Positions 1-64,000 of a stretch of DNA of 64,000 bases are shown one piece after another; position 1 is the first letter of the stretch; every line of letters starts with the position of its first letter. The translations under genes and the position numbers were made by a program. Origin of the DNA: Gemmatimonadaceae bacterium (GTDB lineage: Bacteria; Gemmatimonadota; Gemmatimonadetes; Gemmatimonadales; Gemmatimonadaceae); NCBI GenBank assembly GCA_040882285.1, contig JBBEBQ010000007.1, positions 1 to 64,000 on the forward strand, in the 5' to 3' direction. The notes under the pieces are model-generated. The model saw only the letters and a list, made by a program, of their open reading frames with translations, did no database searches and was not told where the DNA came from.

Positions 1-88
1 GCATCGTCGCCCAGATCGCGACTCCAAAGACGAGCAGGAAGTACAGCGCGATGATCACCCAGTCCCACGTCGCAAGCAAGCCCGTCAC
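1..88 (-). CDS. Sodium:solute symporter family protein, N-terminal fragment
   Basis: Only the first 29 codons lie inside the window; the rest runs off the left edge. A GTG start at 88 is preceded by an AGAGAGG ribosome site five bases upstream. The fragment opens with a short polar stretch and then a hydrophobic helix (WVIIALYFLLVFGVAIWAT), the usual first membrane helix of SSS-family transporters. It starts 16 bp after the stop of the beta-propeller lipoprotein gene, so it is probably cotranscribed and could be the inner-membrane transporter of the same locus. Family assignment rests on the first helix only and is tentative. Confidence 0.55.
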   Translation of the reverse strand, partial: MTGLLATWDWVIIALYFLLVFGVAIWATM

Positions 89-104
89 GTGCGCCTCTCT
101 TTGC

Positions 105-3100
105 TCAGGGTTGTTGCTGCATTACTGGTCTCGCCGGGGCGAGTGGTCGAAGAATCTGGAGCTTGGCACCATTTCGTGCCACCACGACCAGCCGTTCGCC
201 GCCCGCGCGCTTAAGCAGCTTCATCTCCCGCACCTCACCTTCGATCACGAGCTTGCTGGCCTCGAGATCGGCCGCGGCAAATCGACCGCTGCCGTCGCCG
301 CTCAGCATGAGTCCATAGCTCGCGTCGTACCGCCCGCGCGCCGGGGTCACGCCGCTGAAGTTTCCGGCGACGATCAGATCGATATGCCCATCGGCGTTGA
401 AGTCGTCCGGCACGACGGCGTAGATCGGAGCGAACTGGGCTTCGATCGGGAGCGGCGCAAGGGTGAACGCTCCCTTGCCTGTATTCAGGGCGACGGAGCT
501 CGCAAAGAGCTGCGCTTCCCGCACCTCCGCCTGGGCCAGCTCTGATCCAGGAAAAATGTCCTCGATCCGGCTGGCGCCAAAGCTGGAGTAGGACGGGTAC
601 TTGCCGCGGAGCTGCGGCATCAGGCGCACCATGTCATCGCGTCCTGCGAGCGGATAGCTCACTCCGTTCTTGTAAAAGGTGAGGATCTGCTCCACCGCAC
701 CGTTGCCGAAGAAATCGTGGACGTACATCCGCGCGGGCTCCCCGGGTGACGCCCGGATATACGAGTTGAGGCCGAGATTGCCCAGCACGAGATCCTTCCT
801 TCGATCTCCGTTCAGGTCGACGGCCTTCACTGTGTTCCACCACCCGCTCGTTGCCGACATGCCGGCCTCGGCAGTCCGGTCCACAAAGCGCCCGTTCTCC
901 TGCCGAAAGACGCGTACCGGCATCCACTCTCCGACTACCACCAGGTCGAGCTCGCCGTCGCCGTCGTAATCCAGCCACGCGGCCGAGGAGACCATTCCCG
1001 CCTCACCGAGTGCGCCGCCCGCACTGGCGGTGACATCCACGAAACGGCCTGTCCCGTCGTTCCGCAGCAAATGGCTGCGAGGAGTCAGGCCGTATTGTCT
1101 CGAGACGACACGGCTCCCAACGAAGAGATCAGTCCAGCCGTCGCCGTCAAAGTCCGCGGAAACTACACACGATCCGTTCTCGAAAAAATCAGGAAGGGCC
1201 TCCCTCGCCCGATGGAAATTTCCACGCCCGTCGTTGACATAGAGGCGGTCACGAAGCGCCTCGGCGGTGCCCCAGAACTCGTTCCCGCCGCTCACCACGT
1301 ACAGATCCAGCTTGCCGTCGCCGTTGGCATCGAAGAACTCCGCGTCGACGTCCTCGTGCAGGCTGTCGGTACGAAACGCCGTTTGCGCGCTGGCCTCGAA
1401 GCGCCCGTCCCGACGCTGGATGAAGAGGCGTCCAGCCTGCCACTTCGCGCCGCCCACGTACACATCATCCAAGCCGTCCCCGTTCACGTCGCCTGTCGCG
1501 AGAGCCGGTCCCTCGGCCGAAAGCAGGTGCGGCATGAACGGCTCGCGATTGTAATCGAAAAACGCGTTCTCCTCGTGCTCGAAGTCGAGGCCCGCGGAAG
1601 CCGTCACGTCCTCGAAAAGCGGCGGCGTCGCGGGCCGCGCGCCGTAGTCGTACTCCCCGCCGGCGTCGTCCTGCGAAAGCGTAACGAACTGATCGGCGGC
1701 TACGCCTGTGATCACTTGATAGCGGCCGTCCGGCCAGATGACCGTGAGCGAGTCTACGCGTTCCGTTAGCCCCAGCCCGAAATGCAGCCGCGGATCGACT
1801 GACGACTGGAACCCCCGTGTCGGCATCTGCTCGAGCATCTGCGTCGCGCCGGCATGCTTGAGCAGCACCTTGGCCCCGATGCCCGCGGTGTTGGCGCCGG
1901 CGCCGCGCAAGGCGACCGTGAGATGGTGATTCCCGTTCCTCTCACGCGCGCGGTTCCGATAGATCGCGGCAGGCGCGTTCACGTTGTTGACGACGAGATC
2001 GAGAGCGCCGGTGTTATTGAGATCCACGTAGACGGCGCCGTTGGAAAAACCGGGCTGCGCCAACCCCCATCGTTCAGCCATGTTCGTGAAGGTCAGATCG
2101 CCATTGTTGCGGTAGGCGAAATTGGCCAGCGGGACCCGGGGCATTTTCTCCAGCAACGCCAGGTTTTCACGGGTGATGCCCTGCGAGAGCGAAGCCTGGA
2201 CCGCCTCGTTTCCCACATAATTGATGTAGTCCAGGTCGTTGGGCCGGCGATAGACCCCGTTCGTGATGAAGAGATCCTTGCGGCCGTCGTTGTCGAGATC
2301 CGCGAACAACGCGGCCCAGCTCCAATCGGTGGCGAAGACACCGGCCAGATATCCGATCTCACTGAATCGGCCGCCGCCGCGATTGACCTGCAGCGTGTTT
2401 CGCGCGTACTGAGGGTGATAGCCCGCCTTCACCTTCAGGTTGAAAACGTTGAAGCTTTCCGCGTTCGCTGAAGTCTTGAGTATGTCCTCCCGTTCGGGAA
2501 GCATGTCGAGGACGACCAGATCCGGTCGTCCATCGTCGTTGAAGTCCGCCGCGTCCACTCCCATCGAAGAACGGCTGGTGTGGCCCATGGCGTCGGCTAT
2601 GGATTCGGTGAACGTGCCGTCGCAGTTGTTGCGGTAAAGAAAATCGTTCTCCTGGAAATCGTTCGCGACGAAAAGGTCGGGGCAGCCGTCCAGGTTGAAG
2701 TCGCTCGCGACAACGCCGAGTCCGTAACCCTCGACCCCGCCGAAAATCCCGGCCTGAGCGCTCACGTCGGAAAACCGGTTGCTGTCGTTCCTGAAAAGCC
2801 GGTCGCCTGCTGCCGGGTGGCGCACGGCGCGTTGCGGCTTCGCGCTCACGCCGCGCTCGGTGTGAGTGGAGTAATTCAGCAGGTACATGTCGAGGTCCCC
2901 GTCTCCGTCGTAATCGAAGAAGAGAGCCTGGGTTGAATATCCGGCGTGCTCGAGCCCGTACTCCGTGGTCCTGTCACTGAAGGTCAGGTCGCCGTTGTTG
3001 ATGTAGAGGACGTTCCGCCCGCGCATCGTGAGATAGCTGACCGCGGAAACATAGATATCCAGACGACCGTCCCCGTTGACGTCGGCCATCGTCACGCCGG

Positions 3101-3452
3101 TCGTCCAGCCGCCCGGAGACCCCGCCACGCCCGCACGCTCGGTAATGTCTTCGAACCTGTAATCGCCCTTGTTGAGGTAGAGCCGATCCGGTCCGAGATT
3201 CGAGGTGAAAAAGAGGTCCGGGAGTCCGTCGCCATCTATGTCGCCAGCGGCGACCCCTCCGCCGTTGTAATAGGCGAGAAAGTTGAGAATGTTGAGCTCC
3301 GGCTTCTCCGGTAGCTCGTTAGCGAACGTGATTCCCGTGGCCGCGGGAGTGAGGAGGTCGAACAGGGGGTCCGCGGGCGTCGCGCGCTCGCAGCCCGCCA
3401 GTGCCACCGCCAGCACGCCCGCGGCGATGCGCATCGCGGGCGCGCGTGACAT
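105..3452 (-). CDS. FG-GAP/VCBS repeat lipoprotein with ASPIC/UnbV domain (CRTAC1-like), first copy
   Basis: A surface or periplasmic beta-propeller protein of about 1,115 residues. The chosen ATG at 3452 gives a short signal peptide ending in a lipobox (VALAGC), so it is probably a lipoprotein; an in-frame extension to 3638 would lack a signal at its N-terminus. Many FG-GAP-type repeats carry calcium-loop motifs such as [12 protein letters not shown] and [13 protein letters not shown]. In the middle an ASPIC/UnbV-type domain holds [25 protein letters not shown] and VIWPDG, and more FG-GAP repeats follow. It is a paralogue of the gene at 5358-8735. The molecular role of this family is not known; a location beside SusCD suggests substrate binding at the cell surface. 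The haloperoxidase-like gene is separated from it by the divergent plug gene. Confidence 0.88.
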
Positions 3453-3517
3453 GTTTATGCCGCGAGGGAGCGATTTATGCAGCACATCCATGCAGCCATG
3501 CGATGCGATCTCCGCTG
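3453..3517. promoter_or_regulatory. Divergent intergenic region between propeller lipoprotein and TonB-plug lipoprotein
   Basis: Only 65 bp separate the two divergent start codons chosen here, so both promoters must lie in this gap or inside the opposite gene's leader. No clear -35/-10 pair or palindrome was recognised. Confidence 0.3.
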
Positions 3518-3982
3518 ATGAAATCGAAAGTCCACGGCTTGCTCCCCCTTGGTCTGCTGGTCGGACTACTCTGCGCGTGCGCCCATCCGGGCGGAACGGG
3601 CCCGGATGAAACAACAAGCGCCTTGTCCGGGGATCCACCCGGTGGAAGCGCCGTGACCGCGGAAGACATTCAACGCACCCCCAGCGTCCCGTTGGAAGAG
3701 CAGCTGAGGTCCGAATTCCCGGGGGTCTGGCTGACGCGCACCCCTGATGGTCGTATCGCCGTCCGCATCCGCGGCGCTACCTCCATGGTCGGGAGTAATG
3801 AGCCGTTGTTCGTGATCGACGGCATCCCGATCGAGCCGGGGCCGAATGGGGCCCTGACCGGAATCGTACCCAACGACATCAAGTCGATCGAGGTACTCAA
3901 GGATGCAGCCAGTACCGCGTTCTATGGATTGCGTGGCGCTAACGGCGTAGTCGTCATCAAGACCAAGCGACCGGGTCAGTAG
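3518..3982 (+). CDS. Stand-alone TonB-dependent receptor plug domain lipoprotein
   Basis: A 154-residue protein with a lipobox signal peptide (LLCAC) followed by a single TonB-receptor plug domain and no beta-barrel. The plug hallmarks are plain: [46 protein letters not shown]. They match the plug of the SusC protein at 10407-13514 motif for motif. Start at ATG 3518 (MKSKVHG); an ATG at 3503 is also possible. It is the only plus-strand gene within the locus and ends 7 bp inside the 3' end of the convergent haloperoxidase-like gene. What a barrel-less, membrane-anchored plug does is unknown; it could compete for TonB or gate a partner barrel. Confidence 0.85.
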
Positions 3983-5361
3983 GGGGAAAGACCGGCTGAC
4001 ACCCGCCTAGCGGCGCTGGAGGCGGTCGGTTTAGCCTTGGCAACCTCCTGGCGAGTGCTCACCCGCCGGACGACGAGCTCACCCACCTTGCGTCCCTGAG
4101 TTATCCCTTCCTCGATCGCCATCCTGTAATGGATGCCGCCGTAGAGCCGGCTGATGGCAGCTTCGGCGGCTGCCTGATCGAATGATGAGAATGACCGCGC
4201 GGGCAGCCCATACTCGACTTCAGTGCTGTCGCTGAATGCAAACTTGTCGCCGAAAATGTCCGTCAGTACCGTGGCGGCAGCGGTCGAGATGACGCTGTGG
4301 CCGCTCGTGTATTCCGGGAACGGCGGTGTCTGGAGAAGCGGCTGCCACGCCTCGTCCAGGTGGGCGTTGATCACCGTCTCCGGTCGCACCAGGTTGCTCC
4401 TGTATTTCTCATCCCAGCTGCTGATGAAAGCATCGGCCAGGGCAATGGCGGTGAGCGCATAGGCTTCAGCCGACCGCACGAGATCGGAACCCGACTCCCG
4501 GGAAGCGATTGCCACGATGCCCATCCAATGGCCACCGGGCGTGATCTTCTTCATCGCGTACATCGCATGCCCGCGTATGTGCATGACGTATGGGTTGCAG
4601 TCCCAGAAGCCCGCGATCTCCCGCTGTTCGTCGCTTAGCTGGTTCCCTATATCGAAGACTTCTTTCACCTGCAGGAAAAAAGGACTTGCCTGCGCGGTAT
4701 CGAATGCGTGTGGCGGCTTCGGGCGGAACTGGCTGGACGAGTCCATCAGGAACGGACGCAGCGTGGCCCAACTGGGTTCGATCGCGTCCATGTAGCCGGG
4801 CGGGGTTGGGATCCACCGGCCCGGCTCGGAACCAACGGTGAATTTCGGATAGCCGCGGGTCTGAGGGAAATGATCCTTCGCTGCCCAGGCGAGTATGTGC
4901 TCGGCGACCTTTCCCCCGTACGCTATTGAGCGGTCGAATACGGGAGCGCCAATTCCCTGACGCCGGAAGCTCGTGTGCATGGCGGACCGCAGCGAATCCA
5001 TTCGCGCCCGCGAGAAAGTGAGCGCCTTGCCCACCGTCATGAACGCGTGCACGCCGGCGAGCGACAAGTCGTACTGGGAGTCTGGCTCCGGAGCAGCCAC
5101 GGGTTCCAGTCCGTTGAGCTGACCCGCCAGCGTCCGATACTCGGGACGTCCGTGGCGAAGGGCTTCGTAGGCGGCGACGCTCGCATAGGCATACACGCGA
5201 CTCGACTGGGGCGGACTGAAGATGTCATAGACGATGACGCGGGTGAGCTGGCCCATGGCGGTATGAAGCAGCTCGGCATCCTGCTCGGTTCGATTACTGT
5301 CGCGCCCGCAACCCTGGAGCAGGCACGCCGCAAGCATCGCCAGTGCGATCCGCCCTGTCAT
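3976..5361 (-). CDS. Vanadium-dependent haloperoxidase-like PAP2-superfamily lipoprotein
   Basis: A 461-residue helical protein of the vanadium haloperoxidase/acid phosphatase superfamily. The N-terminus is a signal peptide with lipobox LLQGC. All expected oxyanion ligands are visible with the family spacing: Lys319 and Arg326 in KYRSNLVR, Ser353-Gly354-His355 in TSGHS, and Arg405 and His411 in RLYGGIH. The active site is therefore intact, but whether it oxidises halides or hydrolyses phosphate cannot be told from sequence. The start codon overlaps the stop of the upstream propeller gene by 4 bp (ATGA), which indicates translational coupling with it. Confidence 0.9.
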
Positions 5362-8300
5362 CGCGCGGGGGTCCGAGTGGACCGGAAGACGAGCGGGCGA
5401 TCGTTGTTGCGCGTAACGACGTACACCTCTCCCTCACTCGTCCGAAGCCGCTGGATATCGCGCGCCTGCCCGGGCACGAAGAAGCCGCTCTCGGCTGCCC
5501 GCATCGGCGCGAACCTCCCGTTTCCGGTCCCGCGCAGAAACAGGCCATACCCCGCGGTCATCCGGCCGATCTCCGGCTTGACCCCGTCGAAATTTCCGGC
5601 CAGCAGCAAGTCTGTTTTCCCGTCGGCATCGAAATCGGACGCCAGGATTCCGTAGATCGGTGAAAGCTGCGCTTCGAGCGGCAGCGGGATGAGTGTGAAG
5701 GAACCGTCACCATTATTCCTGACGAGGGTCGTTGCAAAGGTGTGTGATTTCCTGAGAATCGCATCACCGAGCTCACCAGCCGGGAAAATATCCGTCACGG
5801 TCTGGCCCGCGTAGTCCTTGTAATTGAGGTAACGCGCCTTGAGAAAGGGGAGCGCCTTGATCAGGTCGTCACGCAGCGCGAGTGGATAACTGACGCCTCC
5901 GGTGTAATACGATACGATTTGCTCGACGAATCCGTTCCCGTCAAAATCCTTTACATGCATGGTCGCCGGTTCACTGTCGGTGGCACGAAGGCGCGTGTCG
6001 AGGCCCAGATTACCGATGACGAAGTCGGTAAGACCGTCGCCGGTAAAGTCGCCGGCAACGATCCGGTTCCACCAGCCGTGGCTCTTCTCGAGACCGCGCG
6101 CATGCATCCGCACGAGCTTTCCGTTACCGGCGTTTCGAAAAATGGTGATAGGCATCCACTCGCCCACCACGACGAGATCGAGCCGGCCGTCCTTGTCTAC
6201 ATCCTGCCAGACGGCGTCGGTGACCATGCCGGCCTGCGCCAGACCGGGCGCGGCTTGGCTGATGACATCGGTGAAACGGCCGCCCCCGTCGTTCCTGAGG
6301 AGCGCGCTCGTGGGATCTATCCCGTACCGGCCTGGAAGCACCCGTCCGCCGACGAAAAGATCCATGTCGCCGTCCCCATCGTAGTCGGCGGCCGTCACAC
6401 GCGATCCGCTGGTGAGCGCTGGCGGTATGCTACCCACTGCTTTTCTGAAATTACCCCGACCGTCGTTCAGGTACAGCCGGTCCGCGAGTGCCGGCGCCAT
6501 GTCGGAAAACTCATTGCCGCCGCTGACGACGTAGAGATCGGGGAATCCGTCCCCGTTGGCGTCGAAGAATACGGCGCCGAGGTCTTCCGAAATCCTGTCC
6601 TGCTCGAAGAGCCTATCGTTGGTTCCGACGAATCTGCCGCCACGCCGCTGGATCAGGAGCTTGCCCGGCTGATCCTTCGCACCCCCGATGAACGCGTCTT
6701 CCAGCCCGTCGCCATTCACGTCGGCTACGGCCATGTATGGCCCTTCCGTCGAAAGCATCTTGGGAATCAGACGCTCGCGATCGAAATCCACGAACGCGTT
6801 CTCCCGGTGCACGAAACCGAGATCGATACGGTCCGTCACATCCACGAAGACCGGCGTGGAGCGTTTGGGCTCCACGTCCACCGGCGAAACCGAGCCCGAC
6901 TGCCGGACCACCAAACGCTGGTTGGCCGCGACGTCGTTGAGGGTGCTCACCCGGCCGTCGGACCACTCGACCCTCACTGTGTCCACCTTGTCGAGCGTAC
7001 CGAGCCCGAACGTAAGCACATAGTCAACGCTCGACTGGAATCCGCGGGAGGGCATCATTTCCTGAAAGAATACGGATCCTCCGCCCGTCACTGTGACCTT
7101 GGCGCCAATGGCGAACCGATTGAGTTTTTCTCCTTCGAGCCTGACTTGGAGATACCGGTTATTCAGCAGTGACCGCGCGTTGTTTCGATAGACGAAAGCT
7201 TCCTGATTCACGTTGTTCACTACGAGGTCGAGCGCGCCGTCGCCGTTCAGATCACCGTATGCCGCTCCATTGGAGAACCCGCGCGTATCCAGTCCCCAAG
7301 TTGGACCCTCACTCGTGAAGGTGAGGTCACCGTTGTTTCGGAACGCATAGTTCGGAAGCTCCGTCGAGCTCATCGCGTTGACGAGGCCGAGGAAGTCAAC
7401 CCGCTTACCGCCCTTGGTCGCGGACGCCATCGTCTCATTGTTCGCCAGGAACGAGATGTAATCTTGTGACGTAACGTCGCGGGCCATGCCGTTCGTCACA
7501 TGGATGTCCTTATGACCATCCAGATCGAAATCGGCGATAAGCGCGCTCCAGCTCCAGTCCGTCCGGGCTACGCCCGAAAGCTGTCCGATTTCGCTGAACG
7601 TTCCGTTCGCGTTATTGAGCTGAAGCGTGTTCCTGGTGAACTGGTGGTGGTAGTCGTTTCTGACCTTGGTCTGGTACACGTCCCAGCCCTCGAACGAGCC
7701 CGTTGTCTTGAGCCTGTAATCATCCTCGGGCAGCATGTCGGTGACGTAGATGTCGAGCCAGCCGTCGTTGTTGATATCGGCCATGTCGAGACCCATCGAC
7801 GAATAGCTGATGGAGGGCATCTGCCGCTCGAGGTCCTCAACGAAAGTCCCATCGCGGTTATTGATGTAGAGATAGTCGCGCTCGAAGAAATCGTTCGAAA
7901 CGTAGATGTCCGGCCAGCCGTCGCGGTTCACGTCGCCCACCGCGACACCGAGACCGAACGCGATCTCGCTCCCGTAGATCCCGGCTGTCTCGCTCACATC
8001 GGTGAATCGCGCGCCGTCGTTGCGAAAGAGCTTGTGCCCGCCGAACTCGCTGCGCACATGCCGGATATTGCGCAACCCGAAGCTGCTGACGGGCCGAAAC
8101 GAATTGTTGACCACGTACAGGTCCAAGTCTCCGTCGCGGTCGTAGTCGAAGAAGGCAGCGTGCGTCGAGTAGCCTTCGTCCGCGATGCCGTAGGCGGTCG
8201 CCCTCTCGATGAAGGTCGGCACTCCCTCGGCGTTCAGTCCCCTGTTGATGTAAAGCTCGTTGGCCCTCCGCTCCCCTTCGACGTTTCCGGCATAGCAGAT

Positions 8301-8735
8301 GTAGATATCCAGCAGACCGTCGCCATTGACGTCGGCGATCGTGACTCCCGTCGCCCAGAAACCTTTTCCTTCGACCCCGGCTTCCCTGGTCACGTCGCGG
8401 AAGCGAAAGTCGCCCAGGTTCAGGTACAACCGGTTGCCGCCCAGGTTCGACGTCAGCAGAATTTCCGGCAGCCCGTCTCCGGTGAGGTCGCCCAGCGCCA
8501 CACCACCGCCGTTGTAGTAGTTGCGATACGTGAAGACGTTGAGCTCGCGCGTGTCGGTGAGGCGATTCTCGAAGCGAACGCCCGTATAATCCGACGGCAG
8601 GCTGGTGAAGAGATGGTTACCTACCGCAGGCGCCTCAACAGCCTGGTTCGCGGAGCCATCGGCAAGTGAGCAAGCCGCAACGAAATACAATCCCGAGAGC
8701 CTGAACAAGACGTTCAGGCCGAATGCCTTCTGCAT
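5358..8735 (-). CDS. FG-GAP/VCBS repeat lipoprotein with ASPIC/UnbV domain (CRTAC1-like), second copy
   Basis: About 1,125 residues, paralogous over its whole length to the gene at 105-3452. Start placed at ATG 8735, which gives a signal peptide with lipobox FVAAC; the ATG at 8756 lies inside a hairpin and is less likely. Repeats such as DVNGDGLLDIYI and DFDGNGFVEQI supply calcium-loop motifs; the ASPIC/UnbV-type domain has [32 protein letters not shown] and VEWSDGR. It follows susD after a strong stem-loop and overlaps the haloperoxidase-like gene by 4 bp. Probably an exposed binding partner in the SusCD locus; the ligand is unknown. Confidence 0.88.
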   Translation of the reverse strand: MQKAFGLNVLFRLSGLYFVAACSLADGSANQAVEAPAVGNHLFTSLPSDYTGVRFENRLTDTRELNVFTYRNYYNGGGVALGDLTGDGLPEILLTSNLGGNRLYLNLGDFRFRDVTREAGVEGKGFWATGVTIADVNGDGLLDIYICYAGNVEGERRANELYINRGLNAEGVPTFIERATAYGIADEGYSTHAAFFDYDRDGDLDLYVVNNSFRPVSSFGLRNIRHVRSEFGGHKLFRNDGARFTDVSETAGIYGSEIAFGLGVAVGDVNRDGWPDIYVSNDFFERDYLYINNRDGTFVEDLERQMPSISYSSMGLDMADINNDGWLDIYVTDMLPEDDYRLKTTGSFEGWDVYQTKVRNDYHHQFTRNTLQLNNANGTFSEIGQLSGVARTDWSWSALIADFDLDGHKDIHVTNGMARDVTSQDYISFLANNETMASATKGGKRVDFLGLVNAMSSTELPNYAFRNNGDLTFTSEGPTWGLDTRGFSNGAAYGDLNGDGALDLVVNNVNQEAFVYRNNARSLLNNRYLQVRLEGEKLNRFAIGAKVTVTGGGSVFFQEMMPSRGFQSSVDYVLTFGLGTLDKVDTVRVEWSDGRVSTLNDVAANQRLVVRQSGSVSPVDVEPKRSTPVFVDVTDRIDLGFVHRENAFVDFDRERLIPKMLSTEGPYMAVADVNGDGLEDAFIGGAKDQPGKLLIQRRGGRFVGTNDRLFEQDRISEDLGAVFFDANGDGFPDLYVVSGGNEFSDMAPALADRLYLNDGRGNFRKAVGSIPPALTSGSRVTAADYDGDGDMDLFVGGRVLPGRYGIDPTSALLRNDGGGRFTDVISQAAPGLAQAGMVTDAVWQDVDKDGRLDLVVVGEWMPITIFRNAGNGKLVRMHARGLEKSHGWWNRIVAGDFTGDGLTDFVIGNLGLDTRLRATDSEPATMHVKDFDGNGFVEQIVSYYTGGVSYPLALRDDLIKALPFLKARYLNYKDYAGQTVTDIFPAGELGDAILRKSHTFATTLVRNNGDGSFTLIPLPLEAQLSPIYGILASDFDADGKTDLLLAGNFDGVKPEIGRMTAGYGLFLRGTGNGRFAPMRAAESGFFVPGQARDIQRLRTSEGEVYVVTRNNDRPLVFRSTRTPAR

Positions 8736-8752
8736 GAAATAACCTGTTAAAT

Positions 8753-8793
8753 GCATCGTAGCCTGCTCTCACCCTGAGAGCAGGCTACGATGC
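8753..8793 (-). other. Perfect 18-bp stem-loop between susD and the propeller gene
   Basis: GCATCGTAGCCTGCTCTC is followed by a 5-base loop and its exact reverse complement. In the direction of transcription the structure lies just after the susD stop and ends 17 bp before the propeller start codon. There is no run of T after it, so it is not a textbook terminator. It could be an attenuator, a processing site, or a 3'-end stabiliser that keeps susCD mRNA more abundant than the downstream part. Confidence 0.7.
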
Positions 8794-8815
8794 CGAGTCG
8801 ATAACTACCCGGAAT

Positions 8816-10348
8816 TCAGTATCCGACGTTCTGCACGAGCAGCGGGTTGGTCTCGATCTGAGTCTGAGGAATCGGCATCAGGATGCGATACGGATCGGTT
8901 ACACCCTTGTTGAACCAGGCTCGCTGCGTGAACTGCCCGTGGCGTATAAGATCCTGCCTCCGCTTGCCCTCGGCGGTGAGCTCGAACAGACGCTCCTTCA
9001 GGATCACATTCCGAAACTCAGCCTGTGAGGTCGTCGCAGGAATCGGCTCGGGAGTAGCGAATACTCGCGCGCGCACGGTATTCACGAGCGCGATAGCCTC
9101 CGCGGTACGCCCAAGCTCGTTGAGCGCTTCGGCCTTGATGAGGTAGATCTCGCCGAGGCGAAAATGCGCGAAATCGTTGCCGTTGTCCTGGTTGACGTGA
9201 TTCGGATCGACCGTCCACTTAGCGATTCGCACACCGGCGCCTTCGCTGGCATTCGTCGGATCACCGATGTTCGGATCAAAAACGAGCGGCTCTCCCGTCC
9301 GGTCGTTGACCGGCTCTCCCGTCTCCAGATTGAACTGCCTGCCTTCGAGGAATATCTCCCGGCGCCGATCATCCGCGTCGAAAGCAAAATAGGTCTCGGC
9401 GATCGTAGCAAAGCCGTTCCAGGGGCTGGGCGTGAACTGGGTGTAATGCAGCGCCCGCAGGAGGAAGTTTAGCCCCAGCCCACTTTCGTTTAGGAACTTC
9501 ACCGCCAGGATGATTTCCGGCGACAGATAGTTGTCGTGGGTGAAGTTCGAGCGCCAGTTACCCGCGAGACTGTAGACGCCGGAATTAATGATTCTGTCCG
9601 CGACGGTGACGGCATCCTGCCACCGGGCCGCGCCTTTCTGCAGGCCCGCCGCGGTAACAGACCCGGAGAATACTTCGGCGTTCAAATACAGGCTCGCCAG
9701 AATAGCGTCGGCCGCGCCGCTAGTCATGCGCCCTTGCATCTCGGATGGCCAGGTAGCAGGCAGCACGGCCCGCGCCGCGTTCAGCTCGTCCTCGATGAAC
9801 TTGAATACTTCCGCACGGGTGTTCTGCTTTCGAGGCATGATCTCCGTGGTGGTCACGATCGGCACGCCACCGAACATGTCCTGGAGCAGGAAGTAATAGA
9901 ACGCACGTAATACCTTCAGCTCGGCCTCAACGACCGATTTGCTCGGGAAGCTCACCTTCTCCACGCCGGCCAGCACCGCGTTGGCCCGGGCCACGCCGAT
10001 AAAGAGAGCGTTCCACGCGCCATTGATGTCGTCCAGGCCCGAGGGACTGTTCGCACCCCAAAGCTGCCGGTCGATCTCCAGCCACCGGCCGTTGTCGTAC
10101 CAGTCGGTGCCGCGCGTCGGCACGATGTACTCGTCCGAGCTGATCTCGGTCAGATTGTAGTAGGCCTCCGTCGTCTGCCGCAGCTGCGCATAGACTGACG
10201 CCAGCGCTCCGATCACTTCTTCTTCGTTGTTGAAGAAATTCTCCGGAGCGATCGCGCTGGTCGGCTCCTCCGTCAGGTCGGTGCATCCCTGTAGGACCCC
10301 GACGGCCGGAAAAAGGACCAGCAGCGCGCGCAGTGCGGCCGTTCTCAT
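8816..10348 (-). CDS. SusD/RagB family nutrient-binding outer-membrane lipoprotein
   Basis: SusD-type lid protein that sits on the SusC barrel and captures ligand. Start placed at ATG 10348 because a GTGAGGGA ribosome site lies just upstream and the product then begins with a signal peptide and lipobox (VGVLQGC); an in-frame ATG at 10372 is the alternative. About 510 residues, normal for the family. Typical SusD features are ISSDEYI near the N-terminus, helical repeats and the C-terminal stretch DFAHFRLGEIYLIKAEALN followed by KERLFELTAEGKRRQDLIR. Cotranscribed with the SusC gene, which ends 58 bp upstream. Confidence 0.93.
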   Translation of the reverse strand: MRTAALRALLVLFPAVGVLQGCTDLTEEPTSAIAPENFFNNEEEVIGALASVYAQLRQTTEAYYNLTEISSDEYIVPTRGTDWYDNGRWLEIDRQLWGANSPSGLDDINGAWNALFIGVARANAVLAGVEKVSFPSKSVVEAELKVLRAFYYFLLQDMFGGVPIVTTTEIMPRKQNTRAEVFKFIEDELNAARAVLPATWPSEMQGRMTSGAADAILASLYLNAEVFSGSVTAAGLQKGAARWQDAVTVADRIINSGVYSLAGNWRSNFTHDNYLSPEIILAVKFLNESGLGLNFLLRALHYTQFTPSPWNGFATIAETYFAFDADDRRREIFLEGRQFNLETGEPVNDRTGEPLVFDPNIGDPTNASEGAGVRIAKWTVDPNHVNQDNGNDFAHFRLGEIYLIKAEALNELGRTAEAIALVNTVRARVFATPEPIPATTSQAEFRNVILKERLFELTAEGKRRQDLIRHGQFTQRAWFNKGVTDPYRILMPIPQTQIETNPLLVQNVGY

Positions 10349-10406
10349 TATTTCCCTCACAGCATCGGTCATACAGGTCGGATCCTGACGGAGGTTGGCG
10401 AGAAGG

Positions 10407-13400
10407 CTAGAACTGGACACGAAGTCCTCCCGTGATGGTGCGGGGGCGCGGATAATGGAGGTAATCTATCCCCCGGGTGCCCACACTGTTGATTCCGGCA
10501 TCGGTGTGTACTTCCGGGTCGTAGCCTGAGTAGTCCGTCAGCAGAATCAAATTGTCGCCCGAGAGGTAGACCCGGGCCCGCTGGCCCATGCCCGTGAACG
10601 TGGGCATGTCGAAGCTGTATCCTACCGTCAGATTCTGTAGACGCACGAAAGATCCATCCTCGATCCAGCGTGACGAATAGATCTGGGGCTCATCAATATC
10701 CACGCCGTCGTCGAGAGCCTCCTTGAGGAAATTCTTGCCGCGCTTCGCATTGCCCTTGGTCGCGTACACGAGCGCCGTGTTGTTGAACACATCGAGCCCC
10801 TGCTGGCTGTTGACCAGAAAGCTGAAATCGAAATTGCCGTAAGTGGCTCGGCTGTTGATGCCGAAGCTGAAGTTTGGATTGGCATCTCCGATTACGACGT
10901 AATCGTCACCCCCTGGAGAGGTCGTGACTCCGGACAGCTCGCGGGTCAATTCCCGTCCCGCGGCGTCCCGCGTGACCGTGTACTTGTTGAACTCCTGCTG
11001 GCCGGAGGCGTTCACGCCAATGAACTGCGGTCCGTAGAACGTTCCGATCGCATGGCCTGGTATCACTCGCTGGGAGACCTGGCCGGACTGGCCCTCTCCG
11101 CTGACTCGGCCGGTGGAGATGAAACTCCGGCCGCCGAGATCCACGACCTCGTTTCGCTGAACATCGAAGACGATGCCGGCGTCCCAGGTCAGACCGGTGC
11201 GGTTTATCAACGATCCATCGAGCGAGAATTCGAAGCCCTTGTTCTGGGTCTTCCCGATGTTCTCCAGCCTGGTGGACGCTACCGCGGGCTGAGGTACCGG
11301 AACGGTGAGCAACAGGTCATTCGTCTTCTTCACATAGTACTCGACGCTGCCGTTGAACCGATTGTCCAAAAAGCCGTAGTCGAGCGCCACATTCGTCTGC
11401 GCGGTCTCTTCCCACTTGAGATCCGGGTTGGGATTCTGAGTCGGAGAGAAACCGGTCACTGCCCGTTCGCCGAACACGTACCGCGAGTTTCCGTCGGCAG
11501 CCAGCAGGATCAGTGACGCGTACGGCGGCACGCCGGGGTTGCCCTGCAATCCCCAGCCAGCGCGAAGACGCAGCTCGGAGAACGGGCCGCGGGGAATGAA
11601 GCTCTCTTCGCTCAACCGCCAGGATCCCGAGATGGCCGGAAAGACCGCCCACTTGTTCCCCTCTCCGAACATGGACGCCCCGTCCCGCCTGAGTACGCCG
11701 GTCAGGAAGTAGCGGTCCTTGAAGCTGTAATTCGCTCTCGACAAAAAGCCGATCAGCCGACTGTCTTCGCGCCGCGAATAGAGAGGCTGCGGCTGGCTTC
11801 CGCTGCTGAGGCTGTGATAGGCGGACGCATCGGTGAGGAAATTCCGAGTCTCCGCGTAGAATTCAGTGAGCGTGTTACCGAAGAACTCGTACCCGCCCAG
11901 CACGTCGAAGTCGTGGTTGCCGGCGAATTGTGGGTGATAGGTCAGAATCGTTTGCAGCGTCTTGGACTGATTGTTCCGGTTCGCCTGCCGGGCGAGCCCC
12001 TGATACTGCGCTCCAACGGGATTTGCCCGCGGGAAGTAGGTGTCGCGGTTGCTGTCGAATCGATCGATGCCGACGCTCACCCTTGCGGTCAGAGCCGAGA
12101 AGATGTCGTAGTCGGCCGAGACGTTGCCGAGGACTCGGGTGGTCTTACCCAGGTCCAGTATCTGCGTGGCGAGCGCCACCGGGTTTCGCACCGACTGAAA
12201 GCCGGGTCCAAGCTCGAAGAAAGTAGCCTCTCCCGTGGCCGGGTCGGTCATGGAAACCGGATACGTGGGGTTGTACACGAGCGTATTGATGAACACGCCC
12301 CCTTCAAAGCCGCCGGTGTTGTCGAACGGGAGATAGTCGTTGATGACGTGCGAGCCGGTCAGATTGAGTCCCATGCGCAGCCGCCCGGTCAAGGCATGAT
12401 GAGTTCCGTTCAGCCGCGCCTGGTACCGCTTAAAGCCGTTATCCAGCACCACTCCCTGCTGGCTGAGATGGTTGAGCGAAGCGCGGAACTGCGTGTTCGG
12501 GGAACCACCGGCGAAGGACAGGTTATGGTTGACTGTCGCGGCGCTGCGGGTCATCGCTTCTTCCCAATCCGTATCAGCCGTCCCCAGCCCTGCAAGGACG
12601 CTCGCACTCACGTTCCCCTCGGCCACCTGTTCCTGGATGAAGTTTCTGAATTCGGCGCCGGAAAGCACTTCGAGCGACCGCCCGAGTGAAGATCGGCCCG
12701 CAGAAAACTCATACTCCATCGTGGGGCCGCCCGCTGCGCCCTTCTTGGTCTCGATGACGATGACACCGTTCGCGGCGCGCGTGCCGTAGATCGCTGCCGC
12801 AGCATCCTTCAGGATGGTGACCGACGCAATGTCGGCGGGATTGAGGAGATTCAGCGGATTGCGCGGCAGGGCCGGCTCATTGTCGCTGATTCTGACGGCG
12901 GACGCTTCGGTTGGCACGTTGTTGACCGGAACGCCGTCGATCACGTACAGCGGGTCGTTGCTCGCACTGATAGAGGTGCCGCCGCGGATGCGTATCTGCG
13001 CCCCGCCGCCCGGCTCGCCGCTGTTCTGAGTGATGTTGACTCCGGCGGCCCGCCCCTGGATCATCTGGTCGACGTTGGCTATCGCCCCGACGTTCGCCTC
13101 GCTCGCGTCAATAGTCGCAATCGAGCCTGTGATCGCCACTCGGCGCTGGGTGCCATAGCCCGTGGTGACAACCTCTTCGAGCACGGTCGCCGCTCCGCCG
13201 AGCATGAACTGGAGCGTAGCCGTCGCGCCAGCGGCTACGGTCACGCTTTGCACTTGCGGGGTGTATCCGATCCGGCGTGCCCGCACGCTGTGAGTTCCTG
13301 CGGGCACTCCGCTTAAGACGAAGGTTCCGTCATTCCGTGTGAGGGCGCCTCGGTCTGTCCCTTCGATGAAAACGGTGACACCGGCAAGCGGCTGCTGACT

Positions 13401-13514
13401 CGTGCTGTCAACGACTCGTCCGGTGACGGTGCCTGTCTGGGCCTGGGCGGCAAGCGGAGCCGACAAAAACGCGCATCCAACAAGCGCCAGAAAGACGTTA
13501 CGGACCTTTACCAT
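10407..13514 (-). CDS. SusC/RagA family TonB-linked outer-membrane protein
   Basis: TonB-dependent outer-membrane importer of about 1,035 residues. Start at ATG 13514 gives a signal peptide ending APLAAQAQ. Then follows a carboxypeptidase-regulatory-like domain (TGRVVDSTSQQPLAGVTV), a plug domain with VEEVVTTGYGTQ, QIRIRGGTS, PLYVIDGVPV and TILKDAAAAIYG, and a long beta-barrel ending in the expected aromatic residue (GGLRVQF). With the SusD lid it should import an oligomeric substrate energised by TonB. No glycanase, peptidase or sulfatase is nearby, so the substrate is open. Confidence 0.95.
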   Translation of the reverse strand: MVKVRNVFLALVGCAFLSAPLAAQAQTGTVTGRVVDSTSQQPLAGVTVFIEGTDRGALTRNDGTFVLSGVPAGTHSVRARRIGYTPQVQSVTVAAGATATLQFMLGGAATVLEEVVTTGYGTQRRVAITGSIATIDASEANVGAIANVDQMIQGRAAGVNITQNSGEPGGGAQIRIRGGTSISASNDPLYVIDGVPVNNVPTEASAVRISDNEPALPRNPLNLLNPADIASVTILKDAAAAIYGTRAANGVIVIETKKGAAGGPTMEYEFSAGRSSLGRSLEVLSGAEFRNFIQEQVAEGNVSASVLAGLGTADTDWEEAMTRSAATVNHNLSFAGGSPNTQFRASLNHLSQQGVVLDNGFKRYQARLNGTHHALTGRLRMGLNLTGSHVINDYLPFDNTGGFEGGVFINTLVYNPTYPVSMTDPATGEATFFELGPGFQSVRNPVALATQILDLGKTTRVLGNVSADYDIFSALTARVSVGIDRFDSNRDTYFPRANPVGAQYQGLARQANRNNQSKTLQTILTYHPQFAGNHDFDVLGGYEFFGNTLTEFYAETRNFLTDASAYHSLSSGSQPQPLYSRREDSRLIGFLSRANYSFKDRYFLTGVLRRDGASMFGEGNKWAVFPAISGSWRLSEESFIPRGPFSELRLRAGWGLQGNPGVPPYASLILLAADGNSRYVFGERAVTGFSPTQNPNPDLKWEETAQTNVALDYGFLDNRFNGSVEYYVKKTNDLLLTVPVPQPAVASTRLENIGKTQNKGFEFSLDGSLINRTGLTWDAGIVFDVQRNEVVDLGGRSFISTGRVSGEGQSGQVSQRVIPGHAIGTFYGPQFIGVNASGQQEFNKYTVTRDAAGRELTRELSGVTTSPGGDDYVVIGDANPNFSFGINSRATYGNFDFSFLVNSQQGLDVFNNTALVYATKGNAKRGKNFLKEALDDGVDIDEPQIYSSRWIEDGSFVRLQNLTVGYSFDMPTFTGMGQRARVYLSGDNLILLTDYSGYDPEVHTDAGINSVGTRGIDYLHYPRPRTITGGLRVQF

Positions 13515-13590
13515 AATGATTGCGCTCCATTGGATGGGAGTTCGGACGCATCGCGTGCCAGGTACCCTCATGACTCGGGCAAGAGTCAAG

Positions 13591-13618
13591 AGTATGGTTC
13601 CGGGCAACGCCCTGTCAA
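13591..13618 (-). promoter_or_regulatory. Probable sigma70-type promoter for the susC operon
   Basis: On the minus strand TTGACA (13618-13613) and CATACT (13596-13591) are separated by 16 bp, about 75 bp upstream of the susC ATG. The -35 box is a perfect match and the -10 box matches 4 of 6 positions. Nothing else was recognised in the rest of 13515-13800 apart from a 64-codon open frame (13586-13780) with no recognisable homology. Confidence 0.5.
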
Positions 13619-13802
13619 GCAATTCCGGCCTGCAGGGCCTTTCTTCGGCTTGTATGCCGCGAATCGGGTCTCATCTGGATGAGGCGATCCTGCATCGAAT
13701 GAAGTTGTGCGCCGCGTGCTGTTTGCCGGGATCGTCTTCGTCGGAACCCACGATAGGCCGCGTTCGGAGCTAATTGACATGGCGGCTTCCGTTTAGGGAG
13801 TG

Positions 13803-13840
13803 AACGATGCGCGTTCCGGCCAAGTGCCGCTAGTCGACGG
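13803..13840. repeat. 38-bp dispersed element, copy A
   Basis: Begins AACGATGCGC and ends TGCCGCTAGTCGACGG. It matches 32 of 38 positions of copy B at 16324-16361. On the minus strand each copy lies about 20-35 bp before an ATG, and each copy also follows a methyltransferase-like gene on that strand. It may be a duplicated leader/promoter element or a recombination scar. Confidence 0.6.
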
Positions 13841-13924
13841 AAAAGCCCTGCGGCGCCAGACCGGTCAGAGGATCTCGAGCTCCGCCGGTCGGCGCGCGAA
13901 GCCGGCCGTCATCGCCGTGGGCTG

Positions 13925-14397
13925 TCATATCCAGCGGCGCACCCGCCGGGCATACGCCTCGAACGCTCCGGGAAAAAGTGCGCGCAACGATTTCTCCTCC
14001 GGGCCGATCTGAAAGCGGTTCATGTATGCGACGAAGATGGCCACACCCAATAGCGAAAGCGGATGCGATAAGGTAGACCGCCCAACCCACGAGCACGCTC
14101 GCCACGCCAAGGTACATCGGGTTTCTGGTAAAGCGGTATATGCCCGTGGCCACCAGCGCCGAGGCAGCCGCCGGATTCAGCGGATTCACGGTCGTGCGCG
14201 CGCGACGGAATTCGAGGACCTCCGGCGAGCACGATGAATACGCCCAGGATTGCCAGACCCGACGCGAGCGCGGCACGCGCGGGAACCGAAATGCGCAGCT
14301 CCGGTGTCGCGCTCGCCACCACCCACATGCCCAGAGCGGTGACGAGCGCGACTGCGGGCGGTGGAACTCTGTGCTCTAGACTAGCGACCCCCATCAC
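13925..14397 (-). pseudogene. Frameshifted isoprenylcysteine-methyltransferase-like membrane protein
   Basis: Reading three frames in turn recovers a homologue of the intact gene at 16642-17103 from first to last residue. Frame one gives MMGVASLEHRVPPP to GVFIVLAG; after an extra base near 14220 frame two gives VLEFRRARTTVNPLNP and YRFTRNPMYLG; after another extra base near 14073 frame three gives LLGVAIFVAYMNRFQIGPEE to RRWI and a stop. Both breaks behave as one-base insertions. The start overlaps the end of the PD40 gene by 17 bp. It is either a true pseudogene beside its intact paralogue or two assembly errors; the protein-level conservation suggests recent inactivation or error. Confidence 0.8.
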
Positions 14398-16288
14398 CGA
14401 GGCTGATGCGCCAGACCGAACTGCCCTTCCAGATCTCTCCCGGATATGCGATGAAGCGCCCGTCCGGTGAGACCTCGAAGCCCCACTTCGACGCCGGGTC
14501 GCTCCGCGTGACGTTCACCGGCTGCGCCCCCTCGGCGACAGGAATGCGCACGATGTGCGCTTCCGCGCCCGCTCCCCCTCCGACGACGAGCACGCCGCTG
14601 TCGTCCGGCATCCAGCGCGGCCAGTACCAGTAGCTGAGCCCGGTGTCGACGATGCGCGGCGGCGCGACGCCGGATGGATCGACGAAAGCCATCAAGTCGG
14701 GCGAGCCCGGGCCGCGCGAGTAGTGCAGCGCGAGCAGCTTGCCGTCGTGCGAGAACGAGATCTCGTTAGTGCCCGGCATGGCGTATATCGTCAGCAGACG
14801 CCGGTGCTCGGCGTTCTCGCCGTCGGCGATCATGAGGTCCACGCTATCGCCCCGCTCCTGCTGCCACGCGACACGATTACCGTGCACCGCGAAGTTCGTT
14901 CGGCCGAGGAGCGGCGCCGGCAGTGAATGCAGCGTGCGGACCTCTCCCGGCCCGCGCCATCCCTTTACGTCCAGCCAGTCGCCGCGACGCTCAAGGAAAT
15001 ACAGCTCTTCGTGCGCTCCCCATGTCCCCCCCGGGCCATATGGCAAGAGCATGTTGTGTCCGGGAGCTGATTCCGTGATGACATGACGCGACGCGTCACG
15101 CAGGTCCAGCGCGACCAGCGAGCGGGGATTGTTTCCTTCCCGCCGCGATGACTGAAACAGGAAGCGGCTGTTAGCGCCCTCCGCGCCCCACTCGGGCGTT
15201 TCCGGGAAAGTCCGCGGCGTGCCGCCGTCGACCGGGACGGCTGCCAGGACGGCGGTCCCGTCCTGCTCCGTCCAGGTGTATAGCGTCTTGCCGTCGGCGC
15301 TCCAGCGCATCACCCAATCGTACGCCAAAGGCGCGGTGACGTCGCGGTACGCACCGCCATCGATCGGCATGATGCGCGTCGGCGCCACTACGTCGGTCTC
15401 AACGACCACTAGCGCGCCGTCGCGCGTGACCTGCGTCGCGCGCGTGTTCCGGTTGACGGGAATCGTTCGCACGAGCGTGCCGCTCTGGTCGTACAACTTG
15501 AGCAGGCGATTCCGGGGGCCGGCGGCGTTTTCAGCGACGACGAAAATCTCCGCGCCCGGCCCTATCAGCAGCTGCCCCGCCGGGGGCAGCCGGTTCGACA
15601 CGGCGACGATCTCGCCGCCCGCTGCAGGCACACGATGCAGGACCCGTTCGCTCTGCAGAGCAACGTTCGTCAGAAAGTACAGATGCTGGCCGTCGCCGCT
15701 CCACGCGATGTTGCCTGATCGTATGGGCATGCGCGCGACGACCCGCGTCTCCCCGCCGGATGCCTGCACAACTTTGAGCAGACGACGATCCGTGCCGTCC
15801 ACGAACGCCACCGTTTTTCCATCCGGCGAAACGCGGATGAAGCCCTGCACGGGATCCGGCGATATCCGCCGCGGCTCTCCGACGGCGCGACCGGTCGCAG
15901 GGTCGAACTGAACCTCCATGCCGTAGTAGTACTGATCTCCCGCCGCCGCGGCGCGATTGGACAGGAAATAGATGCGGTCGCCCGACGGTGACCATTCGGG
16001 ATTCTGGTCCCACGAGCCGGCCGACGTTAGCGGCTGGATCCCCTCGCCGCCGACGCGGACGACTGTGAGGTTGGCCTTGGCCGGCGACGTCATCACCGGG
16101 AAGACCACCCACTTCCCGTCGGGAGAGAGGACCGCGGGGCCGGTCACGGCCGTCGCGGAGTCGGAGAACAGCCGTGTTTTCTCCGTGCTTGACGGAGACT
16201 GCTGTGCGGCCGCGGAGAACGGGCCGACAAGCAGGAGCAGGAGCGCGAGCGCTGTCGCGCGAACGTAGCCGTCGACAAACGGTCCCAT
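14381..16288 (-). CDS. Secreted PD40/TolB-like beta-propeller protein
   Basis: About 635 residues with an N-terminal signal peptide (ALALLLLLVGPFSAAAQQ). The start at 16288 is fixed by a perfect AGGAGG four bases upstream. PD40 (WD40-like) blades recur: VLSPDGKWVVFPV, PEWSPSGDRIYFLSN, VSPDGKTVAFVDG, AWSGDGQHLYFLTN and EVSPDGRFIAYPG. Such N-terminal propellers are common in S9 prolyl oligopeptidases, but no alpha/beta-hydrolase domain or GxSxG nucleophile follows, so this is a propeller without a peptidase. Copy B of the 38-bp element lies in its leader. Probable role is periplasmic or surface binding; function unknown. Confidence 0.85.
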   Translation of the reverse strand: MGPFVDGYVRATALALLLLLVGPFSAAAQQSPSSTEKTRLFSDSATAVTGPAVLSPDGKWVVFPVMTSPAKANLTVVRVGGEGIQPLTSAGSWDQNPEWSPSGDRIYFLSNRAAAAGDQYYYGMEVQFDPATGRAVGEPRRISPDPVQGFIRVSPDGKTVAFVDGTDRRLLKVVQASGGETRVVARMPIRSGNIAWSGDGQHLYFLTNVALQSERVLHRVPAAGGEIVAVSNRLPPAGQLLIGPGAEIFVVAENAAGPRNRLLKLYDQSGTLVRTIPVNRNTRATQVTRDGALVVVETDVVAPTRIMPIDGGAYRDVTAPLAYDWVMRWSADGKTLYTWTEQDGTAVLAAVPVDGGTPRTFPETPEWGAEGANSRFLFQSSRREGNNPRSLVALDLRDASRHVITESAPGHNMLLPYGPGGTWGAHEELYFLERRGDWLDVKGWRGPGEVRTLHSLPAPLLGRTNFAVHGNRVAWQQERGDSVDLMIADGENAEHRRLLTIYAMPGTNEISFSHDGKLLALHYSRGPGSPDLMAFVDPSGVAPPRIVDTGLSYWYWPRWMPDDSGVLVVGGGAGAEAHIVRIPVAEGAQPVNVTRSDPASKWGFEVSPDGRFIAYPGEIWKGSSVWRISLGDGGR

Positions 16289-16323
16289 GTAGCCTCCTGT
16301 CAGGAGCAATAGAAACGGGGATT

Positions 16324-16361
16324 AACGATGCGCCTCCCAGGCAGGTGCCGCTAGTAGACGG
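16324..16361. repeat. 38-bp dispersed element, copy B
   Basis: Begins AACGATGCGC and ends TGCCGCTAGTAGACGG, with six differences from copy A at 13803-13840. It lies in the 5' leader of the PD40 gene, 36 bp upstream of that start codon on the minus strand. Confidence 0.6.
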
Positions 16362-16433
16362 CTGGCGGGTGTTGCGTGAGTTTTCCCGGGAGCACCGGGA
16401 AACCGCCATCGCAGGGCTATCATCGGCATCCCG

Positions 16434-16583
16434 TCAGGGCCGTACTGGTCGCCCCTCGGCGAGCACCATGAGCGAGACGGTCTTGCCGGTTCCGGTCGCG
16501 CCCGCGATGAGCCCGTGACGGTTGCCGTACTTCGCGAGGAGGTGCACGGGCTGCTCGCCCTTGCCGATCAATATTTGAGTCAC
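16434..16583 (-). pseudogene. Truncated HerA-like (DUF853/YjgR-type) ATPase remnant
   Basis: A GTG-initiated frame of 49 codons encodes the start of a DUF853-type ATPase: ILIGKGEQPVHLLAKYGNRH, then GLIAGATGTGKTVSLMVLAE with an intact Walker A motif, and then a stop. Family members are around 500 residues, so only about the first tenth survives and it cannot be a working ATPase. The matching protein downstream is absent; PD40 leader sequence follows instead. It marks a deletion or rearrangement breakpoint next to the 38-bp element copy B. Confidence 0.75.
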
Positions 16584-16641
16584 GACCGTATGTTATCGCC
16601 CGGTCGTGCATTTGCCAGCGCGCCGAGCGCGATGCCGAGCG

Positions 16642-17103
16642 TCACAGCCAGCGGCGTACCTGGCCCGCGTATTCCTTGAAATCTCCGGGAAAGAGCGCGC
16701 GCAGCGCCCGCTCCTCGGGGAGGATTTGGAACCTGTGGATGTAGGCGGCGAACGCAGCCACGCCCAGCGGCGCGAGCGCGTGCGAAAGATAGGCCGCCCC
16801 GGCGAGCAGGACGATCGCGAGGCCGAGGTACATAGGATTTCTGCTGATGCGGTACACGCCCGTCACGACCAGCGCCGAAGTCGCGTCCGGGTTCAGCGGA
16901 TTGACCGTCGTTCGCGCCCGCCGGAACTCGAGCACGCCCGCGACGGCGACGAATGCTCCGACGACGGCCAGCGCGAGTGCAAGGCCCGCGCGCGCAGGCA
17001 CGTCCACGCTAAGATCCGGCGCAGCGCGCGCGGCCGCCCACATCAGCAGGGCAGCCACGAGCGCGACGACCAGTGGCGGGACACGAAGCTCTAGACCACG
17101 CAT
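16642..17103 (-). CDS. Isoprenylcysteine carboxyl methyltransferase-like membrane protein
   Basis: A 153-residue integral membrane protein with four to five hydrophobic helices and the ICMT/PEMT-type motif VTGVYRISRNPMYLG followed by EERALRALFPGDFKEYAGQVRRW near the C-terminus, typical of small bacterial ICMT-like methyltransferases. The substrate in bacteria is usually not known. A frameshifted paralogue lies at 13925-14397. Confidence 0.85.
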   Translation of the reverse strand: MRGLELRVPPLVVALVAALLMWAAARAAPDLSVDVPARAGLALALAVVGAFVAVAGVLEFRRARTTVNPLNPDATSALVVTGVYRISRNPMYLGLAIVLLAGAAYLSHALAPLGVAAFAAYIHRFQILPEERALRALFPGDFKEYAGQVRRWL

Positions 17104-17146
17104 TTGACCTGCTCGACCGCGCGCATACCCACGCGTTCCGGCTGGC

Positions 17147-17800
17147 CTACGGCATCCTCTCGTTCGCCGTGGGAAACGGTGCCGGCGGACGCGTGCCGAT
17201 GATCTGGGCGTACGTACCCGCCCAAAAGTCGGGCGGACCCTCGCTGTCCTGCACCCGGTTGGTAACCGGCCTCACGCCGCGCTTGATGTAGGCGGCAATC
17301 GCGCGCAACTCATGATCGGACATGTGGCGGAACGCCAGCCACGGCATCGGTGGCGCGAGATACTTCGGATTCGCCGGGAAATTCCCCTGGCCCGGGATGC
17401 TCGAAGTGATCTCGACATCCGGCGTCTCACCCGGCCTCAGCCCGTACCGCAGGGCGTTGAAGATCTGGCGCTCGCCGAATCGTCCGATGCCGGTCGTGTT
17501 GTCCGGAGTGATGTTGCGCGCGTAGGTCTTGAAGGGACCGACCTGAAAGATCTGCTCGGGGCGCATCACGCCGGCAAGCCATCCGGTGGCCGCCGGATTG
17601 TCATACCCGCCATGGCAGTCACCGCACCCGTGGTGGATCACCAGCATCCGTCCCTCGCGCACGAGCGCGTCCGCTGGCAGCTCGGTTGCGGCGAGGTCGC
17701 CGGACCGGGTAGAGACCGCGGGCGCGGAGCACGCCACGATCAACAACGCCATCGGAGCGAGTCGGGTACGGCGCGCCAAAGCTCGTGACCAATGCGGCAT
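17147..17800 (-). CDS. c-type cytochrome lipoprotein
   Basis: About 217 residues. A signal peptide ends in a lipobox (LIVAC), and a single haem site CGDCH follows. A conserved region PPMPWLAFRHMSDHELRAIAAYIKRG offers methionine ligand candidates and the C-terminal cytochrome c helix. ATG 17800 is preferred because GGGGAG sits five bases upstream; ATG 17803 is in frame. It begins about 12 bp after the multicopper oxidase gene, so the two are very likely one operon, and the cytochrome may pass electrons to or from the oxidase. Confidence 0.88.
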   Translation of the reverse strand: MPHWSRALARRTRLAPMALLIVACSAPAVSTRSGDLAATELPADALVREGRMLVIHHGCGDCHGGYDNPAATGWLAGVMRPEQIFQVGPFKTYARNITPDNTTGIGRFGERQIFNALRYGLRPGETPDVEITSSIPGQGNFPANPKYLAPPMPWLAFRHMSDHELRAIAAYIKRGVRPVTNRVQDSEGPPDFWAGTYAQIIGTRPPAPFPTANERMP

Positions 17801-17812
17801 CATCTCTCCCCG

Positions 17813-19252
17813 TTATTTGATTTCGAGAATGCCCATCATCCCGTGATCCTCGTGATCCAGGATGTGGCAGTGGAACATCCATTTGCCCGGATAGCGCTCG
17901 TATCGCACGATGAAGCGCACGGTCTGGTGCTTGGGCACGTTGACTACGTCCTTCCAGCTGCGATACGGCTCCGGCACGCCGTCGCGATCGAGCACCTGGA
18001 ACTGAAAGCCGTGCAGGTGAAACGGGTGGTCGAGCCCCACGAGATTCTCGACCTGCCAGATCTCGGTTGCGCCGAGCGAGGCGCTCACGTCCACGCGATT
18101 CATGTCCATGAGCATGCCGTTGATCATTCCCTGCGTCAGCACCATGACGCGCGTCGCGGTCGCGCTCGCGGAATCGAGCAGCGGGATCGGCCGCAGAGTT
18201 TCCGGCAGCGCCACCGGAGCGACCGGCGCTTCCGTTCCGTAGCGCAGCGTCAGCAGGTCGCGCGTCCGGTCCCAATCGCCGGGCCGGGTCTGCGGTATGT
18301 ACCGGTCGTAGGGCAAGGCCTGCAGTACCGTCTGGCTCCCCGGCCGCCCCGTTCCGCGCACCAGCAGTTCGACGCGCTCGGCGCTCGCCAGCAGGATCTC
18401 GCTCACCTCGACCGGCCGCTCGAACAGACCCCCGTCGTTGCCTACGTGCAACAGCGTGTGTCCGGGCAGTGCCAGCCGGTAATACCGCCCGGCTGACGCG
18501 TTGATCACGCGCCACCGCTGCACTTCCCCGCTGCGGATCGACAGCGTAGGCATGACCTCGCCGTTGACGAGGAGCACTTCCCCCTCGCGTCCATTCTCGA
18601 AGTCGGTGCGCCATTGCGGCGAATGGAGATCCGGAATATCGAGCGAGCCGTCCGGAAGGAACCTGTTGTCCGAGAGAATCAGCACCTTCTCGGTGAGAGC
18701 GGCGGGCAGCGGGTCGTCAAGGGCGCGCACGATGACCGCGCCGTACAGACCGCGGGCGACCTGAATTCCCGTCTCGTGGTTGGGATGAGGGTGGTACCAG
18801 TACGTGCCCGCGCTCCCGGGTCGCACGGTGAAGGCGTACTCATACTCCTCGCCCGGCGCGACGGGATGAAACGGGCTGCCGTCCGCCTCGAACGGCAAAT
18901 GCAGTCCGTGCCAATGGACGGTTGTCGCCTCGGGAAGGTCGTTCCTGAACCGCACTATGACCCGGTCACCTTCGTGGACTTCGAGGGTCGGACCGGGAAC
19001 CCGGCCGTTGTAGGCGTACGCTTCGGTCGTGGTGCCGGGCAGAAGCGAGAGCCGCACGCGTGTCGCGGTCAGCGTTACTGCTACGACGTTGGGAACGGAC
19101 GACTCATTCTCGAAGACAGCCGGCCCGACAGCCGCGCCAAGTGCAGCGGAGACCGGGGCACTCTGCTTCGGATGAACGTGCTCCTGGGCCGGGAGCGGGC
19201 CGGGAGCCGTCGCGCATGCCAGCAGAACAGCTGTAACCGTCCTATGAATCAT
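17813..19252 (-). CDS. Secreted multicopper oxidase (laccase-like)
   Basis: A 479-residue three-domain cupredoxin oxidase with a signal peptide. All copper-binding motifs are present: HWHGLH, YWYHPH, HPFHLHG and HCHILDHEDHGMM, the last carrying the type-1 copper cysteine, histidine and methionine. It should oxidise a phenolic, metal or similar electron donor and reduce oxygen to water in the periplasm. The paired cytochrome c gene immediately downstream suggests a respiratory or metal-oxidation role. No methionine-rich CueO-like insert is obvious, although a GMINGMLMDMNR stretch occurs near residue 380. Confidence 0.92.
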   Translation of the reverse strand: MIHRTVTAVLLACATAPGPLPAQEHVHPKQSAPVSAALGAAVGPAVFENESSVPNVVAVTLTATRVRLSLLPGTTTEAYAYNGRVPGPTLEVHEGDRVIVRFRNDLPEATTVHWHGLHLPFEADGSPFHPVAPGEEYEYAFTVRPGSAGTYWYHPHPNHETGIQVARGLYGAVIVRALDDPLPAALTEKVLILSDNRFLPDGSLDIPDLHSPQWRTDFENGREGEVLLVNGEVMPTLSIRSGEVQRWRVINASAGRYYRLALPGHTLLHVGNDGGLFERPVEVSEILLASAERVELLVRGTGRPGSQTVLQALPYDRYIPQTRPGDWDRTRDLLTLRYGTEAPVAPVALPETLRPIPLLDSASATATRVMVLTQGMINGMLMDMNRVDVSASLGATEIWQVENLVGLDHPFHLHGFQFQVLDRDGVPEPYRSWKDVVNVPKHQTVRFIVRYERYPGKWMFHCHILDHEDHGMMGILEIK

Positions 19253-19299
19253 GCTCGCACCGTGAAGGGCCGAATGTCTCAGCGCCGAAAGACAGGAGA

Positions 19300-19319
19300 C
19301 GCGGAGGGGCCCCTCCGCG
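19300..19319. promoter_or_regulatory. Perfect 20-bp palindrome upstream of the multicopper oxidase
   Basis: CGCGGAGGGGCCCCTCCGCG is its own reverse complement and lies 48 bp upstream of the oxidase start, in the gap after the DinB-like gene. It could be an operator for a dimeric regulator or a compact hairpin. The rest of 19253-19402 shows nothing recognised. Confidence 0.4.
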
Positions 19320-19402
19320 CAACGATCGGCGCAGCCGGATCAGGCGCGCAAATCTACACGCTTCGTGACGACGCACCAGTTGTTCAGCGACGCTACTGCG
19401 GG

Positions 19403-19897
19403 CTACCGCCTTTTAGCCGTCCACAATCTCTTGAGCAGCTGGATCTGGCCCGTGTGATACGCGTCGTGCTGCGCGATGCCGAGGATCATCTCGCCCATCG
19501 TCCAGCGCTTGCCCTCGGGGACTTCGACGCCGTACCGGCTCGGCGGGACCGCGGCGATCACTTCTACGAGCCGCTCGTGCTCCTGCTTGAGCAGCGCCAC
19601 GTCCTGCCGCCACGCCCGCTCGTCGGCGGATTTTGGCAGCCGGGGCCAGTTTGCCGGCGCGCGCGGGAAGCGGGAATCAGGACCACCTTCGATCCGCCGC
19701 CGCACCGCGTACTTCCAATAACCGATGTGGAGTGCGAGCTGCCAGATGCTCTTCCGTCCCGGCGCCGGCGTCCACGCGGCCTGCTCCGCCGTTACTCCGC
19801 GGAGAGCGCCGGCGGCCCTCGGTCCGCCGTGCCAGCTGCCGCGGCCGGGACGTGGCTGAAGGTTCTCCAGCAGCAGGTTGGCAATTGAATCAGACAT
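19403..19897 (-). CDS. DinB/YfiT-like metal-binding four-helix protein
   Basis: About 164 residues of the DinB superfamily, whose members are four-helix bundles with a metal held by three histidines. Candidate ligands are the histidine in SIWQLALHIGYWKY and the two in AQHDAYHTGQIQLLKRLW. ATG 19897 is chosen because GGAG lies about ten bases upstream; a GTG at 19906 is in frame. The family includes thiol transferases and stress-induced proteins; the substrate here is unknown. Confidence 0.82.
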   Translation of the reverse strand: MSDSIANLLLENLQPRPGRGSWHGGPRAAGALRGVTAEQAAWTPAPGRKSIWQLALHIGYWKYAVRRRIEGGPDSRFPRAPANWPRLPKSADERAWRQDVALLKQEHERLVEVIAAVPPSRYGVEVPEGKRWTMGEMILGIAQHDAYHTGQIQLLKRLWTAKRR

Positions 19898-19902
19898 TTG
19901 GG

Positions 19903-19979
19903 CCACTCCGCTTCACGAACGGGCTAGTGCGGCTGACCGAATTTGGCAAATCTTTGCTCCCCCGCCGTGAAGCGAGTGG
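19903..19979. repeat. Imperfect inverted repeat in the leader of the DinB-like gene
   Basis: CCACTCCGCTTCACGAACGGG (19903-19923) pairs with CCCGCCGTGAAGCGAGTGG (19961-19979) with few mismatches around a 37-base loop. On the minus strand it would fold in the 5' untranslated RNA and overlap the ribosome site, so it could hide the start. The remaining sequence up to uvrA (to 20089) shows nothing recognised. Confidence 0.5.
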
Positions 19980-20089
19980 CGGGCAAACCACCATGCATCA
20001 GGGGGCGAGCGTTGACCAGGGCCGGACGAATGGATGCCTTCCATGACCTCATGCCGACTAATATGCCGCCGGCCCAGCGAAGTTCTACG

Positions 20090-22918
<2,829 letters not shown>

Positions 22919-22976
22919 AGCCCTGTAAGGTCGCCGTTTACTCCGGGCGATTCAACTGATGGGCTGGTAAGAACTG

Positions 22977-23117
22977 CGGGGAGCGTTGTGCGTTACCCGT
23001 TTGACTGTTGGCCCGTTAGGACGTAGACGGCGGTGGGATAAGAGGCCTTCGTGGTTCCCGCCGCCTTTCACGTCCTGACGCAGAACGCGTCAACGGTTAA
23101 CGCACAACGCTCTCCGG
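22977..23117. repeat. Heptad palindrome 1 (uvrA-cutA gap)
   Basis: A 141-bp imperfect palindrome. The left arm starts GAGCGTTGTGCGTTA and the right arm ends TAACGCACAACGCTC; inner arms around AGGACGT and GGCGGTGGGA also pair with ACGTCCT and TCCCGCCGCC. The arms read as degenerate heptamers of the type nnnCGTT / AACGnnn. The right end is followed by six T residues, as in an intrinsic terminator reading rightward, although it lies between divergent genes. A related heptad run with the same 14-mer lies at 60430-60495. Confidence 0.75.
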
Positions 23118-23186
23118 TTTTTTCCCTGGGGCGATCGCGACTCGTCAACTAGATTAGGCCGTCTTCCACGCCGAGATCTCTCCAGC

Positions 23187-23522
23187 ATGGCCCACACCGA
23201 TGCCGTAGTGGTTCTCACGACGGTTGCAAACGAGGAAGAAGGTCTCAAACTCGTCAAAGCTCTGCTCGACCAGCGAGTGATCGCCTGCGGCACTCTCCTC
23301 CCCGGCGCCCGGTCGCTGTACCGCTGGGAGGGCAAGATCGCCGACGAGCGCGAGGTCGTGATCCTGCTCAAGACGCGGTCCGGGACGATCTCCGCGCTGG
23401 AGAAGGCGTTCGGCGAGCTGCACCCGTACAAGGTCCCCGAGCTGCTCGTGCTCGCGGTGGACGCCGGGCTGGAGAAGTACATCTCCTGGATCGCCGACGA
23501 GACCAGTCTGGCGATAGTGTGA
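23187..23522 (+). CDS. cutA: Divalent-cation tolerance protein CutA
   Basis: A 111-residue CutA1 protein, a PII-like trimer linked to copper tolerance. The family signature is clear: VVLTTVANEEEGLKLVKALL, ACGTLLPGARSLYRWEGKI, EVVILLKTR and HPYKVPELL. It is full length and starts at ATG 23187 about 70 bp after palindrome 1. Its stop overlaps the GTG start of the next gene by 4 bp, so it heads the ABC-transporter operon. Confidence 0.95.
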   Translation: MAHTDAVVVLTTVANEEEGLKLVKALLDQRVIACGTLLPGARSLYRWEGKIADEREVVILLKTRSGTISALEKAFGELHPYKVPELLVLAVDAGLEKYISWIADETSLAIV

Positions 23523-24382
23523 GCCGGCGCGGGATCGCTCTCGCGGTGCTGGGCGTCTGGGCGGTCGCCGTCGGGCTGCTGGTCTCGCGCAGCATCAACC
23601 GCGACCCCGTCGAAGTGCTCGCGATCGCCGCGCTCCGCATCCAGCCGCGCAGCCTGTACTACACCATCGAGCACGAGGGCGCGATAGTGGGCGTGGCGTC
23701 GTCGGAGATCGACACTCTCCCGACCCGCATCATCGCGACCGACTACGTCGAGGGCGCTCTGCCCGTCGCGGACAGCACGGTCGACCTGAGACTTCGCGCC
23801 CGCTCGACCTTCACCCGCGCGCTCTCGTTCCAGGAGATCCGCATTCTGCTGCAGCCGGTCGGCGACTCCATCACCGTCGTGATCCGGCGCGTGTCCGACG
23901 AATCCCTGCAAGTCACCGGTGATCGTCGCGGGACCGTGCTCGGCACGCAGGACATCGCGGCGCGGGATCCCGTGTTCATGCCGCAGTGGGCAGCCCTGCC
24001 CCTCATGCTCGTCGAGGACCCGCGCCCCGGCGCGAGCAGGACCGTGCGCATCCTCGACCCGCGCACGCGCATCGCGCGCGAGACTGCGGTGCGCATCGCG
24101 GCGGAATCGCTGTTCGTGGTCGTGGACAGCGCCCGCTTCGATACCATCGCCCGAACCTGGGTTCCGGCGCTACGCGACACCGTCCGCGCCTGGCGCGTGA
24201 CCGGCGAAGGGCTGCCGCCCACGTTCTGGATCGACGTCGCCGGCCGGATCGTCGAGGCCGAAGACGAGCGGGGGCTCGCGCTGCGCCGGACGGCGTACGA
24301 GATAGCGTTCGAGAACTGGCGCGCGGCGCGCGCGGCGCTGCGCGCGCGCGCGGTTACATCAGAGCGCGCCGGGCGTCCATAG
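23519..24382 (+). CDS. Membrane-anchored protein of unknown function upstream of ABC exporter
   Basis: A 287-residue protein starting at a GTG that overlaps the cutA stop. One N-terminal membrane helix (GIALAVLGVWAVAVGLLVS) is followed by a beta-rich domain with repeated strands such as IIATDYVEGALPVADSTVDLRL and SITVVIRRVSDESLQV, so it likely faces the periplasm. No family was recognised. Its place directly before the ATP-binding and permease genes suggests an accessory role in that transporter. Confidence 0.75.
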   Translation: MSRRGIALAVLGVWAVAVGLLVSRSINRDPVEVLAIAALRIQPRSLYYTIEHEGAIVGVASSEIDTLPTRIIATDYVEGALPVADSTVDLRLRARSTFTRALSFQEIRILLQPVGDSITVVIRRVSDESLQVTGDRRGTVLGTQDIAARDPVFMPQWAALPLMLVEDPRPGASRTVRILDPRTRIARETAVRIAAESLFVVVDSARFDTIARTWVPALRDTVRAWRVTGEGLPPTFWIDVAGRIVEAEDERGLALRRTAYEIAFENWRAARAALRARAVTSERAGRP

Positions 24383-24395
24383 CCAGCAGCTCCCG

Positions 24396-25154
24396 ATGAT
24401 ACAACTCCGCTCCCTGACCAAGCGCTACGGCAGATTCACCGCCGTCGACTCGATCGATCTCTCCGTCACCCGGGGCGAGATCTTCGGCTTCCTCGGACCC
24501 AACGGCGCGGGCAAGACGACCACTCTGCGAATGATCGCCGGCATCCTGCGCCCCACCGCCGGAACGATCCTCATCGGCAACGTGGACGTCGTTAACGATC
24601 CGCTGCGCGCGAAGGCGAAGCTCGGCTACATCCCCGACCGGCCGTTCATCTACGAGAAGCTCACGGGCGCCGAATTCCTGCGCTTCGTCGCGGGACTGTA
24701 CGACCAGCAGGGTCCTGACGTGGAGCACCGTGCGCGCGAGCTGCTCGCGTTGTTCGATCTGGAGGAATGGCGGGACGAGCTCGTCGAGAGCTACAGCCAC
24801 GGCATGCGGCAGAAGCTCATCATCTCCAGCGCGTTCGTCCACCGCCCCGACGTAATCGTCGTGGACGAGCCGATGATCGGGCTCGATCCGAAAGCGGCCC
24901 GCATCCTCAAGGACCTGTTCCGTGAGTACGTGACTCGCGGCCACACGATCATGATGTCCACCCACACGCTGGAGGTGGCGGAGACGCTGTGCGACCGGAT
25001 CGCGATCATCCAGGGCGGGAAGATCCGCGCCGAAGGGACGATGGCCGAGCTGCGCACGCAGTCCGAAGACGGCACCGAGCGGCTCGAGGCGATCTTCCTC
25101 AAGCTCACCGGGCAGGAAGCGCAACGGCACCTGATGCAGGTGCTCGATGCGTGA
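24396..25154 (+). CDS. ABC transporter ATP-binding protein
   Basis: A 252-residue ABC ATPase with Walker A GPNGAGKTT, signature region YSHGMRQKL (variant of LSGGQ), Walker B VIVVDEPMIGLDP and the switch histidine in MSTHTLEVAE. The variant signature is usual in exporters of the ABC-2 type. Its stop overlaps the permease gene by 8 bp. Substrate unknown. Confidence 0.95.
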   Translation: MIQLRSLTKRYGRFTAVDSIDLSVTRGEIFGFLGPNGAGKTTTLRMIAGILRPTAGTILIGNVDVVNDPLRAKAKLGYIPDRPFIYEKLTGAEFLRFVAGLYDQQGPDVEHRARELLALFDLEEWRDELVESYSHGMRQKLIISSAFVHRPDVIVVDEPMIGLDPKAARILKDLFREYVTRGHTIMMSTHTLEVAETLCDRIAIIQGGKIRAEGTMAELRTQSEDGTERLEAIFLKLTGQEAQRHLMQVLDA

Positions 25155-26823
25155 GCTGCTCCACCTGCTGCTGCCGAAGTGGTGGACCGCCCGCGCGCGC
25201 TCCACTTCGTCGGCCCGCGGACGCGTGTCGCGCTGGCTGTTCTTCGGCATCGCGGGCGCGTTCTTCTGGCTGTTCGTGTTCGGTGTCCTGTACCGAGTAC
25301 TCGGCTACTTCCGCGGCATCCCCGAGATAGGGGCGCTGCTCGCGGGCAAGCTGCTGGGGCTGCTGCTGCTCAGCTTCTTCGCGCTGCTGCTGCTGTCGAA
25401 CATCGTCACCTCGCTGTCGAGCTTCTTCCTCGCGCGCGATCTCGACCTGCTCGTCTCGGCCCCGGTGGATTGGCTCAAGCTGTACGGGGCAAAGCTGCTG
25501 GAGACGGCGGTGAACTCGAGCTGGATGGTGGTGCTGATGGCGCTGCCGGTGTTCACGGCATACGGGCTGATCTACGAAGGCGGGTGGTGGTTTCCGCTGG
25601 TCGCCCTCGGGATCTTCGTTCCGCTGCTGCTCATTCCCGCCGTGCTCGGCAGCGCGATCACGCTGCTACTCGTCAACATTTTTCCGGCGCGCAGGACGCG
25701 CGACATACTGGGACTGGTGACCGTGCTGTCCGCGGCCGCGATCGCGCTGCTCGTGCGGCTCATCCGTCCCGAGCAGCTCGCCCGACCCGAGTCGTTCCGC
25801 TCGCTGGTCGACTTCATCGCCCTGCTGCGGACCCCGGCATCGCCGGTTTTGCCGAGCGAGTGGGCGCAGGCGGGGATGATGAGCTGGCTCACGTACGAGC
25901 CCGATTACCTGCCGTTTTTCCTGCTGTGGTCGACGACCGCGGGGCTGATCGTGCTGGGCGCCGCGCTGCACCAGCGGCTGTACGCGCAGGGTTTCAGCAA
26001 GTCGCAGGAGAGCTCCACGCGCTTCAAGAAGCCCGATCCGGCGAAGAGCTTCACGCGCAGGATGCTCTCGCCGCTCTCGATCCGCAGACGAGAGATGGTG
26101 CTCAAGGAGATGCGGATCTTCTTCCGCGACACGACGCAGTGGTCGCAGCTGATCCTGCTCGCGGTGCTGGTCGCGGTGTACATCTTCAACATCAAGTTCC
26201 TGCCGCTCCGCACGGAGGGAGTGACGTTCCTGCTCGCGAACATAGTCCCGTTCCTCAATCTCGCGATCGCGGGCTTCGTGCTGTCGGCGGTGGCTGCGAG
26301 ATTCGTGTTTCCGTCGGTCAGCCTGGAGGGCCGCACGCTCTGGCTGCTCCGGTCGAGCCCGCTGCCGGTGAAGGACGTGCTCTGGTCCAAGTTCTGGGTG
26401 GGAACGCTGCCGCTGCTCATCGTTGCCCTGGCGATCGTGTTCATCACCAACGTGCTGCTGCAGGTGACGGAGTTCATGATGTTCGTCTCGATCGCGACGA
26501 TCACGCTGTTGACCTTCGCCCTGAGCGGGCTGGCGATGGGGTTCGGGACGATGTTCCCGCAGTACGAGACGGAGAACGCCGCGCAGATCCCGACGTCGTT
26601 CGGCGGGCTGTTCTACATGATGACGTCGATCGCGCTGATCGGCGCGGTGGTGGTGCTGGAAGCGCGGCCGGTGTACTCGTACGTGCGGCAGGTCACCTAC
26701 CGCGGTGACGGGGATCCGACGGAGATGATCGTGGGGTTCGGACTGGTGGCGCTGCTGTGCGTGGCGGCCACGCTGATTCCGCTGAGGGTGGCGGTCCGCC
26801 GGCTCGAGCTCGGGGAAGCGTGA
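25147..26823 (+). CDS. ABC exporter permease (ABC-2-like, multi-spanning)
   Basis: A 558-residue integral membrane protein with about a dozen hydrophobic helices, for example WLFFGIAGAFFWLFVFGVLY, LLGLLLLSFFALLLLSNIV and ALLCVAATLIPLRVAV. It resembles the large putative ABC exporter permeases that pair with a single ATPase. The start overlaps the ATPase gene. Codon use and GC match the neighbours. Substrate unknown; export of a lipid, peptide or antibiotic is possible. Confidence 0.85.
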   Translation: MRELLHLLLPKWWTARARSTSSARGRVSRWLFFGIAGAFFWLFVFGVLYRVLGYFRGIPEIGALLAGKLLGLLLLSFFALLLLSNIVTSLSSFFLARDLDLLVSAPVDWLKLYGAKLLETAVNSSWMVVLMALPVFTAYGLIYEGGWWFPLVALGIFVPLLLIPAVLGSAITLLLVNIFPARRTRDILGLVTVLSAAAIALLVRLIRPEQLARPESFRSLVDFIALLRTPASPVLPSEWAQAGMMSWLTYEPDYLPFFLLWSTTAGLIVLGAALHQRLYAQGFSKSQESSTRFKKPDPAKSFTRRMLSPLSIRRREMVLKEMRIFFRDTTQWSQLILLAVLVAVYIFNIKFLPLRTEGVTFLLANIVPFLNLAIAGFVLSAVAARFVFPSVSLEGRTLWLLRSSPLPVKDVLWSKFWVGTLPLLIVALAIVFITNVLLQVTEFMMFVSIATITLLTFALSGLAMGFGTMFPQYETENAAQIPTSFGGLFYMMTSIALIGAVVVLEARPVYSYVRQVTYRGDGDPTEMIVGFGLVALLCVAATLIPLRVAVRRLELGEA

Positions 26824-26831
26824 CAGAGAAC

Positions 26832-26989
26832 AACAGGGTTGGGTGGGAAGTCATCGGTTTTGGTTCTGGTTAACAACGGGTGAACGGTTCGCAGGTCCAC
26901 GGTTTGGAACCGCTGTCACCGCCAACCATCAACCGGTGACCAGTCGGTTAACCAAAACCAGAACCTACGGCCTGTATCCCAACCCTGTT
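26832..26989. repeat. Heptad palindrome 2 (family AACAGGGTTGGG, copy 1)
   Basis: 158 bp bounded by AACAGGGTTGGG and CCCAACCCTGTT. Inside, GGTTTTGGTTCTGGTTAAC pairs with GTTAACCAAAACCAGAACC, and the middle is built from loose GGTT units. It fills the gap between the convergent ABC permease and zinc-ribbon genes, and its right arm encodes the last residues of the zinc-ribbon protein. Confidence 0.85.
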
Positions 26990-27183
26990 TTCCCCTGCTG
27001 CTGGTCCAGTGGCGATCCGCAGTCGGAGCAGAAGCCCGCATCCCGGTGAAGACGCGCTCCGCATTTCGGACAGATTGCCCCCGCCCCATTTCCCTCGCGG
27101 GGCCTGCTCCCCGCCAGCAGCGGGTACAGCACGTACCCGAGCGCGAGCAGCGCGAGCGCCGTACCGACCGCCATCGCGATCAT
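26965..27183 (-). CDS. Small membrane-anchored zinc-ribbon protein (CcmI/CcmH-like context)
   Basis: 72 residues from ATG 27183, which overlaps the CcmF-like stop by 4 bp (ATGA). One N-terminal membrane helix (AVGTALALLALGYVLYPLL) is followed by a zinc ribbon CPKCGARLHRDAGFCSDCG. Small helix-plus-ribbon proteins of this form occur beside cytochrome c maturation genes. The C-terminal residues TGLGYRP are encoded by the arm of palindrome 2, so the reading frame seems to have been extended into the repeat. Confidence 0.8.
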   Translation of the reverse strand: MIAMAVGTALALLALGYVLYPLLAGSRPREGNGAGAICPKCGARLHRDAGFCSDCGSPLDQQQGKTGLGYRP

Positions 27184-28718
27184 TCGCCCCTCCGCGTCGC
27201 CGTCTCCACGAGCAGCAGCATCCCTCCGATCACCATGATCGTTCCGGCCATCCACACCCAGACCACCACCGGGTGAAACCCGACGCGCAGCCGCACGCTC
27301 TCGTCTTCTCCGACATCGACGAGCGTCACGTACGTGTCCTGCTCGAGCGTGCGGAGTATGCCCGCGGTCGTCGAAGGCGCGAAGGTGGGGTTGCCGCGGC
27401 TGTCCGCGTATTGCCGCCGCTCACTCGTGACGACCTCAGCGCTCCTGGCCGATTCAGCAACCTCGATCGCCGCGGCCAGGACGGATCTGTTGAGCTCGTT
27501 GTACTGCGACACGCCCTGACTCGTGAGCCGCCACGTCCGGCCGAGCGGATCGCGCAGCTCGCCCGACGCGCCGGGAGGCAACGTGAGCGAGTGATCCTTC
27601 CTCCACGCCTGCACCGAGAGAGCGACAAGCATAACGACGATCCCCGCGTACACGAGCGCGACGCCGAGCCGGCGCGGCGCGGGCGGAAAAGCTGCTCCCG
27701 CTTCGCCGCCGCCATTCAATGCTGGCAGGCGCATCAACAAGAGATAGGTGGCGGCCGCGACCGCGAGCACCAGGAGTCCGGCGAGCCATCCGCCCACCGG
27801 CGACCGCGCGAAGGAGTGGGCCGTAGAGATGATCCCGCCGCGCGCGAGGAACGCGCTGAACAGCGCGAGCGGGAACGCCAGCAACAGCAGCGTAACGTTC
27901 CATTTGCGCCACGCCGCGCGCTCCGCGCGCGCGCCGAGCAAATACAGCAGCACCGTATCGACGAGCCACGGGTACACGGCCGCATTGCCAACGGCATCGC
28001 GCGTCCACTCGCCGCCCCAATCCGGCTGACCGTACGCCCACCACATCCCGGTCACAATCCCGATCGTGAGAAAGATCCAGGTAACGATCACCCAGCGTCG
28101 TACCACGCAAAGGCATTCGCCGTCGAGGCGGCGCGTGAGCAGAGCGGCGATGCCGAGCGCGAACGGCACCGCGGTGCCGGCGAGTCCCGCGTACAAAGTC
28201 GCCGGATGAAGAATCATCCCCGCTGACTGCAGCAGTGGACTCATTCCGCGGCCGTCGAGCGGACTCCAATCGAGCCGCTCGTACGGATTGACGCCGAGGC
28301 AGAGGGTCGCGACCACGAAGGTCAGGACGATCGCGAGCGTGCCGGTGACATACGGCAGCAGCGCGCGATTGCGCCCGCGGTTGCCGAACACCACGGCCGC
28401 GGAGCAAGCGGAGAGCAGCAGCGCAAACAGCAGCAGCGCGCCGGCAGGGCCGGCCCAGAAAGCGGCCAGTGTGTACACTAGCGGCAGATTCGCCGCGGTG
28501 AACGAGGCGACATGCGCCAGCGAGAGGTCGTGCGCGGCGAGCGCCGACCATAGACCGAGCGAGGCGAGCAGCAGCATCGCGAGCGCAGTGTGAATACCGC
28601 GCTCGCCGCTGGCGATCAGGTCCGATCTGGCCTGGATCCCGCCGGCGAACGAGACGATGGCCGCCCACGCGGCCAGCAGCAGCGCCACCCAGAGCGAGAG
28701 CTCGCCGACGAGGATCAA
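27180..28718 (-). CDS. CcmF-like cytochrome c haem-lyase subunit
   Basis: A 512-residue multi-spanning protein of the CcmF/CcsA haem-handling family; it would load haem onto periplasmic apocytochromes. Visible marks are the conserved region MILHPATLYAGLAGT, a WWD-like segment WGGEWTRDAVGNAAVYPWL, and the late motif RGGIISTAHSFARSPVGG. The WWD segment departs from the usual WGGWWFWDPVENAS form, and the protein is shorter than the roughly 650 residues of classical CcmF. TTG start at 28718 with GGGAGA about 12 bases upstream. Followed by the zinc-ribbon gene in one operon. Confidence 0.85.
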   Translation of the reverse strand: MILVGELSLWVALLLAAWAAIVSFAGGIQARSDLIASGERGIHTALAMLLLASLGLWSALAAHDLSLAHVASFTAANLPLVYTLAAFWAGPAGALLLFALLLSACSAAVVFGNRGRNRALLPYVTGTLAIVLTFVVATLCLGVNPYERLDWSPLDGRGMSPLLQSAGMILHPATLYAGLAGTAVPFALGIAALLTRRLDGECLCVVRRWVIVTWIFLTIGIVTGMWWAYGQPDWGGEWTRDAVGNAAVYPWLVDTVLLYLLGARAERAAWRKWNVTLLLLAFPLALFSAFLARGGIISTAHSFARSPVGGWLAGLLVLAVAAATYLLLMRLPALNGGGEAGAAFPPAPRRLGVALVYAGIVVMLVALSVQAWRKDHSLTLPPGASGELRDPLGRTWRLTSQGVSQYNELNRSVLAAAIEVAESARSAEVVTSERRQYADSRGNPTFAPSTTAGILRTLEQDTYVTLVDVGEDESVRLRVGFHPVVVWVWMAGTIMVIGGMLLLVETATRRGE

Positions 28719-28752
28719 GCCCGCGTTCTCCCGCGCCGCCGCGGGCTCCCGC

Positions 28753-29085
28753 TCACCTCTGCGCTTTGTTTACCAGCGCGATTCCCGCGGCGAGCCCCGC
28801 GCCGTCCCACACCAGGTCCTTGTAGCTGAACGCTTTTTTCACGCGCCCGTCATAGATCTCGCGACCGATGCCGAGCCCCACCGTCGCCGCGGTGGCCGAC
28901 ACGAACGCCCCATCGTGCGACGCGCCGGCCGCACGCGCGGAGCTGTACGCCATGCTCTGAATGAATGCCGACATGAAGAAGTGCTTCATCTTGTCGGCGC
29001 CGAACCACTTGTCGGCAGCGAGCGGGAACGTCAGCGCCAGTAGAGCCACACGGGCACCGCGGGATAGGCTCAATGTTTTTGACAT
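28753..29085 (-). CDS. DUF2279/YfiM-like small protein
   Basis: 110 residues with a hydrophobic N-terminus and the conserved pattern DKMKHFFMSAFIQSMAY, GREIYDGR and FSYKDLVWDGAGLAAGI, which recalls the YfiM/DUF2279 family of predicted periplasmic proteins. It lies 34 bp upstream of the CcmF-like gene on the same strand and directly downstream of palindrome 3. Function is not known. Confidence 0.7.
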   Translation of the reverse strand: MSKTLSLSRGARVALLALTFPLAADKWFGADKMKHFFMSAFIQSMAYSSARAAGASHDGAFVSATAATVGLGIGREIYDGRVKKAFSYKDLVWDGAGLAAGIALVNKAQR

Positions 29086-29098
29086 TTACTGCCTTGGT

Positions 29099-29206
29099 GG
29101 TGACTAGTGGCTAGTGACTAGTGACTAGTAACTGCTAGCCGCGGAACATGAGGGACGAAGGGATGTTAGTAGTTGACTAGTCACTAGTCACTAGCCACTA
29201 GTCACC
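29099..29206. repeat. Heptad palindrome 3 (GTGACTA units)
   Basis: Two perfect inverted arms of 31 bp (29099-29129 and 29176-29206) around a 46-base loop. Each arm is a tandem array of the heptamer GTGACTA with one GTGGCTA variant. The right arm covers the final two codons and stop (GGT GAC TAG) of the topoisomerase gene, so that stop codon is part of the repeat. Confidence 0.9.
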
Positions 29207-30217
29207 TGCCAGCCGCTGTCTCCGTCGCCGCTCAGGGAAAAAGCGGTCTAGAAAATCTATCAACCCCTTCTCCTCCGGCGCGTGCGACAGCGGATCGGCG
29301 CGGCGCGATCGCGCGTAGCTCGCGTCGATCGTGGCCCCCCGCCGCATGTACTGCGTTATCAGCGCCGGGTGAACGTACGCCTTCCGGCAGATGGCCGGCG
29401 TGTTGCCCAGCTCGGACGCGACCAGCCGCAGCGCGGTCGAAACGTTCCGCTTAGCCTCGGTCCTGCTCTTCCCGGGTCCGAGCTCGGCAAGCACCGTGGC
29501 GGCGCGCAGTGTCCCGCCCCACGTCCGCAAATCCTTGACCGTGTAGGGAAAATTCGTCAGCGACCGGAAATAATCGTTGACCTCGGCCGAATCGAGGTCG
29601 CGCCAGCCTTCCTTCGTCTTGTACCTGAACAGCCGCGCGCCCGGCGTGCCGAGCAGCGAGCGGATGAGCCTGGCGAGGTCCGCGTCCACGACGATCTGCC
29701 GGTGCCGGATGTTGCGCTTCCCCACGTAGTCGAAGACGACGTTGTCGCCGTACACGCTCACGTGCGACTTCCGCATCGTGGTCATCCCGAACGTGTTGTT
29801 CTCGCGCACATACCGCTCGCTGCCGACGCGAAAGAACCCGTGCGCGATCAGCCGCACGACGATCGCGGCGACCTTCTCGCGCGTGAAGCCGCGCCGGCGC
29901 GAGTCGGCCGCGACCTTGCGCCTGATCGCCGGCAGGTCGCGCGCCATCTGCCGGACGCGGTAATACTTCCGGAGCTCGCCCTTGGCGACGGCGCGCGGGT
30001 GATAGCGGTACTGCTTGCGCCCGCGCGCGTCGAGCCCCCACGCCTGGATCGCGGCCCGCGAATCCCACGCGACGTGCACGTCCTTCCATGCCGGCGGGAT
30101 GCCGAGCGAGCGGATCCGCTCGCGCAGCTCCGCGGAGACGGGACCCTTTCCCGCGGGGGTGACGTACCGGAATCCCCGCTCCTTGGTTCCCTTCCGCAGA
30201 ATCCATTTGCTCGCCAT
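29198..30217 (-). CDS. DNA topoisomerase IB
   Basis: A 339-residue eukaryotic/poxvirus-type topoisomerase I of the kind found scattered in bacteria. It relaxes supercoils through a 3'-phosphotyrosine. The catalytic residues fit the family: Arg231 in KDLRTW, a lysine in the FRYKTKEGW loop and Tyr281 in ICRKAYVHP. Full length from ATG 30217, divergent from the crotonase gene with only 35 bp between the starts. The last residues (AGD and stop) come from the heptamer repeat. Confidence 0.95.
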   Translation of the reverse strand: MASKWILRKGTKERGFRYVTPAGKGPVSAELRERIRSLGIPPAWKDVHVAWDSRAAIQAWGLDARGRKQYRYHPRAVAKGELRKYYRVRQMARDLPAIRRKVAADSRRRGFTREKVAAIVVRLIAHGFFRVGSERYVRENNTFGMTTMRKSHVSVYGDNVVFDYVGKRNIRHRQIVVDADLARLIRSLLGTPGARLFRYKTKEGWRDLDSAEVNDYFRSLTNFPYTVKDLRTWGGTLRAATVLAELGPGKSRTEAKRNVSTALRLVASELGNTPAICRKAYVHPALITQYMRRGATIDASYARSRRADPLSHAPEEKGLIDFLDRFFPERRRRQRLAGD

Positions 30218-30252
30218 AGACGCACAAGCTAATTCCAGCCATCTTCACCCGT

Positions 30253-31032
30253 ATGACCTACCAATACCTGACCTTCGAGGTCGCGGAGAGAATCGCGACC
30301 GTCACGATCAACCGCCCGGACAAGCTCAACGCGCTGAACAGCGCTACCCTCGGCGAGCTCAGCCACGCCATCGACGACATCCGCATCCGGGACGACATCG
30401 GCGGCGCGATCATCACCGGCGGGGGACGCGCGTTCGTCGCGGGCGCTGACATTCGCGAGCTGGCCGGCCAGACGCCCGTCGTGGCCAAGGCGCGCGCTCG
30501 CGGCGGACAGGACGTATTCCGCCGGATCGAGACGTGCTCCAAGCCCGTCGTCGCGGCCGTCAACGGCTTCGCCCTCGGCGGCGGCTGCGAGCTGGCGATG
30601 GCGTGCCACATCCGCATCGCGTCCGACCAGGCGAAGTTCGGCCAGCCCGAGGTCAAGCTCGGACTCTGTCCCGGTTACGGCGGAACGCAGCGGCTTCCAA
30701 GACTCGTGGGCAAAGGGCGCGCGCTCCAGCTTCTGCTCACAGGCGAGACGATCGACGCGAACGAGGCGTTCAGGATCGGGCTGGTGAATCGCGTCGTCCA
30801 CGCCGCCGAGCTGATGAACACCGCCCGCGAGCTGATCAGGCAGATTCTCGCTAACGGCCCGCTCGCGGTCGCGCTGTGCATCGAGGCGGCCGACCGCGGC
30901 ATGGAGATGTCGCTCGACGAGGGGCTGCTGCTCGAGGCCAACCACTTCGGCCTGCTGGCCGCCAGCGAAGACACGCGGGAAGGCACCGCGGCTTTCCTGG
31001 AGAAGCGCGCGCCGTCGTTCAAGGGGAAGTGA
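30253..31032 (+). CDS. Enoyl-CoA hydratase/isomerase (crotonase family)
   Basis: A 259-residue crotonase. It hydrates 2-enoyl-CoA in fatty-acid or short-chain acyl-CoA breakdown. Oxyanion-hole and catalytic segments are present: AFVAGADIRELAG, ALGGGCELAMACH and FGQPEVKLGLCPGYGGTQRL, with the two glutamates expected for hydratase activity. The stop overlaps the recF GTG start by 4 bp, an unusual partner for recF. Confidence 0.93.
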   Translation: MTYQYLTFEVAERIATVTINRPDKLNALNSATLGELSHAIDDIRIRDDIGGAIITGGGRAFVAGADIRELAGQTPVVAKARARGGQDVFRRIETCSKPVVAAVNGFALGGGCELAMACHIRIASDQAKFGQPEVKLGLCPGYGGTQRLPRLVGKGRALQLLLTGETIDANEAFRIGLVNRVVHAAELMNTARELIRQILANGPLAVALCIEAADRGMEMSLDEGLLLEANHFGLLAASEDTREGTAAFLEKRAPSFKGK

Positions 31033-32159
31033 GTCAGGAGGGCGCGGACGATCCCGCGGTAGCCGTCTCCTCCATCTCACTGATCGGCTTCCGGAACCTG
31101 GCCCGCGCGAAAATCGATATCCCGCGATCCGGCGCCGTGCTGATCGGCGAGAACGGCCACGGGAAGACGAACTTCCTCGAGGCGCTGTACTACCTCCAGC
31201 TGCTGCGCTCTTTCAGGGGCGCGCTCGACGTCGACGTCGTGGGCTTCGGCGAGGACGGCTTTCACCTGGGAGCGTCGGTCGAGGTTGGCAGCGCGTCCAC
31301 CTCGCTGTCGATCGGGTTCGAACGCGCGTCGCGCCGCAAGAAAGCCACGATCGACGGGAAGAAGCCGCCGCGGCTGAGCGACGCGTTCGGCCACGTGCCA
31401 ACGGTGCTGTTCTCTCCCCGCGACGCGCAGCTCGTCTCCGGCGGGCCGAGCGAGCGTCGGCGGTACCTCGACATCATGCTCGCCGCGACGTCGCGCAGGT
31501 ACCTGCACGCGCTGCACAGCTATCGCCTGGCGCTGCAGCAGAGAAACTCCGCGCTGCGCGCGGCCATGCGCGGCGGCGGCAGCGAAGCCGAGATCGAGGT
31601 GTGGGAGCCGGCGATGGCGGAGCACGGCGCGGTGCTGGTGGATGCGCGCGCGGAATGGAGCGGGCTGCGCGCCGGCGAGTTCGGCGAGCTGTGCGCCGCT
31701 ATCGGCGAGACCGACGGCACGACGCTGCGGTACCGCGCCCGGCTCGCGGGCACGGGCGACACGCGCGCCGCGCTGGCGGCATCGCTCGCGGAGCACCGGG
31801 CCATCGATCTTCGCCGCGGAATCACGCACGCCGGGCCGCACCGGGACGAGCTGGTGCTCGAGCTGGGCGGGCGGGAGATGCGCGAGTTCGCGTCGGCGGG
31901 GCAGCAGCGCACGGGCGCGATCGCGCTCCGGATGCTCGAGGCCGCGACGCTGCGCGAGAGCCGCGGCGCGAAGCCAGTCTTGTTGCTCGACGATCCGTTC
32001 GCCGAGCTGGACTCCCGCCGGTCCGCCGCCATCCTCGCGCTGCTCGCGAGCAGCGGATTCGGGCAGACATTCCTGTGCGTGCCGAAAGCGGAGGAGATTC
32101 CGGCGGAGCTGTCGCGCGTTCAGCGTTGGAGTATTCGGGCGGGGTCGATCACGCGTTAG
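31029..32159 (+). CDS. recF: DNA replication and repair protein RecF
   Basis: 376 residues from a GTG that overlaps the crotonase stop (GTGA); a longer reading frame reaching back into crotonase is not credible. RecF loads RecA at gapped DNA. Markers are the opening ISLIGFRNLARAKI, Walker A GENGHGKTN, ABC signature region FASAGQQRTGAIAL and Walker B VLLLDDPFAELD. It lies upstream of dciA and gyrB, the classical order, but without dnaA and dnaN in front. Confidence 0.95.
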   Translation: MSQEGADDPAVAVSSISLIGFRNLARAKIDIPRSGAVLIGENGHGKTNFLEALYYLQLLRSFRGALDVDVVGFGEDGFHLGASVEVGSASTSLSIGFERASRRKKATIDGKKPPRLSDAFGHVPTVLFSPRDAQLVSGGPSERRRYLDIMLAATSRRYLHALHSYRLALQQRNSALRAAMRGGGSEAEIEVWEPAMAEHGAVLVDARAEWSGLRAGEFGELCAAIGETDGTTLRYRARLAGTGDTRAALAASLAEHRAIDLRRGITHAGPHRDELVLELGGREMREFASAGQQRTGAIALRMLEAATLRESRGAKPVLLLDDPFAELDSRRSAAILALLASSGFGQTFLCVPKAEEIPAELSRVQRWSIRAGSITR

Positions 32160-32177
32160 CACCGAGAATGCTGACGG

Positions 32178-32271
32178 GGGATGCAAGCTATGAGCTCGAG
32201 TTTCTGAGTGAGTGTTTTGAGACGGGACTCCAAACTCCGACTCACAAACTCCTACTCATAGCTTGCATCCC
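32178..32271. repeat. Heptad palindrome 4 (ACTCCnA units)
   Basis: Perfect 17-bp outer arms GGGATGCAAGCTATGAG (32178-32194) and CTCATAGCTTGCATCCC (32255-32271). The interior also pairs partly and on the right reads as heptamers ACTCCAA-ACTCCGA-CTCACAA-ACTCCTA. It lies between recF and dciA, which run in the same direction, and may limit read-through. The remaining 93 bp to dciA show nothing else. Confidence 0.85.
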
Positions 32272-32364
32272 GCCGGTCGCCCGCTCGGAGCCGCCCTCCC
32301 GATACGCCTCAGGCCCCCTTGTCAAGAACTGTCCTTAAGCAACCAGACCCACGAGATTGACTCC

Positions 32365-32679
32365 ATGGCCGAGCAGCGAAAGAAATCCCGACCCGCCCCC
32401 ATCTCCGACTCGGTCTCGACTTACCTCAAGAAATCCGGCCTCGAACGCCGCGTGGACGACGCCGGCGCCGTGACCGCCTGGCCCAAGCTCGTCGGCAAGC
32501 AGATCGCGGCCGTAACCGAGCCGCTGTACGTCACTGCCGACGGCACTTTGCTGGTCGCCGTGAAGACCAATGCGTGGATGTCGGAGCTGTCGCTGCTGGA
32601 GCCCGAAATCCTGCGCTCGCTCAACTCGCGAAAGGACCGCAAGACGGTCAAAAAAATACGTTTTCGACTCAAGCGATAA
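32365..32679 (+). CDS. dciA: DUF721 family protein, probable helicase loader DciA
   Basis: 104 residues from ATG 32365. The DUF721 core is plain: a helix with VTAWPKLVGKQIAAVTEP, then LLVAVKTNAWMSELSLLEPEILRSLN. Proteins of this family in bacteria lacking DnaC/DnaI help load the replicative helicase. Its position between recF and gyrB matches the arrangement in many phyla and supports the call. Confidence 0.85.
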   Translation: MAEQRKKSRPAPISDSVSTYLKKSGLERRVDDAGAVTAWPKLVGKQIAAVTEPLYVTADGTLLVAVKTNAWMSELSLLEPEILRSLNSRKDRKTVKKIRFRLKR

Positions 32680-32717
32680 GCGCTTTTACCACAAAGATTT
32701 AGGGCGTCACGAAATAT

Positions 32718-32747
32718 TTGCGCGAGTCACCGCCTCGGCCGTATATT
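32718..32747 (+). promoter_or_regulatory. Possible promoter for gyrB
   Basis: TTGCGC (32718-32723) and TATATT (32742-32747) are spaced by 18 bp about 110 bp upstream of the gyrB start. A further TATAGT lies at 32777-32782 without a clear -35. gyrB expression commonly responds to supercoiling; nothing in the sequence shows that here. Confidence 0.3.
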
Positions 32748-32781
32748 TCAAGCAGTGATAAACCACGCGCTTTCGGTATAG

Positions 32782-34797
<2,016 letters not shown>

Positions 34798-34804
34798 CGA
34801 ACAG

Positions 34805-34883
34805 CGGCTGTTGGCTATTAGCCATTAGCTATTAGCTCAAAACTGGACACTCGCTAAGAGCCAACAGCCAAGAGCCAATAGCG
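34805..34883. repeat. Heptad palindrome 5 (TTRGCTA units)
   Basis: A 79-bp imperfect palindrome between convergent gyrB and thymidine phosphorylase genes. The left arm reads TTGGCTA-TTAGCCA-TTAGCTA-TTAGCTC and the right arm AGAGCCA-ACAGCCA-AGAGCCA-ATAGCG, which pair with scattered mismatches. It fills almost the whole 93-bp gap. Confidence 0.85.
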
Positions 34884-34890
34884 CCTCTGC

Positions 34891-36216
34891 TCAGCCCACC
34901 AAGTCTTCCACCCCGCTCATGGTTACGCGGTGCGAGATGAGTGGCAGCGCAGTCGCCGGGCCCTGCCCGATGATGATCGCGCGCGCCAGCACGTCCAGCC
35001 CTTTCCGCAATCCTTCGTCGTCGCCCGCGAACACGGTAGCGAGCGGCTCGCCCTTCTTCACCTGATCCCCCGGCTTGGCCGTGATCACGAAGCCCACGCT
35101 CGGATCGATGTCGTCGTCCACGCGCACCCGCCCCGCGCCGAGACTCACCAGCCCATGCCCGATCGTCCGCGGCTCCACCTTGTGCACCGTGCCGTCGTGC
35201 ACCGCGGAAAAAATCTCCACCGCGCTCGCCTGCGGCAGTAGCGCCGGATCGTCCACTATGCGCGGGTTGCCACCCTGTGCCTCGATGATCCGCTGAAACT
35301 TCTCCGCCGCGCGCCCCGACTCGATCGCCTGCCGCATCATGTCGCGCGCGTCGAGATGCGTCTCCGCGACGTCCGCCAGCACCAGCATCTCCGCGCCGAG
35401 CGCGTAAGTCACCTCCATCAGATCGTCCGGCCCCTCGTCGTGCAGGCCGGCTATCGCCTCCTCCACCTCCAACGCGTTGCCGCACGCGCGGCCGAGCGGA
35501 CGATCCATCGCCGTCGCCAGCGCCACCACGGGGCAGCCGTGCTCGTGCCCCAGCTCGATCATCGCCTTCGCCAGCTCCATCTCCGTCGCCTGGATGAACG
35601 CGCCCGAGCCGCGCTTCACGTCGAGCACGAGCCCGGTGAGGCTCTCCGCGAGCTTCTTGCTCATTATGCTCGACGCGATCAGTGGAATCGCTTCCACCGT
35701 GGAAGTCGCGCTGCGCAGCGCGTACATCTTCCGGTCCGCCGGCGCGATCTCCTCCGACTGCCCGAACAGCGCGCAGCCGAGCTGCTCGATCTGCGCGCGC
35801 ACTTCGTCGAGCGTGAGCTTGGTCCGGAACCCGGGAATGGACTCGAGCTTGTCGAGCGTGCCGCCGGTATGCCCGAGCCCACGCCCCGACATCATGGGCA
35901 CGGCCACTCCCAGCGATGCGATGAGCGGCGCGAGCAGCAGAGAGACCTTGTCGCCGACTCCGCCCGTGGAGTGCTTGTCGATCCTCGGCAGCGGGATGTG
36001 CGACAGGTCCAGCCGCGCGCCGCTCTCGATCATCGCGTCGGTCAGCGCGGCCGTCTCCGCCTTGTCCATGCCGCGCAGGAAGATCGCCATGAGCAGCGAC
36101 GCCATCTGGTAATCGGGAATCGTCCCGGCGGCGTAGCCCCGCGTCAGCGCGCGCCACTCTTCCGGGGTGACGCGTCCGCCGTCGCGTTTGCGCTCTATGA
36201 CTCTGGTGACGATCAT
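34891..36216 (-). CDS. deoA: Thymidine/pyrimidine-nucleoside phosphorylase
   Basis: 441 residues, full length. It cleaves thymidine (or uridine) with phosphate for pyrimidine salvage. Diagnostic segments are the phosphate-binding KHSTGGVGDKVSLLLAPL, MSGRGLGHTGGTLDKLESIPGF and DVKRGSGAF. DeoA and the dual-specificity Pdp enzymes share these, so substrate range is open. A thymidine kinase gene at 59817 belongs to the same salvage pathway. Confidence 0.93.
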   Translation of the reverse strand: MIVTRVIERKRDGGRVTPEEWRALTRGYAAGTIPDYQMASLLMAIFLRGMDKAETAALTDAMIESGARLDLSHIPLPRIDKHSTGGVGDKVSLLLAPLIASLGVAVPMMSGRGLGHTGGTLDKLESIPGFRTKLTLDEVRAQIEQLGCALFGQSEEIAPADRKMYALRSATSTVEAIPLIASSIMSKKLAESLTGLVLDVKRGSGAFIQATEMELAKAMIELGHEHGCPVVALATAMDRPLGRACGNALEVEEAIAGLHDEGPDDLMEVTYALGAEMLVLADVAETHLDARDMMRQAIESGRAAEKFQRIIEAQGGNPRIVDDPALLPQASAVEIFSAVHDGTVHKVEPRTIGHGLVSLGAGRVRVDDDIDPSVGFVITAKPGDQVKKGEPLATVFAGDDEGLRKGLDVLARAIIIGQGPATALPLISHRVTMSGVEDLVG

Positions 36217-36388
36217 TTCCTGGGCAGTGGGTAGTGCGAGGATGAAAAGCTACGGGCGGCGGGAGCGCGGGCTAGGTCCTCGATGCCGTTGACACCGGCA
36301 GAGATCGCCGCGCGGAAGCCGCGCTCGCGCGCTACGAGCGGGCGTCCCCGGCCGAGACCGACAACTTCGCGGCCCTGCGGCTGCTGCC

Positions 36389-36742
36389 CTAAGTCGCCGC
36401 CTTCACCGCGGCAGCCGCCGCCTCCGCTTTCACCCGCCGGACGCGGGACCGGGCGGCTACCTCGTGCGCGGCGTCGTCCATCGCGCGCGCCAGCGACTTC
36501 CAGACTCCCCGCTCCCGCCGCGTCACCTTCCGTACGCGCCGCGTGATAGCCGCGCGTGTGTCCTCGCCGCTCCCGGGCGCCAGCAGCAGCGCCGCGCCCG
36601 CGCCGATCATTGCCCCGACGGCTACGCCGGCGATTATTGTAGCCATCTTTCCGAGGTCCCTGGTCTCGCTGAACGGATGACCCTCGACCTCGAACATCCC
36701 GTCGTCCGTGTCGTCGCGCGGGGAGTTAGCGTTGTCAGCCAT
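36389..36742 (-). CDS. YtxH-like membrane protein
   Basis: 117 residues from ATG 36742. An acidic N-terminus precedes a glycine/alanine-rich helix MATIIAGVAVGAMIGAGAAL and then LLLAPGSGEDTRAAI, the form of YtxH/general-stress membrane proteins, followed by a basic alanine-rich tail. The 170 bp upstream of deoA on this side (36217-36388) hold no clear gene; a short frame ending at 36391 on the plus strand (ETDNFAALRLLP and stop) may be debris of a lost gene but is not assigned. Confidence 0.7.
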   Translation of the reverse strand: MADNANSPRDDTDDGMFEVEGHPFSETRDLGKMATIIAGVAVGAMIGAGAALLLAPGSGEDTRAAITRRVRKVTRRERGVWKSLARAMDDAAHEVAARSRVRRVKAEAAAAAVKAAT

Positions 36743-36818
36743 GAGTTTGCGGGAAATTTGGGGCTGGTAAGGAACTTGCTCCTGCAGCCAATTTGCAATA
36801 CCCGTGCGAGGATAATTG

Positions 36819-37197
36819 ATGGAATCGAAAGGTAAGACCGTCCTTCTGGTCGAGGACAACGAAGACAACCGCATCGTTTATTCCACGATACTGCGCCACT
36901 TCGGCTACGAGGTGTCGGAAGCGTTGAATGGCGAGGAAGGCATCGCCAAGGCCCGGGCCCAGAAGCCCGATCTGATACTCATGGACATCAGCATTCCCAT
37001 CATCGACGGGTGGGAGGCCACGCAGATCCTGAAGCACGATCCCGACACGAAGCACATACCGATCATCGCGCTCACCGCCCACGCTCTGGCGTCGGACCGG
37101 GAGAAGGCAATGGAGGTCGGCTGCGACGGATATCTGGCCAAGCCCTGCGAGCCGCGCGCGGTCGTTGCTGAGGTACAGCGGTTCCTCGGGCGTAGCA

Positions 37198-37208
<11 letters not shown>
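36819..37208 (+). CDS. Single-domain response regulator
   Basis: 129 residues, a CheY/DivK-like receiver with no output domain. The acidic pocket is in VEDNEDN, the phosphoacceptor is Asp56 in LILMDISIP, with Thr86 and Lys108 (YLAKPCEP) completing the switch. ATG 36819 is preceded by GAGG. The gene overlaps the following GGDEF response regulator by 11 bp, so phospho-signalling and c-di-GMP synthesis are probably coupled, as with DivK and PleD. Confidence 0.93.
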
Positions 37209-40265
<3,057 letters not shown>

Positions 40266-40274
40266 TTAGACACG

Positions 40275-40811
40275 ATGAACCTGAGACCACCGCCGGGCGT
40301 CGTCGCGATGCCACGCGAAGTTCTACACCTGCTGCTCGATCTGCCCGGCGATGCCGACATGGCGACGCTCCGGGCCGCCGGCGACGCGGGCGGGGGTGCG
40401 TTGCTCGAGGCATTCGCCCGCTGGTCGAGCGACGGGCACACGGACGATCTGGCCGACCTTCCAGTCGAGGAATTCCGCCGGCGCGCCGCCGAGTTCTTTG
40501 AGTGGTGCGGGTGGGGCGACATGTCGTTGTCCACGCGGTCGGACTCGCTGATCGAGGTCGGCATCGGCGGGTGCTGGGAGACCGCGCGGCAGCACAGCGA
40601 CCGGACGGGCTGCCATCTCACGACCAGGCTGCTGCATGGCTTCTTCGCCGCGCTCGCGGGTTACGAGCTGGGGGTCATGGAGCTGGAGTGCGCCGGGCTG
40701 GGCTCAGGCGGCCCTTGTCGCTTTGTCATCGGCACGCCGGAGATGGTGGATGCGATATACGCGGGACTCAGCTCGGGGGCGAGCTACGAGGAGATAGTGG
40801 CTGGGTCCTAG
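40275..40811 (+). CDS. V4R-like small-molecule-binding domain protein
   Basis: 178 residues. The C-terminal half fits the V4R (vinyl-4-reductase) type pattern: CHLTTRLLHGFFAALAGYEL, then VMELECAGLGSGGPCRFVIG with spaced cysteines. The N-terminal 80 residues are helical and unassigned. V4R domains bind hydrocarbons or similar ligands, often as sensors. It starts 9 bp after ligA and is probably cotranscribed; no link in function is evident. Confidence 0.6.
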   Translation: MNLRPPPGVVAMPREVLHLLLDLPGDADMATLRAAGDAGGGALLEAFARWSSDGHTDDLADLPVEEFRRRAAEFFEWCGWGDMSLSTRSDSLIEVGIGGCWETARQHSDRTGCHLTTRLLHGFFAALAGYELGVMELECAGLGSGGPCRFVIGTPEMVDAIYAGLSSGASYEEIVAGS

Positions 40812-40825
40812 TTGCGAGACTGGCG

Positions 40826-40981
40826 GAATCCGGGCCGTGAGCTGAGAGCTATCAGCTCTGAGCTGTCAGGCAACTGCGATTCGGACGTTCCTGGAATTTG
40901 GCCGGCCCCCGCAACGACACGTCCAAATGTCAGTTGCCTGACGGCTGACTGCTGACAGCTCGCTGCTCACGGCCCGGATTC
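40826..40981. repeat. Heptad palindrome 6 (nnnAGCT units)
   Basis: 156 bp with 51-bp arms (40826-40876 and 40931-40981). The outer 17 bp GAATCCGGGCCGTGAGC are perfect, and most of the rest pairs. The left arm reads GTGAGCT-GAGAGCT-ATCAGCT-CTGAGCT-GTCAGGC and the right CTGACGG-CTGACTG-CTGACAG. It lies between convergent genes, and its right arm encodes the last four residues and stop of the phosphoribosyltransferase. Confidence 0.9.
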
Positions 40982-41524
40982 CTCCTGGAATGTTCCAGGA
41001 GCCTGTATCGCATCCTCATACAGAGGATTTGGCACAAGCTCTCCGTTCACCAGGACCTCCCGGTCCCACGGCAGCACGATCGTACTCTCCGTTTCCAGCG
41101 CGTGAAAATCCGGAACGTACGACCCGGTCTTGAAGCTCACCGCCGTTCGAACCTCAGCCGCGCCCGCGTTGACTACCGCTCCGACCGCCAACCGCATCGT
41201 GTCCCCCTCGTCGCACGTCTCGTCCACGATCAGCACCCGCTTGCCGCGTACCGCCGGCGGTGCGGCTGACAGAACCTGCGGCGTCTCCCGCACCGACTCG
41301 GCGGCCAGACTGCGGCTCACCACGATCGAGTGGAATTCACGGTGCAGAATCGCCGCGACCACAGCACCCGGCACGACGCCGGCCGTGGCGACGCCGAGGA
41401 CGATCTCGGGGTCGTAGCTGCGCGCGACCTTGAGGGCCAGCGCGCGCGACAGCTCGCCGAAGAGGGGCCACTCGACGTGGAGGACACCCTTGGATGGATC
41501 GACTGTATAACGGCGTGGAGACAT
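40967..41524 (-). CDS. Phosphoribosyltransferase family protein
   Basis: 185 residues from ATG 41524, which has AAGGGA upstream; a longer frame to 41656 has no support. The PRPP-binding loop VLIVDETCDEGDTMRLAV is clear, with EIVLGVATAGVVPGAVVAA earlier, as in xanthine/hypoxanthine-type PRTases. Purine salvage is likely but the base is not determined. The C-terminal ESGP is encoded by the palindrome 6 arm. Confidence 0.85.
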   Translation of the reverse strand: MSPRRYTVDPSKGVLHVEWPLFGELSRALALKVARSYDPEIVLGVATAGVVPGAVVAAILHREFHSIVVSRSLAAESVRETPQVLSAAPPAVRGKRVLIVDETCDEGDTMRLAVGAVVNAGAAEVRTAVSFKTGSYVPDFHALETESTIVLPWDREVLVNGELVPNPLYEDAIQAPGTFQEESGP

Positions 41525-41696
41525 TGACGATCCCTTCGCGTGGCGCCTGAGTGAGTCTAAGTAAGCTAGCCGGGAGGCTTCGCTCACGATAGCGGATGTC
41601 TCGCTCCGGCAATAGCTTAAGTCGAATCGCCGTAGCGCCCGCGGGAACGCGGGCACGAAGCCCGTATACCGGCCGTTTCAACTGTTCGGAATTGCC

Positions 41697-42182
41697 ATGT
41701 CATGGTGGAGCCGCCTCACCGGCGGAGGCACGAAAAGCGGGGCCAAGCCGCAGCGCGTCGATTATCTGGGCGAAGCGCTGGCGCTCGAACGTCAGGGCGA
41801 TTTCGACGCCGCGCTGACGTCGTACCGGCTCGCCCTGCGCGATCAGCCCCACAACTATCGCGCGCTCCAGAACATGGCGATCGCTTTCTCCAAGACCGGT
41901 CAGATGGAAGAAGCGATCCGCGCGTACAAGCGCGCGCTCGAGATCCAGCCGACTCTGTCCGGCTCGCACTACGGGCTCGCCTTCCTGCTGCTCAAGCGCG
42001 GCTCGATCGCGGACGCGGCGTACCATCTCGAAGCGTTTCTCATGGATCCACCCACCGGTCCCGACGCCGAGCGCTGGATAGAGCACGCGCGCGCCACCCT
42101 CGACAAGCTCAACGCGACCGGAGGCCACGCGGCCGGCGAGAACGAGCACGACGGCGTCCCGCCGGCAGAAGCCGGGGAATAG
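41697..42182 (+). CDS. TPR-repeat protein
   Basis: 161 residues with about two and a half tetratricopeptide repeats: GEALALERQGDFDAALTSYR, YRALQNMAIAFSKTGQMEEA and SHYGLAFLLLKRGSIADAAY. A WW-containing N-terminus (MSWWSRL) lacks a signal. The stop (TAG) directly abuts the GTG of the ParA-like gene, so the two are translationally coupled; it may act as an adaptor for that ATPase. Confidence 0.85.
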   Translation: MSWWSRLTGGGTKSGAKPQRVDYLGEALALERQGDFDAALTSYRLALRDQPHNYRALQNMAIAFSKTGQMEEAIRAYKRALEIQPTLSGSHYGLAFLLLKRGSIADAAYHLEAFLMDPPTGPDAERWIEHARATLDKLNATGGHAAGENEHDGVPPAEAGE

Positions 42183-42950
42183 GTGGGTTACGTTCTCTCC
42201 GTCGTCAGCCAGAAGGGCGGCGTAGGCAAGACGACCACAGCTGTGAATCTCGCGGCCGCGTTCGCCAAGCGCGGGATGAAGACCCTCATCATCGACGTGG
42301 ACCCGCAGGGCTCGGTGCGGTACGGCGTCGGGCTCCGCCGCGGTCATCCCACTGTCGGCTTCGCCGATTACCTCAACGGCGCGCGCCAGCTGCGCGACGT
42401 CATCCTGCCGACCGCGCTCCCCTGGCTGCGGGTGATGCTCGCCGGAACGGTCGCCGACGAGGTGGATCACGTCCGGTACCACCAGCTCGTCTCCGACACG
42501 CGCGTGCTCCCCGACCTCCTCGAGACCTCGAAGCAGCGCTGCGAGGTAGTGGTGGTGGACAGCCCGCCGGGACTGGGTCCCGTCACCCGCCGCGTGCTCG
42601 AGGGGAGCGACCACGTGATCGTGCCGCTCCAGTGCGAGCCGCTCGCGCTCCAGACAACGCCGCAGATACTCCGCGCGATCCAGGACATCGTGCGGGTCAA
42701 CGAGAAGCTCACGCTGGACGGGCTGCTGCTCACCATGCACGAGCGGGACAACCCGGCGAGCGAGCGGGTGGTGGATTACGTGCGGCGGCATATCCCGGCG
42801 AATCTCGTGTTCAACGTCACGATACCGCGCACGACCGCGACGGCCGACGCGTTCGCTGCGGGACAGCCGGTCGTGCTCCGGACGCCGGCGGATCCCGCCG
42901 CGCTCGCGTACATGCAGCTGGCATCGGTCTTGGTGAGACGGTTCGAGTGA
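42183..42950 (+). CDS. ParA/MinD-type ATPase (Soj-like, orphan)
   Basis: 255 residues from a GTG with GGGGA upstream. The deviant Walker A KGGVGKTTTAVNLA, the switch I region DVDPQGS and Walker B VVVVDSPPG define a ParA-family ATPase. No parB or parS-like site lies nearby, so it may position a protein or complex rather than segregate the chromosome. It overlaps the next lipoprotein gene by 4 bp. Confidence 0.92.
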   Translation: MGYVLSVVSQKGGVGKTTTAVNLAAAFAKRGMKTLIIDVDPQGSVRYGVGLRRGHPTVGFADYLNGARQLRDVILPTALPWLRVMLAGTVADEVDHVRYHQLVSDTRVLPDLLETSKQRCEVVVVDSPPGLGPVTRRVLEGSDHVIVPLQCEPLALQTTPQILRAIQDIVRVNEKLTLDGLLLTMHERDNPASERVVDYVRRHIPANLVFNVTIPRTTATADAFAAGQPVVLRTPADPAALAYMQLASVLVRRFE

Positions 42951-43699
42951 GCGCCGTCCGCGTCCTGGTCGCCGGCCTGCTCGCCGCGGCATGCACCGAC
43001 GTCGACACCAGCCCGAACGTCGCGACGTCCATCGAGTTCCCGGCGCTGCCGTTCCCGGCGGTCGTCGCCGGCGATACGCTGCGCGACACGAGCGGCGTTG
43101 CGGCCCCGCTTCGCGCCATGGTGTTCAACTCGGACAACGAGGAGATCGTCGACGCGCCCATGCGGTACGCCGCGTTGGAGGCGGTCGTTACAGTGGACAG
43201 CGTGACCGGCGTGCTGGTCGCTGGCTCCGCCGCCGACACGTCCGCGCGGCTCGTCGCTTACGTCGGATCCCTCCAGGCCCCTTCGCTCCGGCTGAGCGTG
43301 GTGCCGCGGCCGGACTCGGTCGGTCCCTCCGGCACGAGCGACACGCTGCGCTATTCGGTGATCGACACGACCCGGAACCTCTCCGGCGAGCTCGCGGTAC
43401 GCGTCGTTCACCGCGGCGACACCGCCGACGTGCCCGTGCGCGACTGGATCGTGACCTTCACGTTGCAGGATCCGGCGGACTCGGTCCGCGCGCGAATCGT
43501 CGGCGACAACCAACGCCCTTCCGCGGTGGATACGACGTCTGCCGCGGGCGTCGCGGCGCGCAAGGTCAGACTCCTCCCCGCCGGATTGACGAGCCCGCGC
43601 GACTCGATCGTCGTGCTGGCGCGCGTCCGCTACCGTGGCACGCATGTAGCGGGTAGTCCGCTGCGGCTGGTGCTTCCCGTGGTACCCCGCGTTCCCTAG
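42947..43699 (+). CDS. Ig-like-domain lipoprotein of unknown function
   Basis: 250 residues from a GTG that overlaps the ParA stop (GTGA). A short signal peptide ends in lipobox GLLAAAC. The body is beta-rich with Ig-like features: an APMRYAALEAVVTVDSVTGVL strand-turn segment, then DIVVLARVRYRG-like strands at the end. No enzyme motif was seen. Membership in the TPR-ParA-acyl-CoA ligase operon is clear, its task is not. The same frame extends far upstream across two other genes; that extension is not coding. Confidence 0.7.
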   Translation: MSAVRVLVAGLLAAACTDVDTSPNVATSIEFPALPFPAVVAGDTLRDTSGVAAPLRAMVFNSDNEEIVDAPMRYAALEAVVTVDSVTGVLVAGSAADTSARLVAYVGSLQAPSLRLSVVPRPDSVGPSGTSDTLRYSVIDTTRNLSGELAVRVVHRGDTADVPVRDWIVTFTLQDPADSVRARIVGDNQRPSAVDTTSAAGVAARKVRLLPAGLTSPRDSIVVLARVRYRGTHVAGSPLRLVLPVVPRVP

Positions 43700-43714
43700 A
43701 ACAAAAGAGCCGAG

Positions 43715-45556
43715 ATGAGCCCAGAGACGCTCGCACGCGGCGGCCCGTGCCCGAAGCCGGGAACACTCAACGAGCTGTTCTTCACCGCGCTCGAGCGCGA
43801 TCTGCCCGACGCGCTCCGCTTCAAGCGCGACGGCTCCTGGATTCCGATCTCCCACCACGAGCTCGGCGAGCGCGTGCGTCACGCCGCGCGCGGACTCGAG
43901 GCGCTCGGCGCGCGACCGGGCGATCGGATCGCGCTGCTGTCGGAGAATCGCCCCGAGTGGGCCATCGCCGACTACGCCTGCCTGACCGGACGATTCGTGG
44001 ACGTCCCGGTGTACCCCACGCTCCCCGCCGATCAGGCGGTTCACGTGCTGCGCGATGCCGGCGCCATCGCGATCTTCGTCTCGACGACCGCGCAGGCGCG
44101 CAAGATCGAGTCGATCCGCGGCGAGCTGTCGGATCTGAAGACGGTGATCAGCTTCGTCCCGACCGGCGGACACGCCGACATGACGCTGGCCGAGCTGGAG
44201 GCGCACGGCTGTCAGGGTGAGACTGAGGAGAGCGTCGCCGCGTACCGCGCGAACGCGCTCCAGGCGCGCCCCGACGATCTCGCGACGATCATCTACACCG
44301 CGGGCACGACCGGCGTCCCCAAGGGTGTGATGCTGAGTCACGACAACCTGCACTCGAACGTGCTCGGCTCCGCAGCGGTGCTGCCGTTCGTCGGCGAAGA
44401 CAGCTGCCTCAGCCTGCTGCCGCTGTCGCACGTATTCGAGCGGATGGCGGGGCACTACATGATGCTGTCGATCGGCATCCGCATCGCCTACGCGGAATCG
44501 ATCGAGGCGCTGCGCGGGAACATGCTCGAGGTGAAGCCGACGCTGGTGCTGGCCGTGCCGCGCCTGTACGAGAAGATCGTCGCGTCGGTGCGGGACAAGG
44601 CGATGACCGGCGGCGCCTTGAAGCGGCGGATATTCCTGTGGGCCAGCAAGGTCGGCGGGGAGTGGGCCGACGAGGTCCTCGCGGGCCGCAAGCCGGGGCG
44701 CATGCTCGGGATCAGGTATCTGCTGGCGCACAAGCTGGTCTTCTCCAAGCTGCACTCCGCGGTCGGCGGCCGCATCAGGTTCTTCGTGTCCGGCGCCGCG
44801 CCGCTGAACCCGGAGATCAACAAGTTCTTATTCTCGGCGGGGCTGCCGGTGCTCGAAGGCTACGGCCTCACGGAAACCTCGCCGGTCATCTCGGTGAACG
44901 CACCCGGCAACATCCGCATCGGCACCGTCGGCCGGCCGATCGACGGCGTGGAAGTCCGCATCGCCGACGATGAAGAGATCCTGGCGCGCGGGCCCAACAT
45001 CATGCAGGGGTATTACAAGAAGCCGGACGAGACTCGCGCGGCGGTCACCGAGGACGGCTGGTTTCACACGGGCGATCTGGGCAAGCTGGAGGAGGGCTTT
45101 CTCACGATCACGGGACGCAAGAAGGACATCATCGTGACCGCGGGCGGAAAGAACATCGCGCCGGCTCCGATCGAGCACCGGATGAAATCGAGCAAGTACG
45201 TGGCGCAGGCGGTGATGCTCGGCGACAAGCGCAAATTCCCGATCATGCTGATCGTGCCGAACTACGACACCCTCGAGCAGTGGGCGCGCGAGCAGGGGCT
45301 GACGTCCACCGATCCGAGAGCATTGATCGCCGAGCGGCGCGTGCAGCAGCTGTACGAGCGCGAGATGAACACCGTGCTCGCGGGACTCGCGCGCTACGAG
45401 ACTCCGAAGAAGGTCGTGCTCGTCGAGAAGGATTTCTCGATCGACGGCGGCGAGCTCACGCCGAAGATGAGCATCAGGCGGAACATTGTGGAGGAGAAGA
45501 ACAAGGCGACGATCGACGCATTGTACGCCGGGCCGGCACCGACCGACAATCAGTAA
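43715..45556 (+). CDS. Long-chain fatty acid-CoA ligase (AMP-forming)
   Basis: 613 residues of the acyl-adenylate family, nearest in form to FadD15/long-chain acyl-CoA synthetases. The P-loop is IIYTAGTTGVPKGVML (Ala in place of the usual Ser), followed by YGLTETSPVISVN, WFHTGDLGKLEEGFL, and the C-terminal hinge and lysine region TGRKKDIIVTAGGKNIAP. It activates fatty acids for lipid synthesis or degradation; the crotonase at 30253 may act in the same metabolism. It ends just before palindrome 7. Confidence 0.94.
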   Translation: MSPETLARGGPCPKPGTLNELFFTALERDLPDALRFKRDGSWIPISHHELGERVRHAARGLEALGARPGDRIALLSENRPEWAIADYACLTGRFVDVPVYPTLPADQAVHVLRDAGAIAIFVSTTAQARKIESIRGELSDLKTVISFVPTGGHADMTLAELEAHGCQGETEESVAAYRANALQARPDDLATIIYTAGTTGVPKGVMLSHDNLHSNVLGSAAVLPFVGEDSCLSLLPLSHVFERMAGHYMMLSIGIRIAYAESIEALRGNMLEVKPTLVLAVPRLYEKIVASVRDKAMTGGALKRRIFLWASKVGGEWADEVLAGRKPGRMLGIRYLLAHKLVFSKLHSAVGGRIRFFVSGAAPLNPEINKFLFSAGLPVLEGYGLTETSPVISVNAPGNIRIGTVGRPIDGVEVRIADDEEILARGPNIMQGYYKKPDETRAAVTEDGWFHTGDLGKLEEGFLTITGRKKDIIVTAGGKNIAPAPIEHRMKSSKYVAQAVMLGDKRKFPIMLIVPNYDTLEQWAREQGLTSTDPRALIAERRVQQLYEREMNTVLAGLARYETPKKVVLVEKDFSIDGGELTPKMSIRRNIVEEKNKATIDALYAGPAPTDNQ

Positions 45557-45561
45557 GCAAA

Positions 45562-45713
45562 AACAGCAGGGTTGGGTGACAGGTAATTTGGTTTTGGTTT
45601 CTGGTTAACCGATTGGTTGACGTGAACGGTGATTGGTGACCTACAACCGGTGACCCGTGACCAGCTAGTTAACTAGAACTAAAACCGATAACCTGTCACC
45701 CAACCCTGTTGTT
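45562..45713. repeat. Heptad palindrome 7 (family AACAGGGTTGGG, copy 2)
   Basis: 152 bp between convergent genes. The left arm starts AACAGCAGGGTTGGGTGACA and the right arm ends with its near-complement TGTCACCCAACCCTGTTGTT; inner arms GGTTTTGGTTTCTGGTTAAC and GTTAACTAGAACTAAAACC also pair. Heptad phasing is visible as CTAGTTA-ACTAGAA-CTAAAAC-CGATAAC-CTGTCAC-CCAACCC. Same family as 26832-26989 and 49579-49734. Confidence 0.88.
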
Positions 45714-45721
45714 ATTGCCTG

Positions 45722-46336
45722 TCATCGCCGGGCGATCTGTACCGGCGCGCTCGCGCTCCCTCCTTCCCGGGCGGCGACCCAATGACTGTCGTCGCGCGCC
45801 AGCTCGACCAACCTTGCGGGAAGCGCGACTTCGGCCGGCGCCACCATCCGAGCCCCGCTCTTCAGCGCCCGCGCTCCGCTCTCCACCATCGCCGGCTCCG
45901 CCGTGTCGAGCGCGGCTCCGTCCAGGCACTCGCGCGCCAGCGGCACGATACCGTCGCATCGCACGCGTGACACTCTCGTGGTGGCGGTGAGGTCGGGAGA
46001 ATTGAAGGCGATGACCGTGTTTCCCAACCCGGCAAGAAAATCCGCCGCTCCGGCCCACCCTCCCTCGAGCAGCACTATCCCGGGCTCCACGAGATTCAGG
46101 TACGCGGCCGCCTTCACTCCATCGTCAGCCGGCGCGCGCGCCGCGTTGCTCGCCGTTCCGGGCGTCACGTCGAACCAGGCGACGCCCTGCGCTATCGGAT
46201 ACCGGGCGTTGCACACCGGGCAGCTGAGCAGCCCGTCGATCACGTCCCGCTCGCGCATCTCGTAGAAGGCCGCCACGAGCCAGCTGTCCTCGTGCGGCCG
46301 CGTGCAGCGCAGCAGATCGATCAGCTCGATGAACAT
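45722..46336 (-). CDS. Trm112-like zinc-ribbon protein
   Basis: 204 residues. The N-terminus matches the Trm112/UPF0434 fold: LIDLLRCTRPHEDSWLVAAF, then a pair CPVCNARYPIAQGVAWFDV. The remaining 140 residues resemble a degraded methyltransferase-like or unrelated Rossmann segment (GIVLLEGGWAGAADFLAGLG, NTVIAFNSPDL) that lacks a clear cofactor motif. Last gene of the pterin operon and 12 bp after the SDR gene. Trm112-like proteins activate methyltransferases; the partner is not evident. Confidence 0.65.
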   Translation of the reverse strand: MFIELIDLLRCTRPHEDSWLVAAFYEMRERDVIDGLLSCPVCNARYPIAQGVAWFDVTPGTASNAARAPADDGVKAAAYLNLVEPGIVLLEGGWAGAADFLAGLGNTVIAFNSPDLTATTRVSRVRCDGIVPLARECLDGAALDTAEPAMVESGARALKSGARMVAPAEVALPARLVELARDDSHWVAAREGGSASAPVQIARR

Positions 46337-46348
46337 TGCGCGCCGCGC

Positions 46349-47053
46349 CTACGTTCGCGTGAGGCGGAGCTCGTCGATGTTGGTTTCAGGCTCCCGCGTA
46401 ACCGCGTACAGCACCGCGTCCGCCACCGACTCCGCCGTGAGCATCGCGGACCGGGGCGGGAAATCCCCCGGGCCGGCGTCGTCCCAGATGGACGTGTCGG
46501 TCGAGCCGGGCGAGACGAGCGTCGCGCGGATCCCGCTCCCCTTCAGCTCGGCCCGCAGCACCTCGTGCATGGCGCGCGCCCCGAACTTGGTCGCCGAGTA
46601 CAGGGCGTTGCCCTCGAAGATCTTCCGGTCGGCGATGGAGCCGATCGTGACCATGTGTCCGCTGTTCCGCGCGCGCATCCCCGGCAGGAACGCGCGCACG
46701 ATCAGCAGCGGCGCCGAGAGATTCAGCGCGACCGAATCCAGGATCGTTTCCGCCGGCAGCTCGTCCATCGGGGCGACGCGAAACACGCCCGCGTTGTTCA
46801 CCACGATGTCGGGCGCGGCTCCGAGCCGGTCGAGCACGGCCTCGACGCCCGCCTGCAGGGCCGCCGGGTCCCGCAGGTCGCACGGCACGGCGATTCCGCC
46901 GGTCTCGGCCGCCAGACTGGCGAGCTGCGAGCCCGTGCGGGCCATGAGCGCGACCCGCGCGCCCGCCTTGGCCAACGCCCTTGCGGTGGCGGCGCCGATC
47001 CCGCGCGACGCGCCGGTGACCACCGCGGTCCGGCCGGCGAGCGGCAGCGCCAT
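46349..47053 (-). CDS. Short-chain dehydrogenase/reductase, possible sepiapterin reductase
   Basis: 234 residues from ATG 47053, 2 bp after the folE stop. Classical SDR: nucleotide-binding TGASRGIGAATARAL, VNNAG, catalytic Ser in TIGSIADRK and YSATK with Tyr and Lys. Next to folE and a PTPS gene it is well placed to be the last enzyme of tetrahydrobiopterin synthesis (sepiapterin reductase), but the SDR fold alone does not prove substrate; a FolM-like dihydropteridine reductase is the alternative. Confidence 0.85.
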   Translation of the reverse strand: MALPLAGRTAVVTGASRGIGAATARALAKAGARVALMARTGSQLASLAAETGGIAVPCDLRDPAALQAGVEAVLDRLGAAPDIVVNNAGVFRVAPMDELPAETILDSVALNLSAPLLIVRAFLPGMRARNSGHMVTIGSIADRKIFEGNALYSATKFGARAMHEVLRAELKGSGIRATLVSPGSTDTSIWDDAGPGDFPPRSAMLTAESVADAVLYAVTREPETNIDELRLTRT

Positions 47054-47055
47054 CC

Positions 47056-47685
47056 TCAGCCGCCGTTGCTGTGGGCGAGCCGCAGGAACTCGTCGCGCGT
47101 CTTGTAGTCGTCGCGGAAGGCGCCGTGCATCGCCGACGTGATCGTCTTCGAGTTCTGCTTCTGCACCCCGCGCATCATCATGCACAGATGCAGCGCCTCG
47201 ATCACCACGCCGACTCCGCGCGGCTGGAGGATGTCGGTGAGCGCCTGCGCGATCTCCTCGGTCATGCGCTCCTGCACCTGCAGCCGGCGCGCGAACACGT
47301 CCACGATGCGCGGCAGCTTGGAGAGCCCGATAATGCGGCCGTTCGGGATGTACGCCACCTGCGCCTTCCCGAAGAACGGCAGCATGTGGTGCTCGCACAG
47401 CGAGTACACCTCGATGTCGCGCACCATGATCATGTTGTCGTGCTTCTCCTCGAAGATCGCGTCACCCACTACGTCCGCTACGTTCACTTCGTATCCGCGC
47501 GTGAGCCATTTGAGCGAGCTGGCGACGCGCGAGGGCGTCTTGAGCAGGCCCTCACGCGCCGGATCCTCTCCCAGCAGCTCGAGCTGCCGCCGCACGAGGT
47601 TCGCCAGCTCGACCTCGCCGGTCGCGAGCTCCGGCTCCGACGGCCAGGGCTTCTTGGCTTTTTCAGCCACCCGTATACTCGACAT
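47056..47685 (-). CDS. folE: GTP cyclohydrolase I
   Basis: 209 residues, FolE type I. It converts GTP to dihydroneopterin triphosphate. Zinc and active-site residues are visible in [20 protein letters not shown] and the later LCMMMRG, with ERMTEEIA between them. The gene overlaps the upstream PTPS gene by 23 bp. Dihydroneopterin triphosphate could feed folate or, with PTPS and the SDR, biopterin. Confidence 0.96.
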
Positions 47686-48076
47686 AGTTGTTCTCCGTCT
47701 CCCACAGCACGAGCCGCGTCAGCCGCGCCGGGCTGACGCGGTCGACCAGCAGGCGCCAGAAGGCGATGATGATGTTCTCCGACGTCGGAATCACGCCCCG
47801 CATGAAATCGACGTCGAGATTGAAGTTACGGTGGTCCACCTTGTCCACGATCTGGCGCTCCACCAGCTGTTTGAGGGCGCTCAGGTCGAGGACGTACCCC
47901 GTCCGCTCGTCGATGTCCCCCTCCACGGAGACATCCAGGATATAGTTGTGCCCATGCCAGTTCGGGTTGTTGCACTTCCCGAAGATGGCCGCGTTCTCCT
48001 CGTCGGAGAGCGCGGGATTGTGGACTCGATGCGCCGCATTGAACCGCAAGCGGCGCGTGACTGTCACGCCAGGCAT
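47663..48076 (-). CDS. 6-pyruvoyl-tetrahydropterin synthase
   Basis: 137 residues of the PTPS/QueD fold. Zinc ligands His16, His41 and His43 ([12 protein letters not shown]) and catalytic Cys35 are present. The stretch ALSDEEN followed by [15 protein letters not shown] closely follows the animal PTPS sequence rather than the shorter QueD loop, which favours biopterin synthesis over queuosine. First gene of the operon with folE, SDR and a Trm112-like protein. Confidence 0.9.
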
Positions 48077-48314
48077 GTTGGTCGTAGTATATCAGCGCAA
48101 AAGAAACTCCGCCGAACGCGGGAGGCGCCGGCGGAGCTCGAGAACTGGGAACGAAGAGGTTTTTTGAAGCCCAATCGAATGTATGAGGTCCTCACCATGC
48201 CTTCCGTCTTCCCCGCACTGGGGCGTGGCGTCAACACAGCTTGTCGAACCCACTCTATGGACTTATCGGCTCAAAAAGTGAGCTCTCCGTCCCTACTGCA
48301 AACCTGATTCTACC

Positions 48315-48530
48315 ATGAAAGCTACGGCTACGGACCGGACAGGTCAAACGAAATCTCGCGCGATTCCGGTATTGATTTCGGCGGTGCTGCTGCTCGTGAT
48401 TTGGGCGTATGTAACCTTCACGACGGTCGCGCCCGGATGGGTACACATCCTGCTGACGGCCGGCGTGTTCCTGCTCATCTACGGGGTCGCGCTGCGCGAT
48501 CCGTCGCTGCCACCGCGCCCGAGGAGCTGA
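48315..48530 (+). CDS. Small two-helix membrane protein
   Basis: 71 residues with two hydrophobic helices (AIPVLISAVLLLVIWAYVTF and ILLTAGVFLLIYGVAL). No family recognised. It begins 238 bp from the divergent PTPS gene; that gap holds a short GC-rich hairpin (CTCCGCCG / CGGCGGAG near 48112-48140) and no other feature. It ends about 95 bp before the preferred start of the epimerase-like gene. Confidence 0.6.
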   Translation: MKATATDRTGQTKSRAIPVLISAVLLLVIWAYVTFTTVAPGWVHILLTAGVFLLIYGVALRDPSLPPRPRS

Positions 48531-48625
48531 GCATCTACCGGCCGGGCGCGGACTTCGACGATGCCGGCTCCGCCACCGCCGTAGCGGAGCAGCCGCTGGC
48601 GCAGGCGGCCGGACGGGGCAAGCCC

Positions 48626-49549
48626 GTGCTGGTCACCGGCGCGGCCGGCTTCGTGGGTACGCACACCTGCCGCGAGCTGGTGCGCCGCGGGTGGAAGGTC
48701 CGGGCACTCGTGCGCGACGCGGCCAAGGGCGCGTCCCGGCTCGGCGAGGAGAAGCTCGAGCTGCTGGTGGGCGACGTCCGGGACGAGAGCGCGCTGGCGT
48801 CGGCGCTCGAGGGAGCGTCCGCCGTCGTTCATCTCGCCGCGATCGCGATCGAGCGCGGCGGGGACGATTACGAATCGACCAACACGGAAGCCACGCAAAT
48901 GCTTCTGCGGCAGGCCGCGCGCGCCGGCGCCACGCGCTTCATCTACATGTCGCAGAACGGCGCGTCGTCCAGCTCGCCGTACGAGTTTCTCCGCAGCAAG
49001 GGGCTGGCTGAGGACGCCGTCCGCGGCAGCGGGCTGCGCTGGACCGCCCTCAAGCCGTCCGTGATCTTCGGACCGCAGGACGCTTTCGTCAACGTGCTCG
49101 CGCGGATGATCCGGCTGAGCCCGCTCGTCTTTCCCGTTCCCGGGGGCGGTCGCGCGCGCTTTCAGCCGATAGCCGTGCGCGACGTCGCCGCCGCCGTCGG
49201 CATCGCGCTCGATCGTGACGACACCATAGGCAGCGCGTATCCCCTCGGCGGACCGGCCGAGCTCTCGCTGCGGGAGATGACCGAGCGGATTTTCGTGGCG
49301 ATGCGCACGCAGCGCATGCTGCTGTCCGTGCCGGTCGCGCTGCTGCGTCCGGTCGTCGCGCTGATGCAGCGCGTCGTGCCGAAGCCGCCGGTGACGACGG
49401 GACTCCTCGACCTGCTGTCGATCGACAACACGGTGCCGGACAACGAGCTCCGGCGGACTTTCGGGATAACTCCGGTGCCGTTCGCGCCGGAGGAGATCGA
49501 GTACGTGCGGCGGGTTACGCTGCGGAACGCGATCGAGTCGATGTTCTGA
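48626..49549 (+). CDS. NAD-dependent epimerase/NDUFA9-like Rossmann protein
   Basis: 307 residues from GTG 48626, where the product starts VLVTGAAGFVGTHTC, the usual beginning of extended/atypical SDR proteins; the open frame upstream lacks a clear start. The protein resembles NDUFA9/complex-I-assembly-like and NmrA-type reductases: VVHLAAIAIERGG, FIYMSQNG, LKPSVIFGPQDAFVN and PVPGGGRARFQPIAVRDVA. The catalytic YxxxK appears as YEFLRSK, with the lysine four residues after the tyrosine-containing start. Substrate unknown. Confidence 0.8.
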   Translation: MLVTGAAGFVGTHTCRELVRRGWKVRALVRDAAKGASRLGEEKLELLVGDVRDESALASALEGASAVVHLAAIAIERGGDDYESTNTEATQMLLRQAARAGATRFIYMSQNGASSSSPYEFLRSKGLAEDAVRGSGLRWTALKPSVIFGPQDAFVNVLARMIRLSPLVFPVPGGGRARFQPIAVRDVAAAVGIALDRDDTIGSAYPLGGPAELSLREMTERIFVAMRTQRMLLSVPVALLRPVVALMQRVVPKPPVTTGLLDLLSIDNTVPDNELRRTFGITPVPFAPEEIEYVRRVTLRNAIESMF

Positions 49550-49578
49550 AATTGCGGCGAGCAATCTGACGCAACAAC

Positions 49579-49734
49579 AACAGGATTGGGTTGAACGGTG
49601 GTTGGTTGTAGGTGGGGGTTAACTACCGGTCGAAGGTTCACGGTGAGAGGTCGGCTCACGGGAGCCAGAAACCATGAACCCGTAACCAGTCATTAACCAA
49701 AACCAACACCAACAACCATTCACCCAACCCTGTT
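49579..49734. repeat. Heptad palindrome 8 (family AACAGGGTTGGG, copy 3)
   Basis: 156 bp between the convergent epimerase-like and GNAT genes, bounded by AACAGGATTGGG and CCCAACCCTGTT. Inner arms GGTGGTTGGTTGTAGG and CCAACACCAACAACCATT pair loosely, as do GGTTAAC and ATTAACC. Same family as 26832-26989 and 45562-45713. Confidence 0.85.
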
Positions 49735-49752
49735 GGCGCAGTTGTAGTCCAG

Positions 49753-50727
49753 TCATATCTCCCAATTCGACAGCACGACGCCGGACTTGGCCAAAACCTC
49801 GCCGTACCCGTCCACCGTCATCCGTAGGTCGGTCCACCGCACCTTCGCTCCCTGCGCCACCAGAATCCGGTACGCCGACGGATAAGCGCCCTGCACCCTG
49901 ACCGACATCGTCCGCGCCCCGATCTTCCGCGCGTACGCCGCGAGATCCACGACGATCCGCGCGAACGCGTCGTCGTCGCGCGCCACGAGCTTGAGCACTC
50001 GCATCTCTTCCCGCTCGCGGCCCTCGACGAGCGGCACCGAATGGCACAGCGCGAACGCCCGCAGCTCCGACCCCGTGTAGCTCAGCAGCGTATCGCCGAG
50101 CCCCAGCTCGTGCGTCAGCCGCAGCTCGCGGGTGAAGTCGTACCCCGGGCACAGCGCGCCCAGCAGATCCGCGCATTGCGTGATCGCGGCGTCGCGCTGT
50201 TCCTCGGTCATCCGCCCCAGCTCGACCGCCTTGGTCGCGCCGAGTGCCGCCGGCGACGTGAGCGTGACCGTCAGTGGGCCGGGCAGGAAATCGAGCGACG
50301 AGTAGAAGCCGATGTTGTCCATGGTGCGCGGCATGGTCTCGAGTCCTATGACGCGGGCGCCGCGCGCCTTGAGCCACTCCACCCCGTGCGTCACGATCAT
50401 CTTCCCCGCGCCGCGCCCCTGATGCAACGACGCCACGGCCAGCGGCCCCATCCATCCCTCCGTCCCGGACGCGTGCACCAGGTTGAACGCCGCGATCCCG
50501 CCGTCCTGATCGCGCCAGAGCACCGCGCCGCGCGCGGCGTCGGTCACGGCGTACTGCCACATCTGCGGGTTCAAGCCGGGCACGCGCACGCTCATCATCC
50601 CGTCCTTGCGGTAGCGCTCGGTGAACGCTTCGCTGAACAGCCGGTTCAGCGCGGGGATGTCGTCGTCGACGATCTGGAAGGGACCGTCCAGCGACCGCTC
50701 GCTCCGCCAGCCCCGGGCCGCGGACAT
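49753..50727 (-). CDS. GNAT-family acetyltransferase
   Basis: 324 residues from ATG 50727, which overlaps the Rad50-like stop by one base (TGATG). An N-terminal GNAT domain carries GWMGPLAVASLHQGRGAGKMIVTHG, the acetyl-CoA loop. A second half (from about residue 185) has the outline of a second GNAT-like fold without a good acetyl-CoA loop. Last gene of the NurA-HerA-Mre11-Rad50 operon; it may modify a component, but nothing shows that. Confidence 0.85.
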   Translation of the reverse strand: MSAARGWRSERSLDGPFQIVDDDIPALNRLFSEAFTERYRKDGMMSVRVPGLNPQMWQYAVTDAARGAVLWRDQDGGIAAFNLVHASGTEGWMGPLAVASLHQGRGAGKMIVTHGVEWLKARGARVIGLETMPRTMDNIGFYSSLDFLPGPLTVTLTSPAALGATKAVELGRMTEEQRDAAITQCADLLGALCPGYDFTRELRLTHELGLGDTLLSYTGSELRAFALCHSVPLVEGREREEMRVLKLVARDDDAFARIVVDLAAYARKIGARTMSVRVQGAYPSAYRILVAQGAKVRWTDLRMTVDGYGEVLAKSGVVLSNWEI

Positions 50728-53192
50728 CAGCTCGCGGCGGCGACCGGCTCGAGCACCGGAATTCCCGCGAGCGCGCCCGCGAGATCGTCGCACGGAGCGC
50801 TCTCCTCCACCCGCGATGCGCCGCTCGCCTCGTCGTACCGCACCGAGATGACGCGGTCGAGCCCTTCGCGCACGGACTCGATGTGCGTGATGAGGATCAC
50901 CTGCTCGAAGCGGTCGTGCAGCCGGCGGAGAAGGTTGATCACGTTGTGCCGCCGCGCCTCGTCGAGCGAGCCGAAGATCTCGTCCAGGATCAGCAGCGAG
51001 AACGGCTGCCCCGCGCGCTCCGCGATCATCTGCGAGATCGCAAGCCGCAGCACCAGGTGCGCGACGTCCTCCTCGCCGCCCGAAATCACCGGCTTCGGGA
51101 TCCCGTCGTCGAGCACCGTGAGATCGTAATCGTTGGTCAGCTCCAGCTCGGAGTAGCGCGAGTCGGTGAGCTCGGAGAGGAATCCGCTGGCGAGCTCCGA
51201 CAGCTCGGGACGGAGCTGCGCGTTCAGGTCGCTGCGCAGATCGGAGTACGCCCGGTCCAGCTCGTCGTGGATCCTGCGCGCGCGCTTGAGCGCGGCCAGC
51301 TTCTCCTCCCGCTTGGCCAGCTCGGCGGCCGCCTCGCGTGCGCCGTCCGCGGCGGCGTTCGCGCTGCGCAGCTCTCCCTCGGCGGTTATGCGCTCCATCT
51401 CCGCCTTCCGCGCGGCTTCCGTGGCGCGCTCATGCTCCACCTTCGTCGAGAGATACTCTTCCTCGGAGAAAGCGATCTTCTCCTGCGCTTCCCGCAGCTC
51501 CTGCGTGCGCGACCGGTGCGCGACGAGCAGCGTGGCCACCTCGTCGTACTCCGCGCGGATCTGCGGCTCGCGCCCGGCCAGCGCGCCGAGCCGCTCTCCC
51601 TTCGCGGCCAGCGGAGTCAGCTCCTCGATCCGCGCGCGGACGCGCGCATGCTCGGCCGCGTCGAAGCCGCCCGGCATCGCGGCGATCTCCTGCACGAGCT
51701 GCGCGTAGCGCTCCTGCTTGAGCGCCAGCTCGCGCGCGACGCCCGTCATCTCCTGGACCGCGCTCTGCACCTTCGCGAGCCGGCGCTCGAGACCGGTGAC
51801 GGTCTGCACGGCCGCGCGCTTCGCCTCTTCGAGCGCGGTTATGTCCTCGGGCATCTGCTCCAGATCTTTCAGCCGCTTCCGGAAGTACTTGCCGTCGGAC
51901 GTCAGCGCGGTCATCTGCTCGGCCAGGTGATCCATGACGCGGCTGAAGTTCTCGCCGAGCGCGCGGCTGCACGTGGGACACGCTCCGTCGGGGCCGAGGC
52001 CAGCGAGCAGCTGGCGCTGCTCCTTCACCTCGCCGTGCTGCCGCAGCAGCGACTGCAGCTTGGTTTGCGCCTCCTGCGTGTCGCGCACCCATTCGGTACG
52101 GCGCACTTCCAGCTTGCCCTCGATCTCCTCGCGCGCCGCGCACTGCTTCTCCAGCTCCAGCGTGACCGTCTCCTCCTCCGCCGGCGCGGCCGCGAGCTTC
52201 GCCTTCCTGGCGCTCAGCCGCTCGATCTCCCCGGCGATCTCGCGGGACTGTTCGGCCAGCGTCTGCCGCCTGCCTTCCTCGCGGTAGAGGGAATCCAGCC
52301 GCTGCAGCTCGAGCGTGAGCGCGGCGAGCGGCTCCGTGCGCTGGCGCAGATCGTCCAGCTCCGCTCCGGCGACGACGATCTCGTTGAGGTCCGCGCCGAT
52401 CCGCTCGCCGCGCGCTACCAGCGCGCGCACCTCCGATTCGGCAACCTGGATCTCGGCCGCGATCTTCTGCAGCGACTCCCGCGCCTCCTGCGCCGCGGTC
52501 CAGCGCGGCGCGATTTGCTGCAGCACCGCGTCGCACTCCGAGTGTACCCGCCGCTTCTCCGTCGCGAGCCGCGCGCTGTCGGCGGCGTGCTTGCCGGCCT
52601 CGGTCAGCGTGCGCGCGACGACTTCAGGATCCGGCATCCCCGCGCGCAGCCCCGACATCTCCGCGAGAATCGTCTTGCGCCGCTCGCGCACCAGCTCCTG
52701 CGCCGTCCGCAGCTTCTCGTAGCCGAGCACGCGCGAGAGAAAATGGGCGCGCTCGGTCGGCTTCATCGCGGCCATCACGCTGAGCTGCTTCTGGTCGGTG
52801 AAGTACGTGTTGAAAAACTCCGCGCGCGTCATCCCGAGCCGGCGCTGGATGAACTCGTTCACGCCGGTCTTGGTGGTCGCGACCGGCGAGTCGTCGTCGT
52901 TGACGTATACCTCCGCGCGCGACAGCTCCCGGCTCACGCGATAGCGCTGGCCCGACAGCTCGAAGTCGAGCACGACCCTGACCGGCGCGCGCTCGCCCGC
53001 GCGCTGGAAGCGGATCGTCTCGAGCTTGTCGCGCTGCGCGCCCGTGCCGTACAGGCACCACGCGATCGCCTCGAGGATCGTCGTCTTCCCCGCGCCGTTG
53101 GGACCGATGACGCCGGTGATCCCGGTGCCGAACTCGATGCTCGTGTCCGCGTGCTGCCGGAAATTCGTGAGCTGGAGCCGGTTGATCCTCAT
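50727..53192 (-). CDS. Rad50/SbcC-type SMC-like ATPase
   Basis: 821 residues from ATG 53192. Walker A GPNGAGKTTILEAIAW opens the N-terminal lobe (RINRLQLTNFRQH), long coiled coils follow, a zinc hook CPTCSRALG lies near the middle, and the C-terminal lobe has signature VISGGEEDVAHLVLRLAIS and Walker B LLILDEIFGSLD. With the Mre11/SbcD nuclease it tethers and processes DNA ends. The start overlaps that gene's stop by 4 bp. The length is closer to archaeal Rad50 (about 880) than to E. coli SbcC (about 1,050). Confidence 0.95.
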   Translation of the reverse strand: MRINRLQLTNFRQHADTSIEFGTGITGVIGPNGAGKTTILEAIAWCLYGTGAQRDKLETIRFQRAGERAPVRVVLDFELSGQRYRVSRELSRAEVYVNDDDSPVATTKTGVNEFIQRRLGMTRAEFFNTYFTDQKQLSVMAAMKPTERAHFLSRVLGYEKLRTAQELVRERRKTILAEMSGLRAGMPDPEVVARTLTEAGKHAADSARLATEKRRVHSECDAVLQQIAPRWTAAQEARESLQKIAAEIQVAESEVRALVARGERIGADLNEIVVAGAELDDLRQRTEPLAALTLELQRLDSLYREEGRRQTLAEQSREIAGEIERLSARKAKLAAAPAEEETVTLELEKQCAAREEIEGKLEVRRTEWVRDTQEAQTKLQSLLRQHGEVKEQRQLLAGLGPDGACPTCSRALGENFSRVMDHLAEQMTALTSDGKYFRKRLKDLEQMPEDITALEEAKRAAVQTVTGLERRLAKVQSAVQEMTGVARELALKQERYAQLVQEIAAMPGGFDAAEHARVRARIEELTPLAAKGERLGALAGREPQIRAEYDEVATLLVAHRSRTQELREAQEKIAFSEEEYLSTKVEHERATEAARKAEMERITAEGELRSANAAADGAREAAAELAKREEKLAALKRARRIHDELDRAYSDLRSDLNAQLRPELSELASGFLSELTDSRYSELELTNDYDLTVLDDGIPKPVISGGEEDVAHLVLRLAISQMIAERAGQPFSLLILDEIFGSLDEARRHNVINLLRRLHDRFEQVILITHIESVREGLDRVISVRYDEASGASRVEESAPCDDLAGALAGIPVLEPVAAAS

Positions 53193-54412
53193 ACGGGCCC
53201 GTCGGCGAAGACCGGCTGCTCGACTGCTTCGGCCTGGCTGAGATAATCGAGTCCCGCGGCGACCAGCTCCTCGCGATCGATCTCGGAGTCTATCGGCCGG
53301 CTGCGCAGCCCGTCGCGCACCAGCTCGGCGAGCGACGCGCGCCGGCCGGGAGCGGCGTGGCCGTGCACCCTGATGACCTCGGGCCGGCGCGGATCGAGGT
53401 GGAAGTGCAGCGCGCGGCGCTTGTACTCGCGCAGCGCCCTGTGATCCAGCTCGCGCGCCACGTGCCGCGCGACGTTCTTCGCGACCAGCCGCACGATCGC
53501 GTCGTCGATCGGCTCGCGCTCCACGCGCTCGCTGATCGCCTGATCCACCTCGGCGGCGGTCATCCCGCGCGCGTCGAGCTCCGGCAAGTCGATGACCGCG
53601 CGCGTCTCGATCGGATGAAAAGTCTGCTTCCCGCTGTCGAGGTCCCACTCGATGAAGCCCTTGCCGGGCTTGCCGAGCCGCGCACGCGGCGCCGCGGCCC
53701 GCCACGTCTTCCCGTCGAGCGCGGCTTCCTCGGCGACCTCGCCCCAGATGGTGGTGCTGGTGTATTCGAGGGAGCCGGAGTAAAACGCGTTCGGCGCGAT
53801 CTCGCGCCAGACGTGGTAGTGCCCGAGCGCCACGTAGTCCCAGTTCTGCGCGCCGAGCTCTTCCTTGCTGATCTCCATGGTCCCGCGCTCCGCCATCCCC
53901 AGATGCGGCGGAAGTAGCCCCTCGATCTCGCCGTGCAGCAGCAGCACGTTGTAGCGCGACTTCCCCTGCGGCCGCAGCACCGGATGCTCGCTGTGTCCCA
54001 TGTCCGGAACCGCGAGAACGGAGAGATTCCGCTCGTTGAACGTGAGCAGCTCCGGGCTGCCGTCCACGACCTCGATCCCGAGCGGCTTGAACAGCTTGAG
54101 CAGGCACCCCGTCTCGGACGTGCGCGGGGTATCGTGATTGCCCGCGACCATTACCACGATAGCGTCGGGCAGCATCTGCGTCAGGCGCGAGAGCTGCTTG
54201 AACGCGTGAATGATCGCCGGGTTGGTGGGCCGCACATTGTGGAACACGTCGCCCGCGAACAGCACGATATCGGGCTGCAGCTCGATCGCCTTGTCGATGG
54301 CCTTCCGGAACGCGAGCGCGACGTCGTGCTCCCGCTGATTGATCCCCATCGGTGTGAAGCGCTGGTACTGGCGGAAGCCGAGATGGAGATCCGACAGATG
54401 GACTAGTCTCAT
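53189..54412 (-). CDS. Mre11/SbcD-type DNA double-strand break nuclease
   Basis: 407 residues. The five phosphoesterase motifs are present in order: LSDLHLG, FAGDVFHNVRPTN, AGNHDTPRT, LLLHGEIEG, and GHYHVW. This metal-dependent nuclease cuts hairpins and resects ends with Rad50. It overlaps the Rad50-like gene and the upstream secreted-protein gene by 4 bp each. Confidence 0.95.
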   Translation of the reverse strand: MRLVHLSDLHLGFRQYQRFTPMGINQREHDVALAFRKAIDKAIELQPDIVLFAGDVFHNVRPTNPAIIHAFKQLSRLTQMLPDAIVVMVAGNHDTPRTSETGCLLKLFKPLGIEVVDGSPELLTFNERNLSVLAVPDMGHSEHPVLRPQGKSRYNVLLLHGEIEGLLPPHLGMAERGTMEISKEELGAQNWDYVALGHYHVWREIAPNAFYSGSLEYTSTTIWGEVAEEAALDGKTWRAAAPRARLGKPGKGFIEWDLDSGKQTFHPIETRAVIDLPELDARGMTAAEVDQAISERVEREPIDDAIVRLVAKNVARHVARELDHRALREYKRRALHFHLDPRRPEVIRVHGHAAPGRRASLAELVRDGLRSRPIDSEIDREELVAAGLDYLSQAEAVEQPVFADGPV

Positions 54413-55251
54413 GAACCTCGCATTGCGCGGAGTCGCTGCGTGACCTTCATCTGCACCTGCACGGGCGGCGTCCCGTCTTCGCCCGACGTCATCACCGTCC
54501 GCACGTTCAGCACGAGATGCGTATCGGTGATCCAGCCGAGCCTGCGATCCAGCTGCATGAAGCCCGCGAGCGTGCCGGTGCTCCGCTGCGAGCCGCCCCT
54601 ACCGCCGGATCCGCCGATCCTGGTGAGCGTGCCGGTCATCGAGATGTATGCAATATCGCCATTTCCGCTCAGCGAATCGAGCCTGAAGTTCGCCTGCACC
54701 CGCGCCGTCTCGCCGGCGCGGGTGCCGATGGGAAGCTCGAGCGTGCGGGCCCACCGGCCACGGACGTTGACCGGCGCGTCGGGCAGCATGGGCGCCGCGG
54801 GCGGGAAGAAAGGCGTCGTCTCGCCGTCGTGCTCGCCCGTGTCGAGGACGCGCATGCCGCCGTCGTGGCCGACAATCATCGTGACCGTCGCTCCGGCCAG
54901 CGCGCTGCGCGGCGCGGCGAACCGCTTGCCGCCGACCGGCGTGATCTCCATGGAGTCCGTCACCGCCAGGACCCGGGTGCCGGACGCGAGCCGCCGCAGC
55001 GGAATCGCCCGCGTCCGCACGTGCGCGGAGCCGGTCATGGACTGCGGCGCGCCCGCGGCCTCGGGCGAGGTGCCGCTGACCTCGATCTCCTGGTCGAGCT
55101 GCATGTGGATCGTGTCACCGACCTGCGGCCGGATCTCGAGCCGGACGCGCTGGGCGTGCGCCGGCGCCGCGCACAGCAACAGCACGAGCATCGCCGCAGC
55201 GCCGCCGATCCCGCACCGGATGCGGAGCGCTCTCACGCGCTCAAAATCCAT
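54409..55251 (-). CDS. Secreted beta-rich protein of unknown function
   Basis: 280 residues with a signal peptide (AAMLVLLLCAAPAHAQ). The body is rich in beta-strands and resembles DUF6263-type secreted proteins (GDTIHMQLDQEIEV, TVTMIVGHDGGMRVLDTG, RWARTLELPIGTR), with glycine-rich GGSGGRGGSQRS near residue 225. It is wedged between HerA (11-bp overlap) and Mre11 (4-bp overlap) inside a DNA-repair operon. Its role there is not apparent, since it would act outside the cytoplasm. Confidence 0.75.
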   Translation of the reverse strand: MDFERVRALRIRCGIGGAAAMLVLLLCAAPAHAQRVRLEIRPQVGDTIHMQLDQEIEVSGTSPEAAGAPQSMTGSAHVRTRAIPLRRLASGTRVLAVTDSMEITPVGGKRFAAPRSALAGATVTMIVGHDGGMRVLDTGEHDGETTPFFPPAAPMLPDAPVNVRGRWARTLELPIGTRAGETARVQANFRLDSLSGNGDIAYISMTGTLTRIGGSGGRGGSQRSTGTLAGFMQLDRRLGWITDTHLVLNVRTVMTSGEDGTPPVQVQMKVTQRLRAMRGS

Positions 55252-57196
55252 ACGGGTCGTCGCCCGCCGGAAGCTTGATGGGCGCGGGCCGCTGCCGCGG
55301 CGTCTCCGCCCGCACCGGCGCCAGCGGCCGCAGCCGCGACGCGAAGAACGCCTTCACGTCGCGCGGGCGCGCCAGCACGGTCGCGTTGCGCGCGTGAATC
55401 ACTTCCTCGTCTTCCCGCAGCGCGATGTGTTGCTTGACCCACTCGAGAGAGATCGTCGGATCCAGAACGCGGAGCGAGCGCGTCACCGCGGCGTCGAGCG
55501 CCACTTCCGCCGCCTGCGGGAACAGCTCGGCGCCGTCGCGCCCCTGCATCACCGCCGGCCGCGGGAACCTGATGAACACGGGCTGCGTGAAATGCGGGTG
55601 CCGCACCATCAGCTGACCCTTCTCCAGCGTGGACAGCTTGGTCTTGACCGCCTGGCTCAACACCGCGTACCCGGGAGCGGCGAGCTCGTCCGCGTCCATC
55701 CGCCCGAACAGCGACGTGCCGGAGTTGCCGACGACGCGACGGTGCACCTGCGAGCGGAACTGCTGCGCGCCGAACAAAACGAGGCCGAGGTAGCGCCCCC
55801 GCTCGGCGATGTCGAGCAGCATTTTTCTGACATAGGTCTCCGGCCCCTCCGTCGCGGCGTACTTGTTCAGCTCGTCGACGAAAACCACCACATGGTCAAC
55901 GCCCAGGTTTCGCCGCTCGAGGTGCTCGCGGAGCTTGGAAACGATGCGCGTGAAGATCAGGTCCTGCGCGTCCTCCTCGAGGAGCGCCACGTCCACTACG
56001 TACACTCCGCGGTCCTCGAAGCTCCCGAACGGAAGGTCGCTCACGGTGCCCTCGGCCGTGACCAGCCCGGCGCAGCGCAGGGCGATGTTGGTCAGCCGGT
56101 TGCGAACCTTCCTGATCGTCGCGACGTGGTGCGTCCGGTAGCTCTCGGAGTTGCTCTCCTCCAGCATCGAGAGAACGTCTCGGAACCACTCATCCAGCTC
56201 GGCGAAGGAGCCGACGCTGTACGCGCGCTTCGCCAGCCGCTCGTCGCGAAACTCGCGGCCCGCGATCTTGTCGCGGATGAAGTCGATCACCGCGTCGGCC
56301 TTTGCGTCGACGTCGTCCCTGTTGAGCAGCACTTCCGCGTACTGCAACACCTCGCGCAGCCCCCAGGTCAGCGGCTGCACGTTGTGCAGCAGTGCTTCAT
56401 TCGAGCGGAGAGTGTTGAGATTGTAGCCCCCGGCGTCGTACGCCGCGAAGTACCGCACGTTCGAGAACGGCTTCGCCGGAACGCCCATCTTCTCGTACAT
56501 GATCTCGTCCGCCGGCTCGATCCGCCCGGGCTGGTCTAGATAGCAGAGATCCGGGCCCTTCACGTTGAACGCGACCGCCGCGATCGTGCCCTTCTTCTCC
56601 GGGAAGTGCGTGAACAGCGACGACAGCAGCCATTCGACGGCGCTGGTCTTGGTCGCAAGCCCCGACACGCCGGTGATGTTCAGGTGCGCGGCTTCGGGCC
56701 CCACGAGAAAATCCGCGTCGAGATAGATCGGCGCGTCCGTCCCGCCCGCGTGGTAGATCCCGATCGGGATTCCGGTGCGCGCGCCTTCCTTGAGATAGCC
56801 GTCCATCCGCAGCGCGACGGCGACGTCGTTCTCGTCGGCGAGAAAGACCGACCCCATCGGCACCGGCTGGAGCGGCTCTTCCGGGATCATCCGCAGCACA
56901 GCCGCGGTGTACAGCCGGATCTCCGTCCGCTCGGTGGGCGCGAACCCGGCGCTCGACGGCTCGCCGTCGTGGCCGAGCACGTCGTGCATCGGAGAGACGA
57001 GATCGCTGTAGCTGAATCCCTCGATTACCGCGCCGTAGATCTTCGGCAGCTGCCCGTCCACCGGATGCTCGCCGTCCACGCGCACGATCGTCCCGATCCC
57101 GACGGGGGAGGTGACCGCCGTCCAGAAGTGGAACTGGTGCGGCGTGTTCGGCCGCCGCTCCGTCGCTACGACTCTTCCCAGCGCCTGCTCGCTCAC
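55241..57196 (-). CDS. herA: HerA-like DNA translocase ATPase
   Basis: 651 residues from GTG 57196, overlapping the NurA stop by 4 bp. HerA forms a hexameric ring that pumps DNA into NurA. An N-terminal beta domain (GRVVATERRPNTPHQFHFWT) precedes the ATPase. The P-loop is unusual: ITGVSGLATKTS with Lys183, where Thr replaces the Gly that normally precedes the lysine. Walker B is VVVFVDELNKYA and a later arginine-rich region QQFRSQVHRRVVG may carry sensor residues. The next genes encode a secreted protein, Mre11 and Rad50. Confidence 0.87.
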   Translation of the reverse strand: MSEQALGRVVATERRPNTPHQFHFWTAVTSPVGIGTIVRVDGEHPVDGQLPKIYGAVIEGFSYSDLVSPMHDVLGHDGEPSSAGFAPTERTEIRLYTAAVLRMIPEEPLQPVPMGSVFLADENDVAVALRMDGYLKEGARTGIPIGIYHAGGTDAPIYLDADFLVGPEAAHLNITGVSGLATKTSAVEWLLSSLFTHFPEKKGTIAAVAFNVKGPDLCYLDQPGRIEPADEIMYEKMGVPAKPFSNVRYFAAYDAGGYNLNTLRSNEALLHNVQPLTWGLREVLQYAEVLLNRDDVDAKADAVIDFIRDKIAGREFRDERLAKRAYSVGSFAELDEWFRDVLSMLEESNSESYRTHHVATIRKVRNRLTNIALRCAGLVTAEGTVSDLPFGSFEDRGVYVVDVALLEEDAQDLIFTRIVSKLREHLERRNLGVDHVVVFVDELNKYAATEGPETYVRKMLLDIAERGRYLGLVLFGAQQFRSQVHRRVVGNSGTSLFGRMDADELAAPGYAVLSQAVKTKLSTLEKGQLMVRHPHFTQPVFIRFPRPAVMQGRDGAELFPQAAEVALDAAVTRSLRVLDPTISLEWVKQHIALREDEEVIHARNATVLARPRDVKAFFASRLRPLAPVRAETPRQRPAPIKLPAGDDPYGF

Positions 57197-58173
57197 GCGA
57201 TCGCCCGCAGGAACTCTTCGGAGTTGCGCACGCCGTAGCTCATCTTGTCCCAGCGAGAGTCGGGGAGCGCGAGCGGCGCCGCTTCCGCCAGCACCCAGCG
57301 GGAGATCCGGTCCACGTCGGCGTCGGACGCGATCGTGTCGCGCGCCTCGATGCGCACCAGTCCCCACGTCGCGTCGTGTCCCTTGTTGTCGCGCAGCCGC
57401 AGGTACCAGCTCGACACGGGAGCGCGGCCGCCCGACTGTATCCGGAACGGCGGCGTGCGCTCACCCTGCGCGAGCCCGAGCACGACGTCGAGGTCGGCCC
57501 CCTCCGCGTGAATGGTGTTGTGCGTCTTCACCACGCCCACAGCCACGCCCGACCCCGCGACGCGCGCGCTCGACGCGATTCCGCCGTCAATGCAGACCGG
57601 CTCCTCGCGCGCCGCGCACCACGCTTCCGCCAGTATCGCTTCGACGCGCTCGCGATCCCGGCGAACCGACTTGATCGCGCTCTCGAGCAGCGCGGCGGGA
57701 TGGCGGGATGGCAGCTCGCCCATGCTCGCGTCAGTCGTGTCCACGACGGTAAAAGCCGGATCGCTCTCGCCCGCCAGTGCCGGCGCGTACGCGAAGGGCA
57801 GATACAGCCGCCGCTCGACGCGCGGCGCGCACCCCGTCCATGTCACGAGCCTCCGCTCGATCCGCTCGCGCACGCCGGCCGCGACGATCCCGAGCACGAT
57901 GGGCACGCCGCCGTGGCGCGCGACGATGCGCACGCTCTGCGTCCCATCGAGAAACGCCGCGAACCGCGCCTCCGGGTCACCGCTCACTTTTACAGCCCGC
58001 ATCGCGCCGCCGCCGAGCAGCGGAGCCGCAGCGAGCTGCGGCGGGTCCATCCGTGGAAACGCGGGATCGGACAGTTGGCCGGCCTCGACCGCGTCGACTC
58101 CCGGCAGCAGCCGCTGCACGTACCGCAGCGCAGCGCGGCTCGCGGCGTCCGGACCGGGCTGAAGGAGCGCCAT
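57193..58173 (-). CDS. nurA: NurA-like 5'-3' nuclease
   Basis: 326 residues of the NurA type. Acidic active-site segments expected for the RNase H-like core are AAFLDGTQSVRI (near residue 75) and EPVCIDGGIASS (near 195), followed by AVGVVKTH and, near the end, SYGVRNSEEFLRAIA. NurA works inside the HerA ring to resect DNA ends together with Mre11-Rad50. It heads the operon. Confidence 0.8.
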   Translation of the reverse strand: MALLQPGPDAASRAALRYVQRLLPGVDAVEAGQLSDPAFPRMDPPQLAAAPLLGGGAMRAVKVSGDPEARFAAFLDGTQSVRIVARHGGVPIVLGIVAAGVRERIERRLVTWTGCAPRVERRLYLPFAYAPALAGESDPAFTVVDTTDASMGELPSRHPAALLESAIKSVRRDRERVEAILAEAWCAAREEPVCIDGGIASSARVAGSGVAVGVVKTHNTIHAEGADLDVVLGLAQGERTPPFRIQSGGRAPVSSWYLRLRDNKGHDATWGLVRIEARDTIASDADVDRISRWVLAEAAPLALPDSRWDKMSYGVRNSEEFLRAIA

Positions 58174-58187
58174 CTAACGACCCACCT

Positions 58188-58466
58188 TCACTCTATGCCG
58201 ATATCCCAGGCCTGCTCCAGGTCCTTCTTCGAGTAAGCGCGGAACGCGGTCAGCGTCTGGGTGTGGACGAGACCGGGAACCGTCGGAAAATTCTCGGTCA
58301 CGACGCGCGCAACGCTCTCGTAGTCGGTCACTTCGATCATCGCCACGAGATCCCATTCGCCCGACACGGAATACACCTGCGAGACGCCCTCGATTCCAGC
58401 GAGCGCCGTCGCGCATTGCGGGATGAGTCGGGGCTCGGCTTTGATGAGAACTATCGCGGTTATCAT
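58188..58466 (-). CDS. Stand-alone Lrp/AsnC ligand-binding (RAM) domain protein
   Basis: 92 residues with no DNA-binding helix-turn-helix. The RAM fold is recognised by ITAIVLIKAEP, IEGVSQVYSVSGEWDLVAMI and VPGLVHTQTLTAF. Such single-domain proteins bind amino acids or modulate full Lrp regulators. It lies 14 bp upstream of nurA on the same strand, so it may be the true first gene of the DNA-end-processing operon. Confidence 0.85.
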   Translation of the reverse strand: MITAIVLIKAEPRLIPQCATALAGIEGVSQVYSVSGEWDLVAMIEVTDYESVARVVTENFPTVPGLVHTQTLTAFRAYSKKDLEQAWDIGIE

Positions 58467-58542
58467 GCGGACGCGGGGTGGTAGATTCCTGATATTACCG
58501 GGCGGGAACGGGCGACGCTATCAATGTACGGCAACCACTGAA

Positions 58543-59820
58543 ATGACCGACAAGAAAACCGACGACGAGACCACGGCCACCAGCTCACGCTCCCAGAACG
58601 TCGTCCGGGTTCTGCCGCGGGATTGGAGCTCGCTCGCGGAGGTCATCACCCCGTCGATGGAGCGGATCGACAGCACGCTCGCGGCGACGCAATTCCTCGT
58701 GATCACCCCGGATCCCGCCAGCACTTTCGCCGTGGTTCGCGGAGCGTTCGAGCGATTCGGCACGGTCGGGATCGACCTCTTCCCCGCGACGGCCGAGCAC
58801 CGGGCAGCGCGGATGATGGCTGGGGTGCCCGTGCCGGCCGTGGCCGGCCACCCGGACGTCCTGCGCGCGCTGCTGTCCCGGTCGGTGCTCCGGCTCGACG
58901 GCGTCAAAGCCGTGCTCTTCGCCTGGATCGAGGACGTCATCGAGACCGGCGGCGACCAGCTCGCCGCGCTCGAGGCGGTTCTTGCCGAGGTGCCCGAGAG
59001 CGCGTCCAGAACGCTGGTGGTGCGGGAGGTGACGCCCGCGGTCCAGAGCTTCATTGACCGGTACATGTTCCGCGCGCGCCGCGCTGTGGCTGCCGTGCCG
59101 GCGCCGGACGGCGAGGAGCCTCGGCCGATGGCGATGGAGTACGTCACCACCCCCTTGGCGGCGCGCCCGGCGTCGCTCTGGCGGCTGCTCGACGAGCTGG
59201 ACCCGCCGTCGGCGGCAGTGATTGCGAGACATCCCGAGTCCGAGAGCGACGCGCGGCGGACGCTGGCGCAGCTCGGCTACCGCCGGGCTGACGATCCTGT
59301 GACCGTGAGCGCGGCGCCGGCCGGTGAGAACGTCCACACGATCATCTTCTACGATCCGCCGCTATCCGCCGCCGACGTCGAGGCCGCGCGCGCGGTGACC
59401 GCGGCGCGCGTGATCGCGTTCGTCGAGGCGCGCGACCTGAACGGCCTCAAGCAGCTCACGGGCGGACTGGCGAAGCCGCTGGCGGTGGGCGATGCCGTGC
59501 GCCAGGCGCGCCGCAAGGACGACACGCTGCGCGCGGAGCTGAGGCAGGTGCTCGATACCGGTGTCGCGTTCCGGGAGATGACGGCGCTCGAGCCGTTGCT
59601 GGAGCAGTACGACGGCGTCGAGGTGGCGGCGGCGCTGTTGCGGCTGCTCGAGCGGGAGCGCGAGCGCGCGCTGACGGTCCCCGTCGCGCCAAAGCCGCCC
59701 AAGCCCGCGCGGGACGACAAGCCGCCGCGCAGGGACGAGCGACCGCCCAGCAGTCGAGACTCGGGCCGCACAGGCCCGCCCCGCGGACGCGGAGGAGATC
59801 GCGGAGGCAGCCGCAGGTGA
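58543..59820 (+). CDS. Degenerate DEAD-box helicase-like protein, catalytically dead
   Basis: 425 residues from ATG 58543. The sequence follows DEAD-box architecture but lacks every ATPase motif. [12 protein letters not shown] sits where motif Ia should be, [17 protein letters not shown] resembles the GTPGR region, and [20 protein letters not shown] occupies the DEAD position as [16 protein letters not shown] replaces SAT. A second degraded RecA-like domain follows ([24 protein letters not shown]). The tail is a basic RGG-rich stretch like those of RNA-binding helicases. There is no P-loop. It probably binds RNA or ribosomes without unwinding. Overlaps tdk by 4 bp. Confidence 0.6.
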
Positions 59821-60428
59821 GCTCGATCTTTCAACCCGCGGGCGGCTGGATCGAGGTCATCGCCGGCGTGATGTTCAGCGGCAAGAGCGAGGAGCTGATC
59901 CGGCGCGTGCGCCGGTCGCTGATCGCGCGCAAGAAGGCGCAGGTGTTCAAATCGCACCTCGACGAGCGGTACTCCGGGCTCTACGCCGTCTCCAGTCACG
60001 ACGGCCGCGTCGTGGACGCGATTCCGGTGGACTCCTCGGCGCAGCTCGCGCGCGCGGTGGATCCGGGTGCGCACGTCATCGCGATCGACGAAGCGCAGTT
60101 TCTCGACGCCGGGATCATCGGCGTGGTCACCGACCTGGCGCAGCGGGGGCGCCGCGTGATCGTGGCGGGCACGGACACCGACTTCCGCGGCGAGCCGTTC
60201 GGGGCGATGCCGCAGCTCATGGCGGTCGCCGAGGTCGTGGACAAGCTGCACGCCATCTGCGTCATGTGCGGCGGACCCGCGAGCCGCAATCAGCGGCTGA
60301 TCGACGGCAAGCCGGCGCCGTATTCATCCCCCCAGATCATGGTAGGGGCGGCCGATTCGTACGAGGCGAGGTGCCGCATGTGCCATTCCGTACCGCCCGC
60401 GGACGCCGCCCAGGTCACGCTGTTATAA
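59817..60428 (+). CDS. tdk: Thymidine kinase
   Basis: 203 residues, class II thymidine kinase. Walker [18 protein letters not shown], Walker [13 protein letters not shown], and a zinc-binding lasso with CVMCGGPAS and CRMCH are present. GTG start overlaps the preceding gene by 4 bp. It salvages thymidine to dTMP, the opposite side of the pathway from the phosphorylase at 34891. Confidence 0.96.
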
Positions 60429-60429
60429 C

Positions 60430-60495
60430 TGCTCTCCGTCTTACGCCCCAACGGAGCAACTGAACGACGGGAAACGCACAACGCTCCCCGTCGTT
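60430..60495. repeat. Stem-loop pair related to palindrome 1
   Basis: CTCCGT (60434-60439) pairs with ACGGAG (60451-60456), and AACGACGGG (60463-60471) pairs with CCCGTCGTT (60487-60495). The loop of the second contains AACGCACAACGCTC, the same 14-mer as the right arm of palindrome 1. It follows tdk and could end that transcript. The rest up to coaE (to 60613) shows nothing recognised. Confidence 0.6.
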
Positions 60496-60613
60496 ATGCC
60501 GCTCGCCATATGTTTACAGAAACTCGGCATTGCTCCTGCCCTGTGAATCCCCCAAAGTGTACGCCCCGCGCCGGAGTCCAGGCGGGCTCACCTCCTTCTC
60601 ATACCGCACTTAA

Positions 60614-61243
60614 ATGCTTCTCGTTGGCCTGACAGGCAACATCGCCGGAGGAAAAACCGAGGTCAGCCGCCTGCTCGGCGACCATGGCGCGACGATCATA
60701 GACTCGGACGTGCTCGCGCGTGAAGTAGTGGAGCCCGGCACGCCCGCGCTCAAGGCGATCACGGCGAACTGGGGGAAGTCTGTTCTGGCGCCGGACGGCT
60801 CGCTCGACCGCGACGCGCTGCGGAACACCGTCTTCCAGGATCCCGACGAACTGGACGAGCTGAACGAAATCGTTCATCCCGAGATCGAGAAGCGGCGCGA
60901 CGAAGCCATCGCCGAGGCGCGACACAGGGGCGACAGCGTCGTCGTATGCGTGGTGCCGCTGCTATTCGAGAAGCACATGGCGGACGAGTTCGACAAGATC
61001 GTGCTGGTGGACGCGCCGCGGCCGATCCGCTTCGAGCGGCTCCTCAAGAAACGGGGGCTCGAGGAGGCGGAGGCGCTGCGGATGATCGCCGCGCAGATGC
61101 CTGCCGAGCTGAAGCGCGTGCGCGCCGACTACGTGATCGAGAACACGGGGTCGATCGACGTGCTACAGAAGGAAGTCGATTCGCTCTGGGCCGAGCTGGA
61201 GCGCGAGTCCGCCCTGACGACGGAGGAAGCGCCGGTTTCTTGA
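60614..61243 (+). CDS. coaE: Dephospho-CoA kinase
   Basis: 209 residues. It phosphorylates dephospho-CoA in the last step of CoA synthesis. P-loop GLTGNIAGGKTEVSRLL, DSDVLAREVVEPG, and the lid region FERLLKKRGLEEAEALRMIAAQ are in place. Full length. It precedes gcvH with a 68-bp gap that may hold a separate promoter. Confidence 0.95.
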   Translation: MLLVGLTGNIAGGKTEVSRLLGDHGATIIDSDVLAREVVEPGTPALKAITANWGKSVLAPDGSLDRDALRNTVFQDPDELDELNEIVHPEIEKRRDEAIAEARHRGDSVVVCVVPLLFEKHMADEFDKIVLVDAPRPIRFERLLKKRGLEEAEALRMIAAQMPAELKRVRADYVIENTGSIDVLQKEVDSLWAELERESALTTEEAPVS

Positions 61244-61311
61244 ACGGACCCAGCCTGCTCGGTTAGACTTCGGGCTCCACCGTCTCTCTACGAGCCCTGA
61301 CCGGAGCAACA

Positions 61312-61695
61312 TTGGCGAACGTCCCTGGCGACCTGCGCTACACCGAGCAGCACGAGTACGTCCGCACGACTGCTCCCTCTGCGGTCGAGGTCGGCATCAC
61401 TGATTTCGCGCAGGGCGAGCTGGGCGACGTCGTGTACGTCGAGCTTCCGAAGATCGGCGCGAAGTTCGCGCGGCAGGACGTGTTCGGGACGATCGAGGCG
61501 GTGAAGGCCGTGTCCGAGCTGTTCAGCCCCGTGGCCGGCGAAGTCGTCGAGGTGAACGAGCGGCTCGACAAGGAGCCGGCGCTGGTGAACAGCGATCCCT
61601 ACGGCGCCGGGTGGATGATCCGGATGAAGCTCGACGCCGCCGCCGAGACGGAGACACTACTTACGGCGGAGGCGTACTCGGAGTTGACCGGGTAA
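61312..61695 (+). CDS. gcvH: Glycine cleavage system H protein
   Basis: 127 residues from a TTG at 61312 with GGAG about 8-11 bases upstream. The lipoyl domain carries the modified Lys65 in FGTIEAVKAVSELFSP and the standard opening YTEQHEYVR. It shuttles the aminomethyl group in glycine cleavage; gcvT and gcvP are not in the window. It ends 9 bp from the convergent DUF1028 gene, one of only two convergent junctions here with no palindrome. Confidence 0.95.
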   Translation: MANVPGDLRYTEQHEYVRTTAPSAVEVGITDFAQGELGDVVYVELPKIGAKFARQDVFGTIEAVKAVSELFSPVAGEVVEVNERLDKEPALVNSDPYGAGWMIRMKLDAAAETETLLTAEAYSELTG

Positions 61696-61704
61696 CGCTC
61701 TGGG

Positions 61705-62769
61705 TCAGCGCTGTCTGCCTGCTGGTCGCGCCGTCGTGATCCGCTCGATCAGGCGGGAGTCATCGGGCAGCAACCCGGACCGCGGCAGCCTCGGGGTGAG
61801 CTCGCGCCAGGCCGGCTGTAGCTCGAACGCGCGGGCAAACAGTGGCAGTGACTCTTCCAGGCGGTTCATGTTGACCAGCGCGACCGCATGCCAGTAGAGC
61901 ATCTCCGCGTGCCGGCTGGGGGCGATGCCCGGGGTTGTCGCCGCGATCCGTTCCGCGGCCGCGTACTCCCGCAGCGCCGATTCGGCGTCGCCGTGTTCCA
62001 CCGCCAGATCGCCGGCGTTCATGTGGTTGTACGCGCGGTGTATGGCCACGAGCCGGCGGAGCTCTGTCAGCGGCTCCGCGTGGTCGTCCACCCGGACGTC
62101 GAACAGCCGGTCCTGCCACGGCCTGCCGGTGCCGGTCCCCTTCACCACCACGAGCGCCGCGGACTGCTTGCCCCGGATGTCGCCACCCGCCGCCTGGGCC
62201 GCCTCTAGCGCAGCGAGCATGCGGTCGGCGAGATCGCCGGTGGTGCCGGTGAAGGCCCTGGACATGGCGGGCCATACCGTCTCATTCGCCATCAGGTTCG
62301 CCTGTACGGCGAAGTCCCGCCCGACGAGCAGCGTCCCGCCCGCCGATCCGCACTGTACCTGCGTCGTCGCGGATTGGTTTCCCGCGATACCGCCCGCGGC
62401 GATGATGTCGCGACTGCCGGTGAAGGTTGCGACATCTCCCTTAGCGTCAACCATGCCGACCTGCCGTACCTGGCAGGCAGCGTCTCCGTGCAGCAGCGCG
62501 CGTAACGCTTCCGGCGCGCTTTTGCCCGCACGCAGCAGATCCAGCCCGAGCTTCCCGTACGCCGGGTCCACGAAACTCTGAGTGGCGATTCCGCCAATAC
62601 CGGCTTCCGCCCACGGCACGATCTGGCCGACGCCGAACCAATGCGATTGGACCGCCACGCCGATCTGGCCGGTGGCCGAGTCACGCGCGACGATCGAGTA
62701 TGTGCTCACCGGACGCAGCTGCGCGGCGAGCGGTGAGGCGACCAGCAGGAGGCAGAGGAGAGTTTTCAT
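61705..62769 (-). CDS. Secreted DUF1028 protein with C-terminal TPR-like region
   Basis: 354 residues with a signal peptide (LLCLLLVASPLAAQ). The DUF1028 (Ntn-hydrolase-like) core has STYSIVARDSATGQIGVAVQSHW, GGIATQSFVDPAYG and GNQSATTQVQCGS. A C-terminal TPR-like part follows (AEMLYWHAVALVNMNRLEESLPLFARAFELQP). Some relatives are linked to sulfur or peptide use, but no function is established. The 220 bp beyond its start (62770-62990) hold no recognised gene. Confidence 0.85.
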   Translation of the reverse strand: MKTLLCLLLVASPLAAQLRPVSTYSIVARDSATGQIGVAVQSHWFGVGQIVPWAEAGIGGIATQSFVDPAYGKLGLDLLRAGKSAPEALRALLHGDAACQVRQVGMVDAKGDVATFTGSRDIIAAGGIAGNQSATTQVQCGSAGGTLLVGRDFAVQANLMANETVWPAMSRAFTGTTGDLADRMLAALEAAQAAGGDIRGKQSAALVVVKGTGTGRPWQDRLFDVRVDDHAEPLTELRRLVAIHRAYNHMNAGDLAVEHGDAESALREYAAAERIAATTPGIAPSRHAEMLYWHAVALVNMNRLEESLPLFARAFELQPAWRELTPRLPRSGLLPDDSRLIERITTARPAGRQR

Positions 62770-62990
62770 ATGATCCGTTCAGGGCAGAGGGTTTGGGCCA
62801 ACAATAGCGCAGGAGCGTGACTGGCCGCCATGTCTTGGCGCCGCCTGCTGGATCAGAGCCAGCGACATCTGCGGTTTGGGCTGAAACCAGCTCCTCGAGA
62901 TGACATAACATCAGCCCACTGACTCGACCGACGCCGATTGAAACCACGCAGGGGCTTCCCGATCGCGCGAGTGCGCCGGCGGTAGCACGA

Positions 62991-63313
62991 TTCTCCAGTG
63001 GCTACGACGGCAACCTCAACGCCACCGAGCTCGCCGGCAGCATCGAGGGCGCACTCGGCCGCACCGGACGCGTGCGCTACGTGACCGGTGGCGCCTGGCG
63101 CGCCGGCGACGACTACACCGCAGGCGATGGCAGCACCGTCGCCGCGCGGTTCCGCTCCGCCGAGGGTCGCACGCGCGTCGGCGTGCAGACGAGCACCAAC
63201 GGTACCCTCTCACTCCTCGGATCCTTCCAGGCCCAGCGCGACGTAGACTTTCCGGGCCGCCCGCTCGACGCGAGGTTCTTCGATACGTACCAGGTGCAGG
63301 CCGAGTACACGTC
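62991..63313 (+). pseudogene. TonB-dependent receptor fragment
   Basis: An open frame without a plausible start or signal encodes an internal piece of a TonB receptor: GYDGNLNATELAGSIEGALG, YVTGGAWRAGDDYTAGDG, and DVDFPGRPLDARFF, the last resembling copper-type TonB receptors. The similarity ends near 63313 and other coding matter follows, so the gene has lost both ends. Confidence 0.65.
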
Positions 63314-63562
63314 GCGTGGACTGCGTTCGGACTGCTGCGATCGTCGCTCGGATTATCGCTGGATGGCGTGCCTGGTTCGGTGGACGCACGCGCCGTCATC
63401 GAATGGCTGCAGTCGCGGCCCGGGGTAGCGGTTGTGCATGACCTGCACATCTGGTCGTTGAGCACGACCTCGGTCGCACTCACGGCGCATATCGTGATGC
63501 CGGGCGGTCATCCCGGTGACGCCTGCCTCGACGAGATTGCCTGCAGTCAAGCCATTTCCTGA
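63314..63562 (+). pseudogene. C-terminal fragment of a cation diffusion facilitator (CzcD-type)
   Basis: In a frame different from the receptor fragment, the sequence reads AWTAFGLLRSSLGLSLDGVP, GSVDARAVIEWLQSRPGVA, VVHDLHIWSLSTTSVALTAH, the C-terminal cytosolic domain of CDF metal exporters. It starts at the point where the receptor similarity stops and ends early at 63562. With no membrane part it cannot function. Both fragments suggest a collapsed metal-resistance cluster. Confidence 0.8.
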
Positions 63563-63677
63563 AGATCAGCGTCCCGGTCCGGCACGAATACAGACATCGC
63601 TCCATAGTGCGCGCTCCCAACGATCCGTCATAGGAAGCCCGTCGAACGTTCAGCCCGAGAGCGGCTACCTTCCCCAT

Positions 63678-64000
63678 ATGCAAAGCGTCCTGAGACCCGC
63701 GTCGCAAGGGCTGGGCATTTCTGAATGGGAGTGCGGCGGCTTCCGCGCCGTGGAAGCGTTCCACCAACCCGGGCTTTCCCTGCCGCGCCACGAACACCAG
63801 TGGGCGACCATCTCGGTGGTGATCGATGGCGAATTCGCGGAGATCTTCTCCGATGGACCGCGGTGGTGTCCACCCGGTACGGTCCTCGTGAAACACGCCG
63901 GCGTGCCGCACGCCAACATCTATGGCACGAGCGGCGCACGATGCCTCATCGCGGAATTTCGGGAGCCGCTCGACGACCAGGGTGGCGGCCGGCCGAGAAC
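63678..64000 (+). CDS. AraC-type regulator, N-terminal part
   Basis: The first 107 codons lie in the window and the gene continues past the right edge. A cupin sensor domain is clear: LPRHEHQWATISVVIDGEF then CPPGTVLVKHAGVPHANIYG. This is the arm domain of AraC-family transcription factors; the DNA-binding part is beyond the window. The 115 bp before it show nothing recognised. Confidence 0.75.
   Translation, partial: MQSVLRPASQGLGISEWECGGFRAVEAFHQPGLSLPRHEHQWATISVVIDGEFAEIFSDGPRWCPPGTVLVKHAGVPHANIYGTSGARCLIAEFREPLDDQGGGRPR

Follow-up and report, generated by a model that had tools for sequence, protein, structure and literature searches.

Among archaea, nurA, herA, mre11 and rad50 form an operon in Sulfolobus and Pyrococcus (Constantinesco 2004, as related in PMC5448004). 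Among bacteria, Oceanithermus profundus carries a nurA-hepA-sbcD-sbcC cluster (PMC5448004), and Deinococcus radiodurans encodes NurA and HerA in a two-gene operon without mre11-rad50 (PMC9960219). The role of HerA-NurA is disputed, being assigned to resection (PMC9960219) or to antiviral degradation (PMC12977600). Deletions in Deinococcus or Thermus had modest effects on damage resistance or even improved it (PMC9960219), and a 2026 study of Thermococcus HerA-NurA holds end resection to be unlikely and suggests antiviral work (PMC12977600).

Gene content and product identity

Within the window, by which we mean the whole 64,000-nucleotide stretch of DNA analyzed, all four components are encoded among seven genes on the minus strand at 49753-58466, in the order Lrp-RAM, nurA, herA, secreted protein, mre11, rad50 and GNAT (Table 1). 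Their coordinates agree with the preliminary description: from nurA to the GNAT gene, neighbors overlap by 4, 11, 4, 4 and 1 bp, and a 14-bp gap separates the end of the Lrp-RAM gene from the start of nurA.

Table 1. Genes of the cluster in the window, in order of transcription
Gene	Position	Strand	Product and basis of assignment
Stand-alone Lrp/AsnC RAM domain	58188..58466	-	92 aa, PF01037; syntenic neighbor
nurA	57193..58173	-	326 aa, RNase H-like nuclease, NurA fold (AlphaFold model vs PDB)
herA	55241..57196	-	651 aa, GTG start, FtsK/HerA translocase ATPase (DrHerA 7f6d_B match, Walker motifs)
Secreted beta-rich protein, DUF6263-like	54409..55251	-	280 aa, signal-peptide-like N-terminus, PF19777 in homologs
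mre11/sbcD	53189..54412	-	407 aa, metallophosphoesterase nuclease, PF00149
rad50/sbcC	50727..53192	-	821 aa, ABC ATPase with CPTC zinc hook, AAA_23/SMC_N
GNAT acetyltransferase	49753..50727	-	324 aa, PF00583; last gene

Neither Pfam nor NCBIfam gave a match for NurA, and HerA went unrecognized by Pfam, and by NCBIfam at its cut-offs; Pfam models largely miss bacterial HerA-NurA. Despite this silence, both proteins are identified by profile, fold and motif evidence. Sequence comparison with the PDB matched HerA to Deinococcus HerA (7f6d_B, E=1e-43), with no archaeal HerA among the PDB sequence matches. Its Walker A (SG-ATKT) and Walker B (DELNKYA) motifs are invariant across 19 homologs; K183/T184 and D441/E442 are likewise invariant and correspond in the alignment to residues that PMC9960219 names in DrHerA. 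These catalytic motifs are kept from the window's genome to the Deinococcus-like types, and the protein has an extra ~100 aa at its C-terminus. For NurA, the AlphaFold model (pLDDT 84.8) matched known NurA structures (1zup, Z 18.2; DrNurA 7f6d_G, Z 17.8; SsoNurA 2ygk, Z 13.7), the best fold outside the NurA/TdpB group reaching only Z 8.9. The NurA family profile also matched 7f6d_H (E=5.5e-4), and D196 and E178 are invariant among homologs, with D76 replaced in two of them, both from a second Gemmatimonadota family (f2).

The nearest solved structures to Mre11 and Rad50 are archaeal and Thermotoga proteins, including those of M. jannaschii (Mre11 3auz, E=1e-15; Rad50 3aux, E=1e-34). DxH, GD, GNHD and GHxH motifs are present in the Mre11 translation, as are GPNGAGKTT, CPTC, SGGE and LLILDE in that of Rad50. 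For the secreted protein, the model is rich in beta structure and matches lipid-carrier sheets and porins weakly; 12 of 15 homologs match PF19777. For the Lrp protein, domain search returned AsnC_trans_reg as the sole match and no HTH. Elsewhere in the window, two large FG-GAP/UnbV-ASPIC proteins are encoded on either side of a PAP2 gene (105-13622), and a SusD/TonB-receptor pair lies at 8816-13622.

Conservation within and beyond Gemmatimonadota

HerA was found in 187 of 297 sampled Gemmatimonadota genomes, mostly at 56-98% identity in the window's own family (f1) and in families f2, f4 and f9, and as a divergent type of ~30% identity in f5-f7. The gene order is kept across f1 and f2, and the divergent HerA type occurs with the same partners in a third family. 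Linkage of herA with mre11-rad50 on a single strand holds for each of the 20 f1 loci taken from other genera and of the 12 f2 loci that were read, albeit with 6 kb inserted in one of them; nurA is at times out of place or goes undetected (three herA-positive f2 genomes gave no NurA by profile). All four genes, ordered as NurA-HerA-Mre11-Rad50 or HerA-Mre11-Rad50-NurA, stand in 37 of 47 Gemmatimonadota loci. A 4-bp overlap of nurA and herA recurs in 12 loci, and in most of 43 mre11 either overlaps rad50 or directly adjoins it, not counting a few pairs that were chained in error. Far from being unique to this contig, the order reappears across dozens of genomes and is therefore not due to chance. 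A thymidine kinase gene and further neighbors are conserved beside the cluster, which thus has a stable chromosomal place, and inheritance in f1 and f2 is near-vertical.

The preliminary description saw a complete end-resection machine under one control. What is supported is a complete, translationally coupled module of the four genes NurA-HerA-Mre11-Rad50; Lrp-RAM and the secreted protein seem to be neighbors instead. In several relatives an opposite-strand gene stands between Lrp-RAM and nurA, which leaves operon membership of Lrp-RAM unsupported. The DUF6263-like secreted protein is unlikely to be part of the machine, its gene being restricted to f1 (it went undetected in the f2 loci read) and staying in f1 where nurA-herA have been lost. 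In 28 of 33 loci the GNAT gene overlaps rad50 or directly adjoins it. Because it is present in both f1 and f2, and also persists after nurA-herA loss, we regard GNAT as a conserved partner that is more likely tied to rad50 than to HerA; no GNAT match was found in the best 80 loci of HerA relatives, mostly from other phyla, described below. The opposite-strand genes between Lrp-RAM and nurA (or the secreted gene) are lipoprotein-like, as in loci L041 (2842-3831) and L131 (7878-8927). In locus L053, in which nurA was undetected, a conserved gene of ~168 aa (4480-4995) overlaps herA by 4 bp, and its homolog in L058 (14874-15377) lies upstream of nurA.

A HerA-alignment search of bacterial and archaeal genome contigs returned at least 578 relatives, ranked by similarity to the divergent f5-type HerA and hence silent on the window's HerA branch outside the phylum. 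Among the best 80 of these, 57 loci had all four genes in one or the other of the two orders, and several of those without the full set run into contig ends. Represented among the 80 are Actinomycetota, Chloroflexota, Acidobacteriota, a few Gemmatimonadota, and further MAGs or genomes, with MAGs named as by their depositors. With the four-gene order this widespread among the best 80 loci, the assertion that bacterial SbcCD is usually separate fails for HerA-bearing bacteria. Nor is an "archaeal-style" order anything special, as nurA/herA/sbcD/sbcC clusters are common in bacteria and that of Oceanithermus was already known (PMC5448004); the combination of HerA-NurA with Mre11-Rad50 is more frequent among bacteria than the "few bacteria" of PMC9960219 would suggest. 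In a HerA tree with an arbitrary root, built without archaeal sequences and without Oceanithermus HerA, the f1/f2/f4/f9 sequences form a clade apart from all others on a very long, fully supported branch.

Loss of herA and the occurrence of RecBCD/AddAB

We detected no RecBCD or AddAB in the window's own genome, although its 96.6% completeness allows for a missed gene: there was no RecC_C match, and the UvrD-type helicases examined included no AddA/AddB or RecB. The only PDDEXK_1 matches were a 335-aa frame by a BsuBI/PstI-like restriction gene and a 506-aa frame encoding a DUF2779 protein. Four UvrD_C proteins were found. Of the three annotated further, one is a UvrD/PcrA-like helicase, one a fusion of UvrD with an exonuclease, and one a short UvrD-like protein encoded next to an OLD-type ATPase; the remaining protein, a 760-aa frame without a PDDEXK_1 match, is of UvrD/PcrA size. 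The combination of length and nuclease domain that marks AddA, AddB or RecB was seen in none of the four. The genome does encode RecJ.

Some of these genes have settings worth recording. The OLD-type ATPase with a TOPRIM match (600 aa) adjoins the UvrD-like helicase (506 aa) outside the window on contig C7 (~80.8-84.1 kb; L236 3783-7102), a pair that resembles Gabija GajA-GajB. The fusion, a 969-aa protein on contig C6 (~93.1-96.0 kb; L235 7121-10030), joins a UvrD helicase to a DnaQ-like 3′-5′ exonuclease. On contig C18 (~212.5-216.2 kb; L129), the gene for the 335-aa stand-alone PDDEXK_1 nuclease lies upstream of one whose 840-aa product combines methylase and BsuBI/PstI restriction domains.

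Across family f1, herA is missing in 17 genomes and kept in 86. It is lost together with nurA, which was not found by profile in any of the 17, while mre11 is kept in 16 of them; in those herA-less loci that were read, the other cluster genes and the surrounding synteny are retained. RecC or a strong PDDEXK_1 nuclease occurs in 15 of the 17 herA-less genomes (13 with RecC and two with strong PDDEXK_1 matches in ~1000-aa frames), against 28 of the 86 herA-positive ones (17 with RecC, 11 with strong PDDEXK_1), where "AddAB-like" denotes the strength of the nuclease-domain match and, where listed, frame length, with the helicase not confirmed for each. G199 and G201, both herA-less, had neither a RecC nor a PDDEXK_1 match. 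Uncorrected for the tree, Fisher's test gave p=2.5e-5, p=1e-3 with weak matches and 0.01 at genus level. On the Mre11 tree, six of the seven inferred herA losses fall on RecBCD/AddAB-positive branches, which make up 31% of branch length (p=0.004, or p=0.03 after collapsing two losses); because the parsimony behind p=0.004 demands one unlikely herA regain, the count of loss events is only approximate. A tree-corrected test on independent pairs went in the expected direction without significance (2.3 vs 0.5 pairs, median p 0.6), the pairs being too few. The association is thus strong when uncorrected and weaker after tree correction, and we regard it as suggestive.

That a RecBCD/AddAB-type enzyme is usual where NurA-HerA is gone hints that NurA-HerA does the same job. 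The expectation that the operon serves as the main resection path holds in part: neither enzyme was detected in the window's own genome and NurA-HerA is the sole such system detected in most f1 genomes, but a third of the herA-positive f1 genomes (28/86) have both, as do f5 relatives, in many of which HerA occurs along with a ~1000-aa PDDEXK_1 frame. Since Gemmatimonadota thus offer natural gains and losses of RecBCD/AddAB and NurA-HerA while Mre11-Rad50 are kept, the role of HerA-NurA can be tested there by comparison and genetics.

Proposed function and relation to known systems

The cluster is probably a vertically inherited chromosomal DNA-end resection module, partly interchangeable with RecBCD/AddAB and dispensable where one of these is present. 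We infer its function, complex formation, resection polarity and in-vivo role as follows. Mre11-Rad50 would recognize and open the double-strand end, in line with the known biochemistry of the family; a HerA hexamer would load on the duplex and feed DNA to a NurA dimer, which would degrade it and leave 3′ single-stranded DNA before recombination. NurA-HerA would in this way take the RecBCD/AddAB role in Gemmatimonadota of the window's order, and would therefore become dispensable once a lineage has RecBCD or AddAB. Both the Thermococcus argument (PMC12977600) and the Deinococcus/Thermus deletion phenotypes (PMC9960219) count against such a role. A broader version, with deep-branching NurA-HerA and Mre11-Rad50 as the ancestral general resection machine of the order, interchangeable with RecBCD/AddAB, and the GNAT, coupled to rad50 in translation, as its dedicated regulator, is tentative and rather doubtful.

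The complementarity of NurA-HerA and RecBCD/AddAB cannot alone choose between repair and antiviral work, because RecBCD and AddAB both repair DNA and destroy foreign DNA. NurA-HerA might chiefly degrade linear foreign DNA, with Mre11-Rad50 as end sensor and repair secondary, and RecBCD/AddAB might replace it as destroyers of phage DNA too, a pattern of replacement compatible with either role; we consider this unlikely. The NurA model does match (Z 13.2) the NurA-like component, 8wfd, of TdpAB, a phosphorothioation-linked defense system. HerA with Sir2 or DUF4297 constitutes an anti-phage defense (as summarized in PMC12977600), and an antiviral role has been proposed for archaeal HerA-NurA (PMC12977600). 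Neither a Sir2 nor a DUF4297 domain turned up in the seven genes of the cluster or in the neighbors scanned. The cluster, however, holds its fixed place beside thymidine kinase with no defense island, is inherited near-vertically in f1 and f2, and has only remote plasmid and phage homologs (at most 33% identity), while PADLOC matches were weak for HerA and of a generic SMC/ABC type for Rad50. The patchy presence in defense islands that had been envisaged thus gave way to conserved synteny, and on the grounds of synteny, inheritance and the remoteness of plasmid and phage homologs we reject a defense-island reading. Overall, the chromosomal setting favors repair over an antiviral role.

Clustering of NurA-HerA and Mre11-Rad50 without a functional tie would accord with the loss of NurA-HerA while Mre11-Rad50 stay and with nurA lying away from herA in G139, G244 and f9 genomes, but is improbable, since the same four genes stand together in several phyla and in two different orders, which is hard to explain otherwise. 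That the window's lineage recently acquired an archaeal repair operon (ancient transfer is a separate matter) is highly improbable. Archaeal models and structures do give the best scores for Mre11 and Rad50, yet by sequence HerA matches the Deinococcus protein and none of the archaeal HerA entries in the PDB. In the tree lacking archaeal sequences it groups with f2, f4 and f9 in a deep clade of their own, and the order is common to order-level relatives and other bacterial phyla.

The resection module that we favor can be set beside four described systems. RecBCD/AddAB, undetected in the window's genome at the sensitivity used, are unrelated proteins for which the same job is proposed, and their distribution is partly complementary to that of the module. 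With the archaeal operon the cluster has in common the four components, their close linkage and the NurA fold, and its Mre11 and Rad50 are nearest to archaeal structures; it differs in a HerA of the bacterial kind (Walker A SG(L/V)ATKT), in a NurA missed by Pfam and in the added GNAT gene. D. radiodurans NurA-HerA (7f6d) shares with it the HerA sequence match, the NurA fold (Z 17.8) and the motor motifs, whereas the HerA C-terminus is longer in the window. Oceanithermus profundus has the same bacterial gene architecture, with no GNAT gene mentioned in its description (PMC5448004). The window's cluster is a deep variant of a known system, not one new in kind.
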